Source: Polymorphum gilvum SL003B-26A1 (lineage in GTDB: Bacteria > Pseudomonadota > Alphaproteobacteria > Rhizobiales > Stappiaceae). Taken from it: a stretch of DNA of 64,000 nt. Under the pieces are notes generated by a model that made no database searches, was not told the DNA's origin, and saw only the letters and a program-made list of their open reading frames with translations. Location: the NCBI RefSeq assembly GCF_000192745.1, contig NC_015259.1:821001-885000 (forward strand). The letters run 5' to 3'. Shown here piece by piece: positions 1 through 64,000 of this stretch. Position numbers and translations under genes: made by a program. Every line of letters begins with the position of its first letter. The stretch's first letter is position 1.

Positions 1-1328
1 CCGACGTGATCGAGCAGGTCGTCGACGATGCGGCGCACCTCGGCGCCGGACCCGGCCAGCCGGTGGAAGCGGATCGGCTCGGCGACGATGTCGGCGACGC
101 GCATGCGCGCGTTCAGCGAGGAATAGGGATCCTGGAAGATCATCTGCATCTGGCGGCGCATGGCCAGGACCTCGCGCCGGCGCGCCGGCGCGGTGAGCTC
201 CGTGCCGGCGAAGGCGACCGAGCCGCCGGTCGGCCGGCAGAGGCCGGCGATGACGCGGGCGATGGTCGACTTGCCCGAGCCGCTCTCGCCGACGAGGCCG
301 AAGGTCTCGCCGGGGAAGATGTCGAAGCTCACCTTCTTCAGGGCATCGACATGGCGCCGGCGCGAGGGCAGGATCGAGGTGCGCGTGCGGAACCGCATGT
401 CGAGGTCGCGCACGCACAGCAGCGGCCCGTCGATGCGGCCGTAGGCGCGCGCCTGGCCGAGCCAGTGGGTGGCGACGTCGATGCGGCGCGTCGGCGTGCC
501 GGCCGCCTCGATGTAGTCGACGACGGGGAACCGCTCCACCTTGACGTCGGGCCTGGGCACGGCGGAGATCAGGCTGCGGGTGTAGGGGTGATCGGGATCG
601 CCCAGCACCTTGGCGGTCTCGCCGTATTCGACCAGCCTGCCCCGGTACATGACGGCGACATGGTCGGTGATGTCGGCGATGACGCCCATGTCGTGTGTGA
701 TGAGCATCATGGCGACGTTGCGACGGGCGCACAGGTCCTTCAGCAGGGTGAGGATCTGCGCCTGGATGGAGACGTCGAGCGCGGTGGTCGGCTCGTCGGC
801 GACGATCATCTCAGGGTTCGCGCACAGCGCCAGCGCGATCACCGCGCGCTGGCGCATGCCGCCGGAGAACTGGTGCGGGTACTGGCGGATGCGTATGGCC
901 GGGTCGGGAATGCCGACGGCGTCGAGGAGGTCGACGGCGCGCCGGCGCGCCTCGGCGCGCGACAGCGGCAAGTGGGTGCGGATGGTCTCGACGAGCTGGG
1001 ATTCGATCGTCTGCAGCGGGTCGAGCGAGGTCAGCGGGTCCTGGAAGATCATGGCGATGCGCCGGCCGCGCAGGCGCCGCATGCGCGCCTCGTCGAGCGT
1101 GTCGATCCGCTCGCCGTCGAGGCGGATCTCGCCGGCGGCGATGCGGCCGGGCTCGGCCAGAAGCCCGATGACCGCGTTGCCGACGGTCGACTTGCCGGCG
1201 CCGCTCTCGCCGACGATGCCGAGGATCCTGCCGGGATCGAGCGCCAGGTCGAGGCCGTCGACGGCGACGAAGGTCGACCTGCGACCGGGAAACTCGACCC
1301 TGAGGCCGCGGATCTCGAGGACGGTCAT
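1..1328 (-). CDS. Dipeptide/oligopeptide ABC transporter double ATPase (DppD-DppF fusion), partial
   Basis: Cytoplasmic ATPase that powers peptide import through the two permeases encoded just upstream. Two nucleotide-binding domains lie in one chain. The first has Walker A GESGAGKST at about residues 40-48, signature FSGGMRQR and Walker B with ADEPTTALD. The second has Walker A GESGSGKST near residue 345 and a Q-loop FQDPYSSL, and is cut by the window edge before its signature motif. Fused DppD-DppF chains of this kind (GsiA/YejF type) are well known. The ATG at 1328 follows the permease stop by 9 bases, so this is the last visible gene of a minus-strand operon. The substrate is unknown; peptides are the family default. 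Confidence 0.93.
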   Translation of the reverse strand, partial: MTVLEIRGLRVEFPGRRSTFVAVDGLDLALDPGRILGIVGESGAGKSTVGNAVIGLLAEPGRIAAGEIRLDGERIDTLDEARMRRLRGRRIAMIFQDPLTSLDPLQTIESQLVETIRTHLPLSRAEARRRAVDLLDAVGIPDPAIRIRQYPHQFSGGMRQRAVIALALCANPEMIVADEPTTALDVSIQAQILTLLKDLCARRNVAMMLITHDMGVIADITDHVAVMYRGRLVEYGETAKVLGDPDHPYTRSLISAVPRPDVKVERFPVVDYIEAAGTPTRRIDVATHWLGQARAYGRIDGPLLCVRDLDMRFRTRTSILPSRRRHVDALKKVSFDIFPGETFGLVGESGSGKSTIARVIAGLCRPTGGSVAFAGTELTAPARRREVLAMRRQMQMIFQDPYSSLNARMRVADIVAEPIRFHRLAGSGAEVRRIVDDLLDHV

Positions 1329-1337
1329 GGCATCTCC

Positions 1338-2300
1338 TCAGCGCAGCTTCGGGTTCAGCGCGTCGCGCAGCCAGTCGCCGAGCAGGTTGACGGCGAGCAC
1401 CAGCAGCGCGAGGGCGAGGCCGGGGAAGATCGCGATCCACCATTCGCCGGAATAGAGGAAGTCGTTGCCGGTCGCGATCAGCGTGCCAAGCGAGGGTTGG
1501 GTCGGCGGCATGCCGACACCGAGGAAGGACAGCGTCGCTTCGGTGACGATGGCGATGGCGAGGTTGAGGGTGGCGATGACGAGGACCGGCCCCATGACGT
1601 TGGGCAGGATGTGGCGGACCATGATGACGGGGGCGGGAATGCCGATCACGCGCGCCGCCTGGACGTAGTCCTTGCTTTTCTCCACCATCGTCGAGCCGCG
1701 GACGGTGCGCGCATACTGGACCCAGAACGACAGCGCGAGGGCGAAGATCAGGATCCAGAAGGCGTAGACTTCTCGGTCGAGGGAGCCGAAAAGGCCGCGC
1801 GCGGCGCCGTCGACCAGCAGCGCGATCAGGATCGCCGGAAAGGTGAGCTGGACGTCGGCGATGCGCATGATCAGCGCATCGGTGCGGCCGCCGAAATAGC
1901 CGGCGATGAGTCCGAGCGCGATGCCGAGGATGGCGGCGGCGGCGACCGAGCAGACGCCGACCACGAGCGAGATCCGCATGCCGTAGAGGATGCCGGACAA
2001 CAGGTCGCGGCCCTGGTCGTCGGTGCCGAACAGGAAGCGGGCATCGCCCTCTTCCAGCCACACCGGCGGCAGGCGTGAATCGAGGATGCTGATGGCGGCG
2101 AGGTCGAAGGGATCGTGCGGCGCGATCCAGGGCGACAGGAACGCCGCAGCGACGCAGGCGAGGGTGCCGAGCGCGGCGATCACCGTCACCCTGGAGCGCA
2201 GGAAGGAATGCAGCAGGTCGCTGTCGAGGGCGCGGGCGAGCGCGCGTTTCGGTGCGCCGCTGCGCGCAGGGGGCGGATCGGGAGCGGCGGGAGCGGCCAT
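1338..2300 (-). CDS. ABC transporter permease, DppC/OppC type
   Basis: Inner-membrane permease, 320 aa. The visible features are an N-terminal cytoplasmic tail rich in Pro/Ala, a first membrane helix near residues 38-60, an OppC-type periplasmic loop containing FGTDDQGRD, and the EAA-type coupling region around AARVIGIPAPVIMVRHILPN. The start is taken at the ATG at 2300 because homologous sequence begins there and it lies 14 bases beyond the upstream permease stop. A much longer reading frame exists upstream but overlaps that permease. It forms the heteromeric channel with the 2315-3289 product. Confidence 0.92.
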   Translation of the reverse strand: MAAPAAPDPPPARSGAPKRALARALDSDLLHSFLRSRVTVIAALGTLACVAAAFLSPWIAPHDPFDLAAISILDSRLPPVWLEEGDARFLFGTDDQGRDLLSGILYGMRISLVVGVCSVAAAAILGIALGLIAGYFGGRTDALIMRIADVQLTFPAILIALLVDGAARGLFGSLDREVYAFWILIFALALSFWVQYARTVRGSTMVEKSKDYVQAARVIGIPAPVIMVRHILPNVMGPVLVIATLNLAIAIVTEATLSFLGVGMPPTQPSLGTLIATGNDFLYSGEWWIAIFPGLALALLVLAVNLLGDWLRDALNPKLR

Positions 2301-2314
2301 CGCTCGTCTCCCGT

Positions 2315-3289
2315 TCAGGCCTGATCGACCCGCAGGCGCGGGTCGATCAGGTAATAGAGGATGTCGACGACGAAGTTGATCGTCACGAACAGGAAGGCGG
2401 TGAGCATCAGGTAGGCAGCCATGATCGGGATGTCGACGTTGCGCACCGCCTGCAGGAACATCAGGCCCATGCCAGGCCACTGGAACACGGTCTCGGTGAT
2501 GGTGGCGAAGGCGATGATGGAGCCGAGTTGCAGGCCTGTGATGGTGACGACGGGCACCAGGGTGTTTTTAAGCGCGTGGCGGAAATGGACAAGCCGGTCC
2601 GGCAGGCCGCGGGCGCGGGCGAACTTGATGTAGTCGGTGCGGATGACCTCCAGCATCTCGGCTCGGATCAGGCGCATGATCAGCGTCATCTGGTAGAGGC
2701 CGAGGGTGATCGAGGGCAGCACCAGGGCCTTCAGCCCGGACGCGGTCAGGAACCCCGTGGTCCACCAGGAGCCGACCTGTACGATCTCACCGCGGCCGAA
2801 GCTCGGCAGCCACTGCAAGGTCACCGAAAACAGGAAGATCAGCAGAATGCCGATGAAGAAGGTCGGCAGCGAGATGCCGACCAGGGACAGCGACAGGAAC
2901 AGGCGGGACAGGGGTGAATCGCGCTTGAGGCCGGCATAGACGCCCATCGGGATGCCGAGGGCGAGGGCCAGCACTGCAGACGCGAAGCTGAGTTCCAGGG
3001 TGGCCGGAATGCGCCTGGCGAACAGGTCGGCGACCGGCTGGCGGAACTGGTAGGACGTGCCGAAGTCGAAGCGGGCGGCGTTGGCGACGAAGCGGGCGAA
3101 CTGGACGAGGACCGGATCGTTCAGGCCGAGTTCCTGGCGCAGGGCGGCGCGCTGCTCGACGGAGGTCTCCATGCCGACCATCTGGTTGACGGGGTCGCCG
3201 ACGAAACGGAACAGGCTGAACGCGATCAGCGCGACTGTAACCATGACGATGCCCGCCTGCAGCAGGCGGCGGAATGCGAAACCGAGCAT
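2315..3289 (-). CDS. ABC transporter permease, DppB/OppB type
   Basis: Inner-membrane permease of 324 aa with about six helices. The N-terminus begins MLGFAFRRLLQAGIV, as expected for DppB. The coupling loop reads ARARGLPDRLVHFRHALKNT, matching the EAA consensus of peptide permeases. It sits between the binding-protein gene (70-base gap holding a hairpin) and the second permease (14-base gap), in the standard dpp/opp order. No strong Shine-Dalgarno sequence precedes the ATG, so expression may depend on translation of the upstream message. Confidence 0.93.
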   Translation of the reverse strand: MLGFAFRRLLQAGIVMVTVALIAFSLFRFVGDPVNQMVGMETSVEQRAALRQELGLNDPVLVQFARFVANAARFDFGTSYQFRQPVADLFARRIPATLELSFASAVLALALGIPMGVYAGLKRDSPLSRLFLSLSLVGISLPTFFIGILLIFLFSVTLQWLPSFGRGEIVQVGSWWTTGFLTASGLKALVLPSITLGLYQMTLIMRLIRAEMLEVIRTDYIKFARARGLPDRLVHFRHALKNTLVPVVTITGLQLGSIIAFATITETVFQWPGMGLMFLQAVRNVDIPIMAAYLMLTAFLFVTINFVVDILYYLIDPRLRVDQA

Positions 3290-3312
3290 CAGGAACCGTT
3301 CCGGGGTTCGGT

Positions 3313-3344
3313 CCCGCTTCCGGACACCTCGATCCGCAAGCGGG
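3313..3344 (-). promoter_or_regulatory. Intercistronic hairpin after the binding-protein gene
   Basis: Between the binding-protein stop and the DppB start the arms CCCGCTT (3313-3319) and AAGCGGG (3338-3344) pair. A 1x1 mismatch follows, then an inner stem CGGA/TCCG around an 8-base loop. No U-run follows, so it is not a simple terminator. Hairpins at this place commonly protect the upstream binding-protein message from 3' decay, giving more binding protein than permease. That role is inferred from position only. Confidence 0.5.
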
Positions 3345-3359
3345 CGGGGTCTGGCGGGG

Positions 3360-4943
3360 TCAGTTCTTGGTCACGAAGCGGAACAGGAACTGGTCGTCGG
3401 CGCGCTGGGCGACCGTGAGCCGGTCCGAGACGCCCCAGGCGAGGCTTTGCTGGTGCAGCGGCAGATGCGCGATCTCCTCATGGGTGATGCGGAAGGCCTC
3501 GGCGATCAGCGCGTCGCGCCTGGCCGGGTCGTTTTCCGACAGGATCTCGGCGGCAAGGGCGTCGACCTTGTCGTTGCAGTAGCCGCCCAGATTGAACGCG
3601 CCACCCTTGCCGGCATCGTCGCGGCAGGTCAGCAGGTTGTCGATCACGTTCCAGCCGTCGAGCGATCCGGGCGTCCAGCCGAGCATGTAGAACGACGTGT
3701 CGTAACCGCCCGAGGGCAGGATACGGGCGAAATACTGCGCCTTGGGCTGGGCGTTCAGGGCGACCTTGACGCCGACGCGGGCGAGCATGGCGGCAACCGC
3801 CTGGCAGATGGCCTCGTCGTTCACGTAGCGGTCGTTGGGGCAGTCCATCGTGACCGAGAAGCCGTCGGGATAGCCGGCCTCGGCGAGCAGGGCCCTGGAG
3901 GCTTGCGGGTCGTAGGGGAAGCGCTGGAACTCGTCGGCGCGCTCAAAGAGCAGCGGCGCAATGAGCAGGGCCGTCGGTTCCGCCATGTTGCGCATGACCC
4001 TGGACTTGATCGCCTCGATGTCGATCGCCTGGTAGAAGGCCTTGCGCACCCGGACGTCCTTGAACGGGTTCCTGCCCTTGACGTCCGAGTAGAGCAGTTC
4101 GTCGCGGCGCTGGTCGAGGCCGAGGAAGATCGTGCGCAGTTCCGGCCCGGTCAGGGCGCGGGTGCCGGAATTGTCCTCGACGCGCCTGATGTCCTGGACC
4201 GGTACCGGATAGACCATGTCGAGTTCTCCCGACAGCAGCGCCGCGACGCGGGTGGCGTCGGAGGCGATCGGGGTGAACTCGACGCGGTCGATGTTGTGCC
4301 TGGTCGTGTCCCACCAGTCCGGGTTCTTCTCGAATACGGTCTTCACGCCCGGTTCGTGGCTGACCAGCTTGAAGGGGCCCGTGCCGTTGGTGTTGAAGGC
4401 GGCGAAATTCGAACTCGTGTCAGACGCCGAGGTGACCCTGACGGCGCCGTTCCCCTCGGTCCACTCCTTGTCCATGATGTACCAGGTGTCCCACTCGTGG
4501 TGCAGGATCGGGTTCGGTCCCGGCAGGACGAAATCGACCGTGTGGTCGTCGACCGCCACGACCTCGACGTCCGTCCCCAGACGCTTGGCGAGATCGGAGC
4601 CCTCCGAGCGCAGGCGGGTGGCCGAGAAGACCACATCCTCGGCGGTGAAATCGTTGCCGTTGTGGAACTTGACGCCCTGGCGCAGGTGGAAGCGCCAGCG
4701 GTTCGGCTCGACGATCTCCCAGCTTTCGGCGAGCGACGGCTCGATTTCCAGGTTCTCGTTGCGCCGGGTCAGGCCTTCGTACACGTTGCCCACGGCCGAC
4801 AGGGTGAAGGTCTCGTTGAGGCTGTACGGGTCCAGCTGGTTGAGCGTGCCCTGATAGGCATATTTCAGCGTTTCCGCACTCGCGGGGACCGCGGCGATTG
4901 CGGCTGCCAGGGCGGCCGCCGCGGTCAGACGACGATTCAGCAT
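3360..4943 (-). CDS. Peptide ABC transporter substrate-binding protein (SBP_bac_5)
   Basis: Periplasmic solute receptor of 527 aa for the peptide importer encoded downstream. The precursor begins MLNRRLTAAAALAAAIAAV with cleavage expected after ASA-E near residue 23. Family landmarks include YEGLTRRNENLEIEPSLAESW, the FHNG motif and AFYQAIDIEAIKSRV, typical of the DppA/OppA fold. The ATG at 4943 has an AAGGAG Shine-Dalgarno about 8 bases upstream; the longer frame to 5063 lacks one and gives no signal peptide. It is the first gene of the operon. The ligand could be a peptide, an opine or a similar solute. Confidence 0.93.
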   Translation of the reverse strand: MLNRRLTAAAALAAAIAAVPASAETLKYAYQGTLNQLDPYSLNETFTLSAVGNVYEGLTRRNENLEIEPSLAESWEIVEPNRWRFHLRQGVKFHNGNDFTAEDVVFSATRLRSEGSDLAKRLGTDVEVVAVDDHTVDFVLPGPNPILHHEWDTWYIMDKEWTEGNGAVRVTSASDTSSNFAAFNTNGTGPFKLVSHEPGVKTVFEKNPDWWDTTRHNIDRVEFTPIASDATRVAALLSGELDMVYPVPVQDIRRVEDNSGTRALTGPELRTIFLGLDQRRDELLYSDVKGRNPFKDVRVRKAFYQAIDIEAIKSRVMRNMAEPTALLIAPLLFERADEFQRFPYDPQASRALLAEAGYPDGFSVTMDCPNDRYVNDEAICQAVAAMLARVGVKVALNAQPKAQYFARILPSGGYDTSFYMLGWTPGSLDGWNVIDNLLTCRDDAGKGGAFNLGGYCNDKVDALAAEILSENDPARRDALIAEAFRITHEEIAHLPLHQQSLAWGVSDRLTVAQRADDQFLFRFVTKN

Positions 4944-5168
4944 GTTCCCCTGCTCCTTCTCCGGCTCTGCCCCTGCGGGAGTTTGGTCCCCGATTCGTCG
5001 GCAGCGTTGCGTCCGGCCATGACCAGGCCATGACTGCCTGTGGCTGATCGCATCTGTCATCATCGCAACGGGACAGCACCGCGTCCAGAGCTAGATTTTT
5101 GTGATATCAGGGTAATTTCGAAACCAATTGACGTTGAGCCGGTTGCAGACGCGCCGTGGCAGCCCGGA

Positions 5169-6866
5169 TCAACCGGCCCGGCTCGTCTCCATCGCGCTGC
5201 GCAGGATGTCGACATCGGGCGGGCAGGCGACGTCGAGCGGCGCGGTCCGGCCACGGATCGACACCTGGCACAGGGGGGCGAGCGCGTCGCGGTCGAGACC
5301 GGCGGCGTTCACGATGTCGAGGGAGATGGCGGCCAAGGCGTTCTGTTCCTTGGCGACGCCCTCCAGCCGGCTGGCGACGTTGACGACGTCGCCGAGGGCG
5401 GTCAGGCCGGAGGCGACGCCGTTGCGACCGTCGAGGCCGATGCGGCCGAGGATCGCCGGACCGCCATGAAGGCCGACGGCGATGCGCAGCGGCGCGCCGA
5501 TCTGGTCGGCGAGGTCGCGGTTGATGAGGTGCAGTTCCGCACCGAGGTCGACGATGGTGCGCAGCGCCGCCCGGGATGCGGCGGCCAGATCGCTCTCGAT
5601 GCCGTAGAGCGCCATGATGCCGTCGCCCATCACCTTGTCGATGACGCCGTCGTGGCGGCGGATGACGCGCACGACGCTGTCGACGTAGCGGTTCAGGATG
5701 AACACGACGTCGAAGGGCAGGCGGCCCTCGCTGAGCGCGGTGAAGCCGCGCAGGTCGACGAACATGACCGCGACCGGCTGTTCCGTGCCCCAGCGGTAGC
5801 GGTCGTGGATCGCGTCCTTGGGCAGGGACGCACCGCTGGCGAGCAGGGGGCGGACGACGAGGTCGCCGCAGGGGCGGACCTGACAAGCGAGGCGCACGTC
5901 GCTGCCGGCATGGATGCGTTTCAGCACCTGCAGTTCGGCCGGATCGGGCCGCGGCAGGCCGTCGGCGCCGGCCACGATCAGCGTCCGGCAGGTCGAGCAG
6001 CGCGCGCGGCCGCCGCACACGGACATGTGCGGCACGCGCTTCATGCGGCTGATCTCGAGCAGGGTCGGTCCCGGACGCGCCTTGACCGCCTTTTCGCCCA
6101 GATAGCGGATCGTGATGCTCGGCCGGGTCAGCGCCAGCAGCTTGCGGGCGACGAACAGCAGGACGGCGGCGGCGAGCAGGCCGTAGAACAGCATGCGGCC
6201 GGTCTCGGTCAAGGCGAGCAGTTCGACCTTCTGCTCAGGCGTGACGTTGAGCTTGACCTGGCCTTCGAGCACGAGGCGGCGGGCGGCGGAAATCCAGCCG
6301 GTGAGGGCGAGCAGGGGGATGGCGATCGCCAGGGCGAACAGCGGCGTCCGGCAGGGCGCGTACCAGGCCTTCAGGCGCAGCCAGTAGTGCACGCCGATGC
6401 AGCCGTGCAGCCAGACGATGACCAGGAACAGGCTTTGCAGGACGGCGTCGCCCGGCCACAGCACGGACAGCTCGTGCCGGTAGTCGATCATTGAGTCGAA
6501 CAGCGTCTCGGCGCCGCGCGTTGCCATGATGTGCTTGACCATGAACCAAGGAATGGCGAGGCCGAGCAGGATCTGCGCCGCTTCCCAGGCGGGCATGTGC
6601 CAGGTGCGCCGGCGGGCGAACTTCCACAGCGACAGGAGCACATGAACGGGCAGGGCCGCGTAGAGCAGGAGCGTGCCGGGCAGGCTGTGCGTCACCGCAT
6701 AGCGCATGTCTTGGCCACGCTGCATCCAGTCCAGCGACACGTTGCCGAGGGCGTGGTTGAGGAAATGGGTGGCCGCGAAGGCAAACAGGATCAGCCCCGC
6801 GATCAGGCGCAGGCGCTGCGGCAGCGTGCCGGCGCCCGGGGGATGTCGCTGAACGGCCTTTGCCAT
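5169..6866 (-). CDS. Class III adenylate cyclase with cytochrome-b-like membrane anchor and [2Fe-2S] domain
   Basis: Predicted membrane enzyme making cAMP from ATP under redox control, 565 aa. Residues about 20-245 hold six helices with paired histidines (H34, H38, H60, H75, H112, H154, H160), resembling the diheme anchor of succinate dehydrogenase/fumarate reductase. Residues about 250-345 form a plant-type ferredoxin domain with Cys284, Cys290, Cys293 and Cys328. Residues about 360-560 are the cyclase domain, with metal-binding Asp371 and Asp415, the Lys in DKVMGD and a later LGDVVNVASRLEG motif, so it looks catalytically intact. Sinorhizobium meliloti CyaC is a known quinone-responsive cyclase with such an anchor. 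Start at 6866; the longer frame would run into the divergent gene's leader. Confidence 0.88.
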   Translation of the reverse strand: MAKAVQRHPPGAGTLPQRLRLIAGLILFAFAATHFLNHALGNVSLDWMQRGQDMRYAVTHSLPGTLLLYAALPVHVLLSLWKFARRRTWHMPAWEAAQILLGLAIPWFMVKHIMATRGAETLFDSMIDYRHELSVLWPGDAVLQSLFLVIVWLHGCIGVHYWLRLKAWYAPCRTPLFALAIAIPLLALTGWISAARRLVLEGQVKLNVTPEQKVELLALTETGRMLFYGLLAAAVLLFVARKLLALTRPSITIRYLGEKAVKARPGPTLLEISRMKRVPHMSVCGGRARCSTCRTLIVAGADGLPRPDPAELQVLKRIHAGSDVRLACQVRPCGDLVVRPLLASGASLPKDAIHDRYRWGTEQPVAVMFVDLRGFTALSEGRLPFDVVFILNRYVDSVVRVIRRHDGVIDKVMGDGIMALYGIESDLAAASRAALRTIVDLGAELHLINRDLADQIGAPLRIAVGLHGGPAILGRIGLDGRNGVASGLTALGDVVNVASRLEGVAKEQNALAAISLDIVNAAGLDRDALAPLCQVSIRGRTAPLDVACPPDVDILRSAMETSRAG

Positions 6867-6999
6867 GAAGGGCTCCGCCTGCCTTGCCGTTGCTCCGATC
6901 CGCCGTCCCGGGTGCCGCGAGGCTTGCCTTTGGCCCGCAGCTTGCTTCACCGTGCGGCTGATGCTCCGGGCTTCGCTGCCCCAAGACACGAGGAACCGT

Positions 7000-8349
7000 A
7001 TGCCGCCGCTCGACGAATTCCGCAAGCAGATTGGTGATGTTCCCGCTCATGACGACGCGGCCACGCTCAAGCTGAAGAGCCTTGACTTCTATTGGTTCTC
7101 CCCGATCCTGAAGCGTCAGCTGGCGGACTGCAGAGGCGACATTGCGGTGCGTCCGCGCAATCGCGACGAGGTGCTGGCGGTCGCCGCCGCGGCGGCGCGG
7201 ACGCGCCTGCCGCTGACCGTGCGCGGCGGCGGAACCGGCAACTACGGTCAGGCGATCCCGCTTTCGGGCGGCGTCGTGCTCGACATGGGGGCACTCGATG
7301 GCGTCGTTTCAGTCAGTCCGGGCGTCGGTACCTTCGAGGCCGGCGCGACTATGCTGGAGATCGACAAGGCGCTGGCGCCGCAGGGCTGGGAACTGCGCTT
7401 CCATCCCTCGACGCGCAAGCAGGCGACCATCGGCGGTTTCGTCGCCGGCGGGGCGGCAGGCGCGGGCTCGTGCACCTGGGGCCAGATCGCCGATCCGGGT
7501 GCCGTGCTCGCCGTCGAGGTCGCGACGGTCGAGGAAAACCCGCGGGTGCTGAGGCTGGAAGGCCCGGACGTGCTCAAGGTGCTGCACGCCTATGGCATCA
7601 ACGGCATCCTCCTGTCGGTGACCGTGCCGCTGGCGCCGCGCCATCCCTGGGCGGAGCGCATCCTCGCCTTTCCCGATCTGGCCAGGGCGGCGCGGTTCGG
7701 CCAGGCACTCACGGAGGCGGAGGGCATCGCCAAGAAACTGGTCAGCGTCTTCGACCCGCGGATCCCGCCCAAGCTCGGCCGGCTCTCGGCCTACGTGCCG
7801 GAGGGGCGCGCGGCGGCGATCGTAATGGTCAGCGAACCGCAGGCCGGGGCGCTGATCGACATGGCGGCGCGCTTCGGCGGCGAGGTCACCTTCGCGCGCA
7901 GCGCCGAAGAAGCCGACAGGGTCGCCTTCGAGGGGCTCGGGTCGCCCGGTCCGCTCTACGAATACACCTGGAACCACACCACCCTGCATGCCCTCAAGCG
8001 CGAGCCGGACATCACCTATCTGCAGGTCCGCTTCCCGCCGGACGGCATGCTCGAACTGGTCGACACGGTGGCGGCGACCTTCGGCGACGAGTTGCTGCTG
8101 CACCTGGAGTTCCAGCGTCGCTTCGGACGCGTCGTCTGCTCGGCCCTGCCGCTGGTCCGCTACACGTCCGATGCCCGGCTGGACGAGGTGATCGCCACGC
8201 TCGATGCCATGGGCGCGGCCGTGTCCAACCCGCATACCTTCGTGCTCGACAACGCCGGCTGGAAACGCGTCGACGCGCCGCAGCCGGAATTCAAGCGCGT
8301 CGCCGATCCGCACGGCCTGATGAACCCCGGCAAGCTCGCCGGAACGTGA
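7000..8349 (+). CDS. FAD-binding oxidoreductase (FAD_binding_4 / GlcD-like)
   Basis: Flavin-dependent oxidoreductase of the PCMH/VAO fold, 449 aa. The FAD site includes LTVRGGGTGNYGQAIPLSGG and ATIGGFVAGGAAGAG, and the C-terminus ends in the family-typical DPHGLMNPGKL. Substrate is unknown. It is a clear paralogue of the protein at 28516-29922: both share FYWFSP/FFWYSP near the N-terminus, the TGNYGQA motif and EFVR/EFQRRFG-type blocks. The ATG at 7000 has GAGGAA just upstream. It is transcribed divergently from the redox-type adenylate cyclase across a 133-base gap, which makes a shared redox theme possible. Confidence 0.85.
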   Translation: MPPLDEFRKQIGDVPAHDDAATLKLKSLDFYWFSPILKRQLADCRGDIAVRPRNRDEVLAVAAAAARTRLPLTVRGGGTGNYGQAIPLSGGVVLDMGALDGVVSVSPGVGTFEAGATMLEIDKALAPQGWELRFHPSTRKQATIGGFVAGGAAGAGSCTWGQIADPGAVLAVEVATVEENPRVLRLEGPDVLKVLHAYGINGILLSVTVPLAPRHPWAERILAFPDLARAARFGQALTEAEGIAKKLVSVFDPRIPPKLGRLSAYVPEGRAAAIVMVSEPQAGALIDMAARFGGEVTFARSAEEADRVAFEGLGSPGPLYEYTWNHTTLHALKREPDITYLQVRFPPDGMLELVDTVAATFGDELLLHLEFQRRFGRVVCSALPLVRYTSDARLDEVIATLDAMGAAVSNPHTFVLDNAGWKRVDAPQPEFKRVADPHGLMNPGKLAGT

Positions 8350-8482
8350 GCGGGTCGAGACCGTAGTTCCCCGACTGGCCGGTTTTCCGAGGCTGTGGCC
8401 ATACTGACCCGTCAAGCCTGGGCGACGTGTATCGGAGCCCGCCGGGCCGGGTGCGGGCGGGCCGCAGGGAGGGGAGGCGATA

Positions 8483-10792
8483 ATGGGTTCTGGCCGCAGC
8501 GATCGAGCCCAAGGGCAGAAGCAGCCCGACGGCCACGGGATCCTTTACCACCGGTTCGTCGGGACCACGATCGACAAGCGGTTCCACGAAAAGGACTGCG
8601 CGCTGGGCAACATCCTGCGCGGCTTCGGGCTGAAAACGTTCCGAAACGCCAAGGACGCCCTGAAGGCCGGCTACGAACCGTGCGGTTGCGTGGCCGAAGA
8701 CGCGGTACCCCGGCAGACCGCGCCCTGGACGCCGCCGGCGCAGGACACCAAGGCCTATCCTTTCTGGACGGGACACGGCGACGCCTTCTACCACAAGGAT
8801 CGTGACTGTCGCCTGCTGCGCCTTTTCTGCAATGTGCAATCCGGCGAAGAGTTGCGCCCGATCGGCGTGGAGTCCGAATACGCGGCCGGGCCTGATGGTC
8901 TTTCCCTGCTCAAGCCCTGTCCCCGATGCATCCTGCATGAGATCGAAATCGGTGACGACGACAGTTTCCGCAAGACGGGAACGGCCAAGCCGGAGGGCGA
9001 AAGCCTGCCGCCAACGGACGTTTCGCTCAAGGATTTCGAGGTCGTCTGGAAGTGGGCGCCGGCGGCCAGCCATGAGGCGACCGAGATCCACCGAAGCCGG
9101 TTGTCCAAAGCGGCGAAGAACCGTCACACCAGCACGCTGACGTTCAATGTCGGAGCATGTCCGGGGGAGGGAATCCTGTCCGCCGAGCTCTGGGGACGGC
9201 AAAGCCGGATCCAGCTGCTGATACCGCAGATGAGCCTGTCCTGCCCCGAGACGGCCGACTGCAGCGAGACAATCGAGGCCATCGTCACGGTGACCGCTTC
9301 GGCCCGCGATATCTGGACGCCGGAGGCGCTTCACGCCTGGCTCGTCACCAAGGGAGCCTCAAAGGATCGCAAGGGACGAGGGATTGCCGTTCCCGAGGGC
9401 GCCTCGTGCACGCCAGACGTGGACTGGCAGAGCCTGCTCAAGGGTCAGACCCAGACTCCCTCGATCGGGGTCCTGCGAAATCTGCTGATGATCGCGAGCC
9501 TGCTGCAGGCGTATAAGAACACGCTGCTCGATGGCGAGGCCGTAACCGTGCTTGCGGGCTGGAAGGCGCCCTCCGACAAGGGCCGGGCCGGGTCGGGGAC
9601 ATTGGCGGCTTTGCATGCCGAGGGTCTGGCGCTCGATTTCAAGGTACGCGGCAGGAGCTATCGTGACGTCGGTGCGCTGCTCGACCCCTATCACCCCGGC
9701 GGATTGGGGTTCCGCAAGGGCCAGGTGCAGATCGACCTGCGGGGGTCCATTGCCCGGTACGATACGGACGGCCGACTCGACCGGCTCCATCCGGCGGACT
9801 GCCGATCGGTCGCCACTGTCACGGACGAGCAATTGATCGAGGCTTTCGGCAAGGTTCTCAAGACGCGGCGGATTCCGAAAGGCAAGCTGCCTCCGACCTG
9901 TTCCTGCCGGATGCGCGAGGGGCGGCCCGAACGGGGCGAGCCGGATCGGGTGATCGCGGCCGAAAGCTGCCGATGCTTGAGGCCGGTACCGGCTGACACC
10001 GACCCGGATCTGCGGGCGGCGAGCACCAGGACGGTCATCCAAGTGCAGGAACGCAAGACCCGGTCGGTGGTTCACACCTTCCACATGGAGCTTCGCCGGT
10101 CGCTGATGCTGATCCAGCCGGCCGTCGGCGAGGGCGCGCACAACCTCAAGGAATACGCCTTCCATGGTGCGTTCCTGAACAGCGCGTCGGTGCCGGAGTC
10201 CGCGAAGCTGCGCAAGCTCGGCGAACCCGGATTTGCCGAGCACTGGGTCGTTCGCATACCCGTCACCGTCACGATCGCCGGAGACTTCCTGGTCCGCCCC
10301 GCCTCGGCCTTCGAGGCGGATGATCGCGGCCTCACGACTCTCGTTCTCGCGCCTTTCGGGCACGGCTCGGCGGTCATCGACAAGGTGGAAATATCCGCCG
10401 TTCCGCCAAGCTTCGGCGCTTCAGCCTGCACGCGGAAGACCAACACGGCCGGCGATGGAGAGGCGTACGGGCAGCACAAGACCGACCGTTTCGCCTTCAA
10501 GGGCTGCGAGATCGTCTACAACGAGGAGACGGATCCGCAGCGGTTCCATGGACCGGGTCTCGTCCAGGTTCACTATGTCTACGATTGTTGGAGCAAGGTC
10601 GGAGACGATCCCGAGTGGCACGGGACCACGTCCGTTGATTTCACGCTCTTGATCCGCGCCGATCGGTACGGAGCGCTGGACCCCACGGAAGCCATTGAGC
10701 CGGCGCAAGTGGCGAATGCCTCGGTCTGGAACCTGGATCCGGACAGCAGGAAATTTCTACCGGTTGGAGATGCCGTCCAGAAACGCCGCTGA
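8483..10792 (+). CDS. Unrecognised 769-aa protein with two Ada-like Cys motifs and a degenerate M15/DUF882-like segment
   Basis: Function not recognised. Residues 33-70 carry FHEKDC, then AGYEPCGC. Residues 102-150 repeat the theme with FYHKDRDC, then KPCPRC. Both resemble the His/Cys zinc knuckle at the N-terminus of Ada proteins. Around residues 355-430 the order GW(K/R)-type motif, HAEGLALDFKVRG, PGGLGFRKGQVQIDLRG matches the M15_3/DUF882 peptidase fold, but the last metal-binding His is replaced by Gln (QID). A third cluster CSC...CRC lies near residues 472-495. The C-terminal 270 residues match nothing I know. There is no signal peptide or membrane helix. The ATG at 8483 has an excellent GGGAGG site. 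Isolated gene. Confidence 0.8.
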   Translation: MGSGRSDRAQGQKQPDGHGILYHRFVGTTIDKRFHEKDCALGNILRGFGLKTFRNAKDALKAGYEPCGCVAEDAVPRQTAPWTPPAQDTKAYPFWTGHGDAFYHKDRDCRLLRLFCNVQSGEELRPIGVESEYAAGPDGLSLLKPCPRCILHEIEIGDDDSFRKTGTAKPEGESLPPTDVSLKDFEVVWKWAPAASHEATEIHRSRLSKAAKNRHTSTLTFNVGACPGEGILSAELWGRQSRIQLLIPQMSLSCPETADCSETIEAIVTVTASARDIWTPEALHAWLVTKGASKDRKGRGIAVPEGASCTPDVDWQSLLKGQTQTPSIGVLRNLLMIASLLQAYKNTLLDGEAVTVLAGWKAPSDKGRAGSGTLAALHAEGLALDFKVRGRSYRDVGALLDPYHPGGLGFRKGQVQIDLRGSIARYDTDGRLDRLHPADCRSVATVTDEQLIEAFGKVLKTRRIPKGKLPPTCSCRMREGRPERGEPDRVIAAESCRCLRPVPADTDPDLRAASTRTVIQVQERKTRSVVHTFHMELRRSLMLIQPAVGEGAHNLKEYAFHGAFLNSASVPESAKLRKLGEPGFAEHWVVRIPVTVTIAGDFLVRPASAFEADDRGLTTLVLAPFGHGSAVIDKVEISAVPPSFGASACTRKTNTAGDGEAYGQHKTDRFAFKGCEIVYNEETDPQRFHGPGLVQVHYVYDCWSKVGDDPEWHGTTSVDFTLLIRADRYGALDPTEAIEPAQVANASVWNLDPDSRKFLPVGDAVQKRR

Positions 10793-10918
10793 CAGTGCCA
10801 CGAGCGACGCCCGTGCGTTCGATTTGGCAATTTCAAGGTTGCCTCGCCCGGTCAGATCGGCATCTTCAGGGCAGTTTGCATCCTTGTCCCGGATTATTCC
10901 CTTTCGCGAAGGACTTCC

Positions 10919-11278
10919 ATGATCGTCTACGGTATCAAGAACTGCGACACGGTGAAGAAGGCGCGCGCGTTCCTGGACGGGGCCGGCGTCGCCTATCGGT
11001 TCCACGACTACAAGACGCAGGGGGTCGACCGCGACAAGCTCGCGGCGTTCGTCGAGGCCTTCGGCTGGGACACCGTGCTGAACCGGCGCGGCACGACGTG
11101 GCGCAAGCTTCCGGACGGGGTGAAGGACGGCGTCACGGATGCCGACAGCGCGCTGGCGGTGATGCTCGAGCATCCCTCGACCATCAAGCGACCGATCGCC
11201 GAGGGCAAGACCAGGACGCTGCTCGGCTTCGACCCCGTGGCCTGGGAACTGGCGCTGGAGATGGGCGAGTTCGGCTGA
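10919..11278 (+). CDS. ArsC/Spx-family reductase (YffB-like)
   Basis: Small cytoplasmic thioredoxin-fold protein, 119 aa. The N-terminal IKNCDTVKKAR motif holds the single redox cysteine (Cys9) of the ArsC/YffB family. Later blocks are LNRRGTTWRKL and a central IKRP, the conserved Arg-Pro next to the active site. Members reduce glutathione-mixed disulfides or act on arsenate, but YffB-like proteins have no firmly assigned substrate and there are no arsenic genes nearby. The ATG has AAGGA six bases upstream. Apparently monocistronic. Confidence 0.9.
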   Translation: MIVYGIKNCDTVKKARAFLDGAGVAYRFHDYKTQGVDRDKLAAFVEAFGWDTVLNRRGTTWRKLPDGVKDGVTDADSALAVMLEHPSTIKRPIAEGKTRTLLGFDPVAWELALEMGEFG

Positions 11279-11306
11279 CGGCCACGGCCGCCTGCCGGAG
11301 CGAACC

Positions 11307-11723
11307 CTACCAGGTGCGGCGCGGGCCGGTGTCGATGTGGTAGTGGCCGGAGGCGTAGCGCTTGTAGCCGCCGACCTCCGGCTGCGCCTTGAGGAAGGCG
11401 AGCACCGCGTTCGGGTCGCCACGCACCGAGAAGTCGACCGCCTTGCAGTTCAGGTGATAGGAATTGCTGGCGCCGCCCTTCCACCAGTTCTCCAGCCACC
11501 AGCGCTTGGTCGAATGCACGGTGACCCTGCCGTAGCGGGCGGCGACGCGGTTGAGCACCTTCTTGAGCGGGCGCGGCACGCACCATTCGGTGTCGTTGTA
11601 GGCGACCAGATCGGACGACCGCGTCATCCAGCCGAGGCCGGTGACCCCGGAAATGCTGCCGCAGCCCGCCAGGATCAGGCCGCTGCCGATCAGGATCGCC
11701 GTCGTCAAGGACCGACTGCGCAC
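11307..11723 (-). CDS. Lipoprotein of the DUF882 / peptidase M15 (YcbK-like) family
   Basis: Probable envelope murein-related protein, 138 aa. The precursor has a lipobox ILAGC at about residues 17-21. The M15_3 core shows SYHLNCKAVDFSVRG (metal His and Asp) and the C-terminal HYHIDTGPRRTW with the third metal ligand. Compared with the degenerate copy inside the 8483-10792 protein, all three expected ligands are present here. I place the start at GTG 11723, which has AAGGAG six bases upstream; a TTG six bases earlier would overlap that site's spacing. Convergent with the ArsC-like gene (28-base gap). Confidence 0.85.
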   Translation of the reverse strand: MRSRSLTTAILIGSGLILAGCGSISGVTGLGWMTRSSDLVAYNDTEWCVPRPLKKVLNRVAARYGRVTVHSTKRWWLENWWKGGASNSYHLNCKAVDFSVRGDPNAVLAFLKAQPEVGGYKRYASGHYHIDTGPRRTW

Positions 11724-11862
11724 GCCCAACTCCTTGCCGTTTCGTACGGGAACGGCTCAAGGGTCGGCGCAAACGGTTAAGATTGTCGTGAAAAACGTGG
11801 TTAAGGCTCAACCCTGGCCCGGCGATACGCGTTAACCGACGCCGCCGGGCCGCAAGACCGGT

Positions 11863-12624
11863 TCAGCAGAGCCAGCAGTTGTCCGGCATGGTGGCCGTCG
11901 TAACCTCGCCGCCCGACGCGATCCAGTCGACGATGCCCTTCTCGACGTTGGCGATCCGGGTGAAGCCGGCCTGTTCGGCGAGATACTTGGCGAGCACCGA
12001 GCTGCGGTTGCCTGTCCGGCAGATGAAGATCACCTCGGCGTCGGGGCCGGAGACGACCTTCTGCAGTTCGGTGCCGAACTCCGGGTTCACCTGGCCCTGT
12101 GCGTTGAAGAAGGTGATCAGATGGCTGCCCGGTACGACGCCGGTCTGCTTCCACTCGTCGGGCATGCGGATGTCGATCACCGGCACGCCGGCGGTGATCT
12201 TAGCCTTGAGTTCACCGTTGCCGAGGTCGGAATAGCTCTTGCCCTTCACCGCCAGAAGCTCGACCTCGAACTTCAGCGTCGCGTTGGGCGGAATGACGCC
12301 GCCGGCGCCGCGCGCGCCATAGGCGAGCTCGGGCGGGATCACGAGTTCGCGCTTGCCGCCGACCTTCATGCCGACGACGCCCTGCTCCCAGCCCGGGATC
12401 ACCCGACGCTCGCCGAGGGTAAAGGAAAACGGCTGGTTGCGGTCGAGGCTGGAATCGAACTTGGTGCCGTCCATCAGCCATCCGGTGTAGTGGACGACCA
12501 CGGTCTTGCCGACATCGGCTTCCTCGCCGGTGCCGATCGTAATGTCTTTCATGATGAGCTCCTCGGCACTGGCGGGCAGCGCCACGAACAGGGACAGGAG
12601 TGCGGCTGCGAACGACCTGATCAT
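11863..12624 (-). CDS. Secreted FKBP-type peptidyl-prolyl isomerase fused to a rhodanese domain
   Basis: Periplasmic two-domain protein, 253 aa. Signal peptide residues 1-20 end in ASA-E. Residues about 25-127 are a complete FKBP domain: [16 protein letters not shown], the [16 protein letters not shown] block, [17 protein letters not shown]. Residues about 140-245 are a rhodanese domain with active-site loop CRTGNR (Cys202) and DIRMPDEW. The combination suggests a folding factor that also handles sulfur or cysteine chemistry in the periplasm; that is inference. It ends in a CWLC motif, two cysteines that might form a disulfide. The ATG at 12624 was chosen because it gives the signal peptide. 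Confidence 0.9.
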
Positions 12625-12743
12625 CGCGTCCTCGTCTGACTTGGAAGGGGGATCCCTTGCCGGCAACAGGCCCCAGCAAAGCGGCGAAGTCAAGGCGCGC
12701 GGCAATTTGCCCTGTCCGCCGAGCGGCTGCGGCGACCGGCGCG

Positions 12744-13088
12744 TCAGTCGGTGCGGGCGTAGTAGCGCTGGGCGAGCGAGCGCAGCTTCGGGGAGGCGAA
12801 ATACCTGAGGCTGGCCGGCGTGACTTCGTATTGGATGCCGACCTGGTTGCCGCGCCGCCAGCGCACCGAGGCGAGTGCGACGGTCTTTTCCAGATCGTCG
12901 AAGAGGATGATCTCGGCAGGCAGGTTGAGGTGCTCGGGCACCATCAGTCGTGCGCCGCCGGCGGAGACGTCGAAGATGGTGCATTCGCTCAGGAAACGGT
13001 TGTCCGCATCGGCGATCTTGCCGGTCCGCAGGCGGGTGCGTCGTCGCGGATGGCGGCGGTGCTCCGAATCTGGGGTCCCTGCGGCCAT
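12744..13088 (-). CDS. PilZ-domain protein
   Basis: Small cytoplasmic protein, 114 aa, with a single PilZ domain. The N-terminal basic run [12 protein letters not shown] carries the RxxxR c-di-GMP-binding arm, followed by [10 protein letters not shown], which matches the D/NxSxxG second motif. It therefore should bind cyclic di-GMP. Single-domain PilZ proteins act as adaptors for motility, polysaccharide or attachment machinery; the partner is not visible here. Start at the ATG at 13088; a longer open frame upstream is low-complexity shadow of the dehydrogenase gene on the same strand. Confidence 0.87.
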
Positions 13089-13188
13089 GCCTGTCCTCCC
13101 TCCGTCCCCACGCGGGCTCGCCGCGGGGCTGGCATCATGCGAGAATCTAGCCGGGCAAGCTTGCGCAGGGCTGGTCGGCACCGGGCCG

Positions 13189-14151
13189 TCAGGTCCTCTG
13201 CGGCGTTTCGGGCACCGGGGTGACGGCCTTGCCGGTCCGGAACCAGGCGGTGAGGTTGTCGACGACGAGCTGGCCCATGGCGTTGCGGGTATGCACGGAG
13301 GCGGAGCCGACATGGGGCAGCAGCACCACGTTGGGGCAGTCGACCAGAGCTTGCGGCACGTGCGGCTCGTTCTCGAACACGTCAAGGCCAGCGGCGAGGA
13401 TCGTCCCCTTCCGCAGGGCCGCGACCAGTGCCGTCTCGCTGACCACAGTGCCGCGTCCGACGTTGATCAGGATGCCGTCGGGGCCGAGGGCCTTGAGCAC
13501 CCGTTCGCCGACCATGTGATGGGTGTCCGCGCCGCCGGGGGCGACCAGCATCAGCGTGTCGACCGCCTCGGCCAGGCTCACCAGGCTGTCATGATAGGTG
13601 TAGGCGACATCCGCCTGACGGTGGCGACCGTGATAGTGCACGGGCATGCCGAAGGCTTCGGCGCGATGCGCGATGGCCTTGCCGATACGTCCCAGACCGA
13701 GGATGCCGAGGGTGCGCCCGCGCAGCGTGGCGCGGGTCAGCGGATAGGGTCCCTCGTTTTCCCATTTGCCGGCGCGCAGCCAGCGCTCGGCGGCCGACAG
13801 TTCGCGCACGGTCATGAGCATCAGGCCGATCGCCGTGTCGGCGACCTCCTCGGTCAGCACGTCCGGCGTGTTGGTGACCACGATGCCCTTCGAGCCGCAA
13901 TAAGCCGCGTCGACATTGTCGTAGCCGACGCCGAAGTTGGCGACGATCTCCAGGTTCGGGAACCGGTCGACCATCGCCTTGTCGATCCGCCGGCCGACGA
14001 CGGCGATGCCCCGGATGCGGTCGGCGACCGCATCGATCGCGGCCTCCGGCTCCGCGGCGTCATAGGTCTTGTGCACGGTGAACGCCGCTTCCAGGCCGGC
14101 GGTGACGATGTCGCGCATGGGGGACGGCATCAGGATGTCGGGACGGGTCAT
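13189..14151 (-). CDS. D-isomer-specific 2-hydroxyacid dehydrogenase (glyoxylate/hydroxypyruvate reductase-like)
   Basis: NAD(P)H-dependent cytoplasmic reductase, 320 aa. The Rossmann motif is GLGRIGKAIAHRAEAFG (about residues 153-169). The catalytic set is Arg in NVGRGTVV, Glu in ENEPHVP and His in LLPHVGSAS. The sequence NFGVGYDNVD is typical of GhrB-like enzymes that reduce glyoxylate or hydroxypyruvate. The ATG at 14151 gives a family-length N-terminus MTRPDILMPSP. The gene diverges from the TRAP pair at 14450 across about 300 bases, so both could respond to the same organic acid; that link is inference. Confidence 0.9.
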   Translation of the reverse strand: MTRPDILMPSPMRDIVTAGLEAAFTVHKTYDAAEPEAAIDAVADRIRGIAVVGRRIDKAMVDRFPNLEIVANFGVGYDNVDAAYCGSKGIVVTNTPDVLTEEVADTAIGLMLMTVRELSAAERWLRAGKWENEGPYPLTRATLRGRTLGILGLGRIGKAIAHRAEAFGMPVHYHGRHRQADVAYTYHDSLVSLAEAVDTLMLVAPGGADTHHMVGERVLKALGPDGILINVGRGTVVSETALVAALRKGTILAAGLDVFENEPHVPQALVDCPNVVLLPHVGSASVHTRNAMGQLVVDNLTAWFRTGKAVTPVPETPQRT

Positions 14152-14449
14152 GGCGCAGGGGTCCTTCGCTCTGGAAAACAGGTCGGTGCGTCGGGCCATA
14201 TCAAACGATGACGGAGACCGGCGCAAGGCCGGCAATGGACGGCAGGGTACGCTCCGCATCCGTCCGGCGCTCGTGTTGACCGATCTGCCCGGGTGCGCCA
14301 GTGTTCCGGATCGGTCTGCGGAGGAAAACCAATGAGATCATCACCTTGGGTGCCGGGATGTGGATGGCGGGGAATGGCATTGGGTCCCGATTGCGTGCCG
14401 GCTCGATGAAGCGGAATTCCGATGCCGCCGTTGAGGGCCGTGTTGTCCC

Positions 14450-14959
14450 ATGACGGCCGCGTTCCTGCGCCTCACCGTCCGGCTGGCCTGGGTCTCGGCC
14501 GTGCTCTTCGTGATGGCGGGGGCGCTGCTGGCCTGTGACCTGCTGGCCAGACGGTTGCCGGTCGGGCCGGTTGCCTGGGCGGCGGACCTGGCGCAGCTGT
14601 GCCTGGTCTGGGGAACATTGCTCGCCATGGCTTGGCTGCTCGGGGCCCGGCGGCATATCGCTGTCGACGTCCTGGTTGCGCTGCTGAGCGCGCAGCAACG
14701 CCGCTATACCGAGGCGTTCGCCATGCTGGTGGTGGCGCTGTTCAGCGCCGTGGTGGTCTGGCAGGGCTGGGCCATTGCAGTCGAGTCGATCTCTCGCGGC
14801 CCCGGGTCGGAAGCGGTACCTCATCTGCCGGCCTGGACCGCCGACCTGGCCGTCCCGTTCGGCTTCGCGCTGCTCTTCGTTCAGGCTCTGATCGAGGCGA
14901 AGCGGGCGCTGGCGGGCGAGCTCGACGCGCTTGCCAACGGGCCCGGGGCGCGGGAATGA
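14450..14959 (+). CDS. TRAP transporter small permease (DctQ family)
   Basis: Four-helix inner-membrane subunit of a TRAP importer, 169 aa. Helices fall at about residues 10-30, 43-63, 85-110 and 128-150. The RRHIAVDVLV block after helix 2 is the typical DctQ motif. Its stop overlaps the large-subunit start by four bases (ATGA), so the two are translationally coupled. No periplasmic DctP receptor gene lies next to it, so the ligand cannot be guessed; the receptor must be encoded elsewhere. Confidence 0.88.
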   Translation: MTAAFLRLTVRLAWVSAVLFVMAGALLACDLLARRLPVGPVAWAADLAQLCLVWGTLLAMAWLLGARRHIAVDVLVALLSAQQRRYTEAFAMLVVALFSAVVVWQGWAIAVESISRGPGSEAVPHLPAWTADLAVPFGFALLFVQALIEAKRALAGELDALANGPGARE

Positions 14960-16227
14960 CTGCGACGGCACTCCTCGCGGGGCTGTTCGCCCTGCTGCTG
15001 TTGCGCGTGCCCGTTGCCTTCGCCCTCGGCGGACTCGGCCTCGCCATGCTGGTCGCCGCCGGTGCGTCGCCGCTTGCCGTGCCGCAGACGGTGCTGTCGA
15101 CTCTGGACGGATCTCTGCTGCTGTCGGTGCCGCTCTTCCTGCTGATGTCGAACACCCTGCTCAAGGCCGGAGTCGGGCGGGACCTGTTCGCCGCCGCCCA
15201 TGCCTGGGTAGGTCATTGGCCGGGCGGTGTCGCCCTGGCGACGATCCTGTCCTGCGCGGTGTTTGCCGCTGTTTCCGGCTCGTCCGTCGCGACGGCGGCG
15301 ACCATCGGCACGGCGGCGATGCCGGAGATGATCTCGCGCGGCTACGAGCGGCGGTTCGTCTATGGCCTGCTGGCCGCAGTCGGCACGCTCGGCATCCTGA
15401 TCCCGCCATCGATCCCGATGATCGTCTACGGTTTCGTCACCGGCCAGCCGGTGATCGACCTGTTTCTCGCCGGCATCGGTCCGGGCCTGCTCCTGATCTG
15501 CCTGTTCGTTGCCTTTGCCATGCTCCACGCGCGCCGGTCCGGCGTCCGGCCGGGAGCGCCGGCCGCCTGGAACGAGCGCTCGCAGGCCAGCGTGCGGGCG
15601 CTGCCCTCGGTGGTTCTTGCAGCCGTCGTCATCGGTGTCCTCTATTCCGGGGCCGCGACACCGACGGAAGCGGCGGCCATCGGCTTTGCCGGAGCCCTGG
15701 TCGTCGCCGCCGGCGTACTGCGCTCTCTGAGCTGGAAGGGCCTGCGTGACTCCGTCTTCGAGAGCATGGCGACCACGGTTGCGATCCTGCTGGTCGTTTG
15801 CGGCGCCAGACTGTTCGGCGAGGCGATTACGCTCTACCGGATTCCGCAGGACATCGCCGCCTTCGTCTTCGATGCGGCATTCGGCCCGCTGGCCTTCCTG
15901 ATCGTCGTTTCGGCGGTGCTGCTGCTCGCGGGGCTGGTGCTCGAGGCGCTGTCGATGATGCTGATCGTGACGTTGGTGCTGCTGCCGTCGGCCCTCGCCA
16001 TGGGCTTCGATCCGGTCTGGTTCGGCGTCTACATGGTCGTTCTGGTCGAATGTGCCCTGATCACGCCGCCCGTCGGGCTCAATCTCTACGTCGTCCAGGC
16101 GCTCGCGCGGGTGCCGTTTGCCGACGTCGCGCGGGGCGTGCTGCCGTTTCTCGCCCTGATGCTGGCGACCGTTCTGGCCCTTCACGCCTGGCCGGGGCTG
16201 GCGCTCCATATCCCGCACAGGATGTAG
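14956..16227 (+). CDS. TRAP transporter large permease (DctM family)
   Basis: Twelve-helix transporter subunit, 423 aa, which uses a sodium or proton gradient to move the solute delivered by the receptor. Conserved blocks are SVPLFLLMSNTLLKAG near residue 60, FAAVSGSSVATAATIG, GTLGILIPPSIPMIVYG, and the C-terminal LITPPVGLNLYVVQ. The start at 14956 overlaps the DctQ stop. The open frame extends back to 14599 only as shadow. It pairs with the 14450-14959 product and is followed by a convergent gene 45 bases on. Confidence 0.9.
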   Translation: MTATALLAGLFALLLLRVPVAFALGGLGLAMLVAAGASPLAVPQTVLSTLDGSLLLSVPLFLLMSNTLLKAGVGRDLFAAAHAWVGHWPGGVALATILSCAVFAAVSGSSVATAATIGTAAMPEMISRGYERRFVYGLLAAVGTLGILIPPSIPMIVYGFVTGQPVIDLFLAGIGPGLLLICLFVAFAMLHARRSGVRPGAPAAWNERSQASVRALPSVVLAAVVIGVLYSGAATPTEAAAIGFAGALVVAAGVLRSLSWKGLRDSVFESMATTVAILLVVCGARLFGEAITLYRIPQDIAAFVFDAAFGPLAFLIVVSAVLLLAGLVLEALSMMLIVTLVLLPSALAMGFDPVWFGVYMVVLVECALITPPVGLNLYVVQALARVPFADVARGVLPFLALMLATVLALHAWPGLALHIPHRM

Positions 16228-16272
16228 GGTGTCGGCGAGGCCTGGCGACTCGGCGCCGCCTTCGGCGGACCG

Positions 16273-17082
16273 TCACCCCTCGGGCGACCACAGGCGCTTG
16301 ATGTCGAAGGCATGCACGTCCTTCAGCAGCTCTACGAATTCGCGCGCGGCGTGGTCGAGCGAGGCCCTGCCCTTGTCCGCGCTGGCGTTGGCGGCGTTGC
16401 CGAGCGCGCCCTTGGCGCCGAGGTCCTGCGCCTTCCAGCCGAACTGCTGCTGGCCGTGTCCGCGCAGATACTTGAACTCCTTGATGAAGTCCTGCTGGGC
16501 CGAGGTGAAGTCCTCGGCCAGCTCCATGCGCACCAGCTCCGGATGCAGGTGCAGCATGAGCGAGGTTTCGACGTCGCCGCCGTGGATGCCGTAGGTGAAT
16601 TCCTCGGACGGGAACAGGCCCTCGGGTTGGCCGAAGCGCGACCAGGCGGTGGCGGTAACCAGCATCTCGTGGGTGACCCGCAGCTCGCGCGCGACGATGT
16701 CGATGATCGGCACGTTGCCGCCGTGGGAGTTGATGATGACCAGCTTGCGGATGCCGGCGCGCGCGACGCTGTGGCCGATCTCGAGCCAGGCCCGGGTCAC
16801 CGTGTCCCAGGACAGGGTCAGGGTGCCGGGCGAGGAGATGTGCTCGTTCGACTTGCCGATCGCCTGCACGGGCAGGAAGGTCGCCGGGATGTCGGCGGGC
16901 AGCATGTCGAGCGTGCGGCGCACCTGGCCTATCGCGATGGCTGTGTCGGTGAAGACCGGCAGGTGCGGGCCGTGCTGCTCGATCGCGGCGACGGGTAGAA
17001 CGGCGATCCAGTCCTTCACGGACGGATCGGCGAAGTCGAGCGTGGTCATCTCATGCCAGTAGCGGAGCGGAAGGGCGGTCAT
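16273..17082 (-). CDS. Creatininase-family amidohydrolase
   Basis: Metal-dependent cyclic-amide hydrolase, 269 aa. The metal and catalytic landmarks of the family are present: VLPVAAIEQHGPHLPVFTD near residue 35 (Glu, His, Asp), INSHGGN near residue 122 and GIHGGDVETS with a further His/Glu. Members include creatininase, the riboflavin-pathway enzyme ArfB and the mycofactocin maturase MftE, so the substrate cannot be read from sequence. The neighbours (an MFS carrier and an orphan TRAP pair) do not settle it. Start at 17082 with GAGG upstream. Transcribed divergently from the MFS gene. Confidence 0.88.
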   Translation of the reverse strand: MTALPLRYWHEMTTLDFADPSVKDWIAVLPVAAIEQHGPHLPVFTDTAIAIGQVRRTLDMLPADIPATFLPVQAIGKSNEHISSPGTLTLSWDTVTRAWLEIGHSVARAGIRKLVIINSHGGNVPIIDIVARELRVTHEMLVTATAWSRFGQPEGLFPSEEFTYGIHGGDVETSLMLHLHPELVRMELAEDFTSAQQDFIKEFKYLRGHGQQQFGWKAQDLGAKGALGNAANASADKGRASLDHAAREFVELLKDVHAFDIKRLWSPEG

Positions 17083-17302
17083 GGGAACCTCGTGCGTTGG
17101 CAATTTTCCGGCACCTTACCGGCAGCTGGCCGGCACGTCATGCCCGTTCTGTCGGCACTGCAATCGGTCCGTGTATGACGTTCTGAACGGGCGGTCTGCC
17201 GGCGCCTGCTTGCCAAGGCGGCGAAATCCGGTCAGAAAGTTCCCGGTCGCAAAGCCCGGCTCGGCCTGCTCGGTTTTCATTCAGCCCTTCGGTTTTTCCT
17301 TC

Positions 17303-18445
17303 ATGTCCCTGACCGGCCGCGCGCGGCTCGCCGTTTCCGCGATCTTCTTCGTCTTCGGAGCCGTGATCGGCGCCTGGGCTGCGCGGGTGCCCGAAATCAA
17401 GGCGATGCTCGGCCTGACGGAGGCGTCCTTTGGCCTGCTGCTGCTGCTGATGGCCGGCGGCGGCATCCTCGCCTTTCCCCTCGCCGGGCGGGCGATCGAC
17501 ACGCTGGGCGCGGCGCCTGGCGCCAAGGCATTCGCAGCGGCGTTCCTTGTCATGTTTACGGTCCTGCCGTTCGCGACCGAGGTCTGGGTGATGGCCCCGC
17601 TGCTGCTGCTGTTCGGCGCTGCGATCGGCGCGACGGATGTGGCCATGAATGCCTGGGGGGCCGAGGTGGAAAGGGCCGCCGGCCGGCCGATCATGTCGTC
17701 GCTGCACGGTCTCTACAGCCTCGGGGCGGGCGCGGGTGCCGGCGCCGGTGCGCTGACGATCTGGCTCGGCTGGTCTCTGCCGCTGCATTTCTGGAGTTCC
17801 GCCGCGGTGCTGGCGCTAAGCGCGGCACCGCTGGTGCTGGTGCCGTGGACCTCGACCCGAGCCGGGCCGCAGGCGAAGCGGCCGCCGTTCATCGCCCTGC
17901 CGCGCGGGGCGCTGCTCCTGGTCGGCGGCATGGCCTTCTGCGCGGCGGTGGGCGAGGGTGCAGTCACCGACTGGGCAGCCATCTACCAGATCCAGGAACT
18001 CGGCATTGCGCCGTCGAAAGCGGCGATCGGCTTTGCCGTTTTCTCCGTCGCCATGGTCGTCATGCGCCTTGCCGGCGACAAGGTGATCGCCCGCTTCGGC
18101 CAGATCGCCACGGCGCGGGCGAGCGGTCTGGCCGCCTTTGCCGGCGGCCTGCTCGTGGTACTTGGCAGCGATGCCTGGCTGATCTGGACCGGTTGCGCCA
18201 TCCTCGGTCTTGGCTATGCGGTGATCTTTCCGATCGCTTTTTCGCGCGCCGCGTCCGATCCGGACATGTCGCCGGGCGCCGCGCTCGCCGCCGTTTCGAC
18301 GCTCGGCTACGGCGCCTTCCTGATGGGACCGCCGCTGCTCGGCTTCATCGGAGAGGTCCTTTCGTTGCGCGCTGCGTTCCTGCTCGTCGCCGTGCTGGCG
18401 CTGCTGATCGCGGTGCTGGCGCAGGCGCTGAAAGCCGTCGACTGA
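17303..18445 (+). CDS. MFS transporter (YbjJ-like)
   Basis: Inner-membrane major-facilitator carrier, 380 aa and about 12 helices. It begins MSLTGRARLAVSAIFFVFG, followed by GAWAARVPEIKAMLGL, which is characteristic of the YbjJ group of small MFS carriers. A charged loop near residue 190 separates the two six-helix halves. Substrate is unknown. The longer open frame (from 17081) includes non-homologous sequence, so the ATG at 17303 is preferred although its Shine-Dalgarno is weak. Divergent from the creatininase-family gene. Confidence 0.88.
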   Translation: MSLTGRARLAVSAIFFVFGAVIGAWAARVPEIKAMLGLTEASFGLLLLLMAGGGILAFPLAGRAIDTLGAAPGAKAFAAAFLVMFTVLPFATEVWVMAPLLLLFGAAIGATDVAMNAWGAEVERAAGRPIMSSLHGLYSLGAGAGAGAGALTIWLGWSLPLHFWSSAAVLALSAAPLVLVPWTSTRAGPQAKRPPFIALPRGALLLVGGMAFCAAVGEGAVTDWAAIYQIQELGIAPSKAAIGFAVFSVAMVVMRLAGDKVIARFGQIATARASGLAAFAGGLLVVLGSDAWLIWTGCAILGLGYAVIFPIAFSRAASDPDMSPGAALAAVSTLGYGAFLMGPPLLGFIGEVLSLRAAFLLVAVLALLIAVLAQALKAVD

Positions 18446-18520
18446 GGCATTCACAACCGGCGTTTTCCAGCGTCCTTCGCGTCATCCGGACCGAGCCGGT
18501 CCGACGACTGGGAGATGGAC

Positions 18521-19321
18521 ATGAAAACGACCTGCCTTGCCCTGGTACTTTCGATCCTGCCGGCGGCGGCCGGCGCGCAGACGGCGACGCTCGTCATGGC
18601 CGACCTGTGCGAAGATCCGTCGGCGGCATTCGACTGGGAGTGGTCGCGCGTCAAGCACGGGTCGGCGGCGCTGTATTTCATGAAGGCCGATGGCTCCGTC
18701 GCCGCGATCACCGACACGCCAGCGGCCTTCGACGGTTTCCCGACGCTTTACATCGCCGCGCACGGCGGACAGGACGTCATCGACGGCTTCAACCACGACA
18801 CATTTGCCGCTAACCTGAAGGCGGCGCATCCGGCAACGCCGACGGAGGTGTTCTTCGCCGTGTGCGGATCGGGTGCCGGGCCGGACAGCCTGCTGAAGAA
18901 GACCAACGCGCAGTATGCTGACGCGATCAGGAAGCTCAGCGGCGGCGTGACCGGCTGCGCCCTGGTCGGCAACGGCAGCACGGACCTCGCCAACGCCGAC
19001 TACCTGATCGACGTCACCCACAGCGACGATCAGCTCTATCAGGACATTATCGACAACATCGAGCAGAAGTGGAGCGGTCCCTATCCGGCGAGCGTTCAGA
19101 GCTATGCCGAGGTCTGCAATGTGCGGACGGATCCGTTTGACCGCGCTTCGGTCGAGGACTTTGTCAACACCGTCCTGCAGGAGTTCTCGCAGCCGGCACC
19201 GCAAGGCCATCCGGAGGAGTCGACCAACTATCTCGATCTCGTGGCCGTGAACGATGGCGGCAACCCGCTCACGATCTGCGGCGCCGACCCCGCCGGCGGA
19301 GGCGCCGTGCCCTGTCCGTGA
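18521..19321 (+). CDS. Secreted protein with a possible caspase-like (clan CD) His/Cys dyad
   Basis: Not a family I recognise with certainty. 266 aa with a cleavable signal peptide (residues 1-19, AGA-Q). Two hydrophobic strands end in catalytic-looking residues: TLYIAAHGG places His81-Gly82, and EVFFAVCGSG places Cys115-Gly116. This block-HG then block-AC arrangement is the hallmark of clan CD cysteine peptidases (caspases, gingipains, C80). There are extra Cys residues at 30, 141 and near the C-terminus, perhaps disulfides. A proteolytic or inactive derived role is inference only. ATG 18521 is preferred over 18515 because GGAG at 18511-18514 is then correctly spaced. Confidence 0.75.
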   Translation: MKTTCLALVLSILPAAAGAQTATLVMADLCEDPSAAFDWEWSRVKHGSAALYFMKADGSVAAITDTPAAFDGFPTLYIAAHGGQDVIDGFNHDTFAANLKAAHPATPTEVFFAVCGSGAGPDSLLKKTNAQYADAIRKLSGGVTGCALVGNGSTDLANADYLIDVTHSDDQLYQDIIDNIEQKWSGPYPASVQSYAEVCNVRTDPFDRASVEDFVNTVLQEFSQPAPQGHPEESTNYLDLVAVNDGGNPLTICGADPAGGGAVPCP

Positions 19322-19324
19322 CCG

Positions 19325-19340
19325 CCCGGCCTCGGCCGGG
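19325..19340. terminator. Possible bidirectional terminator hairpin
   Basis: CCCGGC (19325-19330) pairs with GCCGGG (19335-19340) around a 4-base loop, between the convergent ends of the secreted-protein gene (stop 19321) and the 8-oxoguanine deaminase gene (stop 19373). There is no clear U-run on either side, so efficiency is doubtful; position is the main support. Confidence 0.35.
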
Positions 19341-19372
19341 AGAAACGGCCGGGCCCTGGTGCGGTGGGATCC

Positions 19373-20716
19373 TTACAGGCTCTCCAGGAAGCGTCGTGCC
19401 GCCTGGCCGTGCTCGTGGCGCAGACTGGCGACGTCGATGCCGGTCGGCAGTCCGTCCTCGACCTTCCAGTCGCCGCCGACCATGACCCGGTCGGCGGCGT
19501 GGGCGCCGCACAGGACAAGGGCGGCGATCGGGTCGCCGGCGCCGGAGAAGCGCAGTTCGTCGAGGGTGTAGAAGGCCATGTCGGCCATCCTGCCGACCTT
19601 GATGGCGCCGATGTCGTCGCGGCCGAGGCAGCGGGCGGAGCCTTCCGTGGCCCAGCGGAAGGCGTCGAAATGAGTGACCGAGGCGGCGTCGTAGGTCAGG
19701 CGGTTGATCATCAGGGCGTGGCGCACGCTTTCGATCAGGTTGGAGTTGTCGTTCGACGCCGAGCCGTCGACGCCCAGCCCGACCGGCGAGCCAGCCGCCT
19801 CCAGTTCCCTGGTCCGGCACTGGCCGGAGGCAAGCACCATGTTGGAGGTAGGGCAGTGGCAGACGCCGACGCAGGCATGGCCGAGGCGCCTCACCTCGTC
19901 GTCGTTGAAATGGATGCCGTGCGCCAGCCACACCCGTTCGTTCAGCCAGCCGCACTCCTCCAGATAGTCGACCGGTCGGCATTTGAAATGCTCAAGGCAG
20001 TAGGCGTCCTCGTCAAGGGTTTCGCCGAGGTGCGTATGAAGGCGGCAGTCGTATTTCTCGGCCAGCGTCACGCTGTCGCGCATCAGACGCTTGGTAACGG
20101 TGAACGGCGCGCAGGGGGCGAGCGCGACCTGCAGCATCGCGCCTTTCGACCGGTCATGGTAGCGCGACAGCACCCGCTCGCAGTCGGCGAGGATGGTGTC
20201 CTCGTCCTGCACCACCGCGTCGGGCGGCAGGCCGCCGTCCTTCTGGGACAGGTTCATCGAGCCGCGCGTCAGCGTCATGCGGACGCCGACCCGCATCGCC
20301 TCCTCGGCCTGGATGTCCATGGCGCTCTCCAGGCCGGCCGGATACAGGTAATGGTGGTCGGAGGCCGCCGTGCAGCCGGACATCAGCAGTTCTGTCAGCG
20401 CCAGGCGCGTGCCGAGGCGGAAATTCTCCGGCGTGACGTTGCGCGCCCAGATCGGATAGAGCGCGTTGAGCCAGGGAAACAGTTCCTTGTTGATGGCTTG
20501 GGGATGGGCGCGCGTCAGGGTCTGGAAGAAGTGGTGATGCGTGTTGACGAGGCCGGGAATGATGACGTGTCTTGAGGCGTCGAAGCTCCGGTCGACCGGC
20601 AGCATCGGTTCTTTGCCCGAGGCCACCAGTTCGACGATGACGCCGTCCTCGACGACCACGCCGCGTTCCGCGCCCTCGGCCAGGATGGCGATCGGATCCT
20701 TGATCCACATGCGCAT
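19373..20716 (-). CDS. 8-oxoguanine deaminase (amidohydrolase superfamily)
   Basis: Cytoplasmic zinc hydrolase expected to convert 8-oxoguanine to urate and ammonia, 447 aa. The metal site is built from NTHHHFFQTLTRAHP (residues about 58-72), HTHLGET near residue 228, LAHGIHF near 267 and GVDGSASNDN near 317. The N-terminal stretch through ELFPWLNALYPIW is highly characteristic of bacterial 8-oxoguanine deaminases rather than TrzN/AtzB s-triazine hydrolases, which share the fold. It lies about 3.6 kb before an operon for uptake and deamination of another heterocyclic nitrogen compound, so it may belong to the same nitrogen-salvage function. Confidence 0.87.
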   Translation of the reverse strand: MRMWIKDPIAILAEGAERGVVVEDGVIVELVASGKEPMLPVDRSFDASRHVIIPGLVNTHHHFFQTLTRAHPQAINKELFPWLNALYPIWARNVTPENFRLGTRLALTELLMSGCTAASDHHYLYPAGLESAMDIQAEEAMRVGVRMTLTRGSMNLSQKDGGLPPDAVVQDEDTILADCERVLSRYHDRSKGAMLQVALAPCAPFTVTKRLMRDSVTLAEKYDCRLHTHLGETLDEDAYCLEHFKCRPVDYLEECGWLNERVWLAHGIHFNDDEVRRLGHACVGVCHCPTSNMVLASGQCRTRELEAAGSPVGLGVDGSASNDNSNLIESVRHALMINRLTYDAASVTHFDAFRWATEGSARCLGRDDIGAIKVGRMADMAFYTLDELRFSGAGDPIAALVLCGAHAADRVMVGGDWKVEDGLPTGIDVASLRHEHGQAARRFLESL

Positions 20717-20917
20717 GAAAATGGTCCTTATCCCTGGACCTGCAGGCTTTGATAGCGGCCGGAGCCGCCCGAGTTCCGCGCAGGAAATGTCATTGAAAGG
20801 TGCGCCTCGCGCGAAGCGACACTGGCCCGGAGGCGAGCCGAGGTCTAGTCTTGAAGCGCTTCGCGAGCCTGTGCAAGTCCTCGGCGCGATGAATTATTGG
20901 GCAGGGGTCGACGTCGG

Positions 20918-21937
20918 TCACACAAGGGCTTCGAGGCGGTTCGCGGCGTCTGGCAGCCGGGACAGCGTCCGCTCGATCCGCTCCCGCCAGCGCGCGCCAC
21001 GCGCCTGTGCCTCCGCAAAGGCTTCGGCCAGATCGTCAGGCCGGTCCTCCGACAGGACCTCGATGAGGAAATCGGCCTGCATGCGGTCCTTGTAGGCCTT
21101 CAGGCTGTCGGCTCCTTCTAGCCGGCGGTCGGCCACGATGAGCTTGTGGATGGCGAAACGCTCCGGTCTCGGAATCTGAACCAGCACGCCGCTGCGGTAC
21201 AGGACTGCGGCCGGGATCGGATCGGCGATCAGGTAATTCAGGTAGTGGAGGGATTGCGCCGTCACGCGGAGGGCTGCCAAGGGCCGCAAATCTTCGCTTT
21301 CGGCGAAAGACGGCGTGAGGAATTCGACCAGCGTGTTGCTGCGGGTCTGACGCCAGCGCCAGACGCTGCCCTTGTGCAGGCTTGGCACCGCCTCGAAGTC
21401 GAAGTCCGCCAATACATCCTGCGCCGGCGGCTCCACGACATCCTGCAGGACCAGCGACAATCGTTCAAAACTCACGATGTCGACGTCGTCCGTCGATGCC
21501 GATTGGTCGAAACCGTATCTGACGCCAAGTTCCCCTTCGTAAAGGCGAAAGGCGTGGGTGCCGACGACGGTGCCGCCGAGGCGGAACACGCCGGCCGCGG
21601 CCATGGCGGACAGGAGGCTGCCCGTTGCACCGTCGGTCCCAAGAAAGCGTTCCGCACGCAGCAGACGGACCAGGCGGGAGCGGTGCGCGCGGCGTTCCGC
21701 GGCCCTGGCGCGAAGGTCCGCGTGGCGTTTTAACCGTGCTCTCAGGGGGGCGCTGTCTTCGCCGATGTAGCGCTTGCGGACGTCCGATCCGACACGGAAG
21801 GTGTCATACCAATAGTGTTTTCCATTCCTCTCGACGCGGGTAGGCGTCCCGCGTATCTCGGCGACTTCGTCGTCGAGAAGCGACCGGAGCAAATCGTTGT
21901 AGGCAGCATGGGCCGTCGTCGAGTGTCGTTCGAACAT
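20918..21937 (-). CDS. Nucleotidyltransferase-fold protein (GSU2403-like)
   Basis: 339 aa. A basic helical N-terminus (residues about 1-90) precedes a nucleotidyltransferase core: GTVVGTHAFRLYEG then STDDVDIVSF, where the DxD pair would bind metal. Residues about 250-265 (RPERFAIHKLIV) resemble the helical region found after such cores. I place it with the GSU2403-type nucleotidyltransferases; its substrate (nucleotide, protein or tRNA) is unknown. Relatives of this fold occur in toxin-antitoxin and defence contexts, but no partner gene is adjacent here. Its promoter carries two matched palindromes, suggesting tight control. Stops at 20918. Confidence 0.75.
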   Translation of the reverse strand: MFERHSTTAHAAYNDLLRSLLDDEVAEIRGTPTRVERNGKHYWYDTFRVGSDVRKRYIGEDSAPLRARLKRHADLRARAAERRAHRSRLVRLLRAERFLGTDGATGSLLSAMAAAGVFRLGGTVVGTHAFRLYEGELGVRYGFDQSASTDDVDIVSFERLSLVLQDVVEPPAQDVLADFDFEAVPSLHKGSVWRWRQTRSNTLVEFLTPSFAESEDLRPLAALRVTAQSLHYLNYLIADPIPAAVLYRSGVLVQIPRPERFAIHKLIVADRRLEGADSLKAYKDRMQADFLIEVLSEDRPDDLAEAFAEAQARGARWRERIERTLSRLPDAANRLEALV

Positions 21938-21952
21938 TGTGTAACCAGCCTT

Positions 21953-22033
21953 TGTTCAACAGAATATTTTTTTGTTGAACATCAGGCAAGCGTCATGCTC
22001 AACGAAAGAAATTTTTGTTGAGCATGACGCTTG
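21953..22033 (-). promoter_or_regulatory. Promoter with two matched palindromic operators upstream of the nucleotidyltransferase-fold gene
   Basis: An AT-rich island in GC-rich DNA. Palindrome 1: TGTTCAAC (21953-21960) and GTTGAACA (21974-21981). Palindrome 2: a perfect 17-base arm CAAGCGTCATGCTCAAC (21987-22003) and its complement at 22017-22033. Both share the core TGYTCAAC-N13-GTTGARCA with centres 43 bases apart. Reading the minus strand, a -35 TTGCCT (21984-21989) and -10 TATTCT (21961-21966) lie 17 bases apart, so palindrome 1 surrounds the -10 element. This is the layout of two repressor sites on a promoter. There is no U-run, so neither is a convincing terminator. Confidence 0.65.
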
Positions 22034-22060
22034 TCATCCGTTTCCGACTGGCTGCTCGGC

Positions 22061-23515
22061 CTAATCATAGATTGCGTAGTGAAGGTCGAGCGTCGCCGGT
22101 CCGTCCCAGGGAATACTGACGCTCCCTTCCGCTCTGGGCTTGCGATCCTGTGGCAGCAGGACGGTCTGGCCGGCGCGCCAGACGGCGAGGATGCCGTAGG
22201 TCTCGATGTCCCGTTCGCCTATCCAGGGCGAGAAGTCGTGGTTCCAGTCGAACAGGACCGACGGACTGTCGTCGCTGCCGAGGCTGACGAGGCAGGAGAT
22301 CCAGCCGTCGCCGCCGACGAAGACCAGTGGCTTGCCGGTCTTGTCGCGCCAGATCCGGGTCATTTCCGCGCCGATCTCGGCCATCGGATAGCCGATGCGG
22401 GGCATCTTGCGGTCAAATGCGGTTGCGACCGGCACCTGCAGCGCATAGGCGAGGGAAAACCCGGCGACGAGCGCGAAGCAGCCGGCCAGCAGCCGTCCGG
22501 CGTCGGCCTCGCCCAGGCGCGAACGGATCAAGGCGGTCACGAAGAGCCCCGAGGTGGCGAACATGGGTGCCCCCCACATGTCCTTGACCCCCGTGTTGCC
22601 CGTGAGGGCGACAAGCGCGGTGAAAAGAGCGGGGCCGAAGGTGGCGATCGCGAGAAAGCGCAGGGCACCGGCAGGCGCGACGGCGGCCGGTGCAGCCCGG
22701 CGCCAGGGCAACAGGCCGAGCGCCAGCGGTAACAGCATCGGCAGATGGTCTGCGGCCTGGGTCAGGACGAAGTCGAACGCTCGCCACGGAGAGCCGCTTT
22801 CGAGAGCGCTGCGTTCGCGTGCATAGGCGATCGGCAGGAAATCGGACTCGATCAGCCAGAGGAGATGCGGAAGCGCCAGCACGACGGCCAGGATTGCGCC
22901 GAGCCAGGGACCCGGCGAACGTAAAGCCGGGCGAAGCCGCGGATCCGCCAGCACCCACAGGCCGAACACGGCGAACTGAACGAGGACCGAGTATTTCGCA
23001 TAGAGGCCAATGCCGGCGATCAGGCCGAGCGCGAGCCAGGGAAAGAGCCGTCGAGGGGTGTCGTGGATCAGGGAGAAGACAAAGAACGCGGCCGCCCACA
23101 GCGGCATCTGGACGACGTTGTGGTTGAATTCCGGAGTCGGCCAGGAAAAGTAGTAGACGCCCGCCAGCAGGGCCGTGCCGATGACCGCATCACGCTCGCC
23201 GAGCAGGCGCCGTCCGAGCAGGAAGACGAACAGGTAGGTCAGCGCGATGAAGATCTGGCTGAGCAGCAGCGGACCCCAGATCGGCCCGCCGAGGCCGAGC
23301 CGGGCGATCTCCAGCAGCCAGGCCGGCAGCGGCGGGTGCTTGTAGTAGCCGAGCTGCCATTCCTGGCCCCAGACGATCAGGTTGGCAACGTCGAGGGCGG
23401 GTGCCGAACTGGCGAGGCCCGGGAGCACGGTCCACAGGACGATCTGGCTCAGGCAGAAAAGGGCGAGCATATCCCGCGGACGGGCGGATGCCAGCGCCCC
23501 CAGCGTTCGCAACAT
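22061..23515 (-). CDS. Glycosyltransferase family 39-like membrane protein (PMT/ArnT type)
   Basis: Polytopic inner-membrane glycosyltransferase, 484 aa, with about 10-12 helices. The first periplasmic loop holds LDVANLIVWGQEWQLGYYKHPPLPAWLLE, in which the acidic residue and the YYKHPPL motif match GT-C enzymes that use polyprenyl-phosphate sugars. A soluble C-terminal segment starts near residue 370. It may glycosylate lipid A, another lipid or an envelope polymer. The ATG at 23515 gives a family-like N-terminus; the frame extends upstream to 23572 without support. Tail-to-head with the nucleotidyltransferase gene, with the operator region between. Confidence 0.87.
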   Translation of the reverse strand: MLRTLGALASARPRDMLALFCLSQIVLWTVLPGLASSAPALDVANLIVWGQEWQLGYYKHPPLPAWLLEIARLGLGGPIWGPLLLSQIFIALTYLFVFLLGRRLLGERDAVIGTALLAGVYYFSWPTPEFNHNVVQMPLWAAAFFVFSLIHDTPRRLFPWLALGLIAGIGLYAKYSVLVQFAVFGLWVLADPRLRPALRSPGPWLGAILAVVLALPHLLWLIESDFLPIAYARERSALESGSPWRAFDFVLTQAADHLPMLLPLALGLLPWRRAAPAAVAPAGALRFLAIATFGPALFTALVALTGNTGVKDMWGAPMFATSGLFVTALIRSRLGEADAGRLLAGCFALVAGFSLAYALQVPVATAFDRKMPRIGYPMAEIGAEMTRIWRDKTGKPLVFVGGDGWISCLVSLGSDDSPSVLFDWNHDFSPWIGERDIETYGILAVWRAGQTVLLPQDRKPRAEGSVSIPWDGPATLDLHYAIYD

Positions 23516-23617
23516 CAAGCGGTCCCTCCCGTTGTCCCGCCGCCTTATGCGACCTCGCCGAAGCGAATGCAAGCAGGCGGGCAGGGACGGGGAAGCAGGG
23601 AAGGGGAAGTCGAATGC

Positions 23618-24010
23618 TCAGAGCGCGGCCTTGGCAGCGATCACTTCGATCTCGACGACGAATTCCTCGCGCGCGAATCCCGACACGATCATCAGCGTCG
23701 AGGCCGGTGGCGGCGTGCCGGCAAACTCGTCGCGTACTCTCATGTAGCCCGGCAGGTGTTCGCGGCCGGTGACGAAGGCATTGATCCGGACGATGTTCTC
23801 GAAGCCCATGCCGGCATCGGCGAGAATCGCTCCGACGTTCTGGAAGCACAGGCGCGCCTGGGCTTCGACCCCCTCGGGAACGGTGTCATTGGCGTCAATG
23901 CCAAGCTGGCCGGAGGCGAAGACGAGCCGGTGGTCGGCCGGCACTTCGACGGCGTGGCTGTAGCGGGCGAACGGCCGGCGAATGGTGAGGGGAGTGAGGG
24001 CACGGGACAT
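23618..24010 (-). CDS. RidA family protein (Rid/YjgF/YER057c/UK114)
   Basis: Small trimeric cytoplasmic protein, 130 aa. Landmarks are SHAVEVPADHRLVFASGQLG, QARLCFQNVGAILADAGMGFENIVRINAFVT and VEIEVIAA. The position usually held by the catalytic Arg of RidA proper appears as PASTLMIVSGFAREEF, so this is probably a Rid2/Rid-like subgroup whose imine deaminase activity is uncertain. It diverges from the sigma-54 operon at 24357, whose deaminase and oxidase could yield reactive imines; that gives a plausible but unproven reason for its position. Start ATG 24010. Confidence 0.88.
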   Translation of the reverse strand: MSRALTPLTIRRPFARYSHAVEVPADHRLVFASGQLGIDANDTVPEGVEAQARLCFQNVGAILADAGMGFENIVRINAFVTGREHLPGYMRVRDEFAGTPPPASTLMIVSGFAREEFVVEIEVIAAKAAL

Positions 24011-24356
24011 GGAAACACTCGCATATTTCCGGATTGGGCTGGATCTCCAGACGCTAGGTGCCCAGGAGCTTCGTCGCAAGCTTCAAGGGTGGCGAAGCTT
24101 GTGGCGCTTGCCGTTTTTTTGTGCACATTATCGGGCCGACATGCGCCGTTTCGGGGGGCGGATCCAGGCGGTGCGGATGCGATCGCGAAGGCGAATCGGG
24201 GCGGGTCGCGTGACTACCGGCCGGGCGGGTAGTCCTGCCGGGGCGTCTGGCACATGGCTTGCAAAAACGATCTGGCGTGATTGCCTGAACCGCTCCCAGG
24301 GCCTGAGGAGGCACAGCGGCAGAGCTTTGAAAAAGCATATGGAGGCGGAAGACAAC
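24011..24356. other. Intergenic regulatory region between RidA and the NMT1-type operon
   Basis: A 346-base divergent region without a gene. It holds an inverted repeat CAAGCTTC (24077-24084) / GAAGCTTG (24094-24101) with a 9-base spacer, a T-run followed by GTGCAC near 24114-24126 and the sigma-54 promoter at 24248-24262. I looked for a TPP riboswitch, common before THI5-type genes, and saw no convincing thi-box. The inverted repeat may be an operator for either gene. Confidence 0.5.
24248..24262 (+). promoter_or_regulatory. Sigma-54 (RpoN) promoter, -24/-12 element
   Basis: The sequence TGGCAC-ATGGC-TTGC matches the sigma-54 consensus TGGCAC-N5-TTGC at every conserved base, with GG (24249-24250) and GC (24261-24262) separated by ten bases. 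Transcription should begin near 24274, about 80 bases before the binding-protein ATG at 24357. Sigma-54 promoters need an enhancer-binding activator such as NtrC, which would tie the operon to nitrogen limitation. No clear NtrC palindrome was found upstream. Confidence 0.8.
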
Positions 24357-25358
24357 ATGCGTATCCTTTCCACCCTTGGCATCCTCGCCGCGGCGCTCGC
24401 CGCTTCGACCAGCGCTCAGGCTCTGGACGAAGTGAAGTTCGGCACCAACTGGCTCGCCCAGGCTGAGCACGGCGGCTACTATCAGGCCGTCGCCGACGGC
24501 ACCTACGAGAAGTACGGCCTGAAGGTTGAGATCGTGCAGGGCGGTCCGCAGGCGGCCAACCGCGCCCTACTGCTCGCCGGCAAGATCCAGTTCTACATGG
24601 CCGGCAACATGCTGCAGCCGCTCAATGCACTGGCCGAGGACATCCCGGTCATCGAGGTAGCAGCGATCTTCCAGAAGGATCCGCAGGTGCTGATTGCGCA
24701 TCCGGACCAGGGCCTGGAAAAGTTCGAAGACCTCGCCAAACTGCCGACGATCTTCATGGGCAAGGATGGCTTTGCCTCCTATTTCCAGTGGATGAAGTCG
24801 GCCTACGAGGGCTTCCGCGACGAGCAGTACAAGCCCTATACCTTCAACCCGGGTCCATTCCTCGCCGACAAGCAGTCCGCGCAGCAGGGCTACATCACCT
24901 CCGAGCCCTTCGCCATCGAGAAGGAAGGCGGTATCAAGCCGAAGCTGTTCCTGCTCGCCGACGCCGGCTTCGAGACCTATTCGACCATGATCGAGGGTCG
25001 CAAGGATTTCGTCGAGGCCAACAAGGACCTGACCCAGCGCTTCGTCGATGCCACCATCGAGGGCTGGTACACTTATCTCTATGGCGATAACGCGGCCGCC
25101 AACGAGCTGATCAAGAAAGACAACCCCGAAATGACCGACGACCAGATCGCGTTCTCGATCGAGACGATGAAGTCGTTCGGTCTGGTCGAATCGGGCGAGG
25201 CCCTGGAAAAGGGCATCGGCTGCATGACCGACGAGAAGCAGAGCGCCTTCTATGACGCGATGGTCAAGGCCGGCGTCGTCAAGGAAGGCATCGACATCAC
25301 CAAGGTCTACACCACCGAGTTCGTCTGCAAGGGCGTCGGGATGAACCTGAAGAAGTAA
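24357..25358 (+). CDS. NMT1/THI5-like ABC transporter substrate-binding protein
   Basis: Periplasmic receptor, 333 aa. The signal peptide MRILSTLGILAAALAAS ends near AQA-L (residue 23). The mature N-terminus VKFGTNWLAQAEHGGYYQAVADG, followed by KYGLKVEIVQGGP, is the NMT1/THI5 signature; these proteins usually bind pyrimidine-like or other small nitrogen-rich molecules. GGAGG at 24341-24345 fixes the start at 24357. First gene of the sigma-54 operon; a strong hairpin separates it from the ATPase gene. The downstream cytosine-deaminase-like and FAD enzymes probably act on the imported ligand. Confidence 0.92.
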   Translation: MRILSTLGILAAALAASTSAQALDEVKFGTNWLAQAEHGGYYQAVADGTYEKYGLKVEIVQGGPQAANRALLLAGKIQFYMAGNMLQPLNALAEDIPVIEVAAIFQKDPQVLIAHPDQGLEKFEDLAKLPTIFMGKDGFASYFQWMKSAYEGFRDEQYKPYTFNPGPFLADKQSAQQGYITSEPFAIEKEGGIKPKLFLLADAGFETYSTMIEGRKDFVEANKDLTQRFVDATIEGWYTYLYGDNAAANELIKKDNPEMTDDQIAFSIETMKSFGLVESGEALEKGIGCMTDEKQSAFYDAMVKAGVVKEGIDITKVYTTEFVCKGVGMNLKK

Positions 25359-25373
25359 GTCGTCCGGCTTGCC

Positions 25374-25407
25374 CCCTCGGAGCCGGACTTGTTGCCGGCT
25401 CCGAGGG
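25374..25407 (+). promoter_or_regulatory. Intercistronic hairpin covering the ATPase gene's ribosome-binding site
   Basis: A perfect 13-base-pair stem, CCCTCGGAGCCGG (25374-25386) with CCGGCTCCGAGGG (25395-25407), around an 8-base loop. No U-run follows. The 3' arm contains GAGGG, the only plausible Shine-Dalgarno for the GTG start at 25415, so the stem may both protect the binding-protein message and restrain ATPase translation. Confidence 0.6.
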
Positions 25408-25414
25408 CTGTGCC

Positions 25415-26299
25415 GTGCGTTCCTGCGACCAGAAAAAGGCAGACTTCAGGGTGTCGAGTCCAACCAATTCCGTGCCCGGCCCGGCCCAGGGGCCGGCCGT
25501 GACGCCGTCGGCGCGTTCCGGCCGTCCGCTTGTCCGGCTCGAGGGCGTTTCCAAGATCTTCTCCAACGGCACCGTCGCGCTTCAGGACATGACGCTCGAC
25601 GTGCGCCAGGGGGAATTCATCAGCCTGCTCGGCCCGTCCGGCTGCGGCAAGTCGACCGTGCTGCGCATCATCGCCGGCCTCGGGGATCCGTCGGCCGGAT
25701 CGATCGACTGGCCGACCTCCGGTCACGACGCCTCCGGCAAGGCCCATCCCGAGATCAGCTTCGTGTTCCAGGAACCGACCCTGATGCCTTGGGCGACGGT
25801 GTTCGGCAACGTCTGGCTGCCGCTGCGGCTGAAGGGCGTGTCGAAAGCTGCCGCCCGCGACGAGGTGCTCGCTGCGTTGCAGATGGTCGGCCTGGACAAG
25901 TTCGCCGACGCCTATCCGCGCGAACTGTCCGGCGGGATGAAGATGCGCGTGTCGATCGCCCGGGCGCTGGTGACCCGGCCGAAGCTGCTGCTGATGGACG
26001 AGCCCTTCGCTGCGCTGGACGAGATCACCCGTTTCAAGCTGAACAACGACCTGCTGCACCTGTGGGAGAAATTCGGCTGGACCGTGATCTTCGTTACCCA
26101 TTCGGTGTTCGAGAGCGTCTACCTGTCCAACCGGATCGTGGTCATGGCCGCGCGCCCGGGCCGGGTCGTCAACGACATGGCCGTCGACGCGCCCTATCCG
26201 CGCGAGGAAGAGTTCCGCACCTCGTCCGTCTACAACGACTTCTGCCGGGAGGCGTCCGCCGCGCTGCATGCAGCCATGGACGTGAATGACCACCTATGA
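25415..26299 (+). CDS. ABC transporter ATP-binding protein (SsuB/TauB type)
   Basis: ATPase of the NMT1-type importer, 294 aa. Walker A GPSGCGKST (about residues 73-81), Q-loop FVFQEPTLMPW, signature LSGGMKMRVSIARAL, Walker B LLLMDEPFAALDE and the switch His in FVTHSVFES. GTG 25415 is taken as the start since GAGGG lies 7 bases upstream; a second in-frame GTG at 25451 is an alternative that would trim the Pro/Ala-rich, poorly conserved N-terminus. Its stop overlaps the permease start (ATGA). Confidence 0.9.
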   Translation: MRSCDQKKADFRVSSPTNSVPGPAQGPAVTPSARSGRPLVRLEGVSKIFSNGTVALQDMTLDVRQGEFISLLGPSGCGKSTVLRIIAGLGDPSAGSIDWPTSGHDASGKAHPEISFVFQEPTLMPWATVFGNVWLPLRLKGVSKAAARDEVLAALQMVGLDKFADAYPRELSGGMKMRVSIARALVTRPKLLLMDEPFAALDEITRFKLNNDLLHLWEKFGWTVIFVTHSVFESVYLSNRIVVMAARPGRVVNDMAVDAPYPREEEFRTSSVYNDFCREASAALHAAMDVNDHL

Positions 26300-27168
26300 C
26301 AGCGCTCGACACTGAAAAGGGCGTCGACGTGACGCCGGCCAAACTGGACGAACCGGCACCGATCGCACCGCGGGCCGAGGGACTCGGCGAGCGGCTGCTG
26401 AAGATCGCGGTGCCGCTGACGATGCTCGCCCTGCTGATCGTGGTGTGGGCCTGGTACGTCAGCGCCTACGACGTGCCCCACTACATCCTGCCAAGCCCGT
26501 CCCGGGTGCTGCAGTCGCTGATCGACGACTGGGGCACGCTGTCCGGCGCCCTGCTGATCACGCTCAAGATCACCTTGACGGCGCTCGGGATCGCCCTTGT
26601 CGGCGGCGTCGGCATCGCGATCCTGATGGCGCAGTCGCGCTGGATCGAACTGGCGCTCTATCCCTATGCCGTCATCCTGCAGGTGACGCCCATCGTCGCC
26701 ATTGCGCCGCTGATCCTGATCTATGCGCCGACCACCCAGGCGGCGCTGCTGATCTGCGCCTGGATCGTCGCCTTCTTCCCGATCCTGTCGAACACCACGC
26801 AGGGGCTGAAGTCGACCGATCACAATCTGCTCAACCTGTTCGAGCTCTACGGCGCCAGCCGCTGGCAGACGCTGATGCTGCTGAAGATCCCCAACGCGTT
26901 GCCCTATTTCTTGGCCGGATTGCGGATTGCCGGCGGCCTGGCGCTGATCGCGGCTGTCGTGGCGGAGTTCGCCGCCGGCTCGGCGGGCGCCCAGTCGGGC
27001 TTGGCCTACCGGTTGCTGGAATCCCAATTTCGTCTCAACATTCCCCGATTGTTCGCAGCGCTAATCCTGCTGTCGGTGACCGGCGTGGTGATCTTCTTCG
27101 TCACCAGCCTCATCTCGCATCTGCTGCTGCGCCGCTGGCACGAGAGTGCCCTGAAGCGGGAGAACTGA
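26296..27168 (+). CDS. ABC transporter permease (SsuC/NMT1-system type)
   Basis: Inner-membrane permease, 290 aa. After a cytoplasmic N-terminal tail of about 35 residues come six helices of the BPD_transp_1 domain. The coupling loop is LFELYGASRWQTLMLLKIPNALPYFLAGLRI, matching the EAA motif of SsuC-type permeases. Translationally coupled to the ATPase gene by a 4-base overlap and followed by the amidohydrolase gene with a single-base gap, so the transporter and the enzymes are clearly one transcription unit. Confidence 0.92.
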   Translation: MTALDTEKGVDVTPAKLDEPAPIAPRAEGLGERLLKIAVPLTMLALLIVVWAWYVSAYDVPHYILPSPSRVLQSLIDDWGTLSGALLITLKITLTALGIALVGGVGIAILMAQSRWIELALYPYAVILQVTPIVAIAPLILIYAPTTQAALLICAWIVAFFPILSNTTQGLKSTDHNLLNLFELYGASRWQTLMLLKIPNALPYFLAGLRIAGGLALIAAVVAEFAAGSAGAQSGLAYRLLESQFRLNIPRLFAALILLSVTGVVIFFVTSLISHLLLRRWHESALKREN

Positions 27169-27169
27169 G

Positions 27170-28519
27170 ATGGGCGCAGTCCTGACGCGCCCGCTCGCGG
27201 GCGAGGGCGTTCTCGCCAACGCCTCGGTTCCATCCTGCCTGCTGCCCGCGCCGCTCGGCGGCGGCGCGGCGGCGGCGCTGATTGCGGTCGATCTGGAGAT
27301 TTGCGGCGGGCGGTTGAGACGCATCGCGCCGGCCGGGACCCTCGCGGGGGACGGGCCGGCGGTGTTCGATCTCGATGCCGGCATGGTGCTGCCGACCCTT
27401 GTCGACATGCACACGCACCTCGACAAGGGGCACATCGCGCCGCGCAAGGCCAATCCGGACGGCACGTTCATGGGGGCGCTCGCCGCCGTCGGCGAGGACC
27501 GGGCGGCCAACTGGACCGCCGCGGACGTGCGCCGCCGCATGGAATTCGGCCTGCGCTGCGCCCATGCCCACGGCACGTCGCTGATCCGGACCCATATCGA
27601 CAGCCTGCCGCCGCAGGATGAGATCTCCTGGCCGGTTTTCAAGGAGATTCGCGCCGAATGGCGGGGCAGGATCGAGCTTCAGGGCTCCTGCCTGTTCGGC
27701 ATCGACCGGCTCGACCTCGATGGTGATTTCCTCGCGCGCATCGCGGACCGGGTCCGGGAGGCCGGCGGCATTCTCGGTGCCGTCACCTACATGATTCCTG
27801 GCATCGACGCGCATCTTGACGCGGTCTTTCAGGCGGCGATGGCGCGCGGTCTCGACCTCGACTTCCATGTCGACGAGACCGCCGATCCGGCCGCCGTCAC
27901 CCTGCGCCGCATCGCCGAGGCCGCGATCCGCAACCGCTTCGAGGGCCGGATCGTCTGCGGTCACTGCTGCTCGCTCGCCAACCAGGGCGCCGAGGAGGCC
28001 GACCGCACGCTCGATCTGGTGGCTGAGGCCGGGATCGGCGTCGTCTCGCTGCCGATGTGCAACATGTACCTGCAGGACCGTGTCGCGGGGCGTACGCCGC
28101 GCTGGCGCGGCGTGACCCTGCTGCACGAGATGAAGGCGCGCGGCATCCCGGTCGCAGTCGCCTCCGACAACACGCGTGATCCGTTCTATGCCTATGGCGA
28201 TCTCGATTTGATCGAGGTCTATGCGCAGGCGACGCGGATCCTGCATTTTGATCATCCGATCGCGGACTGGATCCGGACGGTGACGACCGCTCCGGCAGCG
28301 ATGCTGCGCCAGCCCGGCCACGGCCGGCTGGCGGAGGGGGCACCCGCCGACCTGATCCTGTTCCGGACGCGCACCTGGAGCGAGACGTTGTCACGTCCGC
28401 ACGGTCCTCGCGAGGTGTTGCGCGCCGGGTGCGCGATCGACCGCATCCTGCCCGACTACCGGGAACTCGACGACATCATGGTTCTTGCGTCTTCCGCAGC
28501 ACAAGGAGCAGCACAATGA
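27170..28519 (+). CDS. Cytosine-deaminase-like amidohydrolase (CodA family)
   Basis: Cytoplasmic metal-dependent deaminase or cyclic amidohydrolase, 449 aa. The metal site is DMHTHLDKGH (about residues 80-89), DFHVDETADP (about 228), CGHCCSLA (about 264) and the catalytic Asp in SDNTRDPFYAYGD (about 335). These match CodA. Cytosine is the archetype, but creatinine and other heterocycles are also deaminated by homologues. The compound is presumably what the coupled ABC system imports. Its stop overlaps the FAD-oxidoreductase start by four bases. Confidence 0.88.
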   Translation: MGAVLTRPLAGEGVLANASVPSCLLPAPLGGGAAAALIAVDLEICGGRLRRIAPAGTLAGDGPAVFDLDAGMVLPTLVDMHTHLDKGHIAPRKANPDGTFMGALAAVGEDRAANWTAADVRRRMEFGLRCAHAHGTSLIRTHIDSLPPQDEISWPVFKEIRAEWRGRIELQGSCLFGIDRLDLDGDFLARIADRVREAGGILGAVTYMIPGIDAHLDAVFQAAMARGLDLDFHVDETADPAAVTLRRIAEAAIRNRFEGRIVCGHCCSLANQGAEEADRTLDLVAEAGIGVVSLPMCNMYLQDRVAGRTPRWRGVTLLHEMKARGIPVAVASDNTRDPFYAYGDLDLIEVYAQATRILHFDHPIADWIRTVTTAPAAMLRQPGHGRLAEGAPADLILFRTRTWSETLSRPHGPREVLRAGCAIDRILPDYRELDDIMVLASSAAQGAAQ

Positions 28520-29922
28520 GCGCGCTCGACAGCCTCAAGGCCGATCTGTCCGGCCTGCAGATCGAGGACAATCCGCAGATCGTCAAACAGAAGAGCCGAG
28601 ATTTCTTCTGGTACTCGCCGGTTCTCAAGCAGCAACTCGACCATGTTACCGGCGACCTCGTGGTCACGCCGAAGTCCGAGGCCGAGGTGATCCGCGTCCT
28701 CAAGTCCTGCTACGCCCACGACGTGCCGGTCACCGTGCGCGGCGCCGGCACCGGCAACTACGGCCAGGCCATGCCGCTGTCGGGCGGCGTCATCTTGAAC
28801 CTTGCCGAACTCAACAAGGTCAAGGAGATCCGGCCGGGAGTCGTGGTCGCCGAGGCGGGCGCGATCATCTCCAAAATCGACGAGGAGACCCGGGCCCACT
28901 CGGGCCAGGAACTGCGCCTGCATCCCTCGACCTACCGGACCGCGACGATCGGCGGCTTCATCGCCGGCGGCTCGGGCGGCATCGGCTCGATCAACTGGGG
29001 CGGGCTGCGCGATCTCGGCAACGTCATCCGGCTCAGGGTGCTGACGCTGGAGGCGGAGCCGCGCGTCCTGGAGATGACCGGCGAGGACCTGCACAAGGTC
29101 ATGCATGCCTACGGCACCAACGGGGTCATCACCGAAGTGGAGATGCCGTTGACCGCCGCCTACGACTGGGTCGACGTCGTCGTCGGCTTCGATGCCTTCA
29201 TGGACGGCGTGCGTTTCGCCGATGCCGTCGGCAACCAGGACGGCCTGCTGCTGAAGGAACTGGCGCCGATCTCCGCGCCGCTGCCGCACGACTATTTCCT
29301 GCGCCACCAGAAATACATCCGCAAGGACCAGTCGGTGGTGGTGTGCATGGTGGCCCCCTTCGCCATGGACGCGTTCGCGGCCTTCGTCGGCCGTCAGCCG
29401 AAGGCCTCGATCCTGTACCGCTCGGATACGGTCGACGAGGACGCTAAGAAGGGCCTGCCGCCGGTCTACGAACTGGCGTGGAACCACACGACGCTGCGCG
29501 GCCTCAGGGTCGATCCGGCGATTACCTACCTGCAGGTGCTGTATCCGTTCCCGAACCATGTCGAGAAGGTGCGGATCATGACCGACCTGCTCGGCGACGA
29601 GGTGCCGGCCCATCTGGAGTTCGTGCGCTTCGACGGCAAGATCACCTGCTTCGGCCTGCCGGTCGTGCGCTACACCACCGAGGAACGGCTGAACGAGATC
29701 ATGCGGCTGCACGAGGAGAACGGCTGTCCGATCTTCAATCCGCACCGCTATACGCTGGAAGAGGGCGGCATGAAGCAGACCGACGACGTCCAGCTCGCCT
29801 TCAAGCGCGAGGCGGATCCGAAGGGCCTGCTCAACCCGGGCAAGATGATCGCCTGGGAGGATCCGAACTACGACTATTCGAGCGACAAGCTGTTTCTGTT
29901 CCCGGGCCTGAAACGGGCCTGA
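28516..29922 (+). CDS. FAD-binding oxidoreductase (FAD_binding_4), paralogue of 7000-8349
   Basis: Flavoenzyme, 468 aa, last of the tightly coupled operon. FAD-site motifs are TVRGAGTGNYGQAMPLSGG and TATIGGFIAGGSGGIGS, with LHPSTYRTAT between; the C-terminal LNPGKMI is family-typical. It has a 15-20 residue N-terminal extension compared with its paralogue. Given its place after an importer and a deaminase, it probably oxidises the deaminated ring product, but no substrate can be assigned from sequence. GGAG at 28505-28508 precedes the ATG at 28516. Confidence 0.87.
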   Translation: MSALDSLKADLSGLQIEDNPQIVKQKSRDFFWYSPVLKQQLDHVTGDLVVTPKSEAEVIRVLKSCYAHDVPVTVRGAGTGNYGQAMPLSGGVILNLAELNKVKEIRPGVVVAEAGAIISKIDEETRAHSGQELRLHPSTYRTATIGGFIAGGSGGIGSINWGGLRDLGNVIRLRVLTLEAEPRVLEMTGEDLHKVMHAYGTNGVITEVEMPLTAAYDWVDVVVGFDAFMDGVRFADAVGNQDGLLLKELAPISAPLPHDYFLRHQKYIRKDQSVVVCMVAPFAMDAFAAFVGRQPKASILYRSDTVDEDAKKGLPPVYELAWNHTTLRGLRVDPAITYLQVLYPFPNHVEKVRIMTDLLGDEVPAHLEFVRFDGKITCFGLPVVRYTTEERLNEIMRLHEENGCPIFNPHRYTLEEGGMKQTDDVQLAFKREADPKGLLNPGKMIAWEDPNYDYSSDKLFLFPGLKRA

Positions 29923-30025
29923 CATTTGACACATCGGGGGCGCCGGCCAGGCCGCCCGAAGGGATTGCACCCGCGAATCCTTCGGGCCGTCCCTTCCGCA
30001 TGCCCGCATGCCGGAGATGTTTTCC

Positions 30026-30607
30026 ATGCGCGTTCTGGTTCTTTTCGCCCACCCGGTCGAGACGAGTTTCGCCGCCGCCTTGCACCAGCGGGTCCTCGAC
30101 GGACTGAGGTCGGCGGGGCACGAGGTCGACGACTGCGACCTCTATGCCGAAGGCTTCGATCCGCGGCTGACCCGCGAGGAGCGGCTGGCCTACCATGACC
30201 TCGACATCAACCGGGCGAACGTCGCCTCCTACGTCGACCGGCTGCTCGCCGCCGAGGCCCTGGTGCTGGTGCACCCGGTGTGGAACTTCGGTCTGCCGGC
30301 GATCCTAAAGGGCTTCTTTGATCGGGTTTTCCTGCCCGGCGTGTCGTTCAAGATGAAGAATGGCAAGGTCGCGCCCAGCCTGCACAACATCCGCAAGCTG
30401 ACCGTGGTCACCACCTACGGCGGCACCCGCCTGCGCGCCTTCCTGGTCGGCGATCCGCCGCGCAAGATCGCGACACGGGTGCTGCGCGCGGTCATCAAGC
30501 CGGCCGCGCCGCTGTCCTACATGGCACTCTACGACATGAACCGTGCCACAGACGACGACCGCGCCGCCTTCCTCGGCAGGGTCGGAAAGGCGATGGAGCG
30601 GTTCTGA
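30026..30607 (+). CDS. NAD(P)H oxidoreductase, flavodoxin-like fold (Flavodoxin_2)
   Basis: Cytoplasmic FMN/FAD-dependent quinone or nitro reductase, 193 aa, of the KefF/NQO family. MRVLVLFAHPVETSF is the nucleotide-binding opening, and VHPVWNFGLPAILKGFFDRVFLPG is the diagnostic flavin-binding block. The ATG at 30026 has GGAG nine bases upstream; an in-frame ATG at 30008 is less well supported. It lies 104 bases after the FAD oxidoreductase gene and overlaps the start of its own paralogue, so it may be the end of the same operon or a second unit. Confidence 0.88.
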   Translation: MRVLVLFAHPVETSFAAALHQRVLDGLRSAGHEVDDCDLYAEGFDPRLTREERLAYHDLDINRANVASYVDRLLAAEALVLVHPVWNFGLPAILKGFFDRVFLPGVSFKMKNGKVAPSLHNIRKLTVVTTYGGTRLRAFLVGDPPRKIATRVLRAVIKPAAPLSYMALYDMNRATDDDRAAFLGRVGKAMERF

Positions 30608-31194
30608 TGCGCGCGCTGGTCGTCTATTGCCATCCCTGCGCGGAAAGCTTCAACGCGGCCGTACTCAGGACCGTCCTGGCGAGCCTGGAGGCTGCTGGCC
30701 ACGAAATCCGCCTGGTCGACCTCTATGCCGAAGGCTTCCAGCCGGCGATGAACGCCGAGGAGCGGCGCGGCTACCATGACCATGGCAGCAACGTCGAGCC
30801 GGTCAGGACACATGTCGAGAACATCCTGTGGTGCGAGATGCTGGTGTTCGTCTATCCGACCTGGTGGTTCGGCCTGCCGGCAATGCTGAAGGGCTGGCTC
30901 GATCGGGTTTGGGTGCCGCATGTCACCTTCGAGATGCCGACCGAGGCGAGCGGCATGCGTCCGCGCATGCAGCACATCCGCAAGATTGCCGTCGTGACCA
31001 CCTGCGGAGCGAGCTGGTGGGTGTCGAAACTGATCGGCGAGCCGGGGCGCAGGACGCTCCTGCGTGGCATGCGTGCCCTGTGCGCGCCGCGCTGCAGGAC
31101 GCTCTATCTTGCGCACTACAAGATGGACAGTTCGACCTCGGAGAGCAGATCCTGTTATCTTGCCATGGTGACGCGCAGGTTGAAACGGTTCTGA
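30607..31194 (+). CDS. NAD(P)H oxidoreductase, flavodoxin-like fold (second copy)
   Basis: 195-aa paralogue of the preceding protein: MRALVVYCHPCAESFN at the N-terminus, the shared DLYAEGFQP block and FVYPTWWFGLPAMLKGWLDRVWVPH for the flavin site. Start overlaps the upstream stop by one base (TGATG), so translation is coupled and a heterodimer is possible. It differs in several Cys residues near the C-terminus (LCAPRC). Probable role: two-electron reduction of quinones or another electrophile. Confidence 0.88.
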   Translation: MRALVVYCHPCAESFNAAVLRTVLASLEAAGHEIRLVDLYAEGFQPAMNAEERRGYHDHGSNVEPVRTHVENILWCEMLVFVYPTWWFGLPAMLKGWLDRVWVPHVTFEMPTEASGMRPRMQHIRKIAVVTTCGASWWVSKLIGEPGRRTLLRGMRALCAPRCRTLYLAHYKMDSSTSESRSCYLAMVTRRLKRF

Positions 31195-31315
31195 AATTGT
31201 ACGCCGGATGGTGCATCGTCATTCGACGGTTAAGCAAGCCGTCTACGGTTCCGGCGAATCGCGGTGCTGCGATGGCGCCGTCCGGATCGAGCGAACCTGT
31301 CGGAGGAATCCCGCC

Positions 31316-31831
31316 ATGGTGTTCAACTACAAGAAAAGCGTGACCTATCGTCTGCTGCAGGCGGCCAAGGCGCAGCGGGCGCGCTCGGGCGGCCATCTGA
31401 TGCGCATCGGTCTGCATCCGGGCCAGGAACTGGTGCTCAAGGTACTGGCCGACGCGGACGGGCGGACGATGAGCCAGTTGGCCCTGGCGCTCGGCGTCCA
31501 GCCGCCGACCGTGACCAAGATGGTGACCCGCCTGTCGGCGCAGGGGCTGGTCAGCCGCCAGGTGTCGGAGAGCGATGGGCGCCTGGCGCGGGTGTTCCTG
31601 ACCGAGGAAGGGCGGGGGCGCATCGGTGCCGTCGACAAGGCCTGGAAACGGCTGGAGAAGGACGCCATGGCCGGCCTCGACGACAAGGACCGCAAGAAGC
31701 TCCGCAAGCTGCTACGCCACGTCGAGCGCAACCTGTCGCTCGCCGCGCTCGACGAGCCGGATTCGGACGGCGAGGACGATATCGCCGCTGCGGCGGAAGC
31801 CACGACCGAGCCGGTCGCGTTGGAGGCGTGA
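31316..31831 (+). CDS. MarR-family transcriptional regulator
   Basis: Dimeric winged-helix repressor, 171 aa. The recognition region is MSQLALALGVQPPTVTKMVTRLSAQGLVSRQ, with the wing SESDGRLARVFLTEEGR. An acidic tail (residues about 150-171) is unusual for the family. GGAGG stands correctly upstream of the ATG at 31316. MarR proteins commonly sit beside the oxidoreductase genes they repress, releasing DNA on binding a phenolic or quinone-like ligand, so control of the two upstream reductases is plausible. Confidence 0.9.
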   Translation: MVFNYKKSVTYRLLQAAKAQRARSGGHLMRIGLHPGQELVLKVLADADGRTMSQLALALGVQPPTVTKMVTRLSAQGLVSRQVSESDGRLARVFLTEEGRGRIGAVDKAWKRLEKDAMAGLDDKDRKKLRKLLRHVERNLSLAALDEPDSDGEDDIAAAAEATTEPVALEA

Positions 31832-32258
31832 CGGCGGCTGCTGTCTAAAGCGCGCGTGGGGAGATTCACCTCATGGCGGACCGGTGCGGCTGTTTTCTCA
31901 CCAGCGGCGATGATCGGCGTGGCGTTCCCGCTTATGCCAGCTTGTAGCGGACAAGAGGAGCGTCCGCGGTTTGTGGGGACGCTGACCCGGCTTGCTGCAG
32001 CGGATGCCGAACCTGTGGCGAGGGTATTTGTCCAAGTCCAGGGTGTCAGGAGCTAATTGATTTCCAGGGTTCTGCTGAAAAAATGGGCTATGATTAGGCG
32101 ATATTCGTCGGTTGATATATGTACTGAGCGTGTATTATTTGCCGTGCAGCGTGTTTAAGGATTTGGAAAGCCTGTTTCTTCATTCTCTCCCTTGAAACGG
32201 GGCGGCATTGCCGGTCGAGCGAAAGGACCGTTGCCCGTCCGTCGTTCTGGAGATCCCG
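31832..32258. other. Intergenic region before the chemoreceptor gene
   Basis: 427 bases with no convincing gene. The last 150 bases are clearly richer in A/T than the surroundings. TTGATA (32112-32117) and TATTAT (32133-32138) could be -35/-10 elements of the chemoreceptor promoter, but the 15-base spacer is short. No hairpin followed by a U-run was seen for the upstream MarR gene. Confidence 0.35.
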
Positions 32259-34193
32259 ATGAAGACCATGCGTGCCAGACTTCTGCTCGTCATCTTCGGC
32301 CTTGCCGTCGTCGGCGCGGCGGCGTCCGTCGGCATCGCACAGTGGCTGTCGCGCGACCTGACCGCCATGGCGCTCGCCCGCGAGGTGAGCGCGGCAAAGC
32401 AGCAGCTGATGGCGCAGGTCGAGGCGGAAAGCCGCCAGGCGCTGATGCTTGCCAAGGTCGTCGCCGGCCAGGCCGGCGTCCAGTCGAAGGTCGCCGCCCA
32501 GGATCGTGACGGCCTGGCGGCAGAGTTCCTGCCGACCTTCCCGGCAATGAAGCAGGACGGCATCCAGCAGTTCCAGTTCCACCTGCCGCCGGCGACTACG
32601 CTCCTGCGCGTGCACAAGCCGGAGCAGTTCGGCGACGACCTGTCCTCGTTCCGCCAGACGGTGGTGGAGACGAACCGCAAGGTTGCGCCGATCTCGGGAC
32701 TGGAAAGCGGGGTCGCGGGCATTGGCAACCGCGGCGTGGTGCCGATCCTGCACGACGGAACTCATGTCGGATCCGTCGAGTTCGGTCTCAACTTCCACGA
32801 TCAGTTCGTCGAGAACTTTACTGCCAAGACCGGCTATCCGGTCGCAATCCTGCGCAACACGGACAAGGGCTACGAGGTGATCGGCAGCCGGCTGCCGCAG
32901 GACATGGATCCGGTCGGCCTGCTGGCGGTGACCGCCGCCGGCGGGGCGGAAGCCGCCTCCGGCCGGTATTTCGTCGACCAGCTGCAGATCGGCGACTATT
33001 CTGGCACTCCCATTGTCGTGGCGCTGATCGCGGTCGACCGGACGGCCTATCTGTCGATCGCCGCCTCGGCCCGGTCGGTCGGCATCGGCATCGGGCTGCT
33101 CCTGCTGGCGCTTGCCGGCGGCACGCTGTTCTACGCCAACCGCTGCATCTTCTCGCCCTTGCGCAGGGTCACGGCGCAGATCGCCGACCTCGCCCAGGGC
33201 AACACCGCCTTCGAGGTCAAGGGCACGGGCAGGCCGGACGAGATCGGCGACATTGCGCGCGCCGTGGTCGTGTGCCGCGACAACCGAGAGGAACAGGGCC
33301 GGCTGGAGCGCCAGCAGCAGGGCGACCGGCTTGCCCGCGAGGAGCGGCAGCGGCGCGTCGAGGCCATGATCGCGGCGTTCCAGGCCACGGCACAGGATCT
33401 GCTGGCATCCGTCGACAGCGCCAATGCCAGCCTGGAGGAGACTGCCCGCGGCCTGGAGAGCGTCGCGAAGACCAGTGCCGACCAGGCCAGGGAAGCCGGC
33501 GGCGCCTCCCGAGAAGCGTCCAGCAACGTACAGTCGGTGGCCGGTGCGGCGGAGGAACTGGCCTCGTCGATCGAGGAGATCTCGCAGCAGGTGACGCGTA
33601 CCACCAGCATCGTCGAGAAGGCGACGAGCGGTGCCCGGGAGACCAACGAGAAGGTTGCCGGTCTGGCGTCGGCGGCCAGCAAGATCGGCGAGATCGTGGT
33701 CCTGATCCGGGCGATTGCCGAGCAGACCAACCTTCTGGCCCTGAACGCCACGATCGAGGCGGCGCGCGCCGGCGAGGCCGGCCGCGGCTTCGCGGTCGTC
33801 GCCGCGGAAGTGAAGGAACTGGCCAACCAGACCTCCAAGGCGACCGAGGAGATCTCCAGCCAGATCGCCGCCATCCAGGGTTCCACCGACGATGCCGCGG
33901 CAGCGATCCGGGCCATTGCCGCGACCATGGCCGAGGTCAACGAGTACACCGGAGCGATCGCCGCCTCCGTCACCGAGCAGGGCGCGGCGACCAACGAGAT
34001 CAGCGCCAACATCCAGAGTGCGGCGCAGCGCAGCGAGACGGTCGTCGCCAACATAGGCGTGCTCGACAAGGCCGTGGTCGAGACCAACCGCTCGGCGTCC
34101 TCGGTGCTGGAGGCGACGGGCATGGCGTTCGACACCACGCGACGCTTCCGGTCGGAGATCGAGAAGTTCCTCGCCGGCGTTGCCGCGGCCTGA
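32259..34193 (+). CDS. Methyl-accepting chemotaxis protein with periplasmic Cache-type sensor
   Basis: Transmembrane chemoreceptor, 644 aa. TM1 at about residues 6-28, a periplasmic sensor region at 30-270 of the kind found in Cache-3/dCache receptors ([24 protein letters not shown]), TM2 at about 272-292, HAMP at about 295-350 and a cytoplasmic signalling domain whose tip [18 protein letters not shown] lies near residue 488. The tip activates CheA through CheW. No che genes are nearby, so it is an orphan receptor. Ligand unknown. ATG 32259 has GGAG six bases upstream; an earlier in-frame codon has none. Confidence 0.92.
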
Positions 34194-34292
34194 GCGGCGT
34201 GCGCGCTTGTCACAGCAGGAACGGATAGCCGCCCTCGAGCTTCAGCAGCGCGATCTTGGTGTCGAGGCCACCGGTGCCGGAATAGCCGCCTA

Positions 34293-34309
34293 AGGTCTGT
34301 TGAGATTCA
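34293..34309 (+). repeat. Left inverted repeat of the IS5-family element
   Basis: AGGTCTGTTGAGATTCA, identical to the reverse complement of the right end at 35097-35113; the TA duplication precedes it. Confidence 0.9.
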
Positions 34310-34347
34310 GGATTCCACTTTGGGCTTGATCGTGCTTCAAGCTTTGG

Positions 34348-35099
34348 ATGGAACGATTCGTACTGACTGACGCCCAGTGGGCGAAAATGGAACCGCATTG
34401 TCTGGGCAAGCCGACGGACCCCGGACGCAGCGGCAGCGACAACCGGCGCTTCGTCGAAGCGGTTCTGTGGATTGTGCGGACGGGAAGTCCGTGGCGTGAT
34501 CTGCCGGCTTTCTTCGGCAACTGGAACACCGTCTTCAAGCGATACCGAGATTGGGTCAAAGCCGATGTTTTCGTGCGGCTTTTCGAGGCCTGCTCGGAGG
34601 AGCCGGACATGGAATACGCCATGGTCGATGCCACCATCGTCAAGGTCCACCGCCATGGCCAGGGCGCAAAAGGGGGACTCAGAGCCAGGCCATAGGCCGC
34701 TCCAAGGGCGGCATGACCACCAAGATCCTCGCGCTCACCGATGCCCTCGGCAATCTCGTGCGCTTCGTCCTGCTGCCCGGCCATCGCTTCGACACGGTCG
34801 GCGTGCCGCCGCTCATCGAAGGCCTCTCTTTCGACGCGCTGATCGCCGACAAGGCTTTCGACAGCAATGCCATCATCGCCGACCTCGACGAGCGCGGCGC
34901 CAAGGTCGTCATCTCCCAGCATCCGCGCCGCGCCAAGCCGCTGCCGCTCGATACCGAGATGTACAAATGGCGTCACCTCATCGAGAATTTCTTCTGCAAG
35001 CTCAAGGAGTTCAAACGCATCGCCATGCGCGCTGACAAAACCGACACAAGCTTTATCGCCATCATTCATCTCGCAGCCGCCGTGATAAACTCCCGATGA
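34348..35099 (+). CDS. IS5-family transposase, two frames joined by a -1 frameshift
   Basis: Frame 1 runs from ATG 34348 to a stop at 34693-34695, giving the N-terminal DUF4096-type region (LTDAQWAKMEPH) and the first catalytic Asp in MVDATIVKVHRH. The C-terminal part, in the -1 frame to 35099, carries the second Asp (LIADKAFDSN) and the Glu (IENFFCKLKEFKRIAMR). The frames overlap around AAAAGGGGG at 34668-34676, a plausible slippery site; programmed shifting at this position is usual in the IS427 group. The joined protein would be about 250 aa, full length for the family. Probably active, not a decayed copy. Confidence 0.85.
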
Positions 35100-35113
35100 A
35101 TCTCAACAGACCT
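35097..35113 (-). repeat. Right inverted repeat of the IS5-family element
   Basis: Perfect 17-base complement of the left end, followed by the TA duplication at 35114-35115. Confidence 0.9.
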
Positions 35114-35658
35114 TAGGCCATCCGCCGACAGCACCCTGTGGCAGGGGATGACGACGGGAATCGGATTGGCTCCGCAGGCCTGACCGACAGGCTGACCATA
35201 GGTGCCGAGTTCCCGTGCGATCTCGCCATAGGTCCGGGTCTCGCCGTAGGGGATCGCCAGCATCGCCTTGAACACCTGCTGGTGCAGTTCCGGCCCCGCC
35301 GGCGCCAGGGGCAGGTCGAACCGTTTGAGCTCGCCGGCGAAATAGGCGCCGATCTGGCGCAATGCCTCGGCGAGCACTTGTGTCACGTCGCCTTTCGCCT
35401 TCGCCTGCCATGACAGGCGCACGATTGCGCCGTCTTCCTCGGTGACGAAAAGTCGCCCCACCGGCGTGTCGATTGAAGCTGTCGGCATGGGGTCCCTTTC
35501 GGTTCTCGTTCGGGGGCATGGTAGACCATCCGGCCGCGTCGTGTCCGCGCCGTACCGCTTGCCGGCAATCCGGCCTTTCGGGTCATGCCGCGAAGGCTTA
35601 CGCTTCGGGCGATGATCGCGGCTGCCTGCTACGCCGCAATCCTTTCTGGACGATGCTC

Positions 35659-36600
35659 ATGAACAACAGGGACGAGGTCGCGGCTCCGGCCGTCGACGCG
35701 GGTGATGCGGCGCGGGCAGCCGTCCCGGCCGAGACGCCCAGGACGCCGGTCATGGGCATCGTGCTCATCGTGCTCGCCTGCCTGTGCTTCTCCTGCCTGG
35801 ACGCGACGGCGAAATACCTGGTCGTCGACCTGCCGCCGCTGCAGGTGGTTTGGGTCCGCTTCCTGACCCATCTGGTCTTCGCTGTCGTCGTGTTCCGTGT
35901 CTGGCGCGCGCCGGAGATCTTCCGGACCGATCGGCCGGGCCTGCAGTTCGTCCGCGGCCTCGCCCTTCTTGGCTCGACCTTCTTCAATTTCCTTGCTGTC
36001 CAGTACCTGCAGCTTGCCGAGACCATGTCGATCATGTTCGCGGGCCCGTTCGTCGTCACGGCGCTTGCCGGCCCGTTGCTGGGCGAATGGGCGGGCCTGC
36101 GGCGCTGGATCGCGATCATCGTGGGCTTCATCGGAGTCCTGATCATCGCACGCCCGGGCCTGGGCGGCATGCACTGGGCAGCGATCTACTCGATCGGCGC
36201 GATGATCTGCTATGCCTTCTACGCCCTGTTCACGCGCATGCTCGCGGGCAGCAATTCGACCATCGGCATGCTGATCATCTCGGCGGCCGTGCCGACCGTC
36301 GCGATGACGCCGGCCGGGCTCTCCCTCTGGGAAACGCCCGCGAGCGGGTTCCACTGGCTGCTGCTGCTGTCGACCGGGCTCTATGGCGGGTTCGGCCACT
36401 GGATCTTCATCATCGCCCATCGGCTGGCGCCGGCGCCGCTGCTGGCACCCTTCACCTACCTGCAGATCGTCTGGATGGTCGGCCTCGGCTTTCTGGTGTT
36501 CGGCGACGTTCCGGGTCCGTGGACCCTCGTCGGCTCGGCCGTTGTGATCGCCTCGGGTCTCTACATCCTCTACCGCGAGCGGATCGTCAAACGACATTGA
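35659..36600 (+). CDS. DMT-superfamily transporter (EamA domains)
   Basis: Ten-helix inner-membrane carrier, 313 aa, formed of two EamA repeats (about residues 30-160 and 175-305). The first repeat begins VMGIVLIVLACLCFSCLDATAKYL. Members export amino acids or other metabolites; no substrate is evident. There are two in-frame ATGs (35653 and 35659); the second has GGA about ten bases upstream and is preferred weakly. Divergent from the interrupted alkyltransferase gene. Confidence 0.88.
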   Translation: MNNRDEVAAPAVDAGDAARAAVPAETPRTPVMGIVLIVLACLCFSCLDATAKYLVVDLPPLQVVWVRFLTHLVFAVVVFRVWRAPEIFRTDRPGLQFVRGLALLGSTFFNFLAVQYLQLAETMSIMFAGPFVVTALAGPLLGEWAGLRRWIAIIVGFIGVLIIARPGLGGMHWAAIYSIGAMICYAFYALFTRMLAGSNSTIGMLIISAAVPTVAMTPAGLSLWETPASGFHWLLLLSTGLYGGFGHWIFIIAHRLAPAPLLAPFTYLQIVWMVGLGFLVFGDVPGPWTLVGSAVVIASGLYILYRERIVKRH

Positions 36601-36738
36601 CGCCGGTGCCACGGTTGACGGAACGGAACACTTCGGCACAAATACGAAGGGTCGGCTCTTGTCCCGGCTGCGGATTGCGCCACGGCGCGCCCGGAGGGGC
36701 GGGAGCGGTTGCACGGATCCAGGGACAGGAGGGCCGTC

Positions 36739-37383
36739 ATGCCGATCACACGACGCGATTTGCTTGCCGGAGGCGCTGCAATTGGCGCCGGTCTCGCCAT
36801 GGGCGGGTCGGCCTTCGCCAACACCGCCGCCAATGCCTATTTCGCCGGCTATGCGCAGGACAATGGCTTTCGCTACCGGCTGACCAACTTCAAGCGGATC
36901 GACCCGGTCTGGCACCGCCAGATGGTCAAGTATTTCAGCCCGGAGCCGCCGGGATCGGTGGTGGTCGATACCCGCAACCATTTTCTCTATGTCGTGTTCG
37001 AGAACAACACGGCCCTGCGTTACGGCGTCGGCGTCGGCCGCGAGGGTTTCCAGTGGTTCGGCCGCGCACGCATCGACCGCAAGGCGCTGTGGCCGCGCTG
37101 GGTGCCGCCGCCGGAGATGCTCCAACGCCAACCCGACCTGCCGCGTATGGTCGAGGGGGGCGCCGAGAACAATCCGCTCGGCCCCCGGGCGCTCTATCTG
37201 TACCGCGACGGCCAGGATCTCGGCTACCGACTGCACGGCACGCTGGAGCCGTGGAGCATCGGGAGGAACGTATCGAGCGGATGCGTCCGCATGTTTCCGG
37301 AGGACGTCATCGATCTCTACCAGCGCTGCCCGCAGGGCACCCGGGTGCTCGTGCTGGAGCATCTCGGCGCCGATCCGGGCTGA
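36739..37383 (+). CDS. L,D-transpeptidase (YkuD domain), Tat-exported
   Basis: Periplasmic peptidoglycan enzyme, 214 aa. The N-terminus MPITRRDLLAGGAAIGAG is a twin-arginine signal with a c-region ending near SAFA-N. The YkuD catalytic motif is LHGTLEPWSIGRNVSSGCVRM, with the nucleophile Cys in SSGCVR and its partner His in LHGT. It would form 3-3 cross-links or attach proteins to the wall, which is common in Hyphomicrobiales. AGGAGGG stands upstream of the ATG. A lipoprotein of the OmpA type follows, another envelope gene. Confidence 0.9.
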   Translation: MPITRRDLLAGGAAIGAGLAMGGSAFANTAANAYFAGYAQDNGFRYRLTNFKRIDPVWHRQMVKYFSPEPPGSVVVDTRNHFLYVVFENNTALRYGVGVGREGFQWFGRARIDRKALWPRWVPPPEMLQRQPDLPRMVEGGAENNPLGPRALYLYRDGQDLGYRLHGTLEPWSIGRNVSSGCVRMFPEDVIDLYQRCPQGTRVLVLEHLGADPG

Positions 37384-37412
37384 CGGCGCCTAGACCACGA
37401 GGGGGCTGAGTT

Positions 37413-37937
37413 TTGGTTTCGAAGACATTTGTCCGCCGCGCCGGCCTAACAGCGGCGGCGACTCTGCTTATGCTTGCGGGATGCAGCAGCGTCGACACGC
37501 TGACGACCCCGGACGTGACCAATGCGGCGGCGGCGGGATTCGTCGACATCAGGCCGGGCTCTGAAGAGGAGTTCATGATCAACGTCGGTCGGCGGATCTT
37601 CTTCGACAGGGGCTCGGCCGAGCTGACCGAAACCGCACGCATGACCATCGACAAGCAGGCCGCTTGGCTCAGGGCGAACCCGCGCTGGCTGGTCAAGATC
37701 CAGGGCCATGCCGACGATCCCGGCAGCGAGGCGGCCAACAAGGCGCTGTCGACGAAGCGGGCCGAGGCCGTGCGGGATGCGCTGGTCGCCCTCGGCGTCG
37801 ACGGCAAGCGGATGTGGATCAAGGGTTACGGGATCGAACGGCCGGTGACCGACTGCGACGAACTGACCTGCCACGTGCAGAACCGGCGCGTCGTCGTCAA
37901 CCTGCGCGAAGAGTTCGACGAGGCCGCCCGCCGCTAG
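37413..37937 (+). CDS. OmpA-family lipoprotein (Pal-like)
   Basis: Envelope protein, 174 aa. The lipobox LMLAGC ends at about residue 23, and residues about 60-170 form an OmpA C-terminal peptidoglycan-binding domain: FDRGSAELTETARMTIDKQA, QGHADDPGSEAANKALSTKRAEAVRDAL, and a late NRRVVVNL. The Asp and Arg that grip diaminopimelate in Pal-type domains appear present. It begins with TTG 37413 preceded by GAGGGGG; no ATG fits the signal sequence. Likely ties the outer membrane to the wall beside the L,D-transpeptidase. Confidence 0.85.
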   Translation: MVSKTFVRRAGLTAAATLLMLAGCSSVDTLTTPDVTNAAAAGFVDIRPGSEEEFMINVGRRIFFDRGSAELTETARMTIDKQAAWLRANPRWLVKIQGHADDPGSEAANKALSTKRAEAVRDALVALGVDGKRMWIKGYGIERPVTDCDELTCHVQNRRVVVNLREEFDEAARR

Positions 37938-38065
37938 GGCTTTGCATGTAGGGCTGTTGCATGGGCGAGAGCTTCCGGGCAGACTGACGGCCGAACCCGC
38001 CTTCTGTTCCGGACCGCCGCGATGTCGACCTGCACGCCTGCCGAGCACCGATCCAAGGCGCGCCG

Positions 38066-39151
38066 ATGAGCGCACGACGCGGTGCAGGGGAGCCGGGCGG
38101 GGACGAGGCGCGGACGCGCCGTCTGACGCTCGGCGATATTGCCGAGCAACTCGGCATATCCACGGCTACCGTATCGCTGGCCCTTCGCGATTCGCCGCTG
38201 GTGGCCGAGGATACGCGCCGGAGGGTAAAGGAAACCGCGCACCGGATCGGATACATCTACAACCGGTCAGCTGCCTCGCTGCGCACCGCGCGCACACAGA
38301 TCGTCGGCGTCGCGGTGCATGACATCCTCAACCCCTATTTTGCCGAGATCTTCTCCGCGCTCGAGGATGTCCTCGAGGCGGAGGGGCAGATGGTGTTCAT
38401 CTGCAATCACCGCGACGACGTCGCCCGCCAGCGCGCCTTCATCGACATGCTGCTACAGCATCGCGCCGATGGCCTGATCCTGTGCCCATCGGTCGGCACC
38501 TCGGCGGAGGAGATCAACCGATTGGTCGAGCAGGGTATTCCGGTGACGTTGGTGTGCCGCGAGGTGCCAGGCGCTCATGCGCCCTGCGTGCGCGGCGACG
38601 ATGCCAAGGGCGCCCATACGGTTACCCGCCACCTGATAGAGCAGGGGCACCGGAAGATCGCCATGGTCGGCGGCCGGCGGGCAAGCTCGACCGGGCGCGA
38701 TCGCCATGGCGGATGGAGGCGTGCACTGGAGGAAGCTGGCCTTGATCCGGAACGACAGATCGACATCCCGGAGTTGATGACCCAGGCCGACGGACGTGCC
38801 GTGGTGCCGCAGGTCCTCGATCATGCCGACAGGCCGACCGCGGTGATGTGTTTCAACGACCTCATCGCCCTCGGCATGATGCCGGAATTGCGACGCCGAG
38901 GCGTCGAGCCCGGCCGGGACATGGCGGTGACCGGCTATGACGACATCGACGGGGCGGCCAGCCGCACGCCGGCGCTCACCACAGTCCGCAATCACCCGGA
39001 TGAAATCGGCCGCCTGGCTGCCTGGACGCTGCTGCGCCAGATCGCCGGCGAGCAGGTCCCAGACACGCTGATTCTGATCGAGCCGGATCTTCGGGTGCGG
39101 GACAGTTCGCCGCCGCCGGGCGTACGGCTTGCCCCTGAACTCAGCCGCTGA
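38066..39151 (+). CDS. LacI-family transcriptional regulator
   Basis: DNA-binding repressor with a periplasmic-binding-protein-like sensor domain, 361 aa. The helix-turn-helix is LTLGDIAEQLGISTATVSLALRD (about residues 20-42), followed by the hinge ETAHRIGYIYNRSAASLRT. A 19-residue basic N-terminal tail precedes the HTH. Effector residues sit around NHRDD and CFNDLIALG. It is 56 bases upstream of the DASS transporter gene and on the same strand, so it probably controls uptake of that transporter's dicarboxylate or sulfonate substrate. Confidence 0.92.
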   Translation: MSARRGAGEPGGDEARTRRLTLGDIAEQLGISTATVSLALRDSPLVAEDTRRRVKETAHRIGYIYNRSAASLRTARTQIVGVAVHDILNPYFAEIFSALEDVLEAEGQMVFICNHRDDVARQRAFIDMLLQHRADGLILCPSVGTSAEEINRLVEQGIPVTLVCREVPGAHAPCVRGDDAKGAHTVTRHLIEQGHRKIAMVGGRRASSTGRDRHGGWRRALEEAGLDPERQIDIPELMTQADGRAVVPQVLDHADRPTAVMCFNDLIALGMMPELRRRGVEPGRDMAVTGYDDIDGAASRTPALTTVRNHPDEIGRLAAWTLLRQIAGEQVPDTLILIEPDLRVRDSSPPPGVRLAPELSR

Positions 39152-39207
39152 ACTTCCACGCCGCTGGAAAACCCTTACCGATCTCGTCCGGGAGCGCCAT
39201 CGAGACC

Positions 39208-40683
39208 ATGTCCGAGCAAGCCGCTTTTTCCGAAACCGCCGCCCCGTCGGGCATCCGCAGGGTCGGGCTCATTGCCGGGCCAATCCTGAGCCTGGCCATC
39301 CTGCTGACGCCGGCGCCGGCCGGCCTCGGTCCGTCGGCGCAGGCGGTTGCCGCGGTCGGCGTGCTGATGGCGGTCTGGTGGATGACGGAAGCCGTCCCGC
39401 TCGCCATCACCGCCCTCCTGCCGCTGGTGCTGTTTCCCCTGCTCGGAGCGCGGACGCTGGACGCCACTGCAGTGTCCTATTCCAACCCGCTGATCTTCCT
39501 GTTCCTTGGCGGCTTTATCCTGGCGCGCGCGCTGGAACGCTGGAACTTGCACCGCCGGTTGGCCGCGCGCGTGGTGCGGCTGGTCGGCGAGCAGCCGGCC
39601 GCGGTGATCGGCGGGGTGATGGCGATCACCGCCTTCCTGTCGATGTGGATCAGCAACACGGCCACGGCGATGGTCATGCTGCCGATCGGCCAGTCGATCG
39701 TTGCCCGCTACGTCGACCGCGGGATCGCCGACCCGACCCGGCCGAACGGCTTTTCCCCGGCTCTGATGCTGTCAATCGCCTATGCGGCAACCATCGGCGG
39801 CATGGGTACGCTGATCGGCACGCCACCAAACGCCCTGTTCGCCGGCTACATGAAGGATGCCTACGGCGTCGACGTCGGCTTCGCTACCTGGATGCTGGTC
39901 GGCATCCCGGTCGTGCTGGTGCTGCTGCCGCTTGCTTGGCTGCAACTGACCCGTGTCACCTTCCGGATGCCGGCGCTCGACGCTGCGATTATCCAACGCG
40001 AAGCGCCCGCCGAGGATGTCCTGCCGCCGATGGGCGGTCCCGAAAAGACGGTGGCCGCAGTCATGAGCCTGGTCGCGCTCGGCTGGCTGACGCGGCCGCT
40101 GATCGACAGCCTCGTTCCGGGCCTCGGCCTGACCGACGCCGGCATCGCGATGACCGGTGCCGTGTTGCTGTTCCTGCTGCCGGCCGACTGGAAGAAGGGC
40201 GAGTTCCTGCTGCGCTGGGCGGACCTGAAAGCCCTGCGCTGGGACGTTCTGATCCTGTTCGGCGGCGGCCTTGCGCTGGCCGGGGCGATTGGCGACAGCG
40301 GCCTCGCCGAGTGGATCGGCTCGATGCTGTCGGCGCTGGAGCGGCTGCCAGAGGCGCTGATGATCCTGCTGGTGATGGCGATCATCGTCTATCTGGGCGA
40401 ACTGGCAAGCAACACGGCGATGGCGGCGGTGTTCCTGCCGGTCGCCGGTGCGGCCGCCGTGGGGATGGGCGCCGATCCGCTGAGCCTTGCCCTGCCGGTT
40501 GCGCTGGCCGCCTCGCTCGGCTTCATGCTGCCGGTGGCGACGCCACCGAACGCTATTGTGTTCGGCTCGGGCGCGGTCACCGGCGCGCAGATGCTGCGCG
40601 CCGGCATGCTGCTCAACGTGATCGCCATCGCGGTGGTCGCGGTCGTTGCCACGACGTTGGCGCCGCTGGTGTTCGGTCCCTGA
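39208..40683 (+). CDS. DASS-family (SLC13) sodium/anion symporter
   Basis: Inner-membrane carboxylate or sulfate importer, 491 aa, 11-12 helices. Both Na+-binding SNT motifs are visible: MWISNTATAMVMLPIG near residue 150 and ELASNTAMAAVFLP near 397. The paired TPPNA loops are GTLIGTPPNALFAGY and LPVATPPNAIVFG. Substrates in the family are succinate, malate, citrate or sulfate, here unassigned. Transcribed after its LacI regulator; convergent with the aminotransferase gene, only 10 bases away. Confidence 0.92.
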   Translation: MSEQAAFSETAAPSGIRRVGLIAGPILSLAILLTPAPAGLGPSAQAVAAVGVLMAVWWMTEAVPLAITALLPLVLFPLLGARTLDATAVSYSNPLIFLFLGGFILARALERWNLHRRLAARVVRLVGEQPAAVIGGVMAITAFLSMWISNTATAMVMLPIGQSIVARYVDRGIADPTRPNGFSPALMLSIAYAATIGGMGTLIGTPPNALFAGYMKDAYGVDVGFATWMLVGIPVVLVLLPLAWLQLTRVTFRMPALDAAIIQREAPAEDVLPPMGGPEKTVAAVMSLVALGWLTRPLIDSLVPGLGLTDAGIAMTGAVLLFLLPADWKKGEFLLRWADLKALRWDVLILFGGGLALAGAIGDSGLAEWIGSMLSALERLPEALMILLVMAIIVYLGELASNTAMAAVFLPVAGAAAVGMGADPLSLALPVALAASLGFMLPVATPPNAIVFGSGAVTGAQMLRAGMLLNVIAIAVVAVVATTLAPLVFGP

Positions 40684-40693
40684 CCCCCCTCGC

Positions 40694-41875
40694 TCAATCC
40701 TTTCGGTTGGTGTCCAGGAATTCGCCCATGCGGGCGAGCGCCTTCTGGATGTTCTCGGTCGAATTGGCATAGGACAGGCGGATGTAGCCCTCGCCGAGGA
40801 TGCCGAAGTCGGGTCCGCCGATGGTGGCGACGCCGGCCTGCTCCAGCAGCGCGGAGGCGAGCGACTTGGCTTTCCAGCCAGTCGCGGTGATGTTGGGAAA
40901 GGCATAGAAGGCGCCGAGCGGGGTGCGGCAGGAAACGCCCGGCAGGGCGTTCAGACCGTCGACGACCACCTTCCGGCGGCGATCGAACTCCTCGACCATG
41001 GCGCGCGCCGCGTCCTGCGGGCCGGTCAGGGCGGCGAGGCCAGCGTATTGGGCCGGCGCGTTGACGCAGGACCAACAGTTGACGGCGAGCTTGCGGGCCT
41101 TGTCGACCAGCGCGTCCGGCCACACCGCATAGCCCATGCGCCAGCCGGTCATGGCGTAGGTCTTCGACCAGCCGTCGAGCAGGATGACATGATCGCGGAT
41201 AGAGTCGAACTCCAGCAGCGAGACGTGCTCGTTGCCGTCGTAGGTCATCTGCGAATAGATCTCGTCGGACAGGACAGCGATGTCGGGTCTAGCTTCCAGG
41301 CCCCTGACCAATGTTTCGATCTCGGCGCGTGGAGTGATTCCCCCGGTCGGGTTGGCCGGCGAGTTCAGGATCAGCAGACGCGTCTGTGGGGTCAGCAGCG
41401 CCAGGGTCTCCTCGGCGGAAAAGGCGAAGTCGTTTTCCTCGCGGATCGGCACCGGCACGGGCCGGGCGCCGGTGAACTCGATCATCGAGCGGTAGATCGG
41501 GAAACCCGGGTCCGGATAGAGGATGTCCACGCCCGGCTCGCCGAACATCAGGATCGCCATGAACATGGTCACCTTGCCGCCGGGCACGATGACGACGTTG
41601 TCCGGATCTGCCGTGACGTTCAGGCGCGCCTTCAGGTCGGCGCAGACGGCCTCGCGAAGGGGCAGGATGCCGGTCGCCGGGGTGTAGCCGTGGTGGCCGT
41701 CCCGCAGCGCCTTGATCGCCGCCTCGACGATGTGCTCGGGCGTGCGGAAATCCGGCTGGCCGATGCCGAGATTGATGATGTCGCGGCCCTGCGCGGCGAG
41801 GGCGTTGGCACGGGCCAGCACGGCGAAGGCGTTCTCCTCGCCGATGCGGTCGAAGCCGGCAATGGTCTTCAGCAT
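40694..41875 (-). CDS. Class I/II pyridoxal-phosphate aminotransferase
   Basis: Cytoplasmic PLP enzyme of aspartate aminotransferase fold type I, 393 aa. The Schiff-base lysine is in WSKTYAMTGWRMGY (about residue 240). The cofactor-binding set includes NPTGGI and DEIYSQMTYDG, and the carboxylate-binding Arg is in GYIRLSYANS. The group includes LL-DAP, alanine, aromatic and Met aminotransferases, so the amino donor is unknown. ATG 41875 has GGAGG upstream; the open frame to 41950 has no support. Confidence 0.91.
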   Translation of the reverse strand: MLKTIAGFDRIGEENAFAVLARANALAAQGRDIINLGIGQPDFRTPEHIVEAAIKALRDGHHGYTPATGILPLREAVCADLKARLNVTADPDNVVIVPGGKVTMFMAILMFGEPGVDILYPDPGFPIYRSMIEFTGARPVPVPIREENDFAFSAEETLALLTPQTRLLILNSPANPTGGITPRAEIETLVRGLEARPDIAVLSDEIYSQMTYDGNEHVSLLEFDSIRDHVILLDGWSKTYAMTGWRMGYAVWPDALVDKARKLAVNCWSCVNAPAQYAGLAALTGPQDAARAMVEEFDRRRKVVVDGLNALPGVSCRTPLGAFYAFPNITATGWKAKSLASALLEQAGVATIGGPDFGILGEGYIRLSYANSTENIQKALARMGEFLDTNRKD

Positions 41876-42168
41876 GGTTCCTCCCTGCGGTCCGCTTCTT
41901 TGCCGGGCCGCAGGGCGGCCTGGCGTTGCGTATCTTGTCCTGGTGAGCATTAGCCGCTCGGCTGCAGACTGAAAAGGGCGTGCGCGGGAAAGGGATCTTC
42001 GCCGTCCGCAGGCCTTTGCTCCGATCCCGCTTTCGACTTTCGTGCCTAACTTGAGCGCGTGAACTTGACGCCGCGACGACCTATAGTGCGGCCAACACCC
42101 GACGCGAGTCGGACGAGAGCGGTCGACGGGCCGCGCCGTCCGCCGTCAAGCAACAGGATACAGTCGCC

Positions 42169-43296
42169 ATGACCACCGCCCCGACCGAAGGCGCCGCCGC
42201 AGCCCAGATCCCGGTCACCGTGCTGACCGGCTATCTGGGAGCGGGAAAGACGACGCTGCTCAACCGCATCCTCTCGGAGAACCACGGCCAGCGCTACGCC
42301 GTCATCGTCAACGAGTTCGGCGAGATCGGCATCGACAACGACCTGCTCGTCGAATCCGACGAGGAGATCTTCGAGATGAACAACGGCTGCATCTGCTGCA
42401 CGGTGCGCGGCGACCTGATCCGCACGGTGCAGAACCTGATGAAGCGGCGCGGCGCCTTCGACGCCATTATCGTCGAGACGACAGGCGTCGCCGACCCGGC
42501 GCCGGTGGCGCAGACCTTCTTCATGGACGAGGACGTGCGGGCGGCTGCCAAGCTCGATGCCGTTGTCGCGGTCGTCGATGCCCGGCACGTGCTGCAGCGA
42601 CTGGAGGACACCGAGGAGGCCGAAGACCAGATCGCCTTCGCCGACGTCATCCTGATCAACAAGACCGACCTGGTCTCGGCAGAGGAGCTGGCGGAGGTCG
42701 AGGCGCGGATCCGGGCCATCAATCCCTATGCGCTACGCCATCGTACCGAGCGCTGCGCGATCGACCTTGCGTCCGTTCTGGACCGGGGCGCCTTCGATCT
42801 CGATCGAATCCTGTCGCTCGACCCGCAGTTCTTGGACAACGGCCACCACGCGCACGAATGCGGCCCGGACTGCGATCATGAGCATCATCACCACGGCCGC
42901 GAACACGAACACCACCATCACGATCACGATCCTGACCACGTCTGCGGTCCGGACTGCGGCCACGATCATCATGATCAGGGTCATCACCATCACGAAAATC
43001 CGCATTCGGTGCGCAGCATCTCGCTGAAGGCAGGGGACCTCGACCCGGACATGTTCTTCCCCTGGATCAACCAGGTGACCCAGTTCAAGGGGCCGAACAT
43101 CCTGCGTCTGAAGGGGATCCTGGCGTTCAAGGGCGATCCCCAGCGCTACGTCATCCAGGGTGTGCACATGATCGTCGAGGGCGATCACCAGCGCGACTGG
43201 AAGGCGGAGGAGGCGCGGGAGAGCCGCCTCGTCTTCATCGGTCGGGATCTGGATTTCGACCAGCTGAAGCAAAGCTTCGAAGCCTGCGCAGCGTGA
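42169..43296 (+). CDS. COG0523 (CobW-family) GTPase metal chaperone with His-rich linker
   Basis: GTP-dependent metallochaperone, 375 aa. Walker A GYLGAGKTTLL (residues about 21-31), metal motif CICC (Cys74, Cys76, Cys77), Walker B-type IVETTGVADP and base motif NKTDLV. A His/Asp-rich linker at about residues 226-279 holds two copies of a CGPDC motif each followed by His clusters. The C-terminal CobW_C domain starts near 285. The metal may be zinc, cobalt or nickel. Next gene is a WD40 protein, a recurrent partner of this family in alphaproteobacteria. Confidence 0.93.
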   Translation: MTTAPTEGAAAAQIPVTVLTGYLGAGKTTLLNRILSENHGQRYAVIVNEFGEIGIDNDLLVESDEEIFEMNNGCICCTVRGDLIRTVQNLMKRRGAFDAIIVETTGVADPAPVAQTFFMDEDVRAAAKLDAVVAVVDARHVLQRLEDTEEAEDQIAFADVILINKTDLVSAEELAEVEARIRAINPYALRHRTERCAIDLASVLDRGAFDLDRILSLDPQFLDNGHHAHECGPDCDHEHHHHGREHEHHHHDHDPDHVCGPDCGHDHHDQGHHHHENPHSVRSISLKAGDLDPDMFFPWINQVTQFKGPNILRLKGILAFKGDPQRYVIQGVHMIVEGDHQRDWKAEEARESRLVFIGRDLDFDQLKQSFEACAA

Positions 43297-43303
43297 GGCG
43301 GAT

Positions 43304-44278
43304 GTGACGACCGTTGTCCCTGTCGATGTCGCCGGCTTCGTCGTCCGCGCGGGGTTCCTGAACGACACGCCCTATTTTGCCCTCGGCGAGGGGAGCGTCG
43401 TGCTCGCCACCGGCGGCGAGATGCGGCTTGCCGCGCACAAGGGCGGCCTGCTCGCTGCCGAAGAGCGCCCCGACGGATCGGGGCTGGTCACCGGCGGCGA
43501 TGACGGCCTGATCCGGCAGGTTACTGCTGACGGAAGAGTAACCACACTCGCCGAGCGGCCGCGCAAGTGGATCGACCTCGTGGCTTGCGGCCCGTCCGGG
43601 ACCGTCGCCTTCGCCAGCGGACGGACCGCCTGGGTGCGCCTTGCCGATGGCACCGAAAAGGAGTTCTCGCACGAGCGCGCGGTCGGAGGTCTCGCCTTCG
43701 CGCCCAAGGGGCTGCGGCTCGCGGTCGCCCGCTACGACGGCGCGACACTGTGGTGGGTCAACACGCTCGGAAAGCCGCAGCAACTCGAATGGAAGGGCGC
43801 TCACCTCGCAATCACCTTCTCGCCCGATGGCAAATATCTCGTCACGGCGATGCAGGAGAACGCGCTTCACGGTTGGCGGCTGAAGGACGGCCAAGACATG
43901 CGCATGACCGGCTATCCAGCGAAGGTGAAGTCCTGGAGCTGGTCGGCGAAGGGGCGCTACCTGATGACCTCAGGAGCCAATGCCGCCATCGCCTGGCCCT
44001 TCTTCGGCAAGACGGGACCGATGGGCCAGAATCCGCTCCAGCTCGGTTCTCGCGGCGATGCTCTGGTCACGGCGGTCGCCTGTCATCCGAAGGAAGAGGT
44101 CGCGGCGGTCGGTTACCAGGACGGCATGGTGCTGATTTGCCGGTTCGAGGACAACGCCGAGGTGCTGCTCCGCCGGCCCGGCAAGGCGCCCGTGTCGAGC
44201 CTTGCCTGGGACAGGGGCGGCGAGCGCCTGGTCTTCGGTTCGGAGGCCGGCGAGGCGGGCATCATTTCCCTGCGCTAG
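43304..44278 (+). CDS. WD40-repeat protein
   Basis: Cytoplasmic beta-propeller, 324 aa. About six or seven blades can be traced, with blocks such as GLVTGGDDGLIRQVTADG, AITFSPDGKYLVTAMQENALHGW and AVGYQDGMVLICR. No enzymatic motif or signal peptide. It starts with GTG 43304 seven bases after the metallochaperone stop, so the two are co-translated. A scaffold or inhibitor for the GTPase is plausible, but no function has been assigned to this pairing that I know of. Confidence 0.88.
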   Translation: MTTVVPVDVAGFVVRAGFLNDTPYFALGEGSVVLATGGEMRLAAHKGGLLAAEERPDGSGLVTGGDDGLIRQVTADGRVTTLAERPRKWIDLVACGPSGTVAFASGRTAWVRLADGTEKEFSHERAVGGLAFAPKGLRLAVARYDGATLWWVNTLGKPQQLEWKGAHLAITFSPDGKYLVTAMQENALHGWRLKDGQDMRMTGYPAKVKSWSWSAKGRYLMTSGANAAIAWPFFGKTGPMGQNPLQLGSRGDALVTAVACHPKEEVAAVGYQDGMVLICRFEDNAEVLLRRPGKAPVSSLAWDRGGERLVFGSEAGEAGIISLR

Positions 44279-44355
44279 CGGTTGTCCTGGCCATCCGTGG
44301 CGCTCGACGGCGGCGCGGTCCTGCCAGGAACCGATAGAGGATCCACGGAGAGGCA

Positions 44356-45948
44356 ATGGATACGATCACCTCATCGGGCGGCATGGTCGTCGCGCCCCAC
44401 ATGGCGGCTGCCGAGGCCGGCGCGGAGATCCTCGCCGAAGGCGGTTCGGCGATCGAGGCGATGATCGCGGCAGCGGCGGCCATTGCCGTCGTCTATCCGC
44501 ACATGAATGCCCTTGGTGGCGACGGCTTCTGGATGATCGCCGAGCCGGGCAGGGATCCGAAGGTCATTGCCGCCTGCGGCCCGGCAGGATCCGGGGCCAC
44601 CATCGCCGCCTACAACAAGGCCGGCCATGGAGCGATCCCGACGCGCGGCCCGATGGCCGCGCTGACGGTTGCCGGCACGGTCGGAGGCTGGGCGAAGGCG
44701 AAGGACGCCGCTCTGGCGGTCGGCGCAGGCCGGATCCCCAATCGCGAGTTGCTCGCCGCGGCGATCCGCCATGCCAAGGATGGCATCCGGGTGAGCCGTA
44801 GCCAGTCTGAACTGACGGCGCAGAAGCTGGCGGAACTCAAGGACCAGCCCGGCTTCGCCGCCGTGTTCTTGAAGGAGGGCGCGGCACCCAAGGAAGGTGA
44901 CCTGCTGAGACAGGAGCGACTCGCCGATACGCTGCAGCATCTGGCTGCGGAGGGGTTCGACGAGTTCTACCGCGGCGACGTCGGCGCTGAGATCGCTGCC
45001 GATCTGGAAGCGATCGGTTCGCCGGTCACGAAGGCGGATCTGCAGCACTACGAGGCGCGCGTGCGCCTGCCGCTTTCGGTCCGAGTCCGGGCGGGGACGA
45101 TCTTCAACGCGCCGCCGCCGACTCAGGGGTTAGCGTCGCTGATCATCCTCGGCCTCTACGACCGGTTAGCCGTGCCGGCGTGCGAGGGCTTCGGTCTTGT
45201 CCACGGTCTGGTCGAGGCGACCAAGCGCGCCTTCCTGGTACGTGACCGGGTGGTTACCGATCCGGATCGGTTGCCGGAAAGTCCCTCCGCCTTCCTTGCG
45301 CCGAACTGGCTGGCGGCGGCGGCGGACAGCATCAGTCTGACACGCGTGCAGGACTGGCAGAGCGATCCGTCGGCCGGCGACACGGTCTGGATGGGCGCGG
45401 TCGACGCAAAGGGCTGTGCGGTCTCGTTCATCCAGTCGATCTACTGGGAGTTCGGCTCGGGCTGCGTGCTGCCGCGCACGGGCATCATCTGGCAGAACCG
45501 CGGCACCAGCTTCTCGCTGCATCCCGACGCGCTCAATGCGCTCGAACCCGGGCGCCTGCCGTTCCACACCCTCAATCCGGCTATGGCCCGGCTCGACGAC
45601 GGCCGGCTCGTCACCTATGGCACCATGGGCGGCGAGGGCCAGCCGCAGACTCAGGCGGCGATCTTCGTCCGTCACGTGTTGAACGGCATGCCGGTCGGCG
45701 CGGCCATCGATGCGCCGCGCTGGCTGCTCGGGCGTACCTGGGGCGACGAGACGACCGCGCTCCGGCTCGAGGCGCGTTTCGATCCCGATGTGGTGCGGGC
45801 GCTGGAGCGCGCCGGCCACCAAGTGGTGGTGCTCGGCGAGGGCTATTCCGATACGATGGGCCACGCCGGCATGATTGTGCGCAACGCGCGCGGCGGCCTT
45901 GAAGGGGCACACGATTCGCGTGCCGATGGGGGCGCTGCAGTGGCTTAG
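44356..45948 (+). CDS. Gamma-glutamyltransferase-family protein
   Basis: Ntn-hydrolase, 530 aa. Family marks are GGSAIEAMIAAAAA near the N-terminus, NALGGDGFWMI, and the cleavage/nucleophile region PSAGDTVWMGAVDAKGCAVSFIQSI, where Thr of GDTV would be the N-terminal catalytic residue after autoprocessing (about residue 348). The GTMGGEGQPQTQ motif is also conserved. There is no clear signal peptide, so it may be cytoplasmic and act on gamma-glutamyl compounds other than glutathione. GGAG lies upstream of ATG 44356. No coupled neighbour. Confidence 0.88.
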   Translation: MDTITSSGGMVVAPHMAAAEAGAEILAEGGSAIEAMIAAAAAIAVVYPHMNALGGDGFWMIAEPGRDPKVIAACGPAGSGATIAAYNKAGHGAIPTRGPMAALTVAGTVGGWAKAKDAALAVGAGRIPNRELLAAAIRHAKDGIRVSRSQSELTAQKLAELKDQPGFAAVFLKEGAAPKEGDLLRQERLADTLQHLAAEGFDEFYRGDVGAEIAADLEAIGSPVTKADLQHYEARVRLPLSVRVRAGTIFNAPPPTQGLASLIILGLYDRLAVPACEGFGLVHGLVEATKRAFLVRDRVVTDPDRLPESPSAFLAPNWLAAAADSISLTRVQDWQSDPSAGDTVWMGAVDAKGCAVSFIQSIYWEFGSGCVLPRTGIIWQNRGTSFSLHPDALNALEPGRLPFHTLNPAMARLDDGRLVTYGTMGGEGQPQTQAAIFVRHVLNGMPVGAAIDAPRWLLGRTWGDETTALRLEARFDPDVVRALERAGHQVVVLGEGYSDTMGHAGMIVRNARGGLEGAHDSRADGGAAVA

Positions 45949-46489
45949 GGGAAACGGGGCCGGCATTCGCCGGCTCGGTTGCGGGAAACTGGACACTTCG
46001 GGCCAAGTGGGGCGATGGGCAATGGACAACAGGGAACTGGTCAGGGTTTTCTACCGCGGCATTCTCGGACGTGAAGCCGACGCAGGCGGACTCGATCATT
46101 GGGTGTCGCAACTCGACGGCGGCGCGTCTACGCTCGACATCGCTGCCGCGATCGCCGGCTCCCCGGAAGCCGAAGCCCGCAGGAACGCCGCGTCGGCCAC
46201 CGACCGCCAGGCGGCCATTGACGGCGAGGCTGCCCGGCTTTTTTCGACGATCCTGCCGGCGAAGCTGACCATCATCGATATAGGCGCCCAGAATCTCGAC
46301 ACCGAACGACACATCTACCAGTCCTTGATCGACTTCGATCTGGTCGAGAAGATCGTCGGCTTCGAACCGCTCGAGGACAAGGCCCGCTACAGGAATGAAC
46401 ACGAGCCGCTCGCCGACATCCGTCCCTACGCGCTCGGCGACGGCAACGAACAAACGCTGTACGTCAACAATTTCGATGCCACGTCGTCG

Positions 46490-46496
46490 CTTTATC
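46490..46496. repeat. Target-site duplication, left copy
   Basis: CTTTATC, identical to 47601-47607, directly flanking the IS481-family element. Confidence 0.88.
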
Positions 46497-47600
46497 TGTG
46501 CACTTAACCTTCTTTCCGTGCTATCGTTGGAAAGGAGGAAGATCCCATGGGACAATCATCAACAGCAAGGCAGGCCTCGCCTCGTGATGCCGCCAGCAAG
46601 GTGGCGCAGCAGCGTTTGAGCGTGCTTGAGCTGGCGAGGGAACTCGGCAACGTCGCCGAGGCCTGCCGTCAGCGAGGCATGGACCGGACCAGCTTCTACG
46701 AGTGGAAGCGCCGGTTTCAGACGCAAGGGTTCGACGGGCTGAAGGACCTGCCGCCGATCCACAAGAGCCATCCGCAGACGACGGCGCCCGAGGTGGTGGA
46801 CAGGATCAAGGAGCTTGCGCTGGCGCATCCCGCCTATGGCTGTAATCGGCACGAGGCGATGCTGGCGCTGGAAGGTGTCCGGGTGTCGTCGATCACCATC
46901 CAGAAGATCCTCAACGAAAGCGGCCTCGGCACCAAGGTCGAGCGCTGGCTGGCGCTGGAGGCACAGAACGCCGAGACGGCCATCGAGATCACGCCCGAAC
47001 AGGCCGCCTTCCTGGAGAAGCTGAACCCCTGCTTCCGGGAAAGGCACGTGGAATCAAGCGCGCCGGGCGAGCTCCTGTCGGCCGACACGTTCTTCGTGGG
47101 CAGTCTCAAGGGCGTCGGCAAGGTCTATCTGCACGCCGTGGTCGATACCTTCGGCAGCTACGCCTTCGGCTTCCTGCACGTCTCCAAGCAGCCCGAGGCG
47201 GCGGTCGCAGTACTGCACAACGACGTGCTGCCCTTCTACCGCCATCTCGATTTGCCGGTGAAAGCCGTGCTGACCGACAATGGCCGCGAGTTCTGCGGGA
47301 CGGACCGGCATCCTTACGAGCTCTATCTCGACCTCAATGGCATCGAGCACCGCCGCACGAAGGTGAAGACGCCAAAGACCAACGGCTTCGTCGAGCGCTT
47401 CAACGGCACGGTGCTGGACGAGTTCTTCCGGGTGAAGATGCGCGAGACTTTCTACGAGACCGTCGAAGCCCTGCAGGCCGATCTCGACGCCTGGCTCGTC
47501 CACTACAACACAGAGCGCCCGCATCTGGGCTACCGCAACCAAGGCAGACGGCCTGTCGAAACCGTCATGTCATTCGTTAGCCAAGAAGGTTAAGTGGACA
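46497..47600 (+). mobile_element. IS481-family insertion sequence, 1104 bp
   Basis: Ends are TGTGCACTTAACCTTCTT on the left and, reverse-complemented, TGTCCACTTAACCTTCTT on the right: 18-base inverted repeats with one mismatch, in the TGT...ACA form typical of IS481. A 7-base CTTTATC duplication flanks it. It holds a single intact transposase gene and lies in the FkbM-type methyltransferase gene in the same orientation. Confidence 0.92.
46547..47593 (+). CDS. IS481-family transposase
   Basis: Intact transposase, 348 aa. An N-terminal HTH (ARELGNVAEACRQRGMDRTSFYEWKRRF) is followed by a second HTH_Tnp region and an rve integrase core with the DDE triad: Asp in LLSADTFFVG, Asp in VLTDNGREF and Glu in TNGFVERFNG. 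The C-terminus NTERPHLGYRNQGRRP is family-typical. AGGAGG stands correctly before the ATG. The stop codon TAA falls within the right inverted repeat, which is common in compact elements. Confidence 0.92.
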   Translation: MGQSSTARQASPRDAASKVAQQRLSVLELARELGNVAEACRQRGMDRTSFYEWKRRFQTQGFDGLKDLPPIHKSHPQTTAPEVVDRIKELALAHPAYGCNRHEAMLALEGVRVSSITIQKILNESGLGTKVERWLALEAQNAETAIEITPEQAAFLEKLNPCFRERHVESSAPGELLSADTFFVGSLKGVGKVYLHAVVDTFGSYAFGFLHVSKQPEAAVAVLHNDVLPFYRHLDLPVKAVLTDNGREFCGTDRHPYELYLDLNGIEHRRTKVKTPKTNGFVERFNGTVLDEFFRVKMRETFYETVEALQADLDAWLVHYNTERPHLGYRNQGRRPVETVMSFVSQEG

Positions 47601-47607
47601 CTTTATC
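47601..47607. repeat. Target-site duplication, right copy
   Basis: CTTTATC, second copy of the duplication created by the IS481-family insertion. Confidence 0.88.
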
Positions 47608-48178
47608 CCCTCAACCGGGCGGTGACGGAGGCGACCGCCGGCCTCGATTTCCTTCACACGGTGGAAGAGAGGCGGATCCCGACCTTTCGTTTGGACGACG
47701 TGGCGGCGCTCGACTGCGTCGACCTGTTCAAGATCGACATCCAGGGCTACGAGTTCGAGGTGATGAAGAACGCCAGGCGGACGCTGGCCGATACACTGGC
47801 GGTCTACACCGAGGTCGAATTCCAGAGCGTGTATCTGGGCCAGCCTCTGTTCGATCGGATTTTCGCACTCCTGACCGAGGCGGACTTCATTCTGCAGGAT
47901 ATCGTCAACCAGCAGCGGCTGCTGGGCAAGAACTGCCACGAGGCGATGCCGTTCCTCCACGCCACCCGTCTGTTCTGGGCCGATGCCGGCTTCGTCAAGA
48001 CACTCGGGGGCCTCACGCCGGACCGGATGATCCGGCAGGCGGCCGTGAGCCATTTCGTCTTCAGGTGGTTCGATCATGCCTTCGACATGCTGAGTGCCTG
48101 CGACCGGGCGCAGGGAAGCGGCTTCTCCGGACAATATCGCGACCTGTTTGCCTGATTGCCGATCCCGCGGAGGATACC

Positions 48179-49093
48179 TTGGACGCCATAACCCGCATGC
48201 GCTGCTTCCTGCAGGTCGTCGAGAGCAACGGCTTTTCCGCTGCCGCCCGGGAAATGGGCCGCTCGAAGGCGCTGGTATCGAAATACATCGGCGAACTGGA
48301 AGACGAACTCGGCGTCCGCCTGCTCAACCGCACGACGCGTCAGATCTCGCTGACCGAGGTGGGTGAGGCCTACTACAAGGAAGCAGCCGACATACTTCAG
48401 CGGATCGACGACCTGCAGGCCTCGGTACAGTCCACCCATCGGGAGGCACGCGGGCGCCTGCGTGTTTCGGCGCCGCGCTCCATGGGCGACGGGCTGCTCA
48501 ACCGGGCGGTGATGGAATTCCTGGTCGCCGAGCCGGAGATCACACTGGACCTGAGGCTCGACGACCGGTTCGTCGATCTGGTCGAGGAGGGATTCGACGT
48601 CGCCATCCGGGTGACGGACCTGGAGGATTCCAGTCTGATCGCGCGCAAGATCGCGCCGTTCCGGACGGTCATCGTGGCAACGCCCGAGGTGATCGCCGCC
48701 CATGGCGTGCCTCAGGTCCCGGCGGATCTGGCGCAGCGGCCCTGTATCGTCGACACCAACTACCGATTCAAGGCCAACTGGGCCTTCATGGTCGACGGCG
48801 AACGGATCAGCGTGCCGGTGAAGGGCCGAGTCGAGGTCAACAGCGCCTCGGCGGCCCGCGACGCCGCGCTGTGCAACCTCGGCTTCCTGCGCACGCCGCT
48901 GATGTTCGTCAACGCCGACATCGAGGCCGGGCGGCTCGTTGCGATGCTGGAAGCCTATGAACTGGACGGCCCGGCCATATATGCCGTCTATCCGCACCGC
49001 CGTCACCTGTCCGGCAAGGTACGCTCCTTCGTCGATTTCCTGTCCGGTTGGGCCGCTGAGCGCCGCAAGTCCGGCGAAGACTGTCCGGGCTGA
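48179..49093 (+). CDS. LysR-family transcriptional regulator
   Basis: 304 aa. It begins at TTG 48179 (GGAGG 5 bases upstream), giving MDAITRMRCFLQVVESNGFSAAA, the standard LysR opening; an ATG at 48197 would remove the first helix. The recognition helix region is RSKALVSKYIGELEDELGVRLLNRTTRQISLTEVG. The effector domain resembles the CrgA/AaeR-like subgroup (RLDDRFVDLVEEGFDVAIR). Target genes are not obvious, as neighbours are an interrupted gene and a metal transporter 118 bases downstream. Confidence 0.9.
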   Translation: MDAITRMRCFLQVVESNGFSAAAREMGRSKALVSKYIGELEDELGVRLLNRTTRQISLTEVGEAYYKEAADILQRIDDLQASVQSTHREARGRLRVSAPRSMGDGLLNRAVMEFLVAEPEITLDLRLDDRFVDLVEEGFDVAIRVTDLEDSSLIARKIAPFRTVIVATPEVIAAHGVPQVPADLAQRPCIVDTNYRFKANWAFMVDGERISVPVKGRVEVNSASAARDAALCNLGFLRTPLMFVNADIEAGRLVAMLEAYELDGPAIYAVYPHRRHLSGKVRSFVDFLSGWAAERRKSGEDCPG

Positions 49094-49211
49094 GCGTGAC
49101 CCGTCGGCCGGCTAAAGCTCTTCTTGCCGGACGGGAAAACCGGGGCGCGGGCCTTGATCCTGCCGCGATCGGCGGGCACAGCAGCGTCATCTGATCTTTC
49201 GGGGTTTCGCC

Positions 49212-51056
49212 GTGGCTTGCACCAGGATATCGACGTTGAATTCGCTGCGCAGGACGCTGGTCAGGGGGCTGGTGGCGGCGGCTTTGCTATGCGTGCCGCT
49301 CGTGCCGGCCGGTGCGCATCCGCACGTGTTCGTCGAGGCGCGCACGCAGCTCGTGTTCGACGACAGCGGTGGCGCCGTCGCCGTGCATCAGGTGTTCCGC
49401 TTCGACGACGCCTATACCGCCTTCGCGATCCAGGGCTTCGATACCGATGGCGACGGCATCTTCAGCAGCGAGGAACTGGCCGACCTCGCCAAGGTCAACG
49501 TCGACAGCATGGAGGAATACGGCTACTTCACCTTCGGCGACAACGCGCGCGTGGAGCTGGATTTTCGCAAACCGGAAACCTATTGGTTGGAGGTGGTCGA
49601 GGTCGCGCTTCAGGACTACTGGGCGATGAAGCCGGAGGACATCGCGGCGATCCGCGAGGATGCCGCGCGTAGCGGCGAGACGGCGATGCAGAGCGTGCAG
49701 CTGCTTGAGTTGCATTTCACCCTGCCGCTCAAGGAGCCGACCGACGCGAGCCGACCGATCACGCTCGACGTCTATGACCCGACCTACTACGTCGATTTCC
49801 GCTTCGCCCGGGGCGAGGAAGCGCTCGGCCTGCGCAACGCGCCGGATGCGGGTTGCAGCATCGAGCGGCGCGAGCCGCCGGAACTTGACAGCGCGACGGC
49901 GGCCGCCCTCGCGTCGATCGGTCCCGACCAGCGTGACCTGCCGCCCGAGCTTCAGGACGCGGCCGCCTCCCAGGTCAACCAGATGATCGTCACCTGCGCA
50001 GGGATGCCCGGTGTAGCCGCCCAACCGGCTGAGATGCCTGCCGCCGCTGTGGACATGCCGGCGCTCGAGGGAGGCGTCCGCTTGCGGACGCTGGCGGGCG
50101 CGGACGATGGCGCGGCAACCGCGCCGGGCGCGTCCGTCGGCATGGCCGACCGCCTCTTCGGCACCGTCGCGCGGCTGCAGTCGGAGTTCTACCAGAAGCT
50201 GGTCGCCGCCCTGCGTGCCTTCCGCTCCAACTCCGATGCGGCCTGGCTTCTGGCCGGCCTGTCCTTCGCTTACGGCATCTTCCACGCCGCCGGCCCGGGC
50301 CACGGCAAGGCGATCATCGCGTCCTACGTGCTGGCCAGCGGCGACACGCTGAAGAAGGGTGTTGCGCTATCCTTCGTCTCCGCCTTCGCCCAGGCGCTGA
50401 CCGCGATCCTTCTGGTCGGCGCTGCGGCCGTAGTGTTCCGCCTCACCTCCATCGCCATCCAGGACACGGCGCGCTGGCTTGAGATCGGCTCCTACGCGCT
50501 GGTGACGGCGCTCGGCGCCTGGCTGCTCTGGGTCAAGGCGCTGCGGCCGATGCTGGCCGGCGCCACGACCGGCGGCCATCACCATCACCATCACCATGAT
50601 CACGCTCACGATCAAGACCGCCATCATCATGGTCACGGTGATCCGTCCCATGATCACGATCACGCGCCGGACGGCGTCTGTTCCTCCTGCGGCCACATTC
50701 ACGCGCCGACGCCGGAGATGCTGAAGGAGGAACTGACGGTCGGCCGTGCGGCCTCGATCGTCCTCGCCATCGGGCTGAGGCCCTGCTCCGGAGCGCTGAT
50801 CGTGCTGGTGTTCGCCCTGTCGCAGGGCATGATTGTCGCGGGCATCGGTTCGACGCTGGCGATGGCGCTCGGCACCGGCATCACCGTCGCGGCGCTCGCC
50901 ACGCTCGCCGTCGGCGCCAAGGGTGCGGCGGTGCGTTTCTTCGGCGGGGACAGCGTCTGGGCAGTGCGCCTGCACCGGGCGATCGAAATCGTCGCCGCAG
51001 CCGTGGTGTTCCTGCTCGGGGCGACGCTCCTGATCGCCACCCTCGGCTGGGGCTGA
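49212..51056 (+). CDS. DUF1007-NicO fusion: nickel/cobalt transporter
   Basis: 614 aa. A signal-like segment (residues about 12-36) leads into a DUF1007 domain beginning AHPHVFVEAR, with an EF-hand-like loop DTDGDGIFSSEEL near residue 77. From about residue 335 comes a NicO/RcnA-type transporter with GIFHAAGPGHGKAIIASYVLA, then a His/Asp-rich cytoplasmic loop (about 455-495) ending in CSSCGHIHAP. The family moves Ni or Co, commonly as efflux. GTG 49212 is annotated; TTG 49236 has a better AGGA site and also yields a signal sequence. Convergent with the cobalt-type nitrile hydratase operon. Confidence 0.88.
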   Translation: MACTRISTLNSLRRTLVRGLVAAALLCVPLVPAGAHPHVFVEARTQLVFDDSGGAVAVHQVFRFDDAYTAFAIQGFDTDGDGIFSSEELADLAKVNVDSMEEYGYFTFGDNARVELDFRKPETYWLEVVEVALQDYWAMKPEDIAAIREDAARSGETAMQSVQLLELHFTLPLKEPTDASRPITLDVYDPTYYVDFRFARGEEALGLRNAPDAGCSIERREPPELDSATAAALASIGPDQRDLPPELQDAAASQVNQMIVTCAGMPGVAAQPAEMPAAAVDMPALEGGVRLRTLAGADDGAATAPGASVGMADRLFGTVARLQSEFYQKLVAALRAFRSNSDAAWLLAGLSFAYGIFHAAGPGHGKAIIASYVLASGDTLKKGVALSFVSAFAQALTAILLVGAAAVVFRLTSIAIQDTARWLEIGSYALVTALGAWLLWVKALRPMLAGATTGGHHHHHHHDHAHDQDRHHHGHGDPSHDHDHAPDGVCSSCGHIHAPTPEMLKEELTVGRAASIVLAIGLRPCSGALIVLVFALSQGMIVAGIGSTLAMALGTGITVAALATLAVGAKGAAVRFFGGDSVWAVRLHRAIEIVAAAVVFLLGATLLIATLGWG

Positions 51057-51065
51057 GCGCTCCGA

Positions 51066-51437
51066 TCAGCGCGCGAGCACGATCGGCTGGCCGTGGGGCG
51101 TCGCGCGGGCGGCGCGGTCCCAGGCCCGCCGGGTCTCCTCCAGTGCCTCGGACGAAGCCACGCCCTTCTCGGAGACCAGGCGTTCGAACGCCGCCAGCCA
51201 GTGGCGATAATAGTCTTCGCCGCCATCGGTCGTTCCGGCGCGGGCAATCTCCGCTCCGAGCGCCCGGGTCCATTCGCTCCACGAAAACAGCCCGGCTTCG
51301 TGGGCCTTGACGGTCATCGAGAAGACGCGGGCCTCCCAGGGTTCGCGGAATACCGGGGTGTCGCCGTCGCGCGGCAGGCCCGGCATGGTGTCGGTGATCA
51401 CGCTGACCGCATCGGAAGAAAGCTCAGGCGCCTTCAA
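51066..51437 (-). CDS. Nitrile hydratase accessory protein
   Basis: Small activator protein, 123 aa. The core FREPWEARVFSMTVKAHEAGLFSWSEWTRALGAEIARAG, followed by YYRHWLAAFERLVSEKG, is related to the N-terminal region of the beta subunit, as known for P14K/NhlE-type activators that carry the alpha subunit and help insert cobalt. The TTG start at 51437 overlaps the beta-subunit end by 14 bases and has GGGAG seven bases upstream. Last gene of the nitrile hydratase operon. Confidence 0.85.
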   Translation of the reverse strand: MKAPELSSDAVSVITDTMPGLPRDGDTPVFREPWEARVFSMTVKAHEAGLFSWSEWTRALGAEIARAGTTDGGEDYYRHWLAAFERLVSEKGVASSEALEETRRAWDRAARATPHGQPIVLAR

Positions 51438-52083
51438 GATAGGGCTCCCACAGGTCGACCCGCACGACGAGCCGGGGATCGGTGCCCTCGCCCCACAGCT
51501 CCCTGCCCCGGAAGGCAATGCCATACAGCCAGGAGGGCTGTTCGCCCCGACCCGCGGCGTTGCTGTCGGGAAAGACATGACAGCCGTGTATCGCCTCGAC
51601 CACGCCGGCACGCCCACGCACATAGCGCGGGAGCCGGGTGTGTCCTTCAGGGTGCATGTTCCTTGCCAGCACCGCATCACCGACGGCGAAGCGGGCGGGC
51701 GCCGTCGGCGGACGGTCGACCGGGCCGCCGCGGCCGAGTGTGGCGGCGACGTCTGCCGCTTTCAGCACGCGCCTGACCGGCTTGGGCGGGGTCAGGGCGT
51801 GCCCAGTGGCGATCTCGTCGGCACCGACCAGCCCACGTTCCTCGAGCAGACGCTCAAGGCCTGCGAGCCAGATCTGATAGTAGCTCGACGTCAGATACCG
51901 TGCCGGCGGCAAGCTCTCGCGGGCGAAGCGCGAAGCGTCGAGCGACCAGGATCCGGCCGCCCCCATGGCGAGGGTGATGGCGAACGCCCGCCGTTCCCAT
52001 TCGGCATGGAACGGCGGCTCGTGCGGTTCCGGCTGGACCGGCCCGAAGCCCATCATGCCACCGAGATCCTGGGCGCCGTTCAT
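51424..52083 (-). CDS. nthB: Nitrile hydratase beta subunit
   Basis: Structural subunit, 219 aa, pairing with the alpha subunit to hydrate nitriles to amides in the cytoplasm. It begins [16 protein letters not shown], the family opening, with [18 protein letters not shown] and the C-terminal domain [32 protein letters not shown]. The two Arg that hydrogen-bond the oxidised Cys ligands are expected here in VRGR-type positions. The ATG at 52083 overlaps the alpha stop by four bases. Confidence 0.92.
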
Positions 52084-52727
52084 GGCTTCATCTCCCCGGT
52101 GCGGCCGGGCGCCAGGGCGAGGCCTGTGCCGATCATGCTGTCGCGCGAGACGAGGCCGGCAAGCGCCTCCTCGCTCCAGCCCTCGGTTCCGGCTGGGCGC
52201 ATCGGCACGACCAGATAGCGCACTTCGGCGGTCGAATCCCAGACCCTGATTTCGGTCTCTTCGGGCAGGGCGACGCCGAAATCGGCCAGGGTGCCGCGCG
52301 GGTCGCGCACGGCTTTCGACCGGTAGGCGGGCGACTTGTACCAGACCGGAGGCAGGCCGAGCACCGGCCACGGATAGCAGGAACACAGTGTGCAGACGAC
52401 CAGATTGTGCGTTGTTGCGGTGTTCTCGACCGCGACCATGTGCTCGCCCTGGCGGCCGATATAGCCGAGTGAGCGGATCGCCGCGGTCGCATCCTCCAGC
52501 AGCCAGGTCCGGAACGCCGGATCGCTCCAGGCCCTGGCGACGACCCGGGCACCGTTCTTCGGCCCCACCCTCGTTTCGTAGGTCTCGATCAGTTCGTCCA
52601 GCGCGGCCGGATCGATATAGCCCTTTTCGGTCAGGACGGTCTCTAGCGCCCGGACCCGAACCTCCGTTTCCGATAGTTCGGAATGGTCATGCGGATGGTC
52701 GTGGTCATGGTCGTGATCGCGGGCCAT
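52080..52727 (-). CDS. nthA: Nitrile hydratase alpha subunit, cobalt type
   Basis: Catalytic subunit, 215 aa. The metal motif is [10 protein letters not shown] (Cys112, Cys115, Ser116, Cys117); Thr after the first Cys marks the cobalt class (the iron class has Ser). Residues 2-16 are a His/Asp run ([15 protein letters not shown]) ahead of the family start near [12 protein letters not shown], an uncommon extension that could bind metal. The reading frame could begin further upstream, but the ATG at 52727 gives this and lies 14 bases after the hydrolase stop. Coupled to the beta subunit by overlap. Confidence 0.93.
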
Positions 52728-52741
52728 GGGGCGTCTCCGGT

Positions 52742-53512
52742 CTATTCGGCGGCGAGGCTGGCGCACCTGGACAAGCGATAGGCTTCGACGGCGCGTCCGA
52801 AGGCGCCGAACAGCTTCTGCGACGGGCCGTCGCAGGCGATCCAGTACTCGGGATGCCACTGCGTTGCCAGCACGAAGCCCGGTGCCTCCTTCACCGACAC
52901 CGCCTCGATCGTGCCGTCCTCTGCGCGGGCCTCGACGACGAGGTTGCGTCCGAGGTCGCCGAGCGCTTGGCGGTGCAGGGAATTGACCTCGACGCTGTCG
53001 GCGGCAAGCGCGGCGTGAAGCGCCCCGCCTGCACGGATCTCGATCGGATGGGCGATTGCAAAGCGCTCGTCCTGGACGTCCGACGCCGGGGCGCGATGGT
53101 CGTGCCGGCCCTCCATATCCTGGATCTCGGTGAGGAGCGTGCCACCCATGGCGACGTTGAGTTCCTGCATGCCGCGGCAGATCGCCAGAACCGGGATGCC
53201 GCGTTCGATCGCCCGGCGCAGCAGCGGCAGCGTGGTGGCGTCGCGGTCCGGGTCGTAGGGCCCGTTCGCCTCGCTCGCCTCGCCGCCATAAAGGTCGGGA
53301 TTGACGTTGGAGCGTGACCCGGTCGCGAGCACGCCGTCGACGCGGTCGAGTGCGGCGTCGAGATCGATGGCGGCGCCGAGCGACGGCAGGATCATCGGAA
53401 TCGCGTTGCTACCTTTCAGAACCGCTTCCAGATAGGTGGATGTGGCGGCATGCCAACGGTAGCCGTCGACGGCCTTCACGTCCGCGGTGACCAGAACCAG
53501 GGGTTTCGTCAT
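52742..53512 (-). CDS. Gamma-glutamyl-gamma-aminobutyrate hydrolase-family protein (PuuD-like class I glutamine amidotransferase)
   Basis: Cytoplasmic hydrolase, 256 aa. The nucleophile elbow is [17 protein letters not shown] (Cys near 114), the oxyanion-side block is [18 protein letters not shown], and the catalytic His-x-Glu is QWHPEY. PuuD enzymes cleave gamma-glutamyl amides. It is the first gene before the nitrile hydratase genes, 14 bases upstream of the alpha ATG, so they should be co-transcribed. The usual putrescine-pathway partners are absent. Substrate could be a gamma-glutamyl-linked nitrile; this is inference. Confidence 0.9.
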
Positions 53513-53624
53513 GATGCCTCGTTGTCGAAGATGGGCTCGTGCGTGAGCTGAAGGGATTTTGGGCCGGAGTCTGACATAAAGCCGGCGGGCGCGCCACACA
53601 CCACGGCGGTCGCGGCTGTCCGTC

Positions 53625-54275
53625 TCAGACGAGTTGGAGTTCCTGGGCGATCCGGTAGAGATGGGCGGCGTTGCCGCTGCCGACCTTGTCGCGGATGTTA
53701 AGCCGATGGGATTCCACGGTGCGGACGCTGATGCCGAGTGCCTTGGCGATTTCCTTGTTCGCCTGTCCGCGTGCAACGCCCTGCAGGACTTCCCGCTCGC
53801 GCTCGGTGAGGCCGTAACGATCGACGCCCGAACAACTGGGCCTGGCCTCCATCAGGGTCGGCCCGACCTTGGAGGAGAAATAATAGCCGCCATCGGCGAT
53901 GGCTGTGACTGCATTGATCATTTCGCGCGCGGAAATGTCCTTCAGCAGGTAGCCGCGGGCTCCGGCCTGCATCACGCCGCGCACGTATTCCGGATTGTCA
54001 TAGATTGACAGGACCAGAACGCTCATGTGCGGATAGCGTCGCCGGATCGCCTCCGTTGCCTCGAGGCCGTTCATCACCGGCATGGATATGTCCATCAGCA
54101 CGATGTCGGGGACCAGCGATCCGGCCATTTCGAGCGCTTGGCGTCCGTCGAACGCCTCGCCGACGATGAGCAAGTTATCGACTTCCTCCAGGCGGGTGCG
54201 GATCCCGGCCCGGACCAGTTCGTGATCGTCCGCCAGAAGTATTCGGATCGGACGTTGGGTCTGTGTCGATGTCAT
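53625..54275 (-). CDS. NarL/FixJ-family response regulator
   Basis: Two-component DNA-binding regulator, 216 aa. The receiver domain has the acidic pair at Asp16/Asp17, phosphoacceptor Asp62 in IVLMDISMPVMNG and the switch Lys in LLKDIS. The LuxR-type HTH is LTEREREVLQGVARGQANKEIAKALGISVRTVESHR. ATG 54275 chosen; the frame to 54338 overlaps the kinase gene. Transcribed 28 bases after the kinase, so they form an operon, and presumably regulate the divergent TRAP transporter. Confidence 0.92.
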   Translation of the reverse strand: MTSTQTQRPIRILLADDHELVRAGIRTRLEEVDNLLIVGEAFDGRQALEMAGSLVPDIVLMDISMPVMNGLEATEAIRRRYPHMSVLVLSIYDNPEYVRGVMQAGARGYLLKDISAREMINAVTAIADGGYYFSSKVGPTLMEARPSCSGVDRYGLTEREREVLQGVARGQANKEIAKALGISVRTVESHRLNIRDKVGSGNAAHLYRIAQELQLV

Positions 54276-54303
54276 GATCGCAACACCTCTGGAAGGACAG
54301 ACA

Positions 54304-55734
54304 TCATGCCGCTTCAACGGGTCCGTTGGAAGTGGCAAGCGGCATGGTGACGCGAATGGCTGTTCCCCCGAGCGGCAGTCGCGACATGGTCATCGTGCCG
54401 CCATGCGTCTCCACCCGTTCCAGCATGTTGCGGATGCCGAGGCCGTTGGCCGTCGGGATCGGCGAGGGCAGGCCGACGCCGTTGTCCTCGATCGACAGCG
54501 TGAGATCTTTCACCCCTGCCGACAGGGCGATGCGCACTTCGTCGGCAGCGGCATGCTTGGCGACATTCGTCAGGGCTTCCTGCACGACCCGGTAGAGACC
54601 GGTCTTGGCCGAATCCGAAAGGCGGGCGCGGCACCGCTCGGTCGAGACGCGGACTGTGATTCCCGATTGCGACTCGAAATCCTTGGCCAGGCTGACCAGC
54701 GCCGCAGCCAGCCCCATGTCGTCGAGCACGCTCGGGCGCAGGTCCTTGGAAATCCGGCGCACTTCGCTGATCGCATCGTCCAGGATGCGCAGGCAGTTCT
54801 CCGCCTGCCGCTGCAGGTCCAGGGTGCCGGCGGCTTTGGAATGGATCATTTCGATGCCGTAGCGTACGGACACGAGCAACTGGGAAATGCTGTCGTGAAG
54901 CTCGCTGGAGACGCGTTTGCGTTCCTGTTCCTGGATGTCGACGATGCGATGGGTGAGTTCCTTCAGCTTTCCGTCCGCGAACTTCTGTTCGGAGAAGCTC
55001 ACCGTGGCCACGGCACTGAGGATGAGAAGAATGGCGACCATGGTGATCAGGAAGATGACCAGCAGGGTCTGGCGAACGTTGGCGGTGAAGTCGGCCCGGA
55101 TCGCGTCGACCTGCTGGGCGATGTCGTCGATGTAAAGTCCGGTTCCCAGCATCCAGTCCCATTTGTCGAGCATCACCGCGTAGCCAAGTTTTTCCGCCTC
55201 GACGCCGATGCTCGGCTTGTCCCAGATGTAGCGGTGGAAGCCACCACCCGATTGTGCCGCGAGCATCAGGTTGCGGATGACGAAGTCGCCTTTCGGATCC
55301 TGCAGGTCCCACCACTTGTTACCGACCAGATGCGGCAGCTTCGGATGCACGATGTTGGTGCCGTCGCGCAGATAGACGAAGAAATAGCCGTCCTCGCCGA
55401 AGGTGACGTCGTGCAGGATCCTCTTGGCTTCCTCCTGCGCGGCCTGCCGGCCGCCGGGCTCGTGGTCGTAGAGGATCTTGATCGAGGTCAGGGCCAGCGC
55501 GACCGTGTTCTGGAGCTCTTGGCGCTTGCTGGCCAGGATTCTCTGCTCCACGGTAGATGTCTGGACTTCGATGAGGCGGGACGCCTGAAAGGCGGTGATC
55601 GCACCCACCAGGATCGACACCGCAACCAGCGGAAGGACGGTAATAACGAACAGTTTTGTCTTGAATGTCACGTCCTTCGGACTCCAGATCGTCTCGTTCT
55701 TCTGGCGCCGTTCCCGGGCTACCCACTCATCCAT
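54304..55734 (-). CDS. Cache-domain sensor histidine kinase (HisKA_3 type)
   Basis: Inner-membrane sensor, 476 aa. TM1 at about 24-50, periplasmic sCache_2-type region at about 52-218 (TFGEDGYFFVYLRDGTNIVHPK and WDWMLGTGLYIDDIAQQ), TM2 at about 222-246, HisKA_3 with phosphoacceptor His280 in ELHDSISQLL, and an HATPase with N-box EALTNVAKHA and G-box GLGIRNMLERV. sCache_2 domains bind small organic acids, in line with control of the divergent TRAP system. First gene of the kinase/regulator operon; start ATG 55734. Confidence 0.92.
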   Translation of the reverse strand: MDEWVARERRQKNETIWSPKDVTFKTKLFVITVLPLVAVSILVGAITAFQASRLIEVQTSTVEQRILASKRQELQNTVALALTSIKILYDHEPGGRQAAQEEAKRILHDVTFGEDGYFFVYLRDGTNIVHPKLPHLVGNKWWDLQDPKGDFVIRNLMLAAQSGGGFHRYIWDKPSIGVEAEKLGYAVMLDKWDWMLGTGLYIDDIAQQVDAIRADFTANVRQTLLVIFLITMVAILLILSAVATVSFSEQKFADGKLKELTHRIVDIQEQERKRVSSELHDSISQLLVSVRYGIEMIHSKAAGTLDLQRQAENCLRILDDAISEVRRISKDLRPSVLDDMGLAAALVSLAKDFESQSGITVRVSTERCRARLSDSAKTGLYRVVQEALTNVAKHAAADEVRIALSAGVKDLTLSIEDNGVGLPSPIPTANGLGIRNMLERVETHGGTMTMSRLPLGGTAIRVTMPLATSNGPVEAA

Positions 55735-55873
55735 TGTATTCAGTATTTATACCGATCTCATGCGCAGTAACACGACTAGCGCGACCCTCGACCGATCACC
55801 TAGACACATAGATTGATCGGTGCACGTGGTGGTGCCGATGGACCAAACGTCCATAGTCGGGAGGACTAGTAGT
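55735..55873. promoter_or_regulatory. Divergent promoter region with an inverted repeat between sensor-kinase and TRAP operons
   Basis: ACCGATCA (55791-55798) and TGATCGGT (55814-55821) form a perfect 8-base inverted repeat with a 15-base spacer, and ACCGATC occurs again at 55751-55757, 40 bases from the first copy. Such a set of sites is a natural candidate for binding by the NarL-type regulator encoded next door. No exact -35/-10 pair was identified. Confidence 0.45.
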
Positions 55874-56974
55874 ATGGATCGCCGTTCGTTTATCAAGAAT
55901 GCAGGTATCGGTGCGGGCAGTGCCGTGGTTGCAGGCTCGCTGGCCGCGCCGGCCATAGCCCAGGCACGCACCGACATGGTGATCGTGTCCACTTGGCCGC
56001 GCGACATGCCGGGTCTCGGCATCTCCGCGCAGCGCCTCGCCGCCCGCATCGGCGAACTGACCGAAGGTCGCATCAACGTCCAGTATTTCGCCGCCGGCGA
56101 GCGCGTCGGTGCGTTCGACTCCTTCGACGAGGTCGCTTCCGGCAACGCCCAAGCCTATATCGGCGCCGACTACTACTGGAAGGGCAAGCATCCCGCCTGG
56201 GGCTATTTCACCGCGGTTCCCTTCGGCCTGACCTACACCGAGTTCGACGCCTGGATCAAGTACGGCGGTGGCCAGGAACTGTGGGACGAACTCGCCGACC
56301 AGTTCGGCCTGAAGAACTTCAATGCCGGCAACACCGGCGTGCAGATGGGCGGCTGGTTCAACAAGGAGATCGAGACCGCCGACGACCTCAAGGGCCTGAA
56401 GATGCGCATCCCGGGCCTGGGTGGCGACGTCATGGCCAAGCTCGGCGCGTCGCCCGTATCGCTGCCGGGCGGCCAGATCTACGAAAACCTGGTGTCGGGT
56501 GCCGTCGACGCGACCGAGTGGGTCGGTCCGTGGAACGACTATTTCATGAAATTCTACGAGGCCGCCAAGTACTACTACTATCCGGGCATGCACGAGCCGG
56601 GTTCCGCGCTGGCGCTCGGCATGAACAAGTCCTGGTTCTCCAAGCTGTCATCGATCGACCAGATGATCATCGAGGCCGCCTGCAACGAGGAGAACGCCAA
56701 GGCGATGGCCGAGGCGAACGCGAACAACGGCGCCTATCTCGACAAGCTGATCAACGAGCATGGGGTCGTGCTGAAGAAGTTCTCCGACGAGGTCTATGAC
56801 GCTTTCGGCGAGGCTTCCGAAGCCGTGTTCGACGAGACTGTCCAGCACAGCGACCTGGCGCGGCGGACCCACGAGAGCTTCGCCAAGGCGCGCAGCGAGA
56901 TCGGCCGCTGGATGCTGCTCGCCGACACCGGCTACACCGAGCAGCGCAACCGCGTTCTGGGTATCACCGTCTAA
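55874..56974 (+). CDS. TRAP transporter substrate-binding protein (DctP family, TakP-like)
   Basis: Periplasmic receptor, 366 aa. MDRRSFIKNAGIGAGSAVV is a twin-arginine signal peptide with cleavage expected after AIA-Q. The mature protein carries NLVSGAVDATEWVGPWNDYF and AKYYYYPGMHEPGS, features shared with TakP-type receptors that bind 2-oxoacids. A monocarboxylate such as pyruvate or lactate is therefore the best guess. GGGAGG nine bases upstream fixes ATG 55874; the open frame to 55820 is not used. First gene of a TRAP operon. Confidence 0.92.
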   Translation: MDRRSFIKNAGIGAGSAVVAGSLAAPAIAQARTDMVIVSTWPRDMPGLGISAQRLAARIGELTEGRINVQYFAAGERVGAFDSFDEVASGNAQAYIGADYYWKGKHPAWGYFTAVPFGLTYTEFDAWIKYGGGQELWDELADQFGLKNFNAGNTGVQMGGWFNKEIETADDLKGLKMRIPGLGGDVMAKLGASPVSLPGGQIYENLVSGAVDATEWVGPWNDYFMKFYEAAKYYYYPGMHEPGSALALGMNKSWFSKLSSIDQMIIEAACNEENAKAMAEANANNGAYLDKLINEHGVVLKKFSDEVYDAFGEASEAVFDETVQHSDLARRTHESFAKARSEIGRWMLLADTGYTEQRNRVLGITV

Positions 56975-56994
56975 GGTCAATCGAGGTTCGAAAA

Positions 56995-57034
56995 GATGGC
57001 GGGGACGGGGCGCACGTGCGCTCCGTCTTCCATC
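56995..57034 (+). promoter_or_regulatory. Intercistronic hairpin between dctP and dctQ
   Basis: An outer stem GATGG (56995-56999)/CCATC (57030-57034), a middle stem GACGG (57004-57008)/CCGTC (57023-57027) and an inner GCGCAC/GTGCGC palindrome (57010-57021) nest into one long hairpin. No U-run follows. As with the ABC operons, this probably stabilises the receptor message. Confidence 0.5.
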
Positions 57035-57066
57035 GACCAACCAAGCGGCTGTAGAGGCACCCCGAA

Positions 57067-58104
57067 ATGACGGCCTTGAACCCGGTTCAAGATGCAGCGT
57101 CGTCCTCGACGCGCATGCCCTCCGCTCCTGTCCGCGGCGTCATCCTCATCCGGCTGTTCGGCTGGGTGAACCTCGCGGTGATGGCGGCCTTTCTCCTGAA
57201 CAACTACCTGACCTACTGGCAGGGGCTGCCCGGCATCGCGCCGGTCTTCGGCGGATCGGGCAATGGCAGCATGGCGATCGGCTTCGCCTGGGCCCAGGCC
57301 GGTCTCTATGGCCTGTTGTCGGTCGTCGCAGTGCTGTTCGTGCTGCGGACGGCGACACGCCCGCTTCGGGTCGACAGCCGCTGCGTCAGCGACATCAACG
57401 CCTTTCTCATCCGCGCCGCCTTCTGGGCGGTCCTGAGTGTTGGGATTGCCGACGCCGTCATCTCGTTCCTTCGCGTCGAAGGCCTGCTGGAGGGTGTCGT
57501 CGGCACGCAACTGACCGCCGACCTCGGCCGGTCGCAGTTCCGCGGCGCCTATGTGCACATGCCGCTGATCGCCCTGTCGGTGCTGATCGCAGCCTTCACC
57601 CGGACGCTCGGCTTCACATGGCTGGCGCTTCTCGTGGTCGTCGCCGAGTTGCTGATCGTCATCGGACGCTTCATCTTCTCCTATGAGCAGGCCTTCATGG
57701 CCGACCTGGTCCGCTTCTGGTACGCAGCCCTGTTCCTGTTCGCCAGCGCCTACACGCTGCTGGAGGAAGGTCATGTGCGCGTCGACGTGTTCTACGCCGG
57801 CCTCGCGCCGCGCACCAAGGGCTGGGTCAACGCCGTCGGCTCGGTTCTGCTCGGCATGTCCATGTGCTGGGTCATCCTGATCATCGGGATGGGTGGCAGG
57901 CAGAACGTCATCAACAGTCCGATTCTCGCCTACGAGACGACCCAGGCGGGCTTCGGCCTCTATGTCAAATACCTGATGGCAGGCTTCCTCGGCGTGTTCG
58001 CCGTGTCGATGCTCATCCAGTTCGTCAGCTACCTGTTCGATGCCGTCGCCGACATCCGGGGCGAGCCGGGCGGGCGCAACCACGACGTCCACGCCGTTCA
58101 GTAA
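57067..58104 (+). CDS. TRAP transporter small permease, enlarged form (DctQ family)
   Basis: 345 aa, about twice the usual DctQ size. Residues about 25-200 hold extra helices starting IRLFGWVNLAVMAAFLLNNYL; the C-terminal half (about 205-335) is the ordinary DctQ domain with QAFMADLVRFWYAALFLFASAY and EEGHVRVDVFYAGLAPRTKG. An enlarged small subunit is known in some TakQ-type systems. It pairs with the downstream DctM. Start ATG 57067 follows GAGG. A 10-base tandem repeat lies just past its stop. Confidence 0.88.
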   Translation: MTALNPVQDAASSSTRMPSAPVRGVILIRLFGWVNLAVMAAFLLNNYLTYWQGLPGIAPVFGGSGNGSMAIGFAWAQAGLYGLLSVVAVLFVLRTATRPLRVDSRCVSDINAFLIRAAFWAVLSVGIADAVISFLRVEGLLEGVVGTQLTADLGRSQFRGAYVHMPLIALSVLIAAFTRTLGFTWLALLVVVAELLIVIGRFIFSYEQAFMADLVRFWYAALFLFASAYTLLEEGHVRVDVFYAGLAPRTKGWVNAVGSVLLGMSMCWVILIIGMGGRQNVINSPILAYETTQAGFGLYVKYLMAGFLGVFAVSMLIQFVSYLFDAVADIRGEPGGRNHDVHAVQ

Positions 58105-58110
58105 AGCGCC

Positions 58111-58140
58111 AGAGACGTCAGAGACCGCCAGAGACCGCCA
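58111..58140. repeat. Short tandem repeat before dctM
   Basis: GAGACCGCCA occurs twice in tandem (58121-58130, 58131-58140), preceded by a degenerate copy (AGAGACGTCA, 58111-58120). It fills the space where the dctM Shine-Dalgarno should be, and no good site is visible. Confidence 0.6.
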
Positions 58141-58143
58141 TCC

Positions 58144-60807
58144 ATGGAACTGTTCTTTCTCATCCTCCTCATCGTGCTGATGGCCGCGGCGCTTGGTTCC
58201 GGCTTTCCGGTCGCTTTCGCGCTGCCCGGTTCGGCGATCCTCACGGTCGGCCTCGCCGCGCTCGCCGGCTACGTCTTCGCCGGCAATGTCGACGCCTATT
58301 TCGCCCTCGGCGGGCCCGGACAGTGGTTGTCGGCCGGCGTGACCAACTTCCGCGGCATCTACTGGGAGGCCGACCGCGACACGCTGATCGCGATTCCGCT
58401 TTTCGTGTTCATGGGCATCATGCTGCAGCGCTCCAAGATCGCGGAAGACCTGCTGGTCACCATGGCCCGCCTGTTCGGCCCGATCCCCGGCGGCCTCGGC
58501 ATCTCGGTGGTGTTCGTCGGCGCGCTGCTGGCCGCCACCACCGGCATCGTCGGCGCCACCGTCGTCGCCATGGGCCTGATCTCGCTGCCGGCGATGCTGC
58601 GCAACAAGTATTCCGTGCCGCTGGCGACCGGCACCATCGCCGCTTCGGGCACGCTCGGACAGATCATCCCGCCGTCGATCGTGCTGATCATCCTCGCCGA
58701 CCAGCTCGCCAGTGCGGTCGACCAGGCCGGCTCGATTCGCCAGGCGCTGTACCGGGAGACGACCGGCGAGGTCACGCTGCCGTCCGACTTCGCCATCTCC
58801 TCGACCAGCGCCGGCGAGATGTTCCTTGGCGCGTTCCTGCCGGGGCTGGTGCTCGTCGGCCTCTACATGGCGTTCATCCTGGGCTTCGCCCTCTTGAATC
58901 CGAAGGCAGCGCCGGCCGTGCCCTTCGAGGGCAGGTTCGACCGCAAGTTCGCCGTCCAGGTGGTGGTCACCCTGGTGCCGCCGCTGGCGCTGATCTTCAT
59001 GGTGCTCGGCTCGATCATCGGCGGCATCGCCACCGTCAACCAGGCCGGTGCGATCGGTGCGATCGGCGCCATGGTGATGGCCGGCTACCGGCTGCGGGGG
59101 GAGGCGCGCGGTGCCTACACGCCGGCGATCATCGCCATCCTGGCGCTGCTCGCCCTCGCGGTCGTGCTCAGCTTCTACAATCTCAACATCAAGCGCATCC
59201 AGACCAGCGACGACGTGCTCGGGCTGGTGATCGCACTGATAGCGGTTTCGCTGCTGCTGATCGCCGTGACCTGGAGCGGCTGGCGTACGCTGAAGATCGA
59301 AAACACCCTGCGCGAGGTGATGGTCGAGACCGCCAAGACCTCGTCGCTGGTGTTCATCATCCTGATCGGCGCGGCCATGCTGACCTCGACCTTCCGCGCC
59401 TTCGGCGGCGAGGAACTGGTGCGCGAGTTCCTGCAGAGCCTGCCCGGCGGCTTCTGGGCGCAGTTCTTCATCGTCATGCTGGTGATCTTCATCCTGGGCT
59501 TCTTCCTCGACTTCATCGAGATCGCCGTGGTGGTGGTGCCGATCGTGGCGCCGATCTTGCTCGCCGACCCGTCGGCCAACATCACCGCCGTCTGGCTCGG
59601 CGTCATGATCGGCCTGAACATCCAGACCTCGTTCCTGACACCACCGTTCGGCTTCGCCCTATTCTACCTGCGCGGCGTGGCACCAGCGGTGGTGCGCACG
59701 CTCGACATGTACAAGGGCGTGATCGCCTTCATCTCGCTGCAACTGCTGGCGCTCGGCATCGTCGGCTACTATCCGCCGCTGGTGAACTACCTGCCGAACC
59801 GCTCGTCGCTCCTGTCGGAAACCGCGCCGCCGCCGAAGAACCCGCGCCTGCAGTACTGCATGGAAAGCCTGATGGCGCAGCGCTTCGTCGCCGAGGGCGA
59901 CAGGATCTCCGCCGCCCTGGCGCGCGCCACCGCACTTGATGTCGACTACCTGCCGAAGGACCTCCAGAAGGACTTCGAGACCGGGCTGGACGCGGCCGGC
60001 AAGGCGATGCCGCTGATGGCGGACATCGTTGCGGCGGAGCGCGCCGTCGCCGAGGCCGCCGTCGCCTACCGCCCGCTCCATGTCGAGGTCCGCGCCATGC
60101 AGCGCGACGCCCGGCGCATCGATGAGACCATCAAGGATCTGCAGGTGATCGTGTCGCGCTCCGGTGAGGGCCAGATCTACTCGGCCGAGCGCGGCGAGGC
60201 TGCCCGCGAGCGGATCGAGGAGTTGAAGGTCGAACACGACGCAATACTGGCGCGGATCCCGGTCGAGTGGGACGAGAAGCACACCGTCTTCGCCACGATC
60301 CAGACGGCCGAGAACAAGGCTCGGCAAACCTATCGGCGGACGGTCGACCAGGCCTATGAGCCGATCGCCAAGCTGCGCGGCGTGCTCGGCGGGGCGTCGG
60401 CCCTGGCGGCGATGGAGGTGGATTTCACGGCGCTCAAGGACGCGATCCTGTCGATGGAGACGCCGGCCGCCCTGGAGCGGATCGAGGATGTGCGCGCCCG
60501 GATCGGCGCCATCGACGGCACGAGCGACATCCGCACGGGCCTCAACGAGGCGCGCAAGATCATGCGCAGCGCCTCCCCCGATGCGGCCAAGGCGGTCGAG
60601 GCCGTCGATCAGTCCATCGCCGCCCTGCAGGCGGATCTCGCCTGGCGCCAGCTGGCGGCGGCCGAACTGCTGCCCGAACTCGATGCGCTCGATGCCGCCA
60701 TCGGCGACACCATCGGCCTGCGCCAGCAGGCCCGGCTGCCCGAGGCCATGGCCCTCGCCGTCGCCGGTTGCCTGTCCAACCATCGCGACGTGTCGCTCAA
60801 CTTCTGA
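58144..60807 (+). CDS. TRAP transporter large permease with long C-terminal extension (DctM family)
   Basis: 887 aa; family members usually have about 420-640. The first 550 residues form the membrane domain with LIAIPLFVFMGIMLQRS, TIAASGTLGQIIPPSIVLIIL and SFLTPPFGFALFYLRGVAP. From about residue 555 to the end the chain is hydrophilic and largely alpha-helical (MAQRFVAEGDRISAALARAT, VEVRAMQRDARRIDETIKDL), probably coiled coil and cytoplasmic or periplasmic depending on topology. Function of the extension is unknown. Third gene of the TRAP operon; a terminator-like hairpin follows. Confidence 0.9.
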   Translation: MELFFLILLIVLMAAALGSGFPVAFALPGSAILTVGLAALAGYVFAGNVDAYFALGGPGQWLSAGVTNFRGIYWEADRDTLIAIPLFVFMGIMLQRSKIAEDLLVTMARLFGPIPGGLGISVVFVGALLAATTGIVGATVVAMGLISLPAMLRNKYSVPLATGTIAASGTLGQIIPPSIVLIILADQLASAVDQAGSIRQALYRETTGEVTLPSDFAISSTSAGEMFLGAFLPGLVLVGLYMAFILGFALLNPKAAPAVPFEGRFDRKFAVQVVVTLVPPLALIFMVLGSIIGGIATVNQAGAIGAIGAMVMAGYRLRGEARGAYTPAIIAILALLALAVVLSFYNLNIKRIQTSDDVLGLVIALIAVSLLLIAVTWSGWRTLKIENTLREVMVETAKTSSLVFIILIGAAMLTSTFRAFGGEELVREFLQSLPGGFWAQFFIVMLVIFILGFFLDFIEIAVVVVPIVAPILLADPSANITAVWLGVMIGLNIQTSFLTPPFGFALFYLRGVAPAVVRTLDMYKGVIAFISLQLLALGIVGYYPPLVNYLPNRSSLLSETAPPPKNPRLQYCMESLMAQRFVAEGDRISAALARATALDVDYLPKDLQKDFETGLDAAGKAMPLMADIVAAERAVAEAAVAYRPLHVEVRAMQRDARRIDETIKDLQVIVSRSGEGQIYSAERGEAARERIEELKVEHDAILARIPVEWDEKHTVFATIQTAENKARQTYRRTVDQAYEPIAKLRGVLGGASALAAMEVDFTALKDAILSMETPAALERIEDVRARIGAIDGTSDIRTGLNEARKIMRSASPDAAKAVEAVDQSIAALQADLAWRQLAAAELLPELDALDAAIGDTIGLRQQARLPEAMALAVAGCLSNHRDVSLNF

Positions 60808-60833
60808 CCGCGAGGTCGGGCGAGACAAAGGCG

Positions 60834-60863
60834 CGGGAGGAGGCTAGGGTCTCCTCCCGTTTT
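60834..60863 (+). terminator. Rho-independent terminator after the first TRAP operon
   Basis: CGGGAGGAG (60834-60842) pairs with CTCCTCCCG (60851-60859) around an 8-base loop and is followed by TTTT (60860-60863). A convincing intrinsic terminator, but only 25 bases before the next TRAP gene's ATG, so partial read-through may be intended. Confidence 0.75.
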
Positions 60864-60887
60864 CATATGCAGGAATCAGGGCAGAAG

Positions 60888-61421
60888 ATGAACCGTATCG
60901 CCAGGGCGATCACGACCTTCAACCTCGCGGTCGGCGCAGCCGTTTCGTGGCTGATGATTGCCATCGTGTTCGTGCAGTTCGCCGTCGTGCTGCTGCGCTA
61001 TGTGTTCGGTGTCGGCTCGATCTGGGCGCAGGAATCGATTCTCTACATGCACGGGTTCCTGTTCATGCTGACGGCCGGCTACAGCTTGGCGGTCAACGCC
61101 CATGTGCGCGTCGACGTCTTCTACCGGGAGGCTGCGCCGGCGGCGCGGGCGGCGGTCGATCTTGTCGGTGCCGTCCTGTTCCTGCTGCCCATGTGCGTCG
61201 TGATCTGGGTCCAGTCCTGGCCCTTCGTCGCCATGGCCTGGAGCATCCTGGAAGGCTCGCGCGAGACTTCGGGCATTCCGGCCATCTTCGTGCTCAAGAC
61301 GGCCATCCTCGCCTATGCCGGCCTGCTTGCCCTTCAGGGCCTGGCGCTGATCCTGCGCGCCGCAGCGGCGCTCGCCGGGCCCGACGCCGTACGGTCGGCC
61401 TACAGCGCCGGGCGGGAGTGA
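60888..61421 (+). CDS. TRAP transporter small permease (DctQ family), second system
   Basis: Four-helix subunit of ordinary size, 177 aa. RAITTFNLAVGAAVSWLMIAIVFVQFAVV is helix 1, and the signature NAHVRVDVFYREAAPAAR follows helix 2. Start ATG 60888 chosen over 60867 since it gives the usual length and has an AGG-rich leader. It lies just past the first system's terminator and three bases before the next dctM start. No adjacent DctP receptor; sharing of the upstream receptor is possible. Confidence 0.88.
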   Translation: MNRIARAITTFNLAVGAAVSWLMIAIVFVQFAVVLLRYVFGVGSIWAQESILYMHGFLFMLTAGYSLAVNAHVRVDVFYREAAPAARAAVDLVGAVLFLLPMCVVIWVQSWPFVAMAWSILEGSRETSGIPAIFVLKTAILAYAGLLALQGLALILRAAAALAGPDAVRSAYSAGRE

Positions 61422-61424
61422 GGC

Positions 61425-63005
61425 ATGTTCGAAACGCTTCTGCCGATGCTCGACCTGCTCATGTTCGCGGCCGCCTGCATCTGCCTGATGGCCGGTTTCC
61501 CGGTCGCCTTCACGCTCGCCGGCGTCGCCCTCGTCTTCGCCCTGCTCGGCCAGCTGGCCGGCGCGTCGCTGTCGCTGGGCGCGATCCCTCTGCGCATCTT
61601 CGGCATCATGACCAACGAGACGCTGATTGCCGTGCCGTTGTTCATCTTCATGGGCATCATGCTCGAGCGGTCCAGGGTCGCCGAGGATCTGCTCGAGGCC
61701 ATGGGCACCCTGTTCGGGCGCTTTCCCGGTGGCCTCGGCCTGTCGGTGTCGATCGTCGGCGCGCTGCTCGCCGCGTCGACCGGCATCGTCGGCGCCACGG
61801 TGGTGACCATGGGGCTGCTGTCGCTACCGACCATGCTGCGCAACGGCTACAACCCGCGCCTTGCGACCGGCTCGATCGCCGCCGCCGGTACCCTCGGCCA
61901 GATCATCCCGCCCTCGATCGTGCTGGTGTTCCTCGCCGACCAGCTCTCGACGGCCTATCAGACCGCGCAGCGCGAGCTCGGCAACTGGTCGCCGGATCCG
62001 TTCTCCGTCGGCGATCTGTTCGCCGCCGCCTTGCTGCCGGGACTGGGCCTGGTCGGGCTCTACATCGTCTACCAGACCGCCGTCGCGATCCGCAGGCCGC
62101 ATGACGCGCCGCCGTTGGCATCGTCGTCCGAGGCTCTGGACTGGACGCGCATCGCCAAGGTTCTGGTACCGCCACTGACGCTGATCGTCGCCGTGCTGGG
62201 ATCGATCCTCGGCGGCGTCGCGACGCCGACCGAAGCCGCCGCCGTCGGCGCCGTCGGCTCCGTGCTGCTCGCCGGCCAGCGGGCCGATCCGGCTCGGCCG
62301 GCGCCGATCTGGGTTGCAGCCCTGGCCTTGGTCGCGGCCTTCGTGCTGTCGGCTGTCGTCGACCTGCGCGTCGCCCGGACGGAAATCGCGCCGCTCGAAC
62401 AGATCGGCATCGCCGCTGCCAGCGTCCTGTGCGCGGCGGTCGCCTGGGGTGTACTCGTCTCGCTCCACCGCATCCTGCGCGACAAGGTCCTCGTCTCGGC
62501 GCTGCGCTCGTCGACCGAGATCACGGCGATGGTGTTCACGATCATGATCGGTGCGACCTTCTTCTCGCTGGTGTTCCGCGACCTCGGCGGCGACGAACTG
62601 GTGCATCGCGCTCTTGCGGACCTACCCGGCGGCGCGCTCGGCGCCATGGTCGCCGTGATGCTGGTGATGTTCGTGCTCGGCTTCTTCCTCGATTTCCTCG
62701 AGATCGTCTTCGTCGTCGTGCCGCTGGTCGCCCCGATCCTGCTCAAGCTGCCGATGCCCGACGGCAGCGCCATGAGCCCGGCCTGGCTCGGCGTCATGAT
62801 GGCGATCAACCTGCAGACCTCGTTCCTGACCCCGCCGTTCGGCTTCGCGCTGTTCTATCTGCGCGGCGTCGCGCCGGCTGCGGTACGCAGTTCGGACATC
62901 TATCGCGGCATCATCCCCTTCGTGCTCCTCCAACTGCTGATGCTGGCGATCCTGTGGGTCTTTCCGGGCATGGCAACCTGGTTGCCGAAGACGATCTACG
63001 GCTGA
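61425..63005 (+). CDS. TRAP transporter large permease (DctM family), second system
   Basis: 526 aa. Membrane domain landmarks: LIAVPLFIFMGIMLERSRVAEDLLEAMG, SIAAAGTLGQIIPPSIVLVFLADQ, GGVATPTEAAAVGAVGS and the C-terminal SFLTPPFGFALFYLRGVAPAAVRSSDIY. Strongly alike to the membrane part of the first system's DctM, indicating gene duplication, but without the long C-terminal extension. Paired with the 60888-61421 product. Confidence 0.91.
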   Translation: MFETLLPMLDLLMFAAACICLMAGFPVAFTLAGVALVFALLGQLAGASLSLGAIPLRIFGIMTNETLIAVPLFIFMGIMLERSRVAEDLLEAMGTLFGRFPGGLGLSVSIVGALLAASTGIVGATVVTMGLLSLPTMLRNGYNPRLATGSIAAAGTLGQIIPPSIVLVFLADQLSTAYQTAQRELGNWSPDPFSVGDLFAAALLPGLGLVGLYIVYQTAVAIRRPHDAPPLASSSEALDWTRIAKVLVPPLTLIVAVLGSILGGVATPTEAAAVGAVGSVLLAGQRADPARPAPIWVAALALVAAFVLSAVVDLRVARTEIAPLEQIGIAAASVLCAAVAWGVLVSLHRILRDKVLVSALRSSTEITAMVFTIMIGATFFSLVFRDLGGDELVHRALADLPGGALGAMVAVMLVMFVLGFFLDFLEIVFVVVPLVAPILLKLPMPDGSAMSPAWLGVMMAINLQTSFLTPPFGFALFYLRGVAPAAVRSSDIYRGIIPFVLLQLLMLAILWVFPGMATWLPKTIYG

Positions 63006-63219
63006 AAGGGCTTGACGAGGGCGCCGAAGGGTGCGGATGGCCTTGACTTGGCCGGGCCGAGGCGCTGGCCGCTGCGCGGCGCGTTGAAACAGTTTTGTCC
63101 CGTCGGGATCCGCCAGTCTGCTGCCCGCACTTGATCCGGCCCCGCCTCGCCGTCTTAACTGGTCTCCTGCGCTGACTCGGAAGGAGGATGGTCCGGGCCA
63201 GGCGCGAGGGAGGCCCTGC

Positions 63220-64000
63220 ATGACGCGCAATTCGGTTCATCTGGATGATAAGTACGATCTTTCCAGGGAGCGGATCTATGTCTCCGGAACCCAGGCGCTG
63301 ATCCGTCTCACCCTGATGCAGAAGGCCCGCGACCGGGCGGCGGGCCACAACACCGCAGGCTATGTCACCGGCTATCGCGGCTCGCCCCTAGGCGCGCTCG
63401 ACCAGCAGTTCCAGCGCGCCGCCGGGGTGCTCGCGCCGGCCGACGTGCTGTTCCAGACCGCCATCAACGAGGATCTCGCTGCGACCGCGCTGTGGGGCAC
63501 CCAGCAGGCCCAGATGCGTGGCGAGGGACGCTTCGACGGCGTGTTCGGCATCTGGTACGGCAAGGGGCCGGGCGTCGACCGTTCCGGCGATGCGTTCCGG
63601 CACGCCAATCTCGCCGGGACCGCGCCGCTTGGCGGCGTGCTGGCGCTGATGGGCGACGACCATACCTGCGAGAGTTCGACCACCGCGCACCAGTCGGAAT
63701 TCGCGCTGGTCGACGCGATGATGCCGATCCTCAATCCGGCAGGCGTGCAGGAGATCCTCGACTACGGCCTGTTCGGCTGGGCGCTGTCGCGCTATGCCGG
63801 CATCTGGACCGGTCTGAAATGCGTCAAGGACACGGTCGAATCGACCGCCTCGATCGACGGCCGACCCGACCGCATGAGCTTCGTGACCCCGGACTTCGAC
63901 CTGCCGGCCGGTGGCCTGTCGATCCGTCCCAACGATCATCCGGTGGTCCAGGAAGCGCGCCTGCACGAGTTCAAGTTGCCGGCCGCCCGCGCCTTCCTGG
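63220..64000 (+). CDS. Indolepyruvate ferredoxin oxidoreductase family protein, N-terminal part
   Basis: Start of a large cytoplasmic thiamine-diphosphate enzyme that oxidatively decarboxylates arylpyruvates to acyl-CoA; full-length fused proteins are about 1150-1200 aa. The visible 260 residues match the N-terminal pyruvate-ferredoxin-type domain: YVSGTQALIRLTLMQKARDR, AGYVTGYRGSPLGALDQQ, TAINEDLAATALWGTQQA, then IWYGKGPGVDRSGDAFRHAN and DDHTCESSTTAHQSE. GGGAGG six bases upstream supports ATG 63220. The rest is beyond the window. Upstream is a 214-base gap in which I see no clear gene. Confidence 0.9.
   Translation, partial: MTRNSVHLDDKYDLSRERIYVSGTQALIRLTLMQKARDRAAGHNTAGYVTGYRGSPLGALDQQFQRAAGVLAPADVLFQTAINEDLAATALWGTQQAQMRGEGRFDGVFGIWYGKGPGVDRSGDAFRHANLAGTAPLGGVLALMGDDHTCESSTTAHQSEFALVDAMMPILNPAGVQEILDYGLFGWALSRYAGIWTGLKCVKDTVESTASIDGRPDRMSFVTPDFDLPAGGLSIRPNDHPVVQEARLHEFKLPAARAFL

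Follow-up and report, generated by a model that had tools for sequence, protein, structure and literature searches.

Sequence analysis of a 64,000-nucleotide stretch of Polymorphum gilvum SL003B-26A1 DNA (the window) identified a putative sigma-54-dependent operon which, with a probability of roughly 0.6, serves to scavenge nitrogen from pteridines, folate or products of folate/pterin breakdown being the likeliest substrates. The first gene of this plus-strand operon (24357-25358) encodes an NMT1/THI5-like substrate-binding protein (SBP; PF09084, 79.9 bits against a cut-off of 20.5) whose PDB matches are weak and include 3ix1, a formyl-aminopyrimidine-binding protein (E 6e-5). It is followed by the genes for an ABC transporter ATPase (25415-26299; PF00005) and permease (26296-27168; PF00528), for an amidohydrolase with the CodA/AtzC fold, the probable pteridine deaminase (27170-28519; NF005759, 627 bits against 403), and for an FAD enzyme, the probable orthologue of the protein in PDB entry 6V42 (28516-29922; PF01565). 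The predicted set of an NMT1-type importer, a CodA-like amidohydrolase and an FAD oxidoreductase is thus present downstream from the sigma-54 site. These genes had also been said to overlap, which is the case for the ATPase and permease genes and for the amidohydrolase and FAD genes (4 bases in each pair) but not for the SBP and ATPase genes, which are 56 bases apart, nor for the permease and amidohydrolase genes, separated by 1 base. Further downstream lie two genes for Flavodoxin_2 NAD(P)H oxidoreductases (30008-30607 and 30607-31194; PF02525), the first encoding a probable reductase partner of the FAD enzyme, and a gene for a MarR-family regulator (31208-31831; PF12802/PF01047) with a homologue in 16 of 80 related loci. 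Since Flavodoxin_2 homologues, mapped adjoining the FAD gene, are present in 77 of the 80 related loci, and since in R. johnstonii 3841 one such gene and the FAD gene overlap, the operon probably ends at 31194 or 31831.

The putative -24/-12 element, TGGCACATGGCTTGCA (24248-24263, plus strand), is located upstream from the SBP gene and matches TGGCAC-N5-TTGCA exactly, with GG at -24, GC at -12 and the required spacing. Relative to the usual sigma-54 consensus, TGGCACG-N4-TTGCW, it has an A in place of one G, which makes the description “consensus-perfect” slightly too strong. The exact pattern occurs at three sites in the 4.72-Mb genome and at none in the reversed control. Behind the second site is an operon that combines biuret amidohydrolase and AtzE-type genes with a PnrA-like importer, as would fit a link between such sites and nitrogen scavenging in this genome. 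The third match, located at the 5′ terminus of a gene whose product carries a T2SSE domain (type II/IV secretion ATPase), was set aside as probably due to chance. A site with up to one mismatch was found upstream from the SBP gene in 41 of 76 related loci as compared to none of 445 control stretches (47 of 76 and 8 of 445, respectively, with up to two mismatches). These counts cover 76 of the 80 loci (77 in another count) and 24 of 25 sampled genomes, loci yielding no extracted SBP gene being left out.

Sigma-54 control of the module is not universal. The site is present in 12 of 24 genomes from the evenly drawn Pseudomonadota sample, and in one of seven in a family of the same class (f17). 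It was found in none of the six annotated plasmid loci; nor was it found in the Rhizobium, Ciceribacter, Agrobacterium, Neorhizobium, Peteryoungia, Pseudaminobacter and Labrenzia loci, or in two of the eight Roseibium loci. Both annotated loci among the site-less Rhizobium, Ciceribacter and Agrobacterium ones carry a LysR gene at that place. The P. gilvum genome encodes rpoN in one copy (PF04552, 232.7 bits) and this, together with the conserved site, supports the predicted control of the operon. The operon would depend on sigma-54 and probably respond to nitrogen limitation. An NtrC-like dyad, TGCCGTTTTTTTGTGCA (24109-24125, plus strand; two mismatches to TGCAC-N7-GTGCA), starts 139 bases before the -24 element. 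Such dyads are found in 23 of the 48 upstream stretches with a sigma-54 site (the window included), which come from mutually related loci, versus 96 of 1335 random pieces; with a spacer of 5, 6, 8 or 9 instead of 7, 6 to 12 of the 48 stretches match at up to two mismatches. The dyad is regarded as a candidate NtrC site, the pattern being suggestive only.

The heterocycle used by this system was originally considered unknown. The FAD protein suggests otherwise: it is 67.3% identical over 465 residues (745 bits) to 6V42, its closest solved structure, which the PDB title describes as a flavin oxygenase “involved in folate catabolism”. The predicted structure (mean pLDDT 76.7) superimposes on 6V42 with a Z score of 41.2 and an rmsd of 2.6 over 436 residues. 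Because the closest solved relative bears this title, the substrate class is probably pteridine/folate, and one step of the pathway appears to have been recognised before. Literature searches found no paper naming 6V42 and no report of an operon, an importer or regulation by sigma-54 tied to it. A flavin enzyme is present, as anticipated for an oxidation step, but a simple oxidase is less likely than an oxygenase that works with a partner reductase. The Flavodoxin_2 type of reductase occurs in five alphaproteobacterial clusters and a betaproteobacterial one. It was not found in the Pantoea and Klebsiella clusters, where a PDR/VanB reductase is annotated in its place, a swap that would agree with a requirement of the FAD enzyme for an external reductant. 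The replacement is imperfect, one stretch matching both types and several stretches with more distant FAD proteins matching neither. Among the genes named in the annotated regions of the related loci there is neither a carboxypeptidase G nor an aminobenzoyl-glutamate gene.

The predicted fold of the amidohydrolase is closest to AtzC and CodA (Z 36-37), and its metal and catalytic residues (H81, H83, H233, E236, H265 and D333) are invariant in 87 of 87 relatives. To the extent of the fold and the metal site, the enzyme is CodA-like, as proposed. The likeness does not extend to the substrate residues of CodA, which we take to be Gln156 and Asp314. In all 87 relatives the Asp314 position is occupied by Asn (Asn334) and that of Gln156, a column that depends on the alignment, by Ile178 or another hydrophobic residue. 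These replacements, along with an identity to CodA of only about 22% over the fold, speak against a pyrimidine pathway in which cytosine-like bases or the thiamine pyrimidine would be imported, deaminated and subjected to Rut-like oxidative ring opening with the Rid protein. Such a pathway would account for the NMT1/THI5-type SBP, for the closest folds of the amidohydrolase and for the NCBIfam call of cytosine deaminase that the above NF005759 score represents; we consider it quite unlikely. On present evidence the cytosine deaminase label is doubtful, and the amidohydrolase is probably a pteridine deaminase. Annotated relatives carry the same label, so that this assignment, if right, would replace a doubtful automatic one. 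Arad3529 is reported to be a proven pterin deaminase (Fan et al., 2013). In a scan with NF004636, all seven cluster amidohydrolases scored below the family cut-off, and the Arad3529 gene was not pinpointed by this model.

The original prediction combined import with deamination and oxidation. Importer, deaminase and flavin enzyme do fall within one apparent transcription unit, but three enzymatic steps do not make up the full set, as the conserved module also comprises the NAD(P)H reductases, a creatininase-family hydrolase and a Rid protein. Among 80 named loci, tblastn (more than 50% of the query at more than 33% identity) matched the amidohydrolase in 80, the SBP and the Flavodoxin_2 protein in 77 each, the Rid protein in 73 and the creatininase-family protein in 65; all five operon genes occur together in 77. 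These are counts of tblastn matches, and the full reading frames extracted were fewer (11 versus 16 for MarR). FAD proteins at least 50% identical were found in 26 genomes (own included) of 398 evenly drawn Pseudomonadota. The 18-19 kb stretches from the other 25, mapped at more than 40% of the query, contain the amidohydrolase, SBP and Flavodoxin_2 genes in 24 cases each, the Rid gene in 23 and the creatininase-family gene in 20, the latter being absent from the stretch in five. The module ranges over alpha-, beta- and gammaproteobacteria. In two Rhizobiaceae it is adjoined by paoABC-type molybdenum oxidoreductases, which would fit pterin or aldehyde chemistry.

The Rid gene (23618-24013, minus strand; PF01042, 80 bits against a cut-off of 27.3) is divergent from the operon. 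A YjgF/Rid-family gene is therefore where RidA had been placed, but the catalytic residue of RidA (Rid1), presumably Arg105, is replaced by Ser in 82 of 82 sequences, and the same column is obtained against the PDB UK114 protein. As judged from these alignments, the catalytic Arg of the imine deaminase is not kept and the name RidA is misleading. The creatininase-family gene (16273-17103, minus strand; PF02633, 240 bits) lies about 7 kb from the operon; it matches this Pfam family and falls below the cut-off for true creatininase (TIGR04448, 90 bits against 235). The 8-oxoguanine deaminase reported nearby was confirmed as an amidohydrolase gene of that type (19373-20716, minus strand; NF006055, 655 bits against 532), here regarded as accessory. 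Standing next door, above its family cut-off and kept in 20 of the 80 loci, it could be the core enzyme of a purine or oxidised-purine pathway drawing nitrogen from 8-oxoguanine, xanthine or urate. This pathway is unlikely in view of the 60 loci in whose stretches, some of them short, the gene was not found, of its occurrence in only 2 of 35 sampled genome stretches (with an identity of 34% in one of them), and of the tie between the FAD enzyme's nearest solved relative and folate, not purines.

A paralogue at 7012-8349 (41% identical) was rejected as part of the system, its neighbours being a cyclase/ferredoxin-domain gene, an opposite-strand SBP_bac_5 peptide-type ABC transporter and a protein with no Pfam match. 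Such paralogues in other genomes have an adjoining creatininase-family gene in 9 of 10 stretches.

If pteridines are the substrate, the SBP and the ABC transporter would import them, and the amidohydrolase would strip the 2-amino group from the pterin ring as ammonia, yielding a lumazine-type product. The FAD enzyme, receiving electrons from the Flavodoxin_2 NAD(P)H reductases, would oxygenate or oxidatively cleave the folate/pteridine; this step and deamination could take place in either order. The creatininase-family hydrolase might open or trim the oxidised ring and the Rid protein might deal with a reactive intermediate, though not via the Arg-dependent imine hydrolysis of classical RidA. 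Nitrogen limitation acting via NtrC would be the probable trigger. Tentatively, one could go further and envisage a complete, so far undescribed pathway that dismantles the pterin ring of folate for nitrogen, in which a new creatininase subfamily opens the ring hydrolytically, Rid works without its catalytic Arg, and rhizobia use the module on host pteridines in pea nodules.

In R. leguminosarum the orthologues probably correspond to two bacteroid proteins that are specific to pea; in strain UPM791 these would be RLV_169 and RLV_170, the likely products of the pRlvA genes at about 181-184 kb. A search with old-style locus tags conjectured for plasmid pRL12 produced no match. The pea association, the AtzC-like fold of the amidohydrolase and the presence of a creatininase-family protein in the module would all suit a different N-heterocycle of plant or soil origin, such as creatinine, hydantoin, a triazine or a secondary metabolite of legumes, handled by enzymes that drifted from folate chemistry. 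Yet the FAD protein is 67% identical to a folate enzyme, the creatininase-family protein does not reach the score demanded of true creatininase, and the module is also found in seawater bacteria, Paroceanicella from the Mariana Trench among them, all of which makes this explanation rather improbable. No description of the cluster as a system was found in the literature searched, a limited set with few subscription journals, and this constitutes weak evidence of absence.

According to PMC9513972, the mechanism of folate and pterin breakdown in the environment is not fully understood. Little is known of the genes by which bacteria degrade these compounds; if pteridine scavenging is the right interpretation, a candidate gene set and promoter are in hand, in organisms as different as Stappiaceae and the rhizobia of root nodules. 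The flavin oxygenase of PDB entries 6V42/6V43 resembles the FAD protein in sequence and fold, the link to folate coming from the title of 6V42 and from homology. The Rut pyrimidine pathway is nitrogen-controlled and combines a flavin oxygenase, a reductase and a Rid protein. Nitrogen control (inferred here), a flavin enzyme, a reductase and a Rid protein are also features of the present system; however, its flavin enzyme is a GlcD/lactate-dehydrogenase-type FAD protein, and its Rid protein lacks the Arg and scores 22 bits with the RutC model, against a cut-off of 169. Cyanurate and biuret operons (AtzDEF, BiuH) scavenge nitrogen from N-heterocycles. They recall the AtzC-like amidohydrolase fold seen here, whereas the BiuH and AtzE-type genes of this genome are outside the operon, elsewhere behind their own exact sigma-54 site. 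Similar in proposed chemistry are Arad3529 and the pterin deaminase (PDA) of Variovorax sp. F1, both deaminases of pterin-type rings. In PMC9513972, the 399-residue Variovorax PDA was paired for study with carboxypeptidase G rather than a flavin oxygenase, and conserved “endoribonuclease” genes, which we read as Rid-type, lie downstream from predicted pterin deaminase genes in V. paradoxus. The Pantoea cluster, with a 399-residue amidohydrolase gene followed by a Rid gene, matches both the length of the Variovorax F1 enzyme and the V. paradoxus gene order.

Re-derivation from the sequence bore out the original prediction in the layout of the operon: a binding protein (24357-25358), an ATPase (25415-26299), a permease (26296-27168), an amidohydrolase (27170-28519) and an FAD protein (28516-29922) on the plus strand, with a Rid gene diverging (23618-24013, minus strand). 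The -24/-12 element, TGGCACATGGCTTGCA, spans 24248-24263, and 93 bases separate its end from the ATG of the binding-protein gene. In the whole genome, which encodes one copy of RpoN, a pattern search found three occurrences of the exact motif TGGCAC-N5-TTGCA and none of the reversed control pattern. One of the other two, at the 5′ start of a T2SSE-domain gene, is probably a chance match. The remaining exact site precedes a PnrA-like importer operon (L186 2055-13046, at about 2058054-2069045 of C2 in the same genome), which fits a link between exact sigma-54 sites and nitrogen scavenging. This second operon encodes a PnrA-like binding protein, permeases, a CN-hydrolase, a biuret amidohydrolase (431.8 bits vs 370), an ABC ATPase, a second isochorismatase-type hydrolase, an AtzE-type amidohydrolase, a 5-FTHF cyclo-ligase-like gene and a GntR regulator, and probably serves nitrogen use from biuret or urea derivatives. 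It is adjoined by a 2OG-Fe(II) oxygenase gene (L010 1931-2899, minus strand), whose product is 49-54% identical to oxygenases that Sulfitobacter (L125) and Paroceanicella (L124) carry inside their pteridine-type clusters.

Conservation of the element was assessed in one scan of named genomes, from which the best 80 of 590 related loci, mostly Hyphomicrobiales, were retained; the binding-protein gene could be extracted from 76. A site (GG and GC intact, no more than two mismatches, within 300 bases upstream of that gene) was found at 47 of the 76, and at 41 with at most one mismatch; these counts are not independent events, because many loci are close relatives. Forward controls upstream of six other genes gave 8/445 and 0/445 at the two stringencies, and the reverse strand 2/76 and 0/76. 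The spacer varies while the core is kept, as expected of a real site. Among these 76 loci, the site occurs in Stappia, Roseibium (6/8), Pannonibacter, Mesorhizobium (22/22), Kaistia, Prosthecomicrobium, Bauldia, Breoghania and Inquilinus; the same scan found none in Rhizobium, Ciceribacter, Neorhizobium, Agrobacterium, Peteryoungia, Pseudaminobacter or Labrenzia. A LysR gene occupies its position in R. johnstonii 3841 and on an A. tumefaciens plasmid. An even genome sample yielded the site in 12 of 24 cases with no more than two mismatches (9 with at most one); six annotated plasmid loci all lacked it.

The complete five-gene operon is present at 77 of the best 80 of 590 loci; of the same 80, Rid is present at 73, a creatininase-family gene at 65 and Flavodoxin_2 at 77, some stretches being short. 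In the even sample of 398 Pseudomonadota genomes, the FAD protein was matched in 32 at E 1e-60, with at least 50% identity in 26; in the 25 of these 26 that remain when P. gilvum is left out, the amidohydrolase, binding protein and Flavodoxin_2 each recur in 24, Rid in 23 and the creatininase family in 20. Ten stretches whose FAD proteins are 39-46% identical to that of P. gilvum retain the creatininase family in 9, the amidohydrolase in 7, the binding protein in 6 and Rid in 5. Annotated alpha-, beta- and gammaproteobacterial regions share the importer, amidohydrolase, FAD enzyme, creatininase-family protein, Rid and a reductase. An annotated A. tumefaciens region with a 42% paralogue (L130) holds creatininase-family, Rid, FAD and importer genes plus a 2OG oxygenase, and lacks the amidohydrolase and reductase. 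The reductase is of the Flavodoxin_2 type in five alphaproteobacterial clusters (L091, L122, L124-L126) and a betaproteobacterial one (L127), and is annotated as PDR/VanB in Pantoea and Klebsiella; both types were matched in one sampled stretch (L177). Such replacement between clusters suggests that the flavin enzyme would need an external electron donor. Genes for a paoABC-type molybdenum oxidoreductase, possibly a further pathway step, lie near two Rhizobiaceae versions (L091 and L122). In R. leguminosarum UPM791, orthologues occupy 181246-183937 of plasmid pRlvA. Table 3 of a comparison of pea and lentil bacteroids of this strain includes, among pea-specific proteins, the pRlvA products RLV_169 ("Cytosine deaminase like") and RLV_170 ("Putative FAD-binding dehydrogenase") (PMC7950203); we infer that they are these orthologues, judging by position and by the single match that each gave on pRlvA, whose record is unannotated. 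The passages of that article consulted do not discuss them.

The FAD protein points to the probable substrate class. It aligns with PDB 6v42 at 745 bits and 67.3% identity, the next solved relatives scoring at most 54 bits; fold comparison retrieved the same entry, titled "Crystal structure of the flavin oxygenase with cofactor bound involved in folate catabolism". A second FAD protein (7012-8349, plus strand), 41% identical to that of the operon, adjoins neither an NMT1-type importer nor an amidohydrolase; nearby lie a peptide-type ABC transporter (SBP_bac_5, opposite strand, about 1341-5063) and a protein fusing 2Fe-2S ferredoxin and guanylate/adenylate cyclase domains (5169-7025, minus strand). 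The amidohydrolase has the CodA/AtzC fold with an intact metal site. Asn334 replaces CodA Asp314 (87/87 sequences), Arg336 replaces Phe316 (83/87), and a hydrophobic residue (Ile178 in P. gilvum) stands at Gln156, in a column that depends on the alignment, the Gln falling in a gap against Klebsiella 5-methylcytosine deaminase. These changes fit a substrate different from that of CodA, perhaps an acidic one. In the Rid protein, Ser takes the place of Arg105 (82/82 sequences). The creatininase-family protein (16273-17103, minus strand) scores below the cut-offs of all four NCBIfam models that it matches, three by a wide margin (106.6/172, 90/235, 51.9/245 and 27.3/180). Beyond its gene lie a TRAP transporter large permease (DctM, 14926-16227, plus strand) and a D-2-hydroxyacid dehydrogenase (13189-14259, minus strand). 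Between the 8-oxoguanine deaminase gene (19373-20716, minus strand) and Rid, nucleotidyltransferase-domain (PF12281) and PMT_2 glycosyltransferase-type genes (20918-23572, minus strand) had no homologue, at the cut-offs used, in the best 80 of 590 related loci.

We regard this as a probable nitrogen-controlled heterocycle operon with a pteridine as the likely substrate; to its service in sigma-54-dependent nitrogen scavenging from pteridines, most likely folate itself or products of folate/pterin breakdown, we assign a probability of roughly 0.6. Gene content, homology and promoter are observed. In the proposed mechanism, whose substrate and order of steps are tentative, import would be followed by deamination of the 2-amino group, then by flavin-dependent oxygenation or cleavage, and the creatininase-family enzyme would hydrolyse the product with the help of Rid. 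The original remark that no described pathway was known is only partly right, since one enzyme had already been solved and named for folate catabolism; a description of the cluster or of its sigma-54 control was not found in the limited literature library searched. In Variovorax F1, a cloned deaminase is known to act on folate and pteroate, and the gene arrangement that the same study (PMC9513972) describes for V. paradoxus resembles that of the Pantoea cluster.
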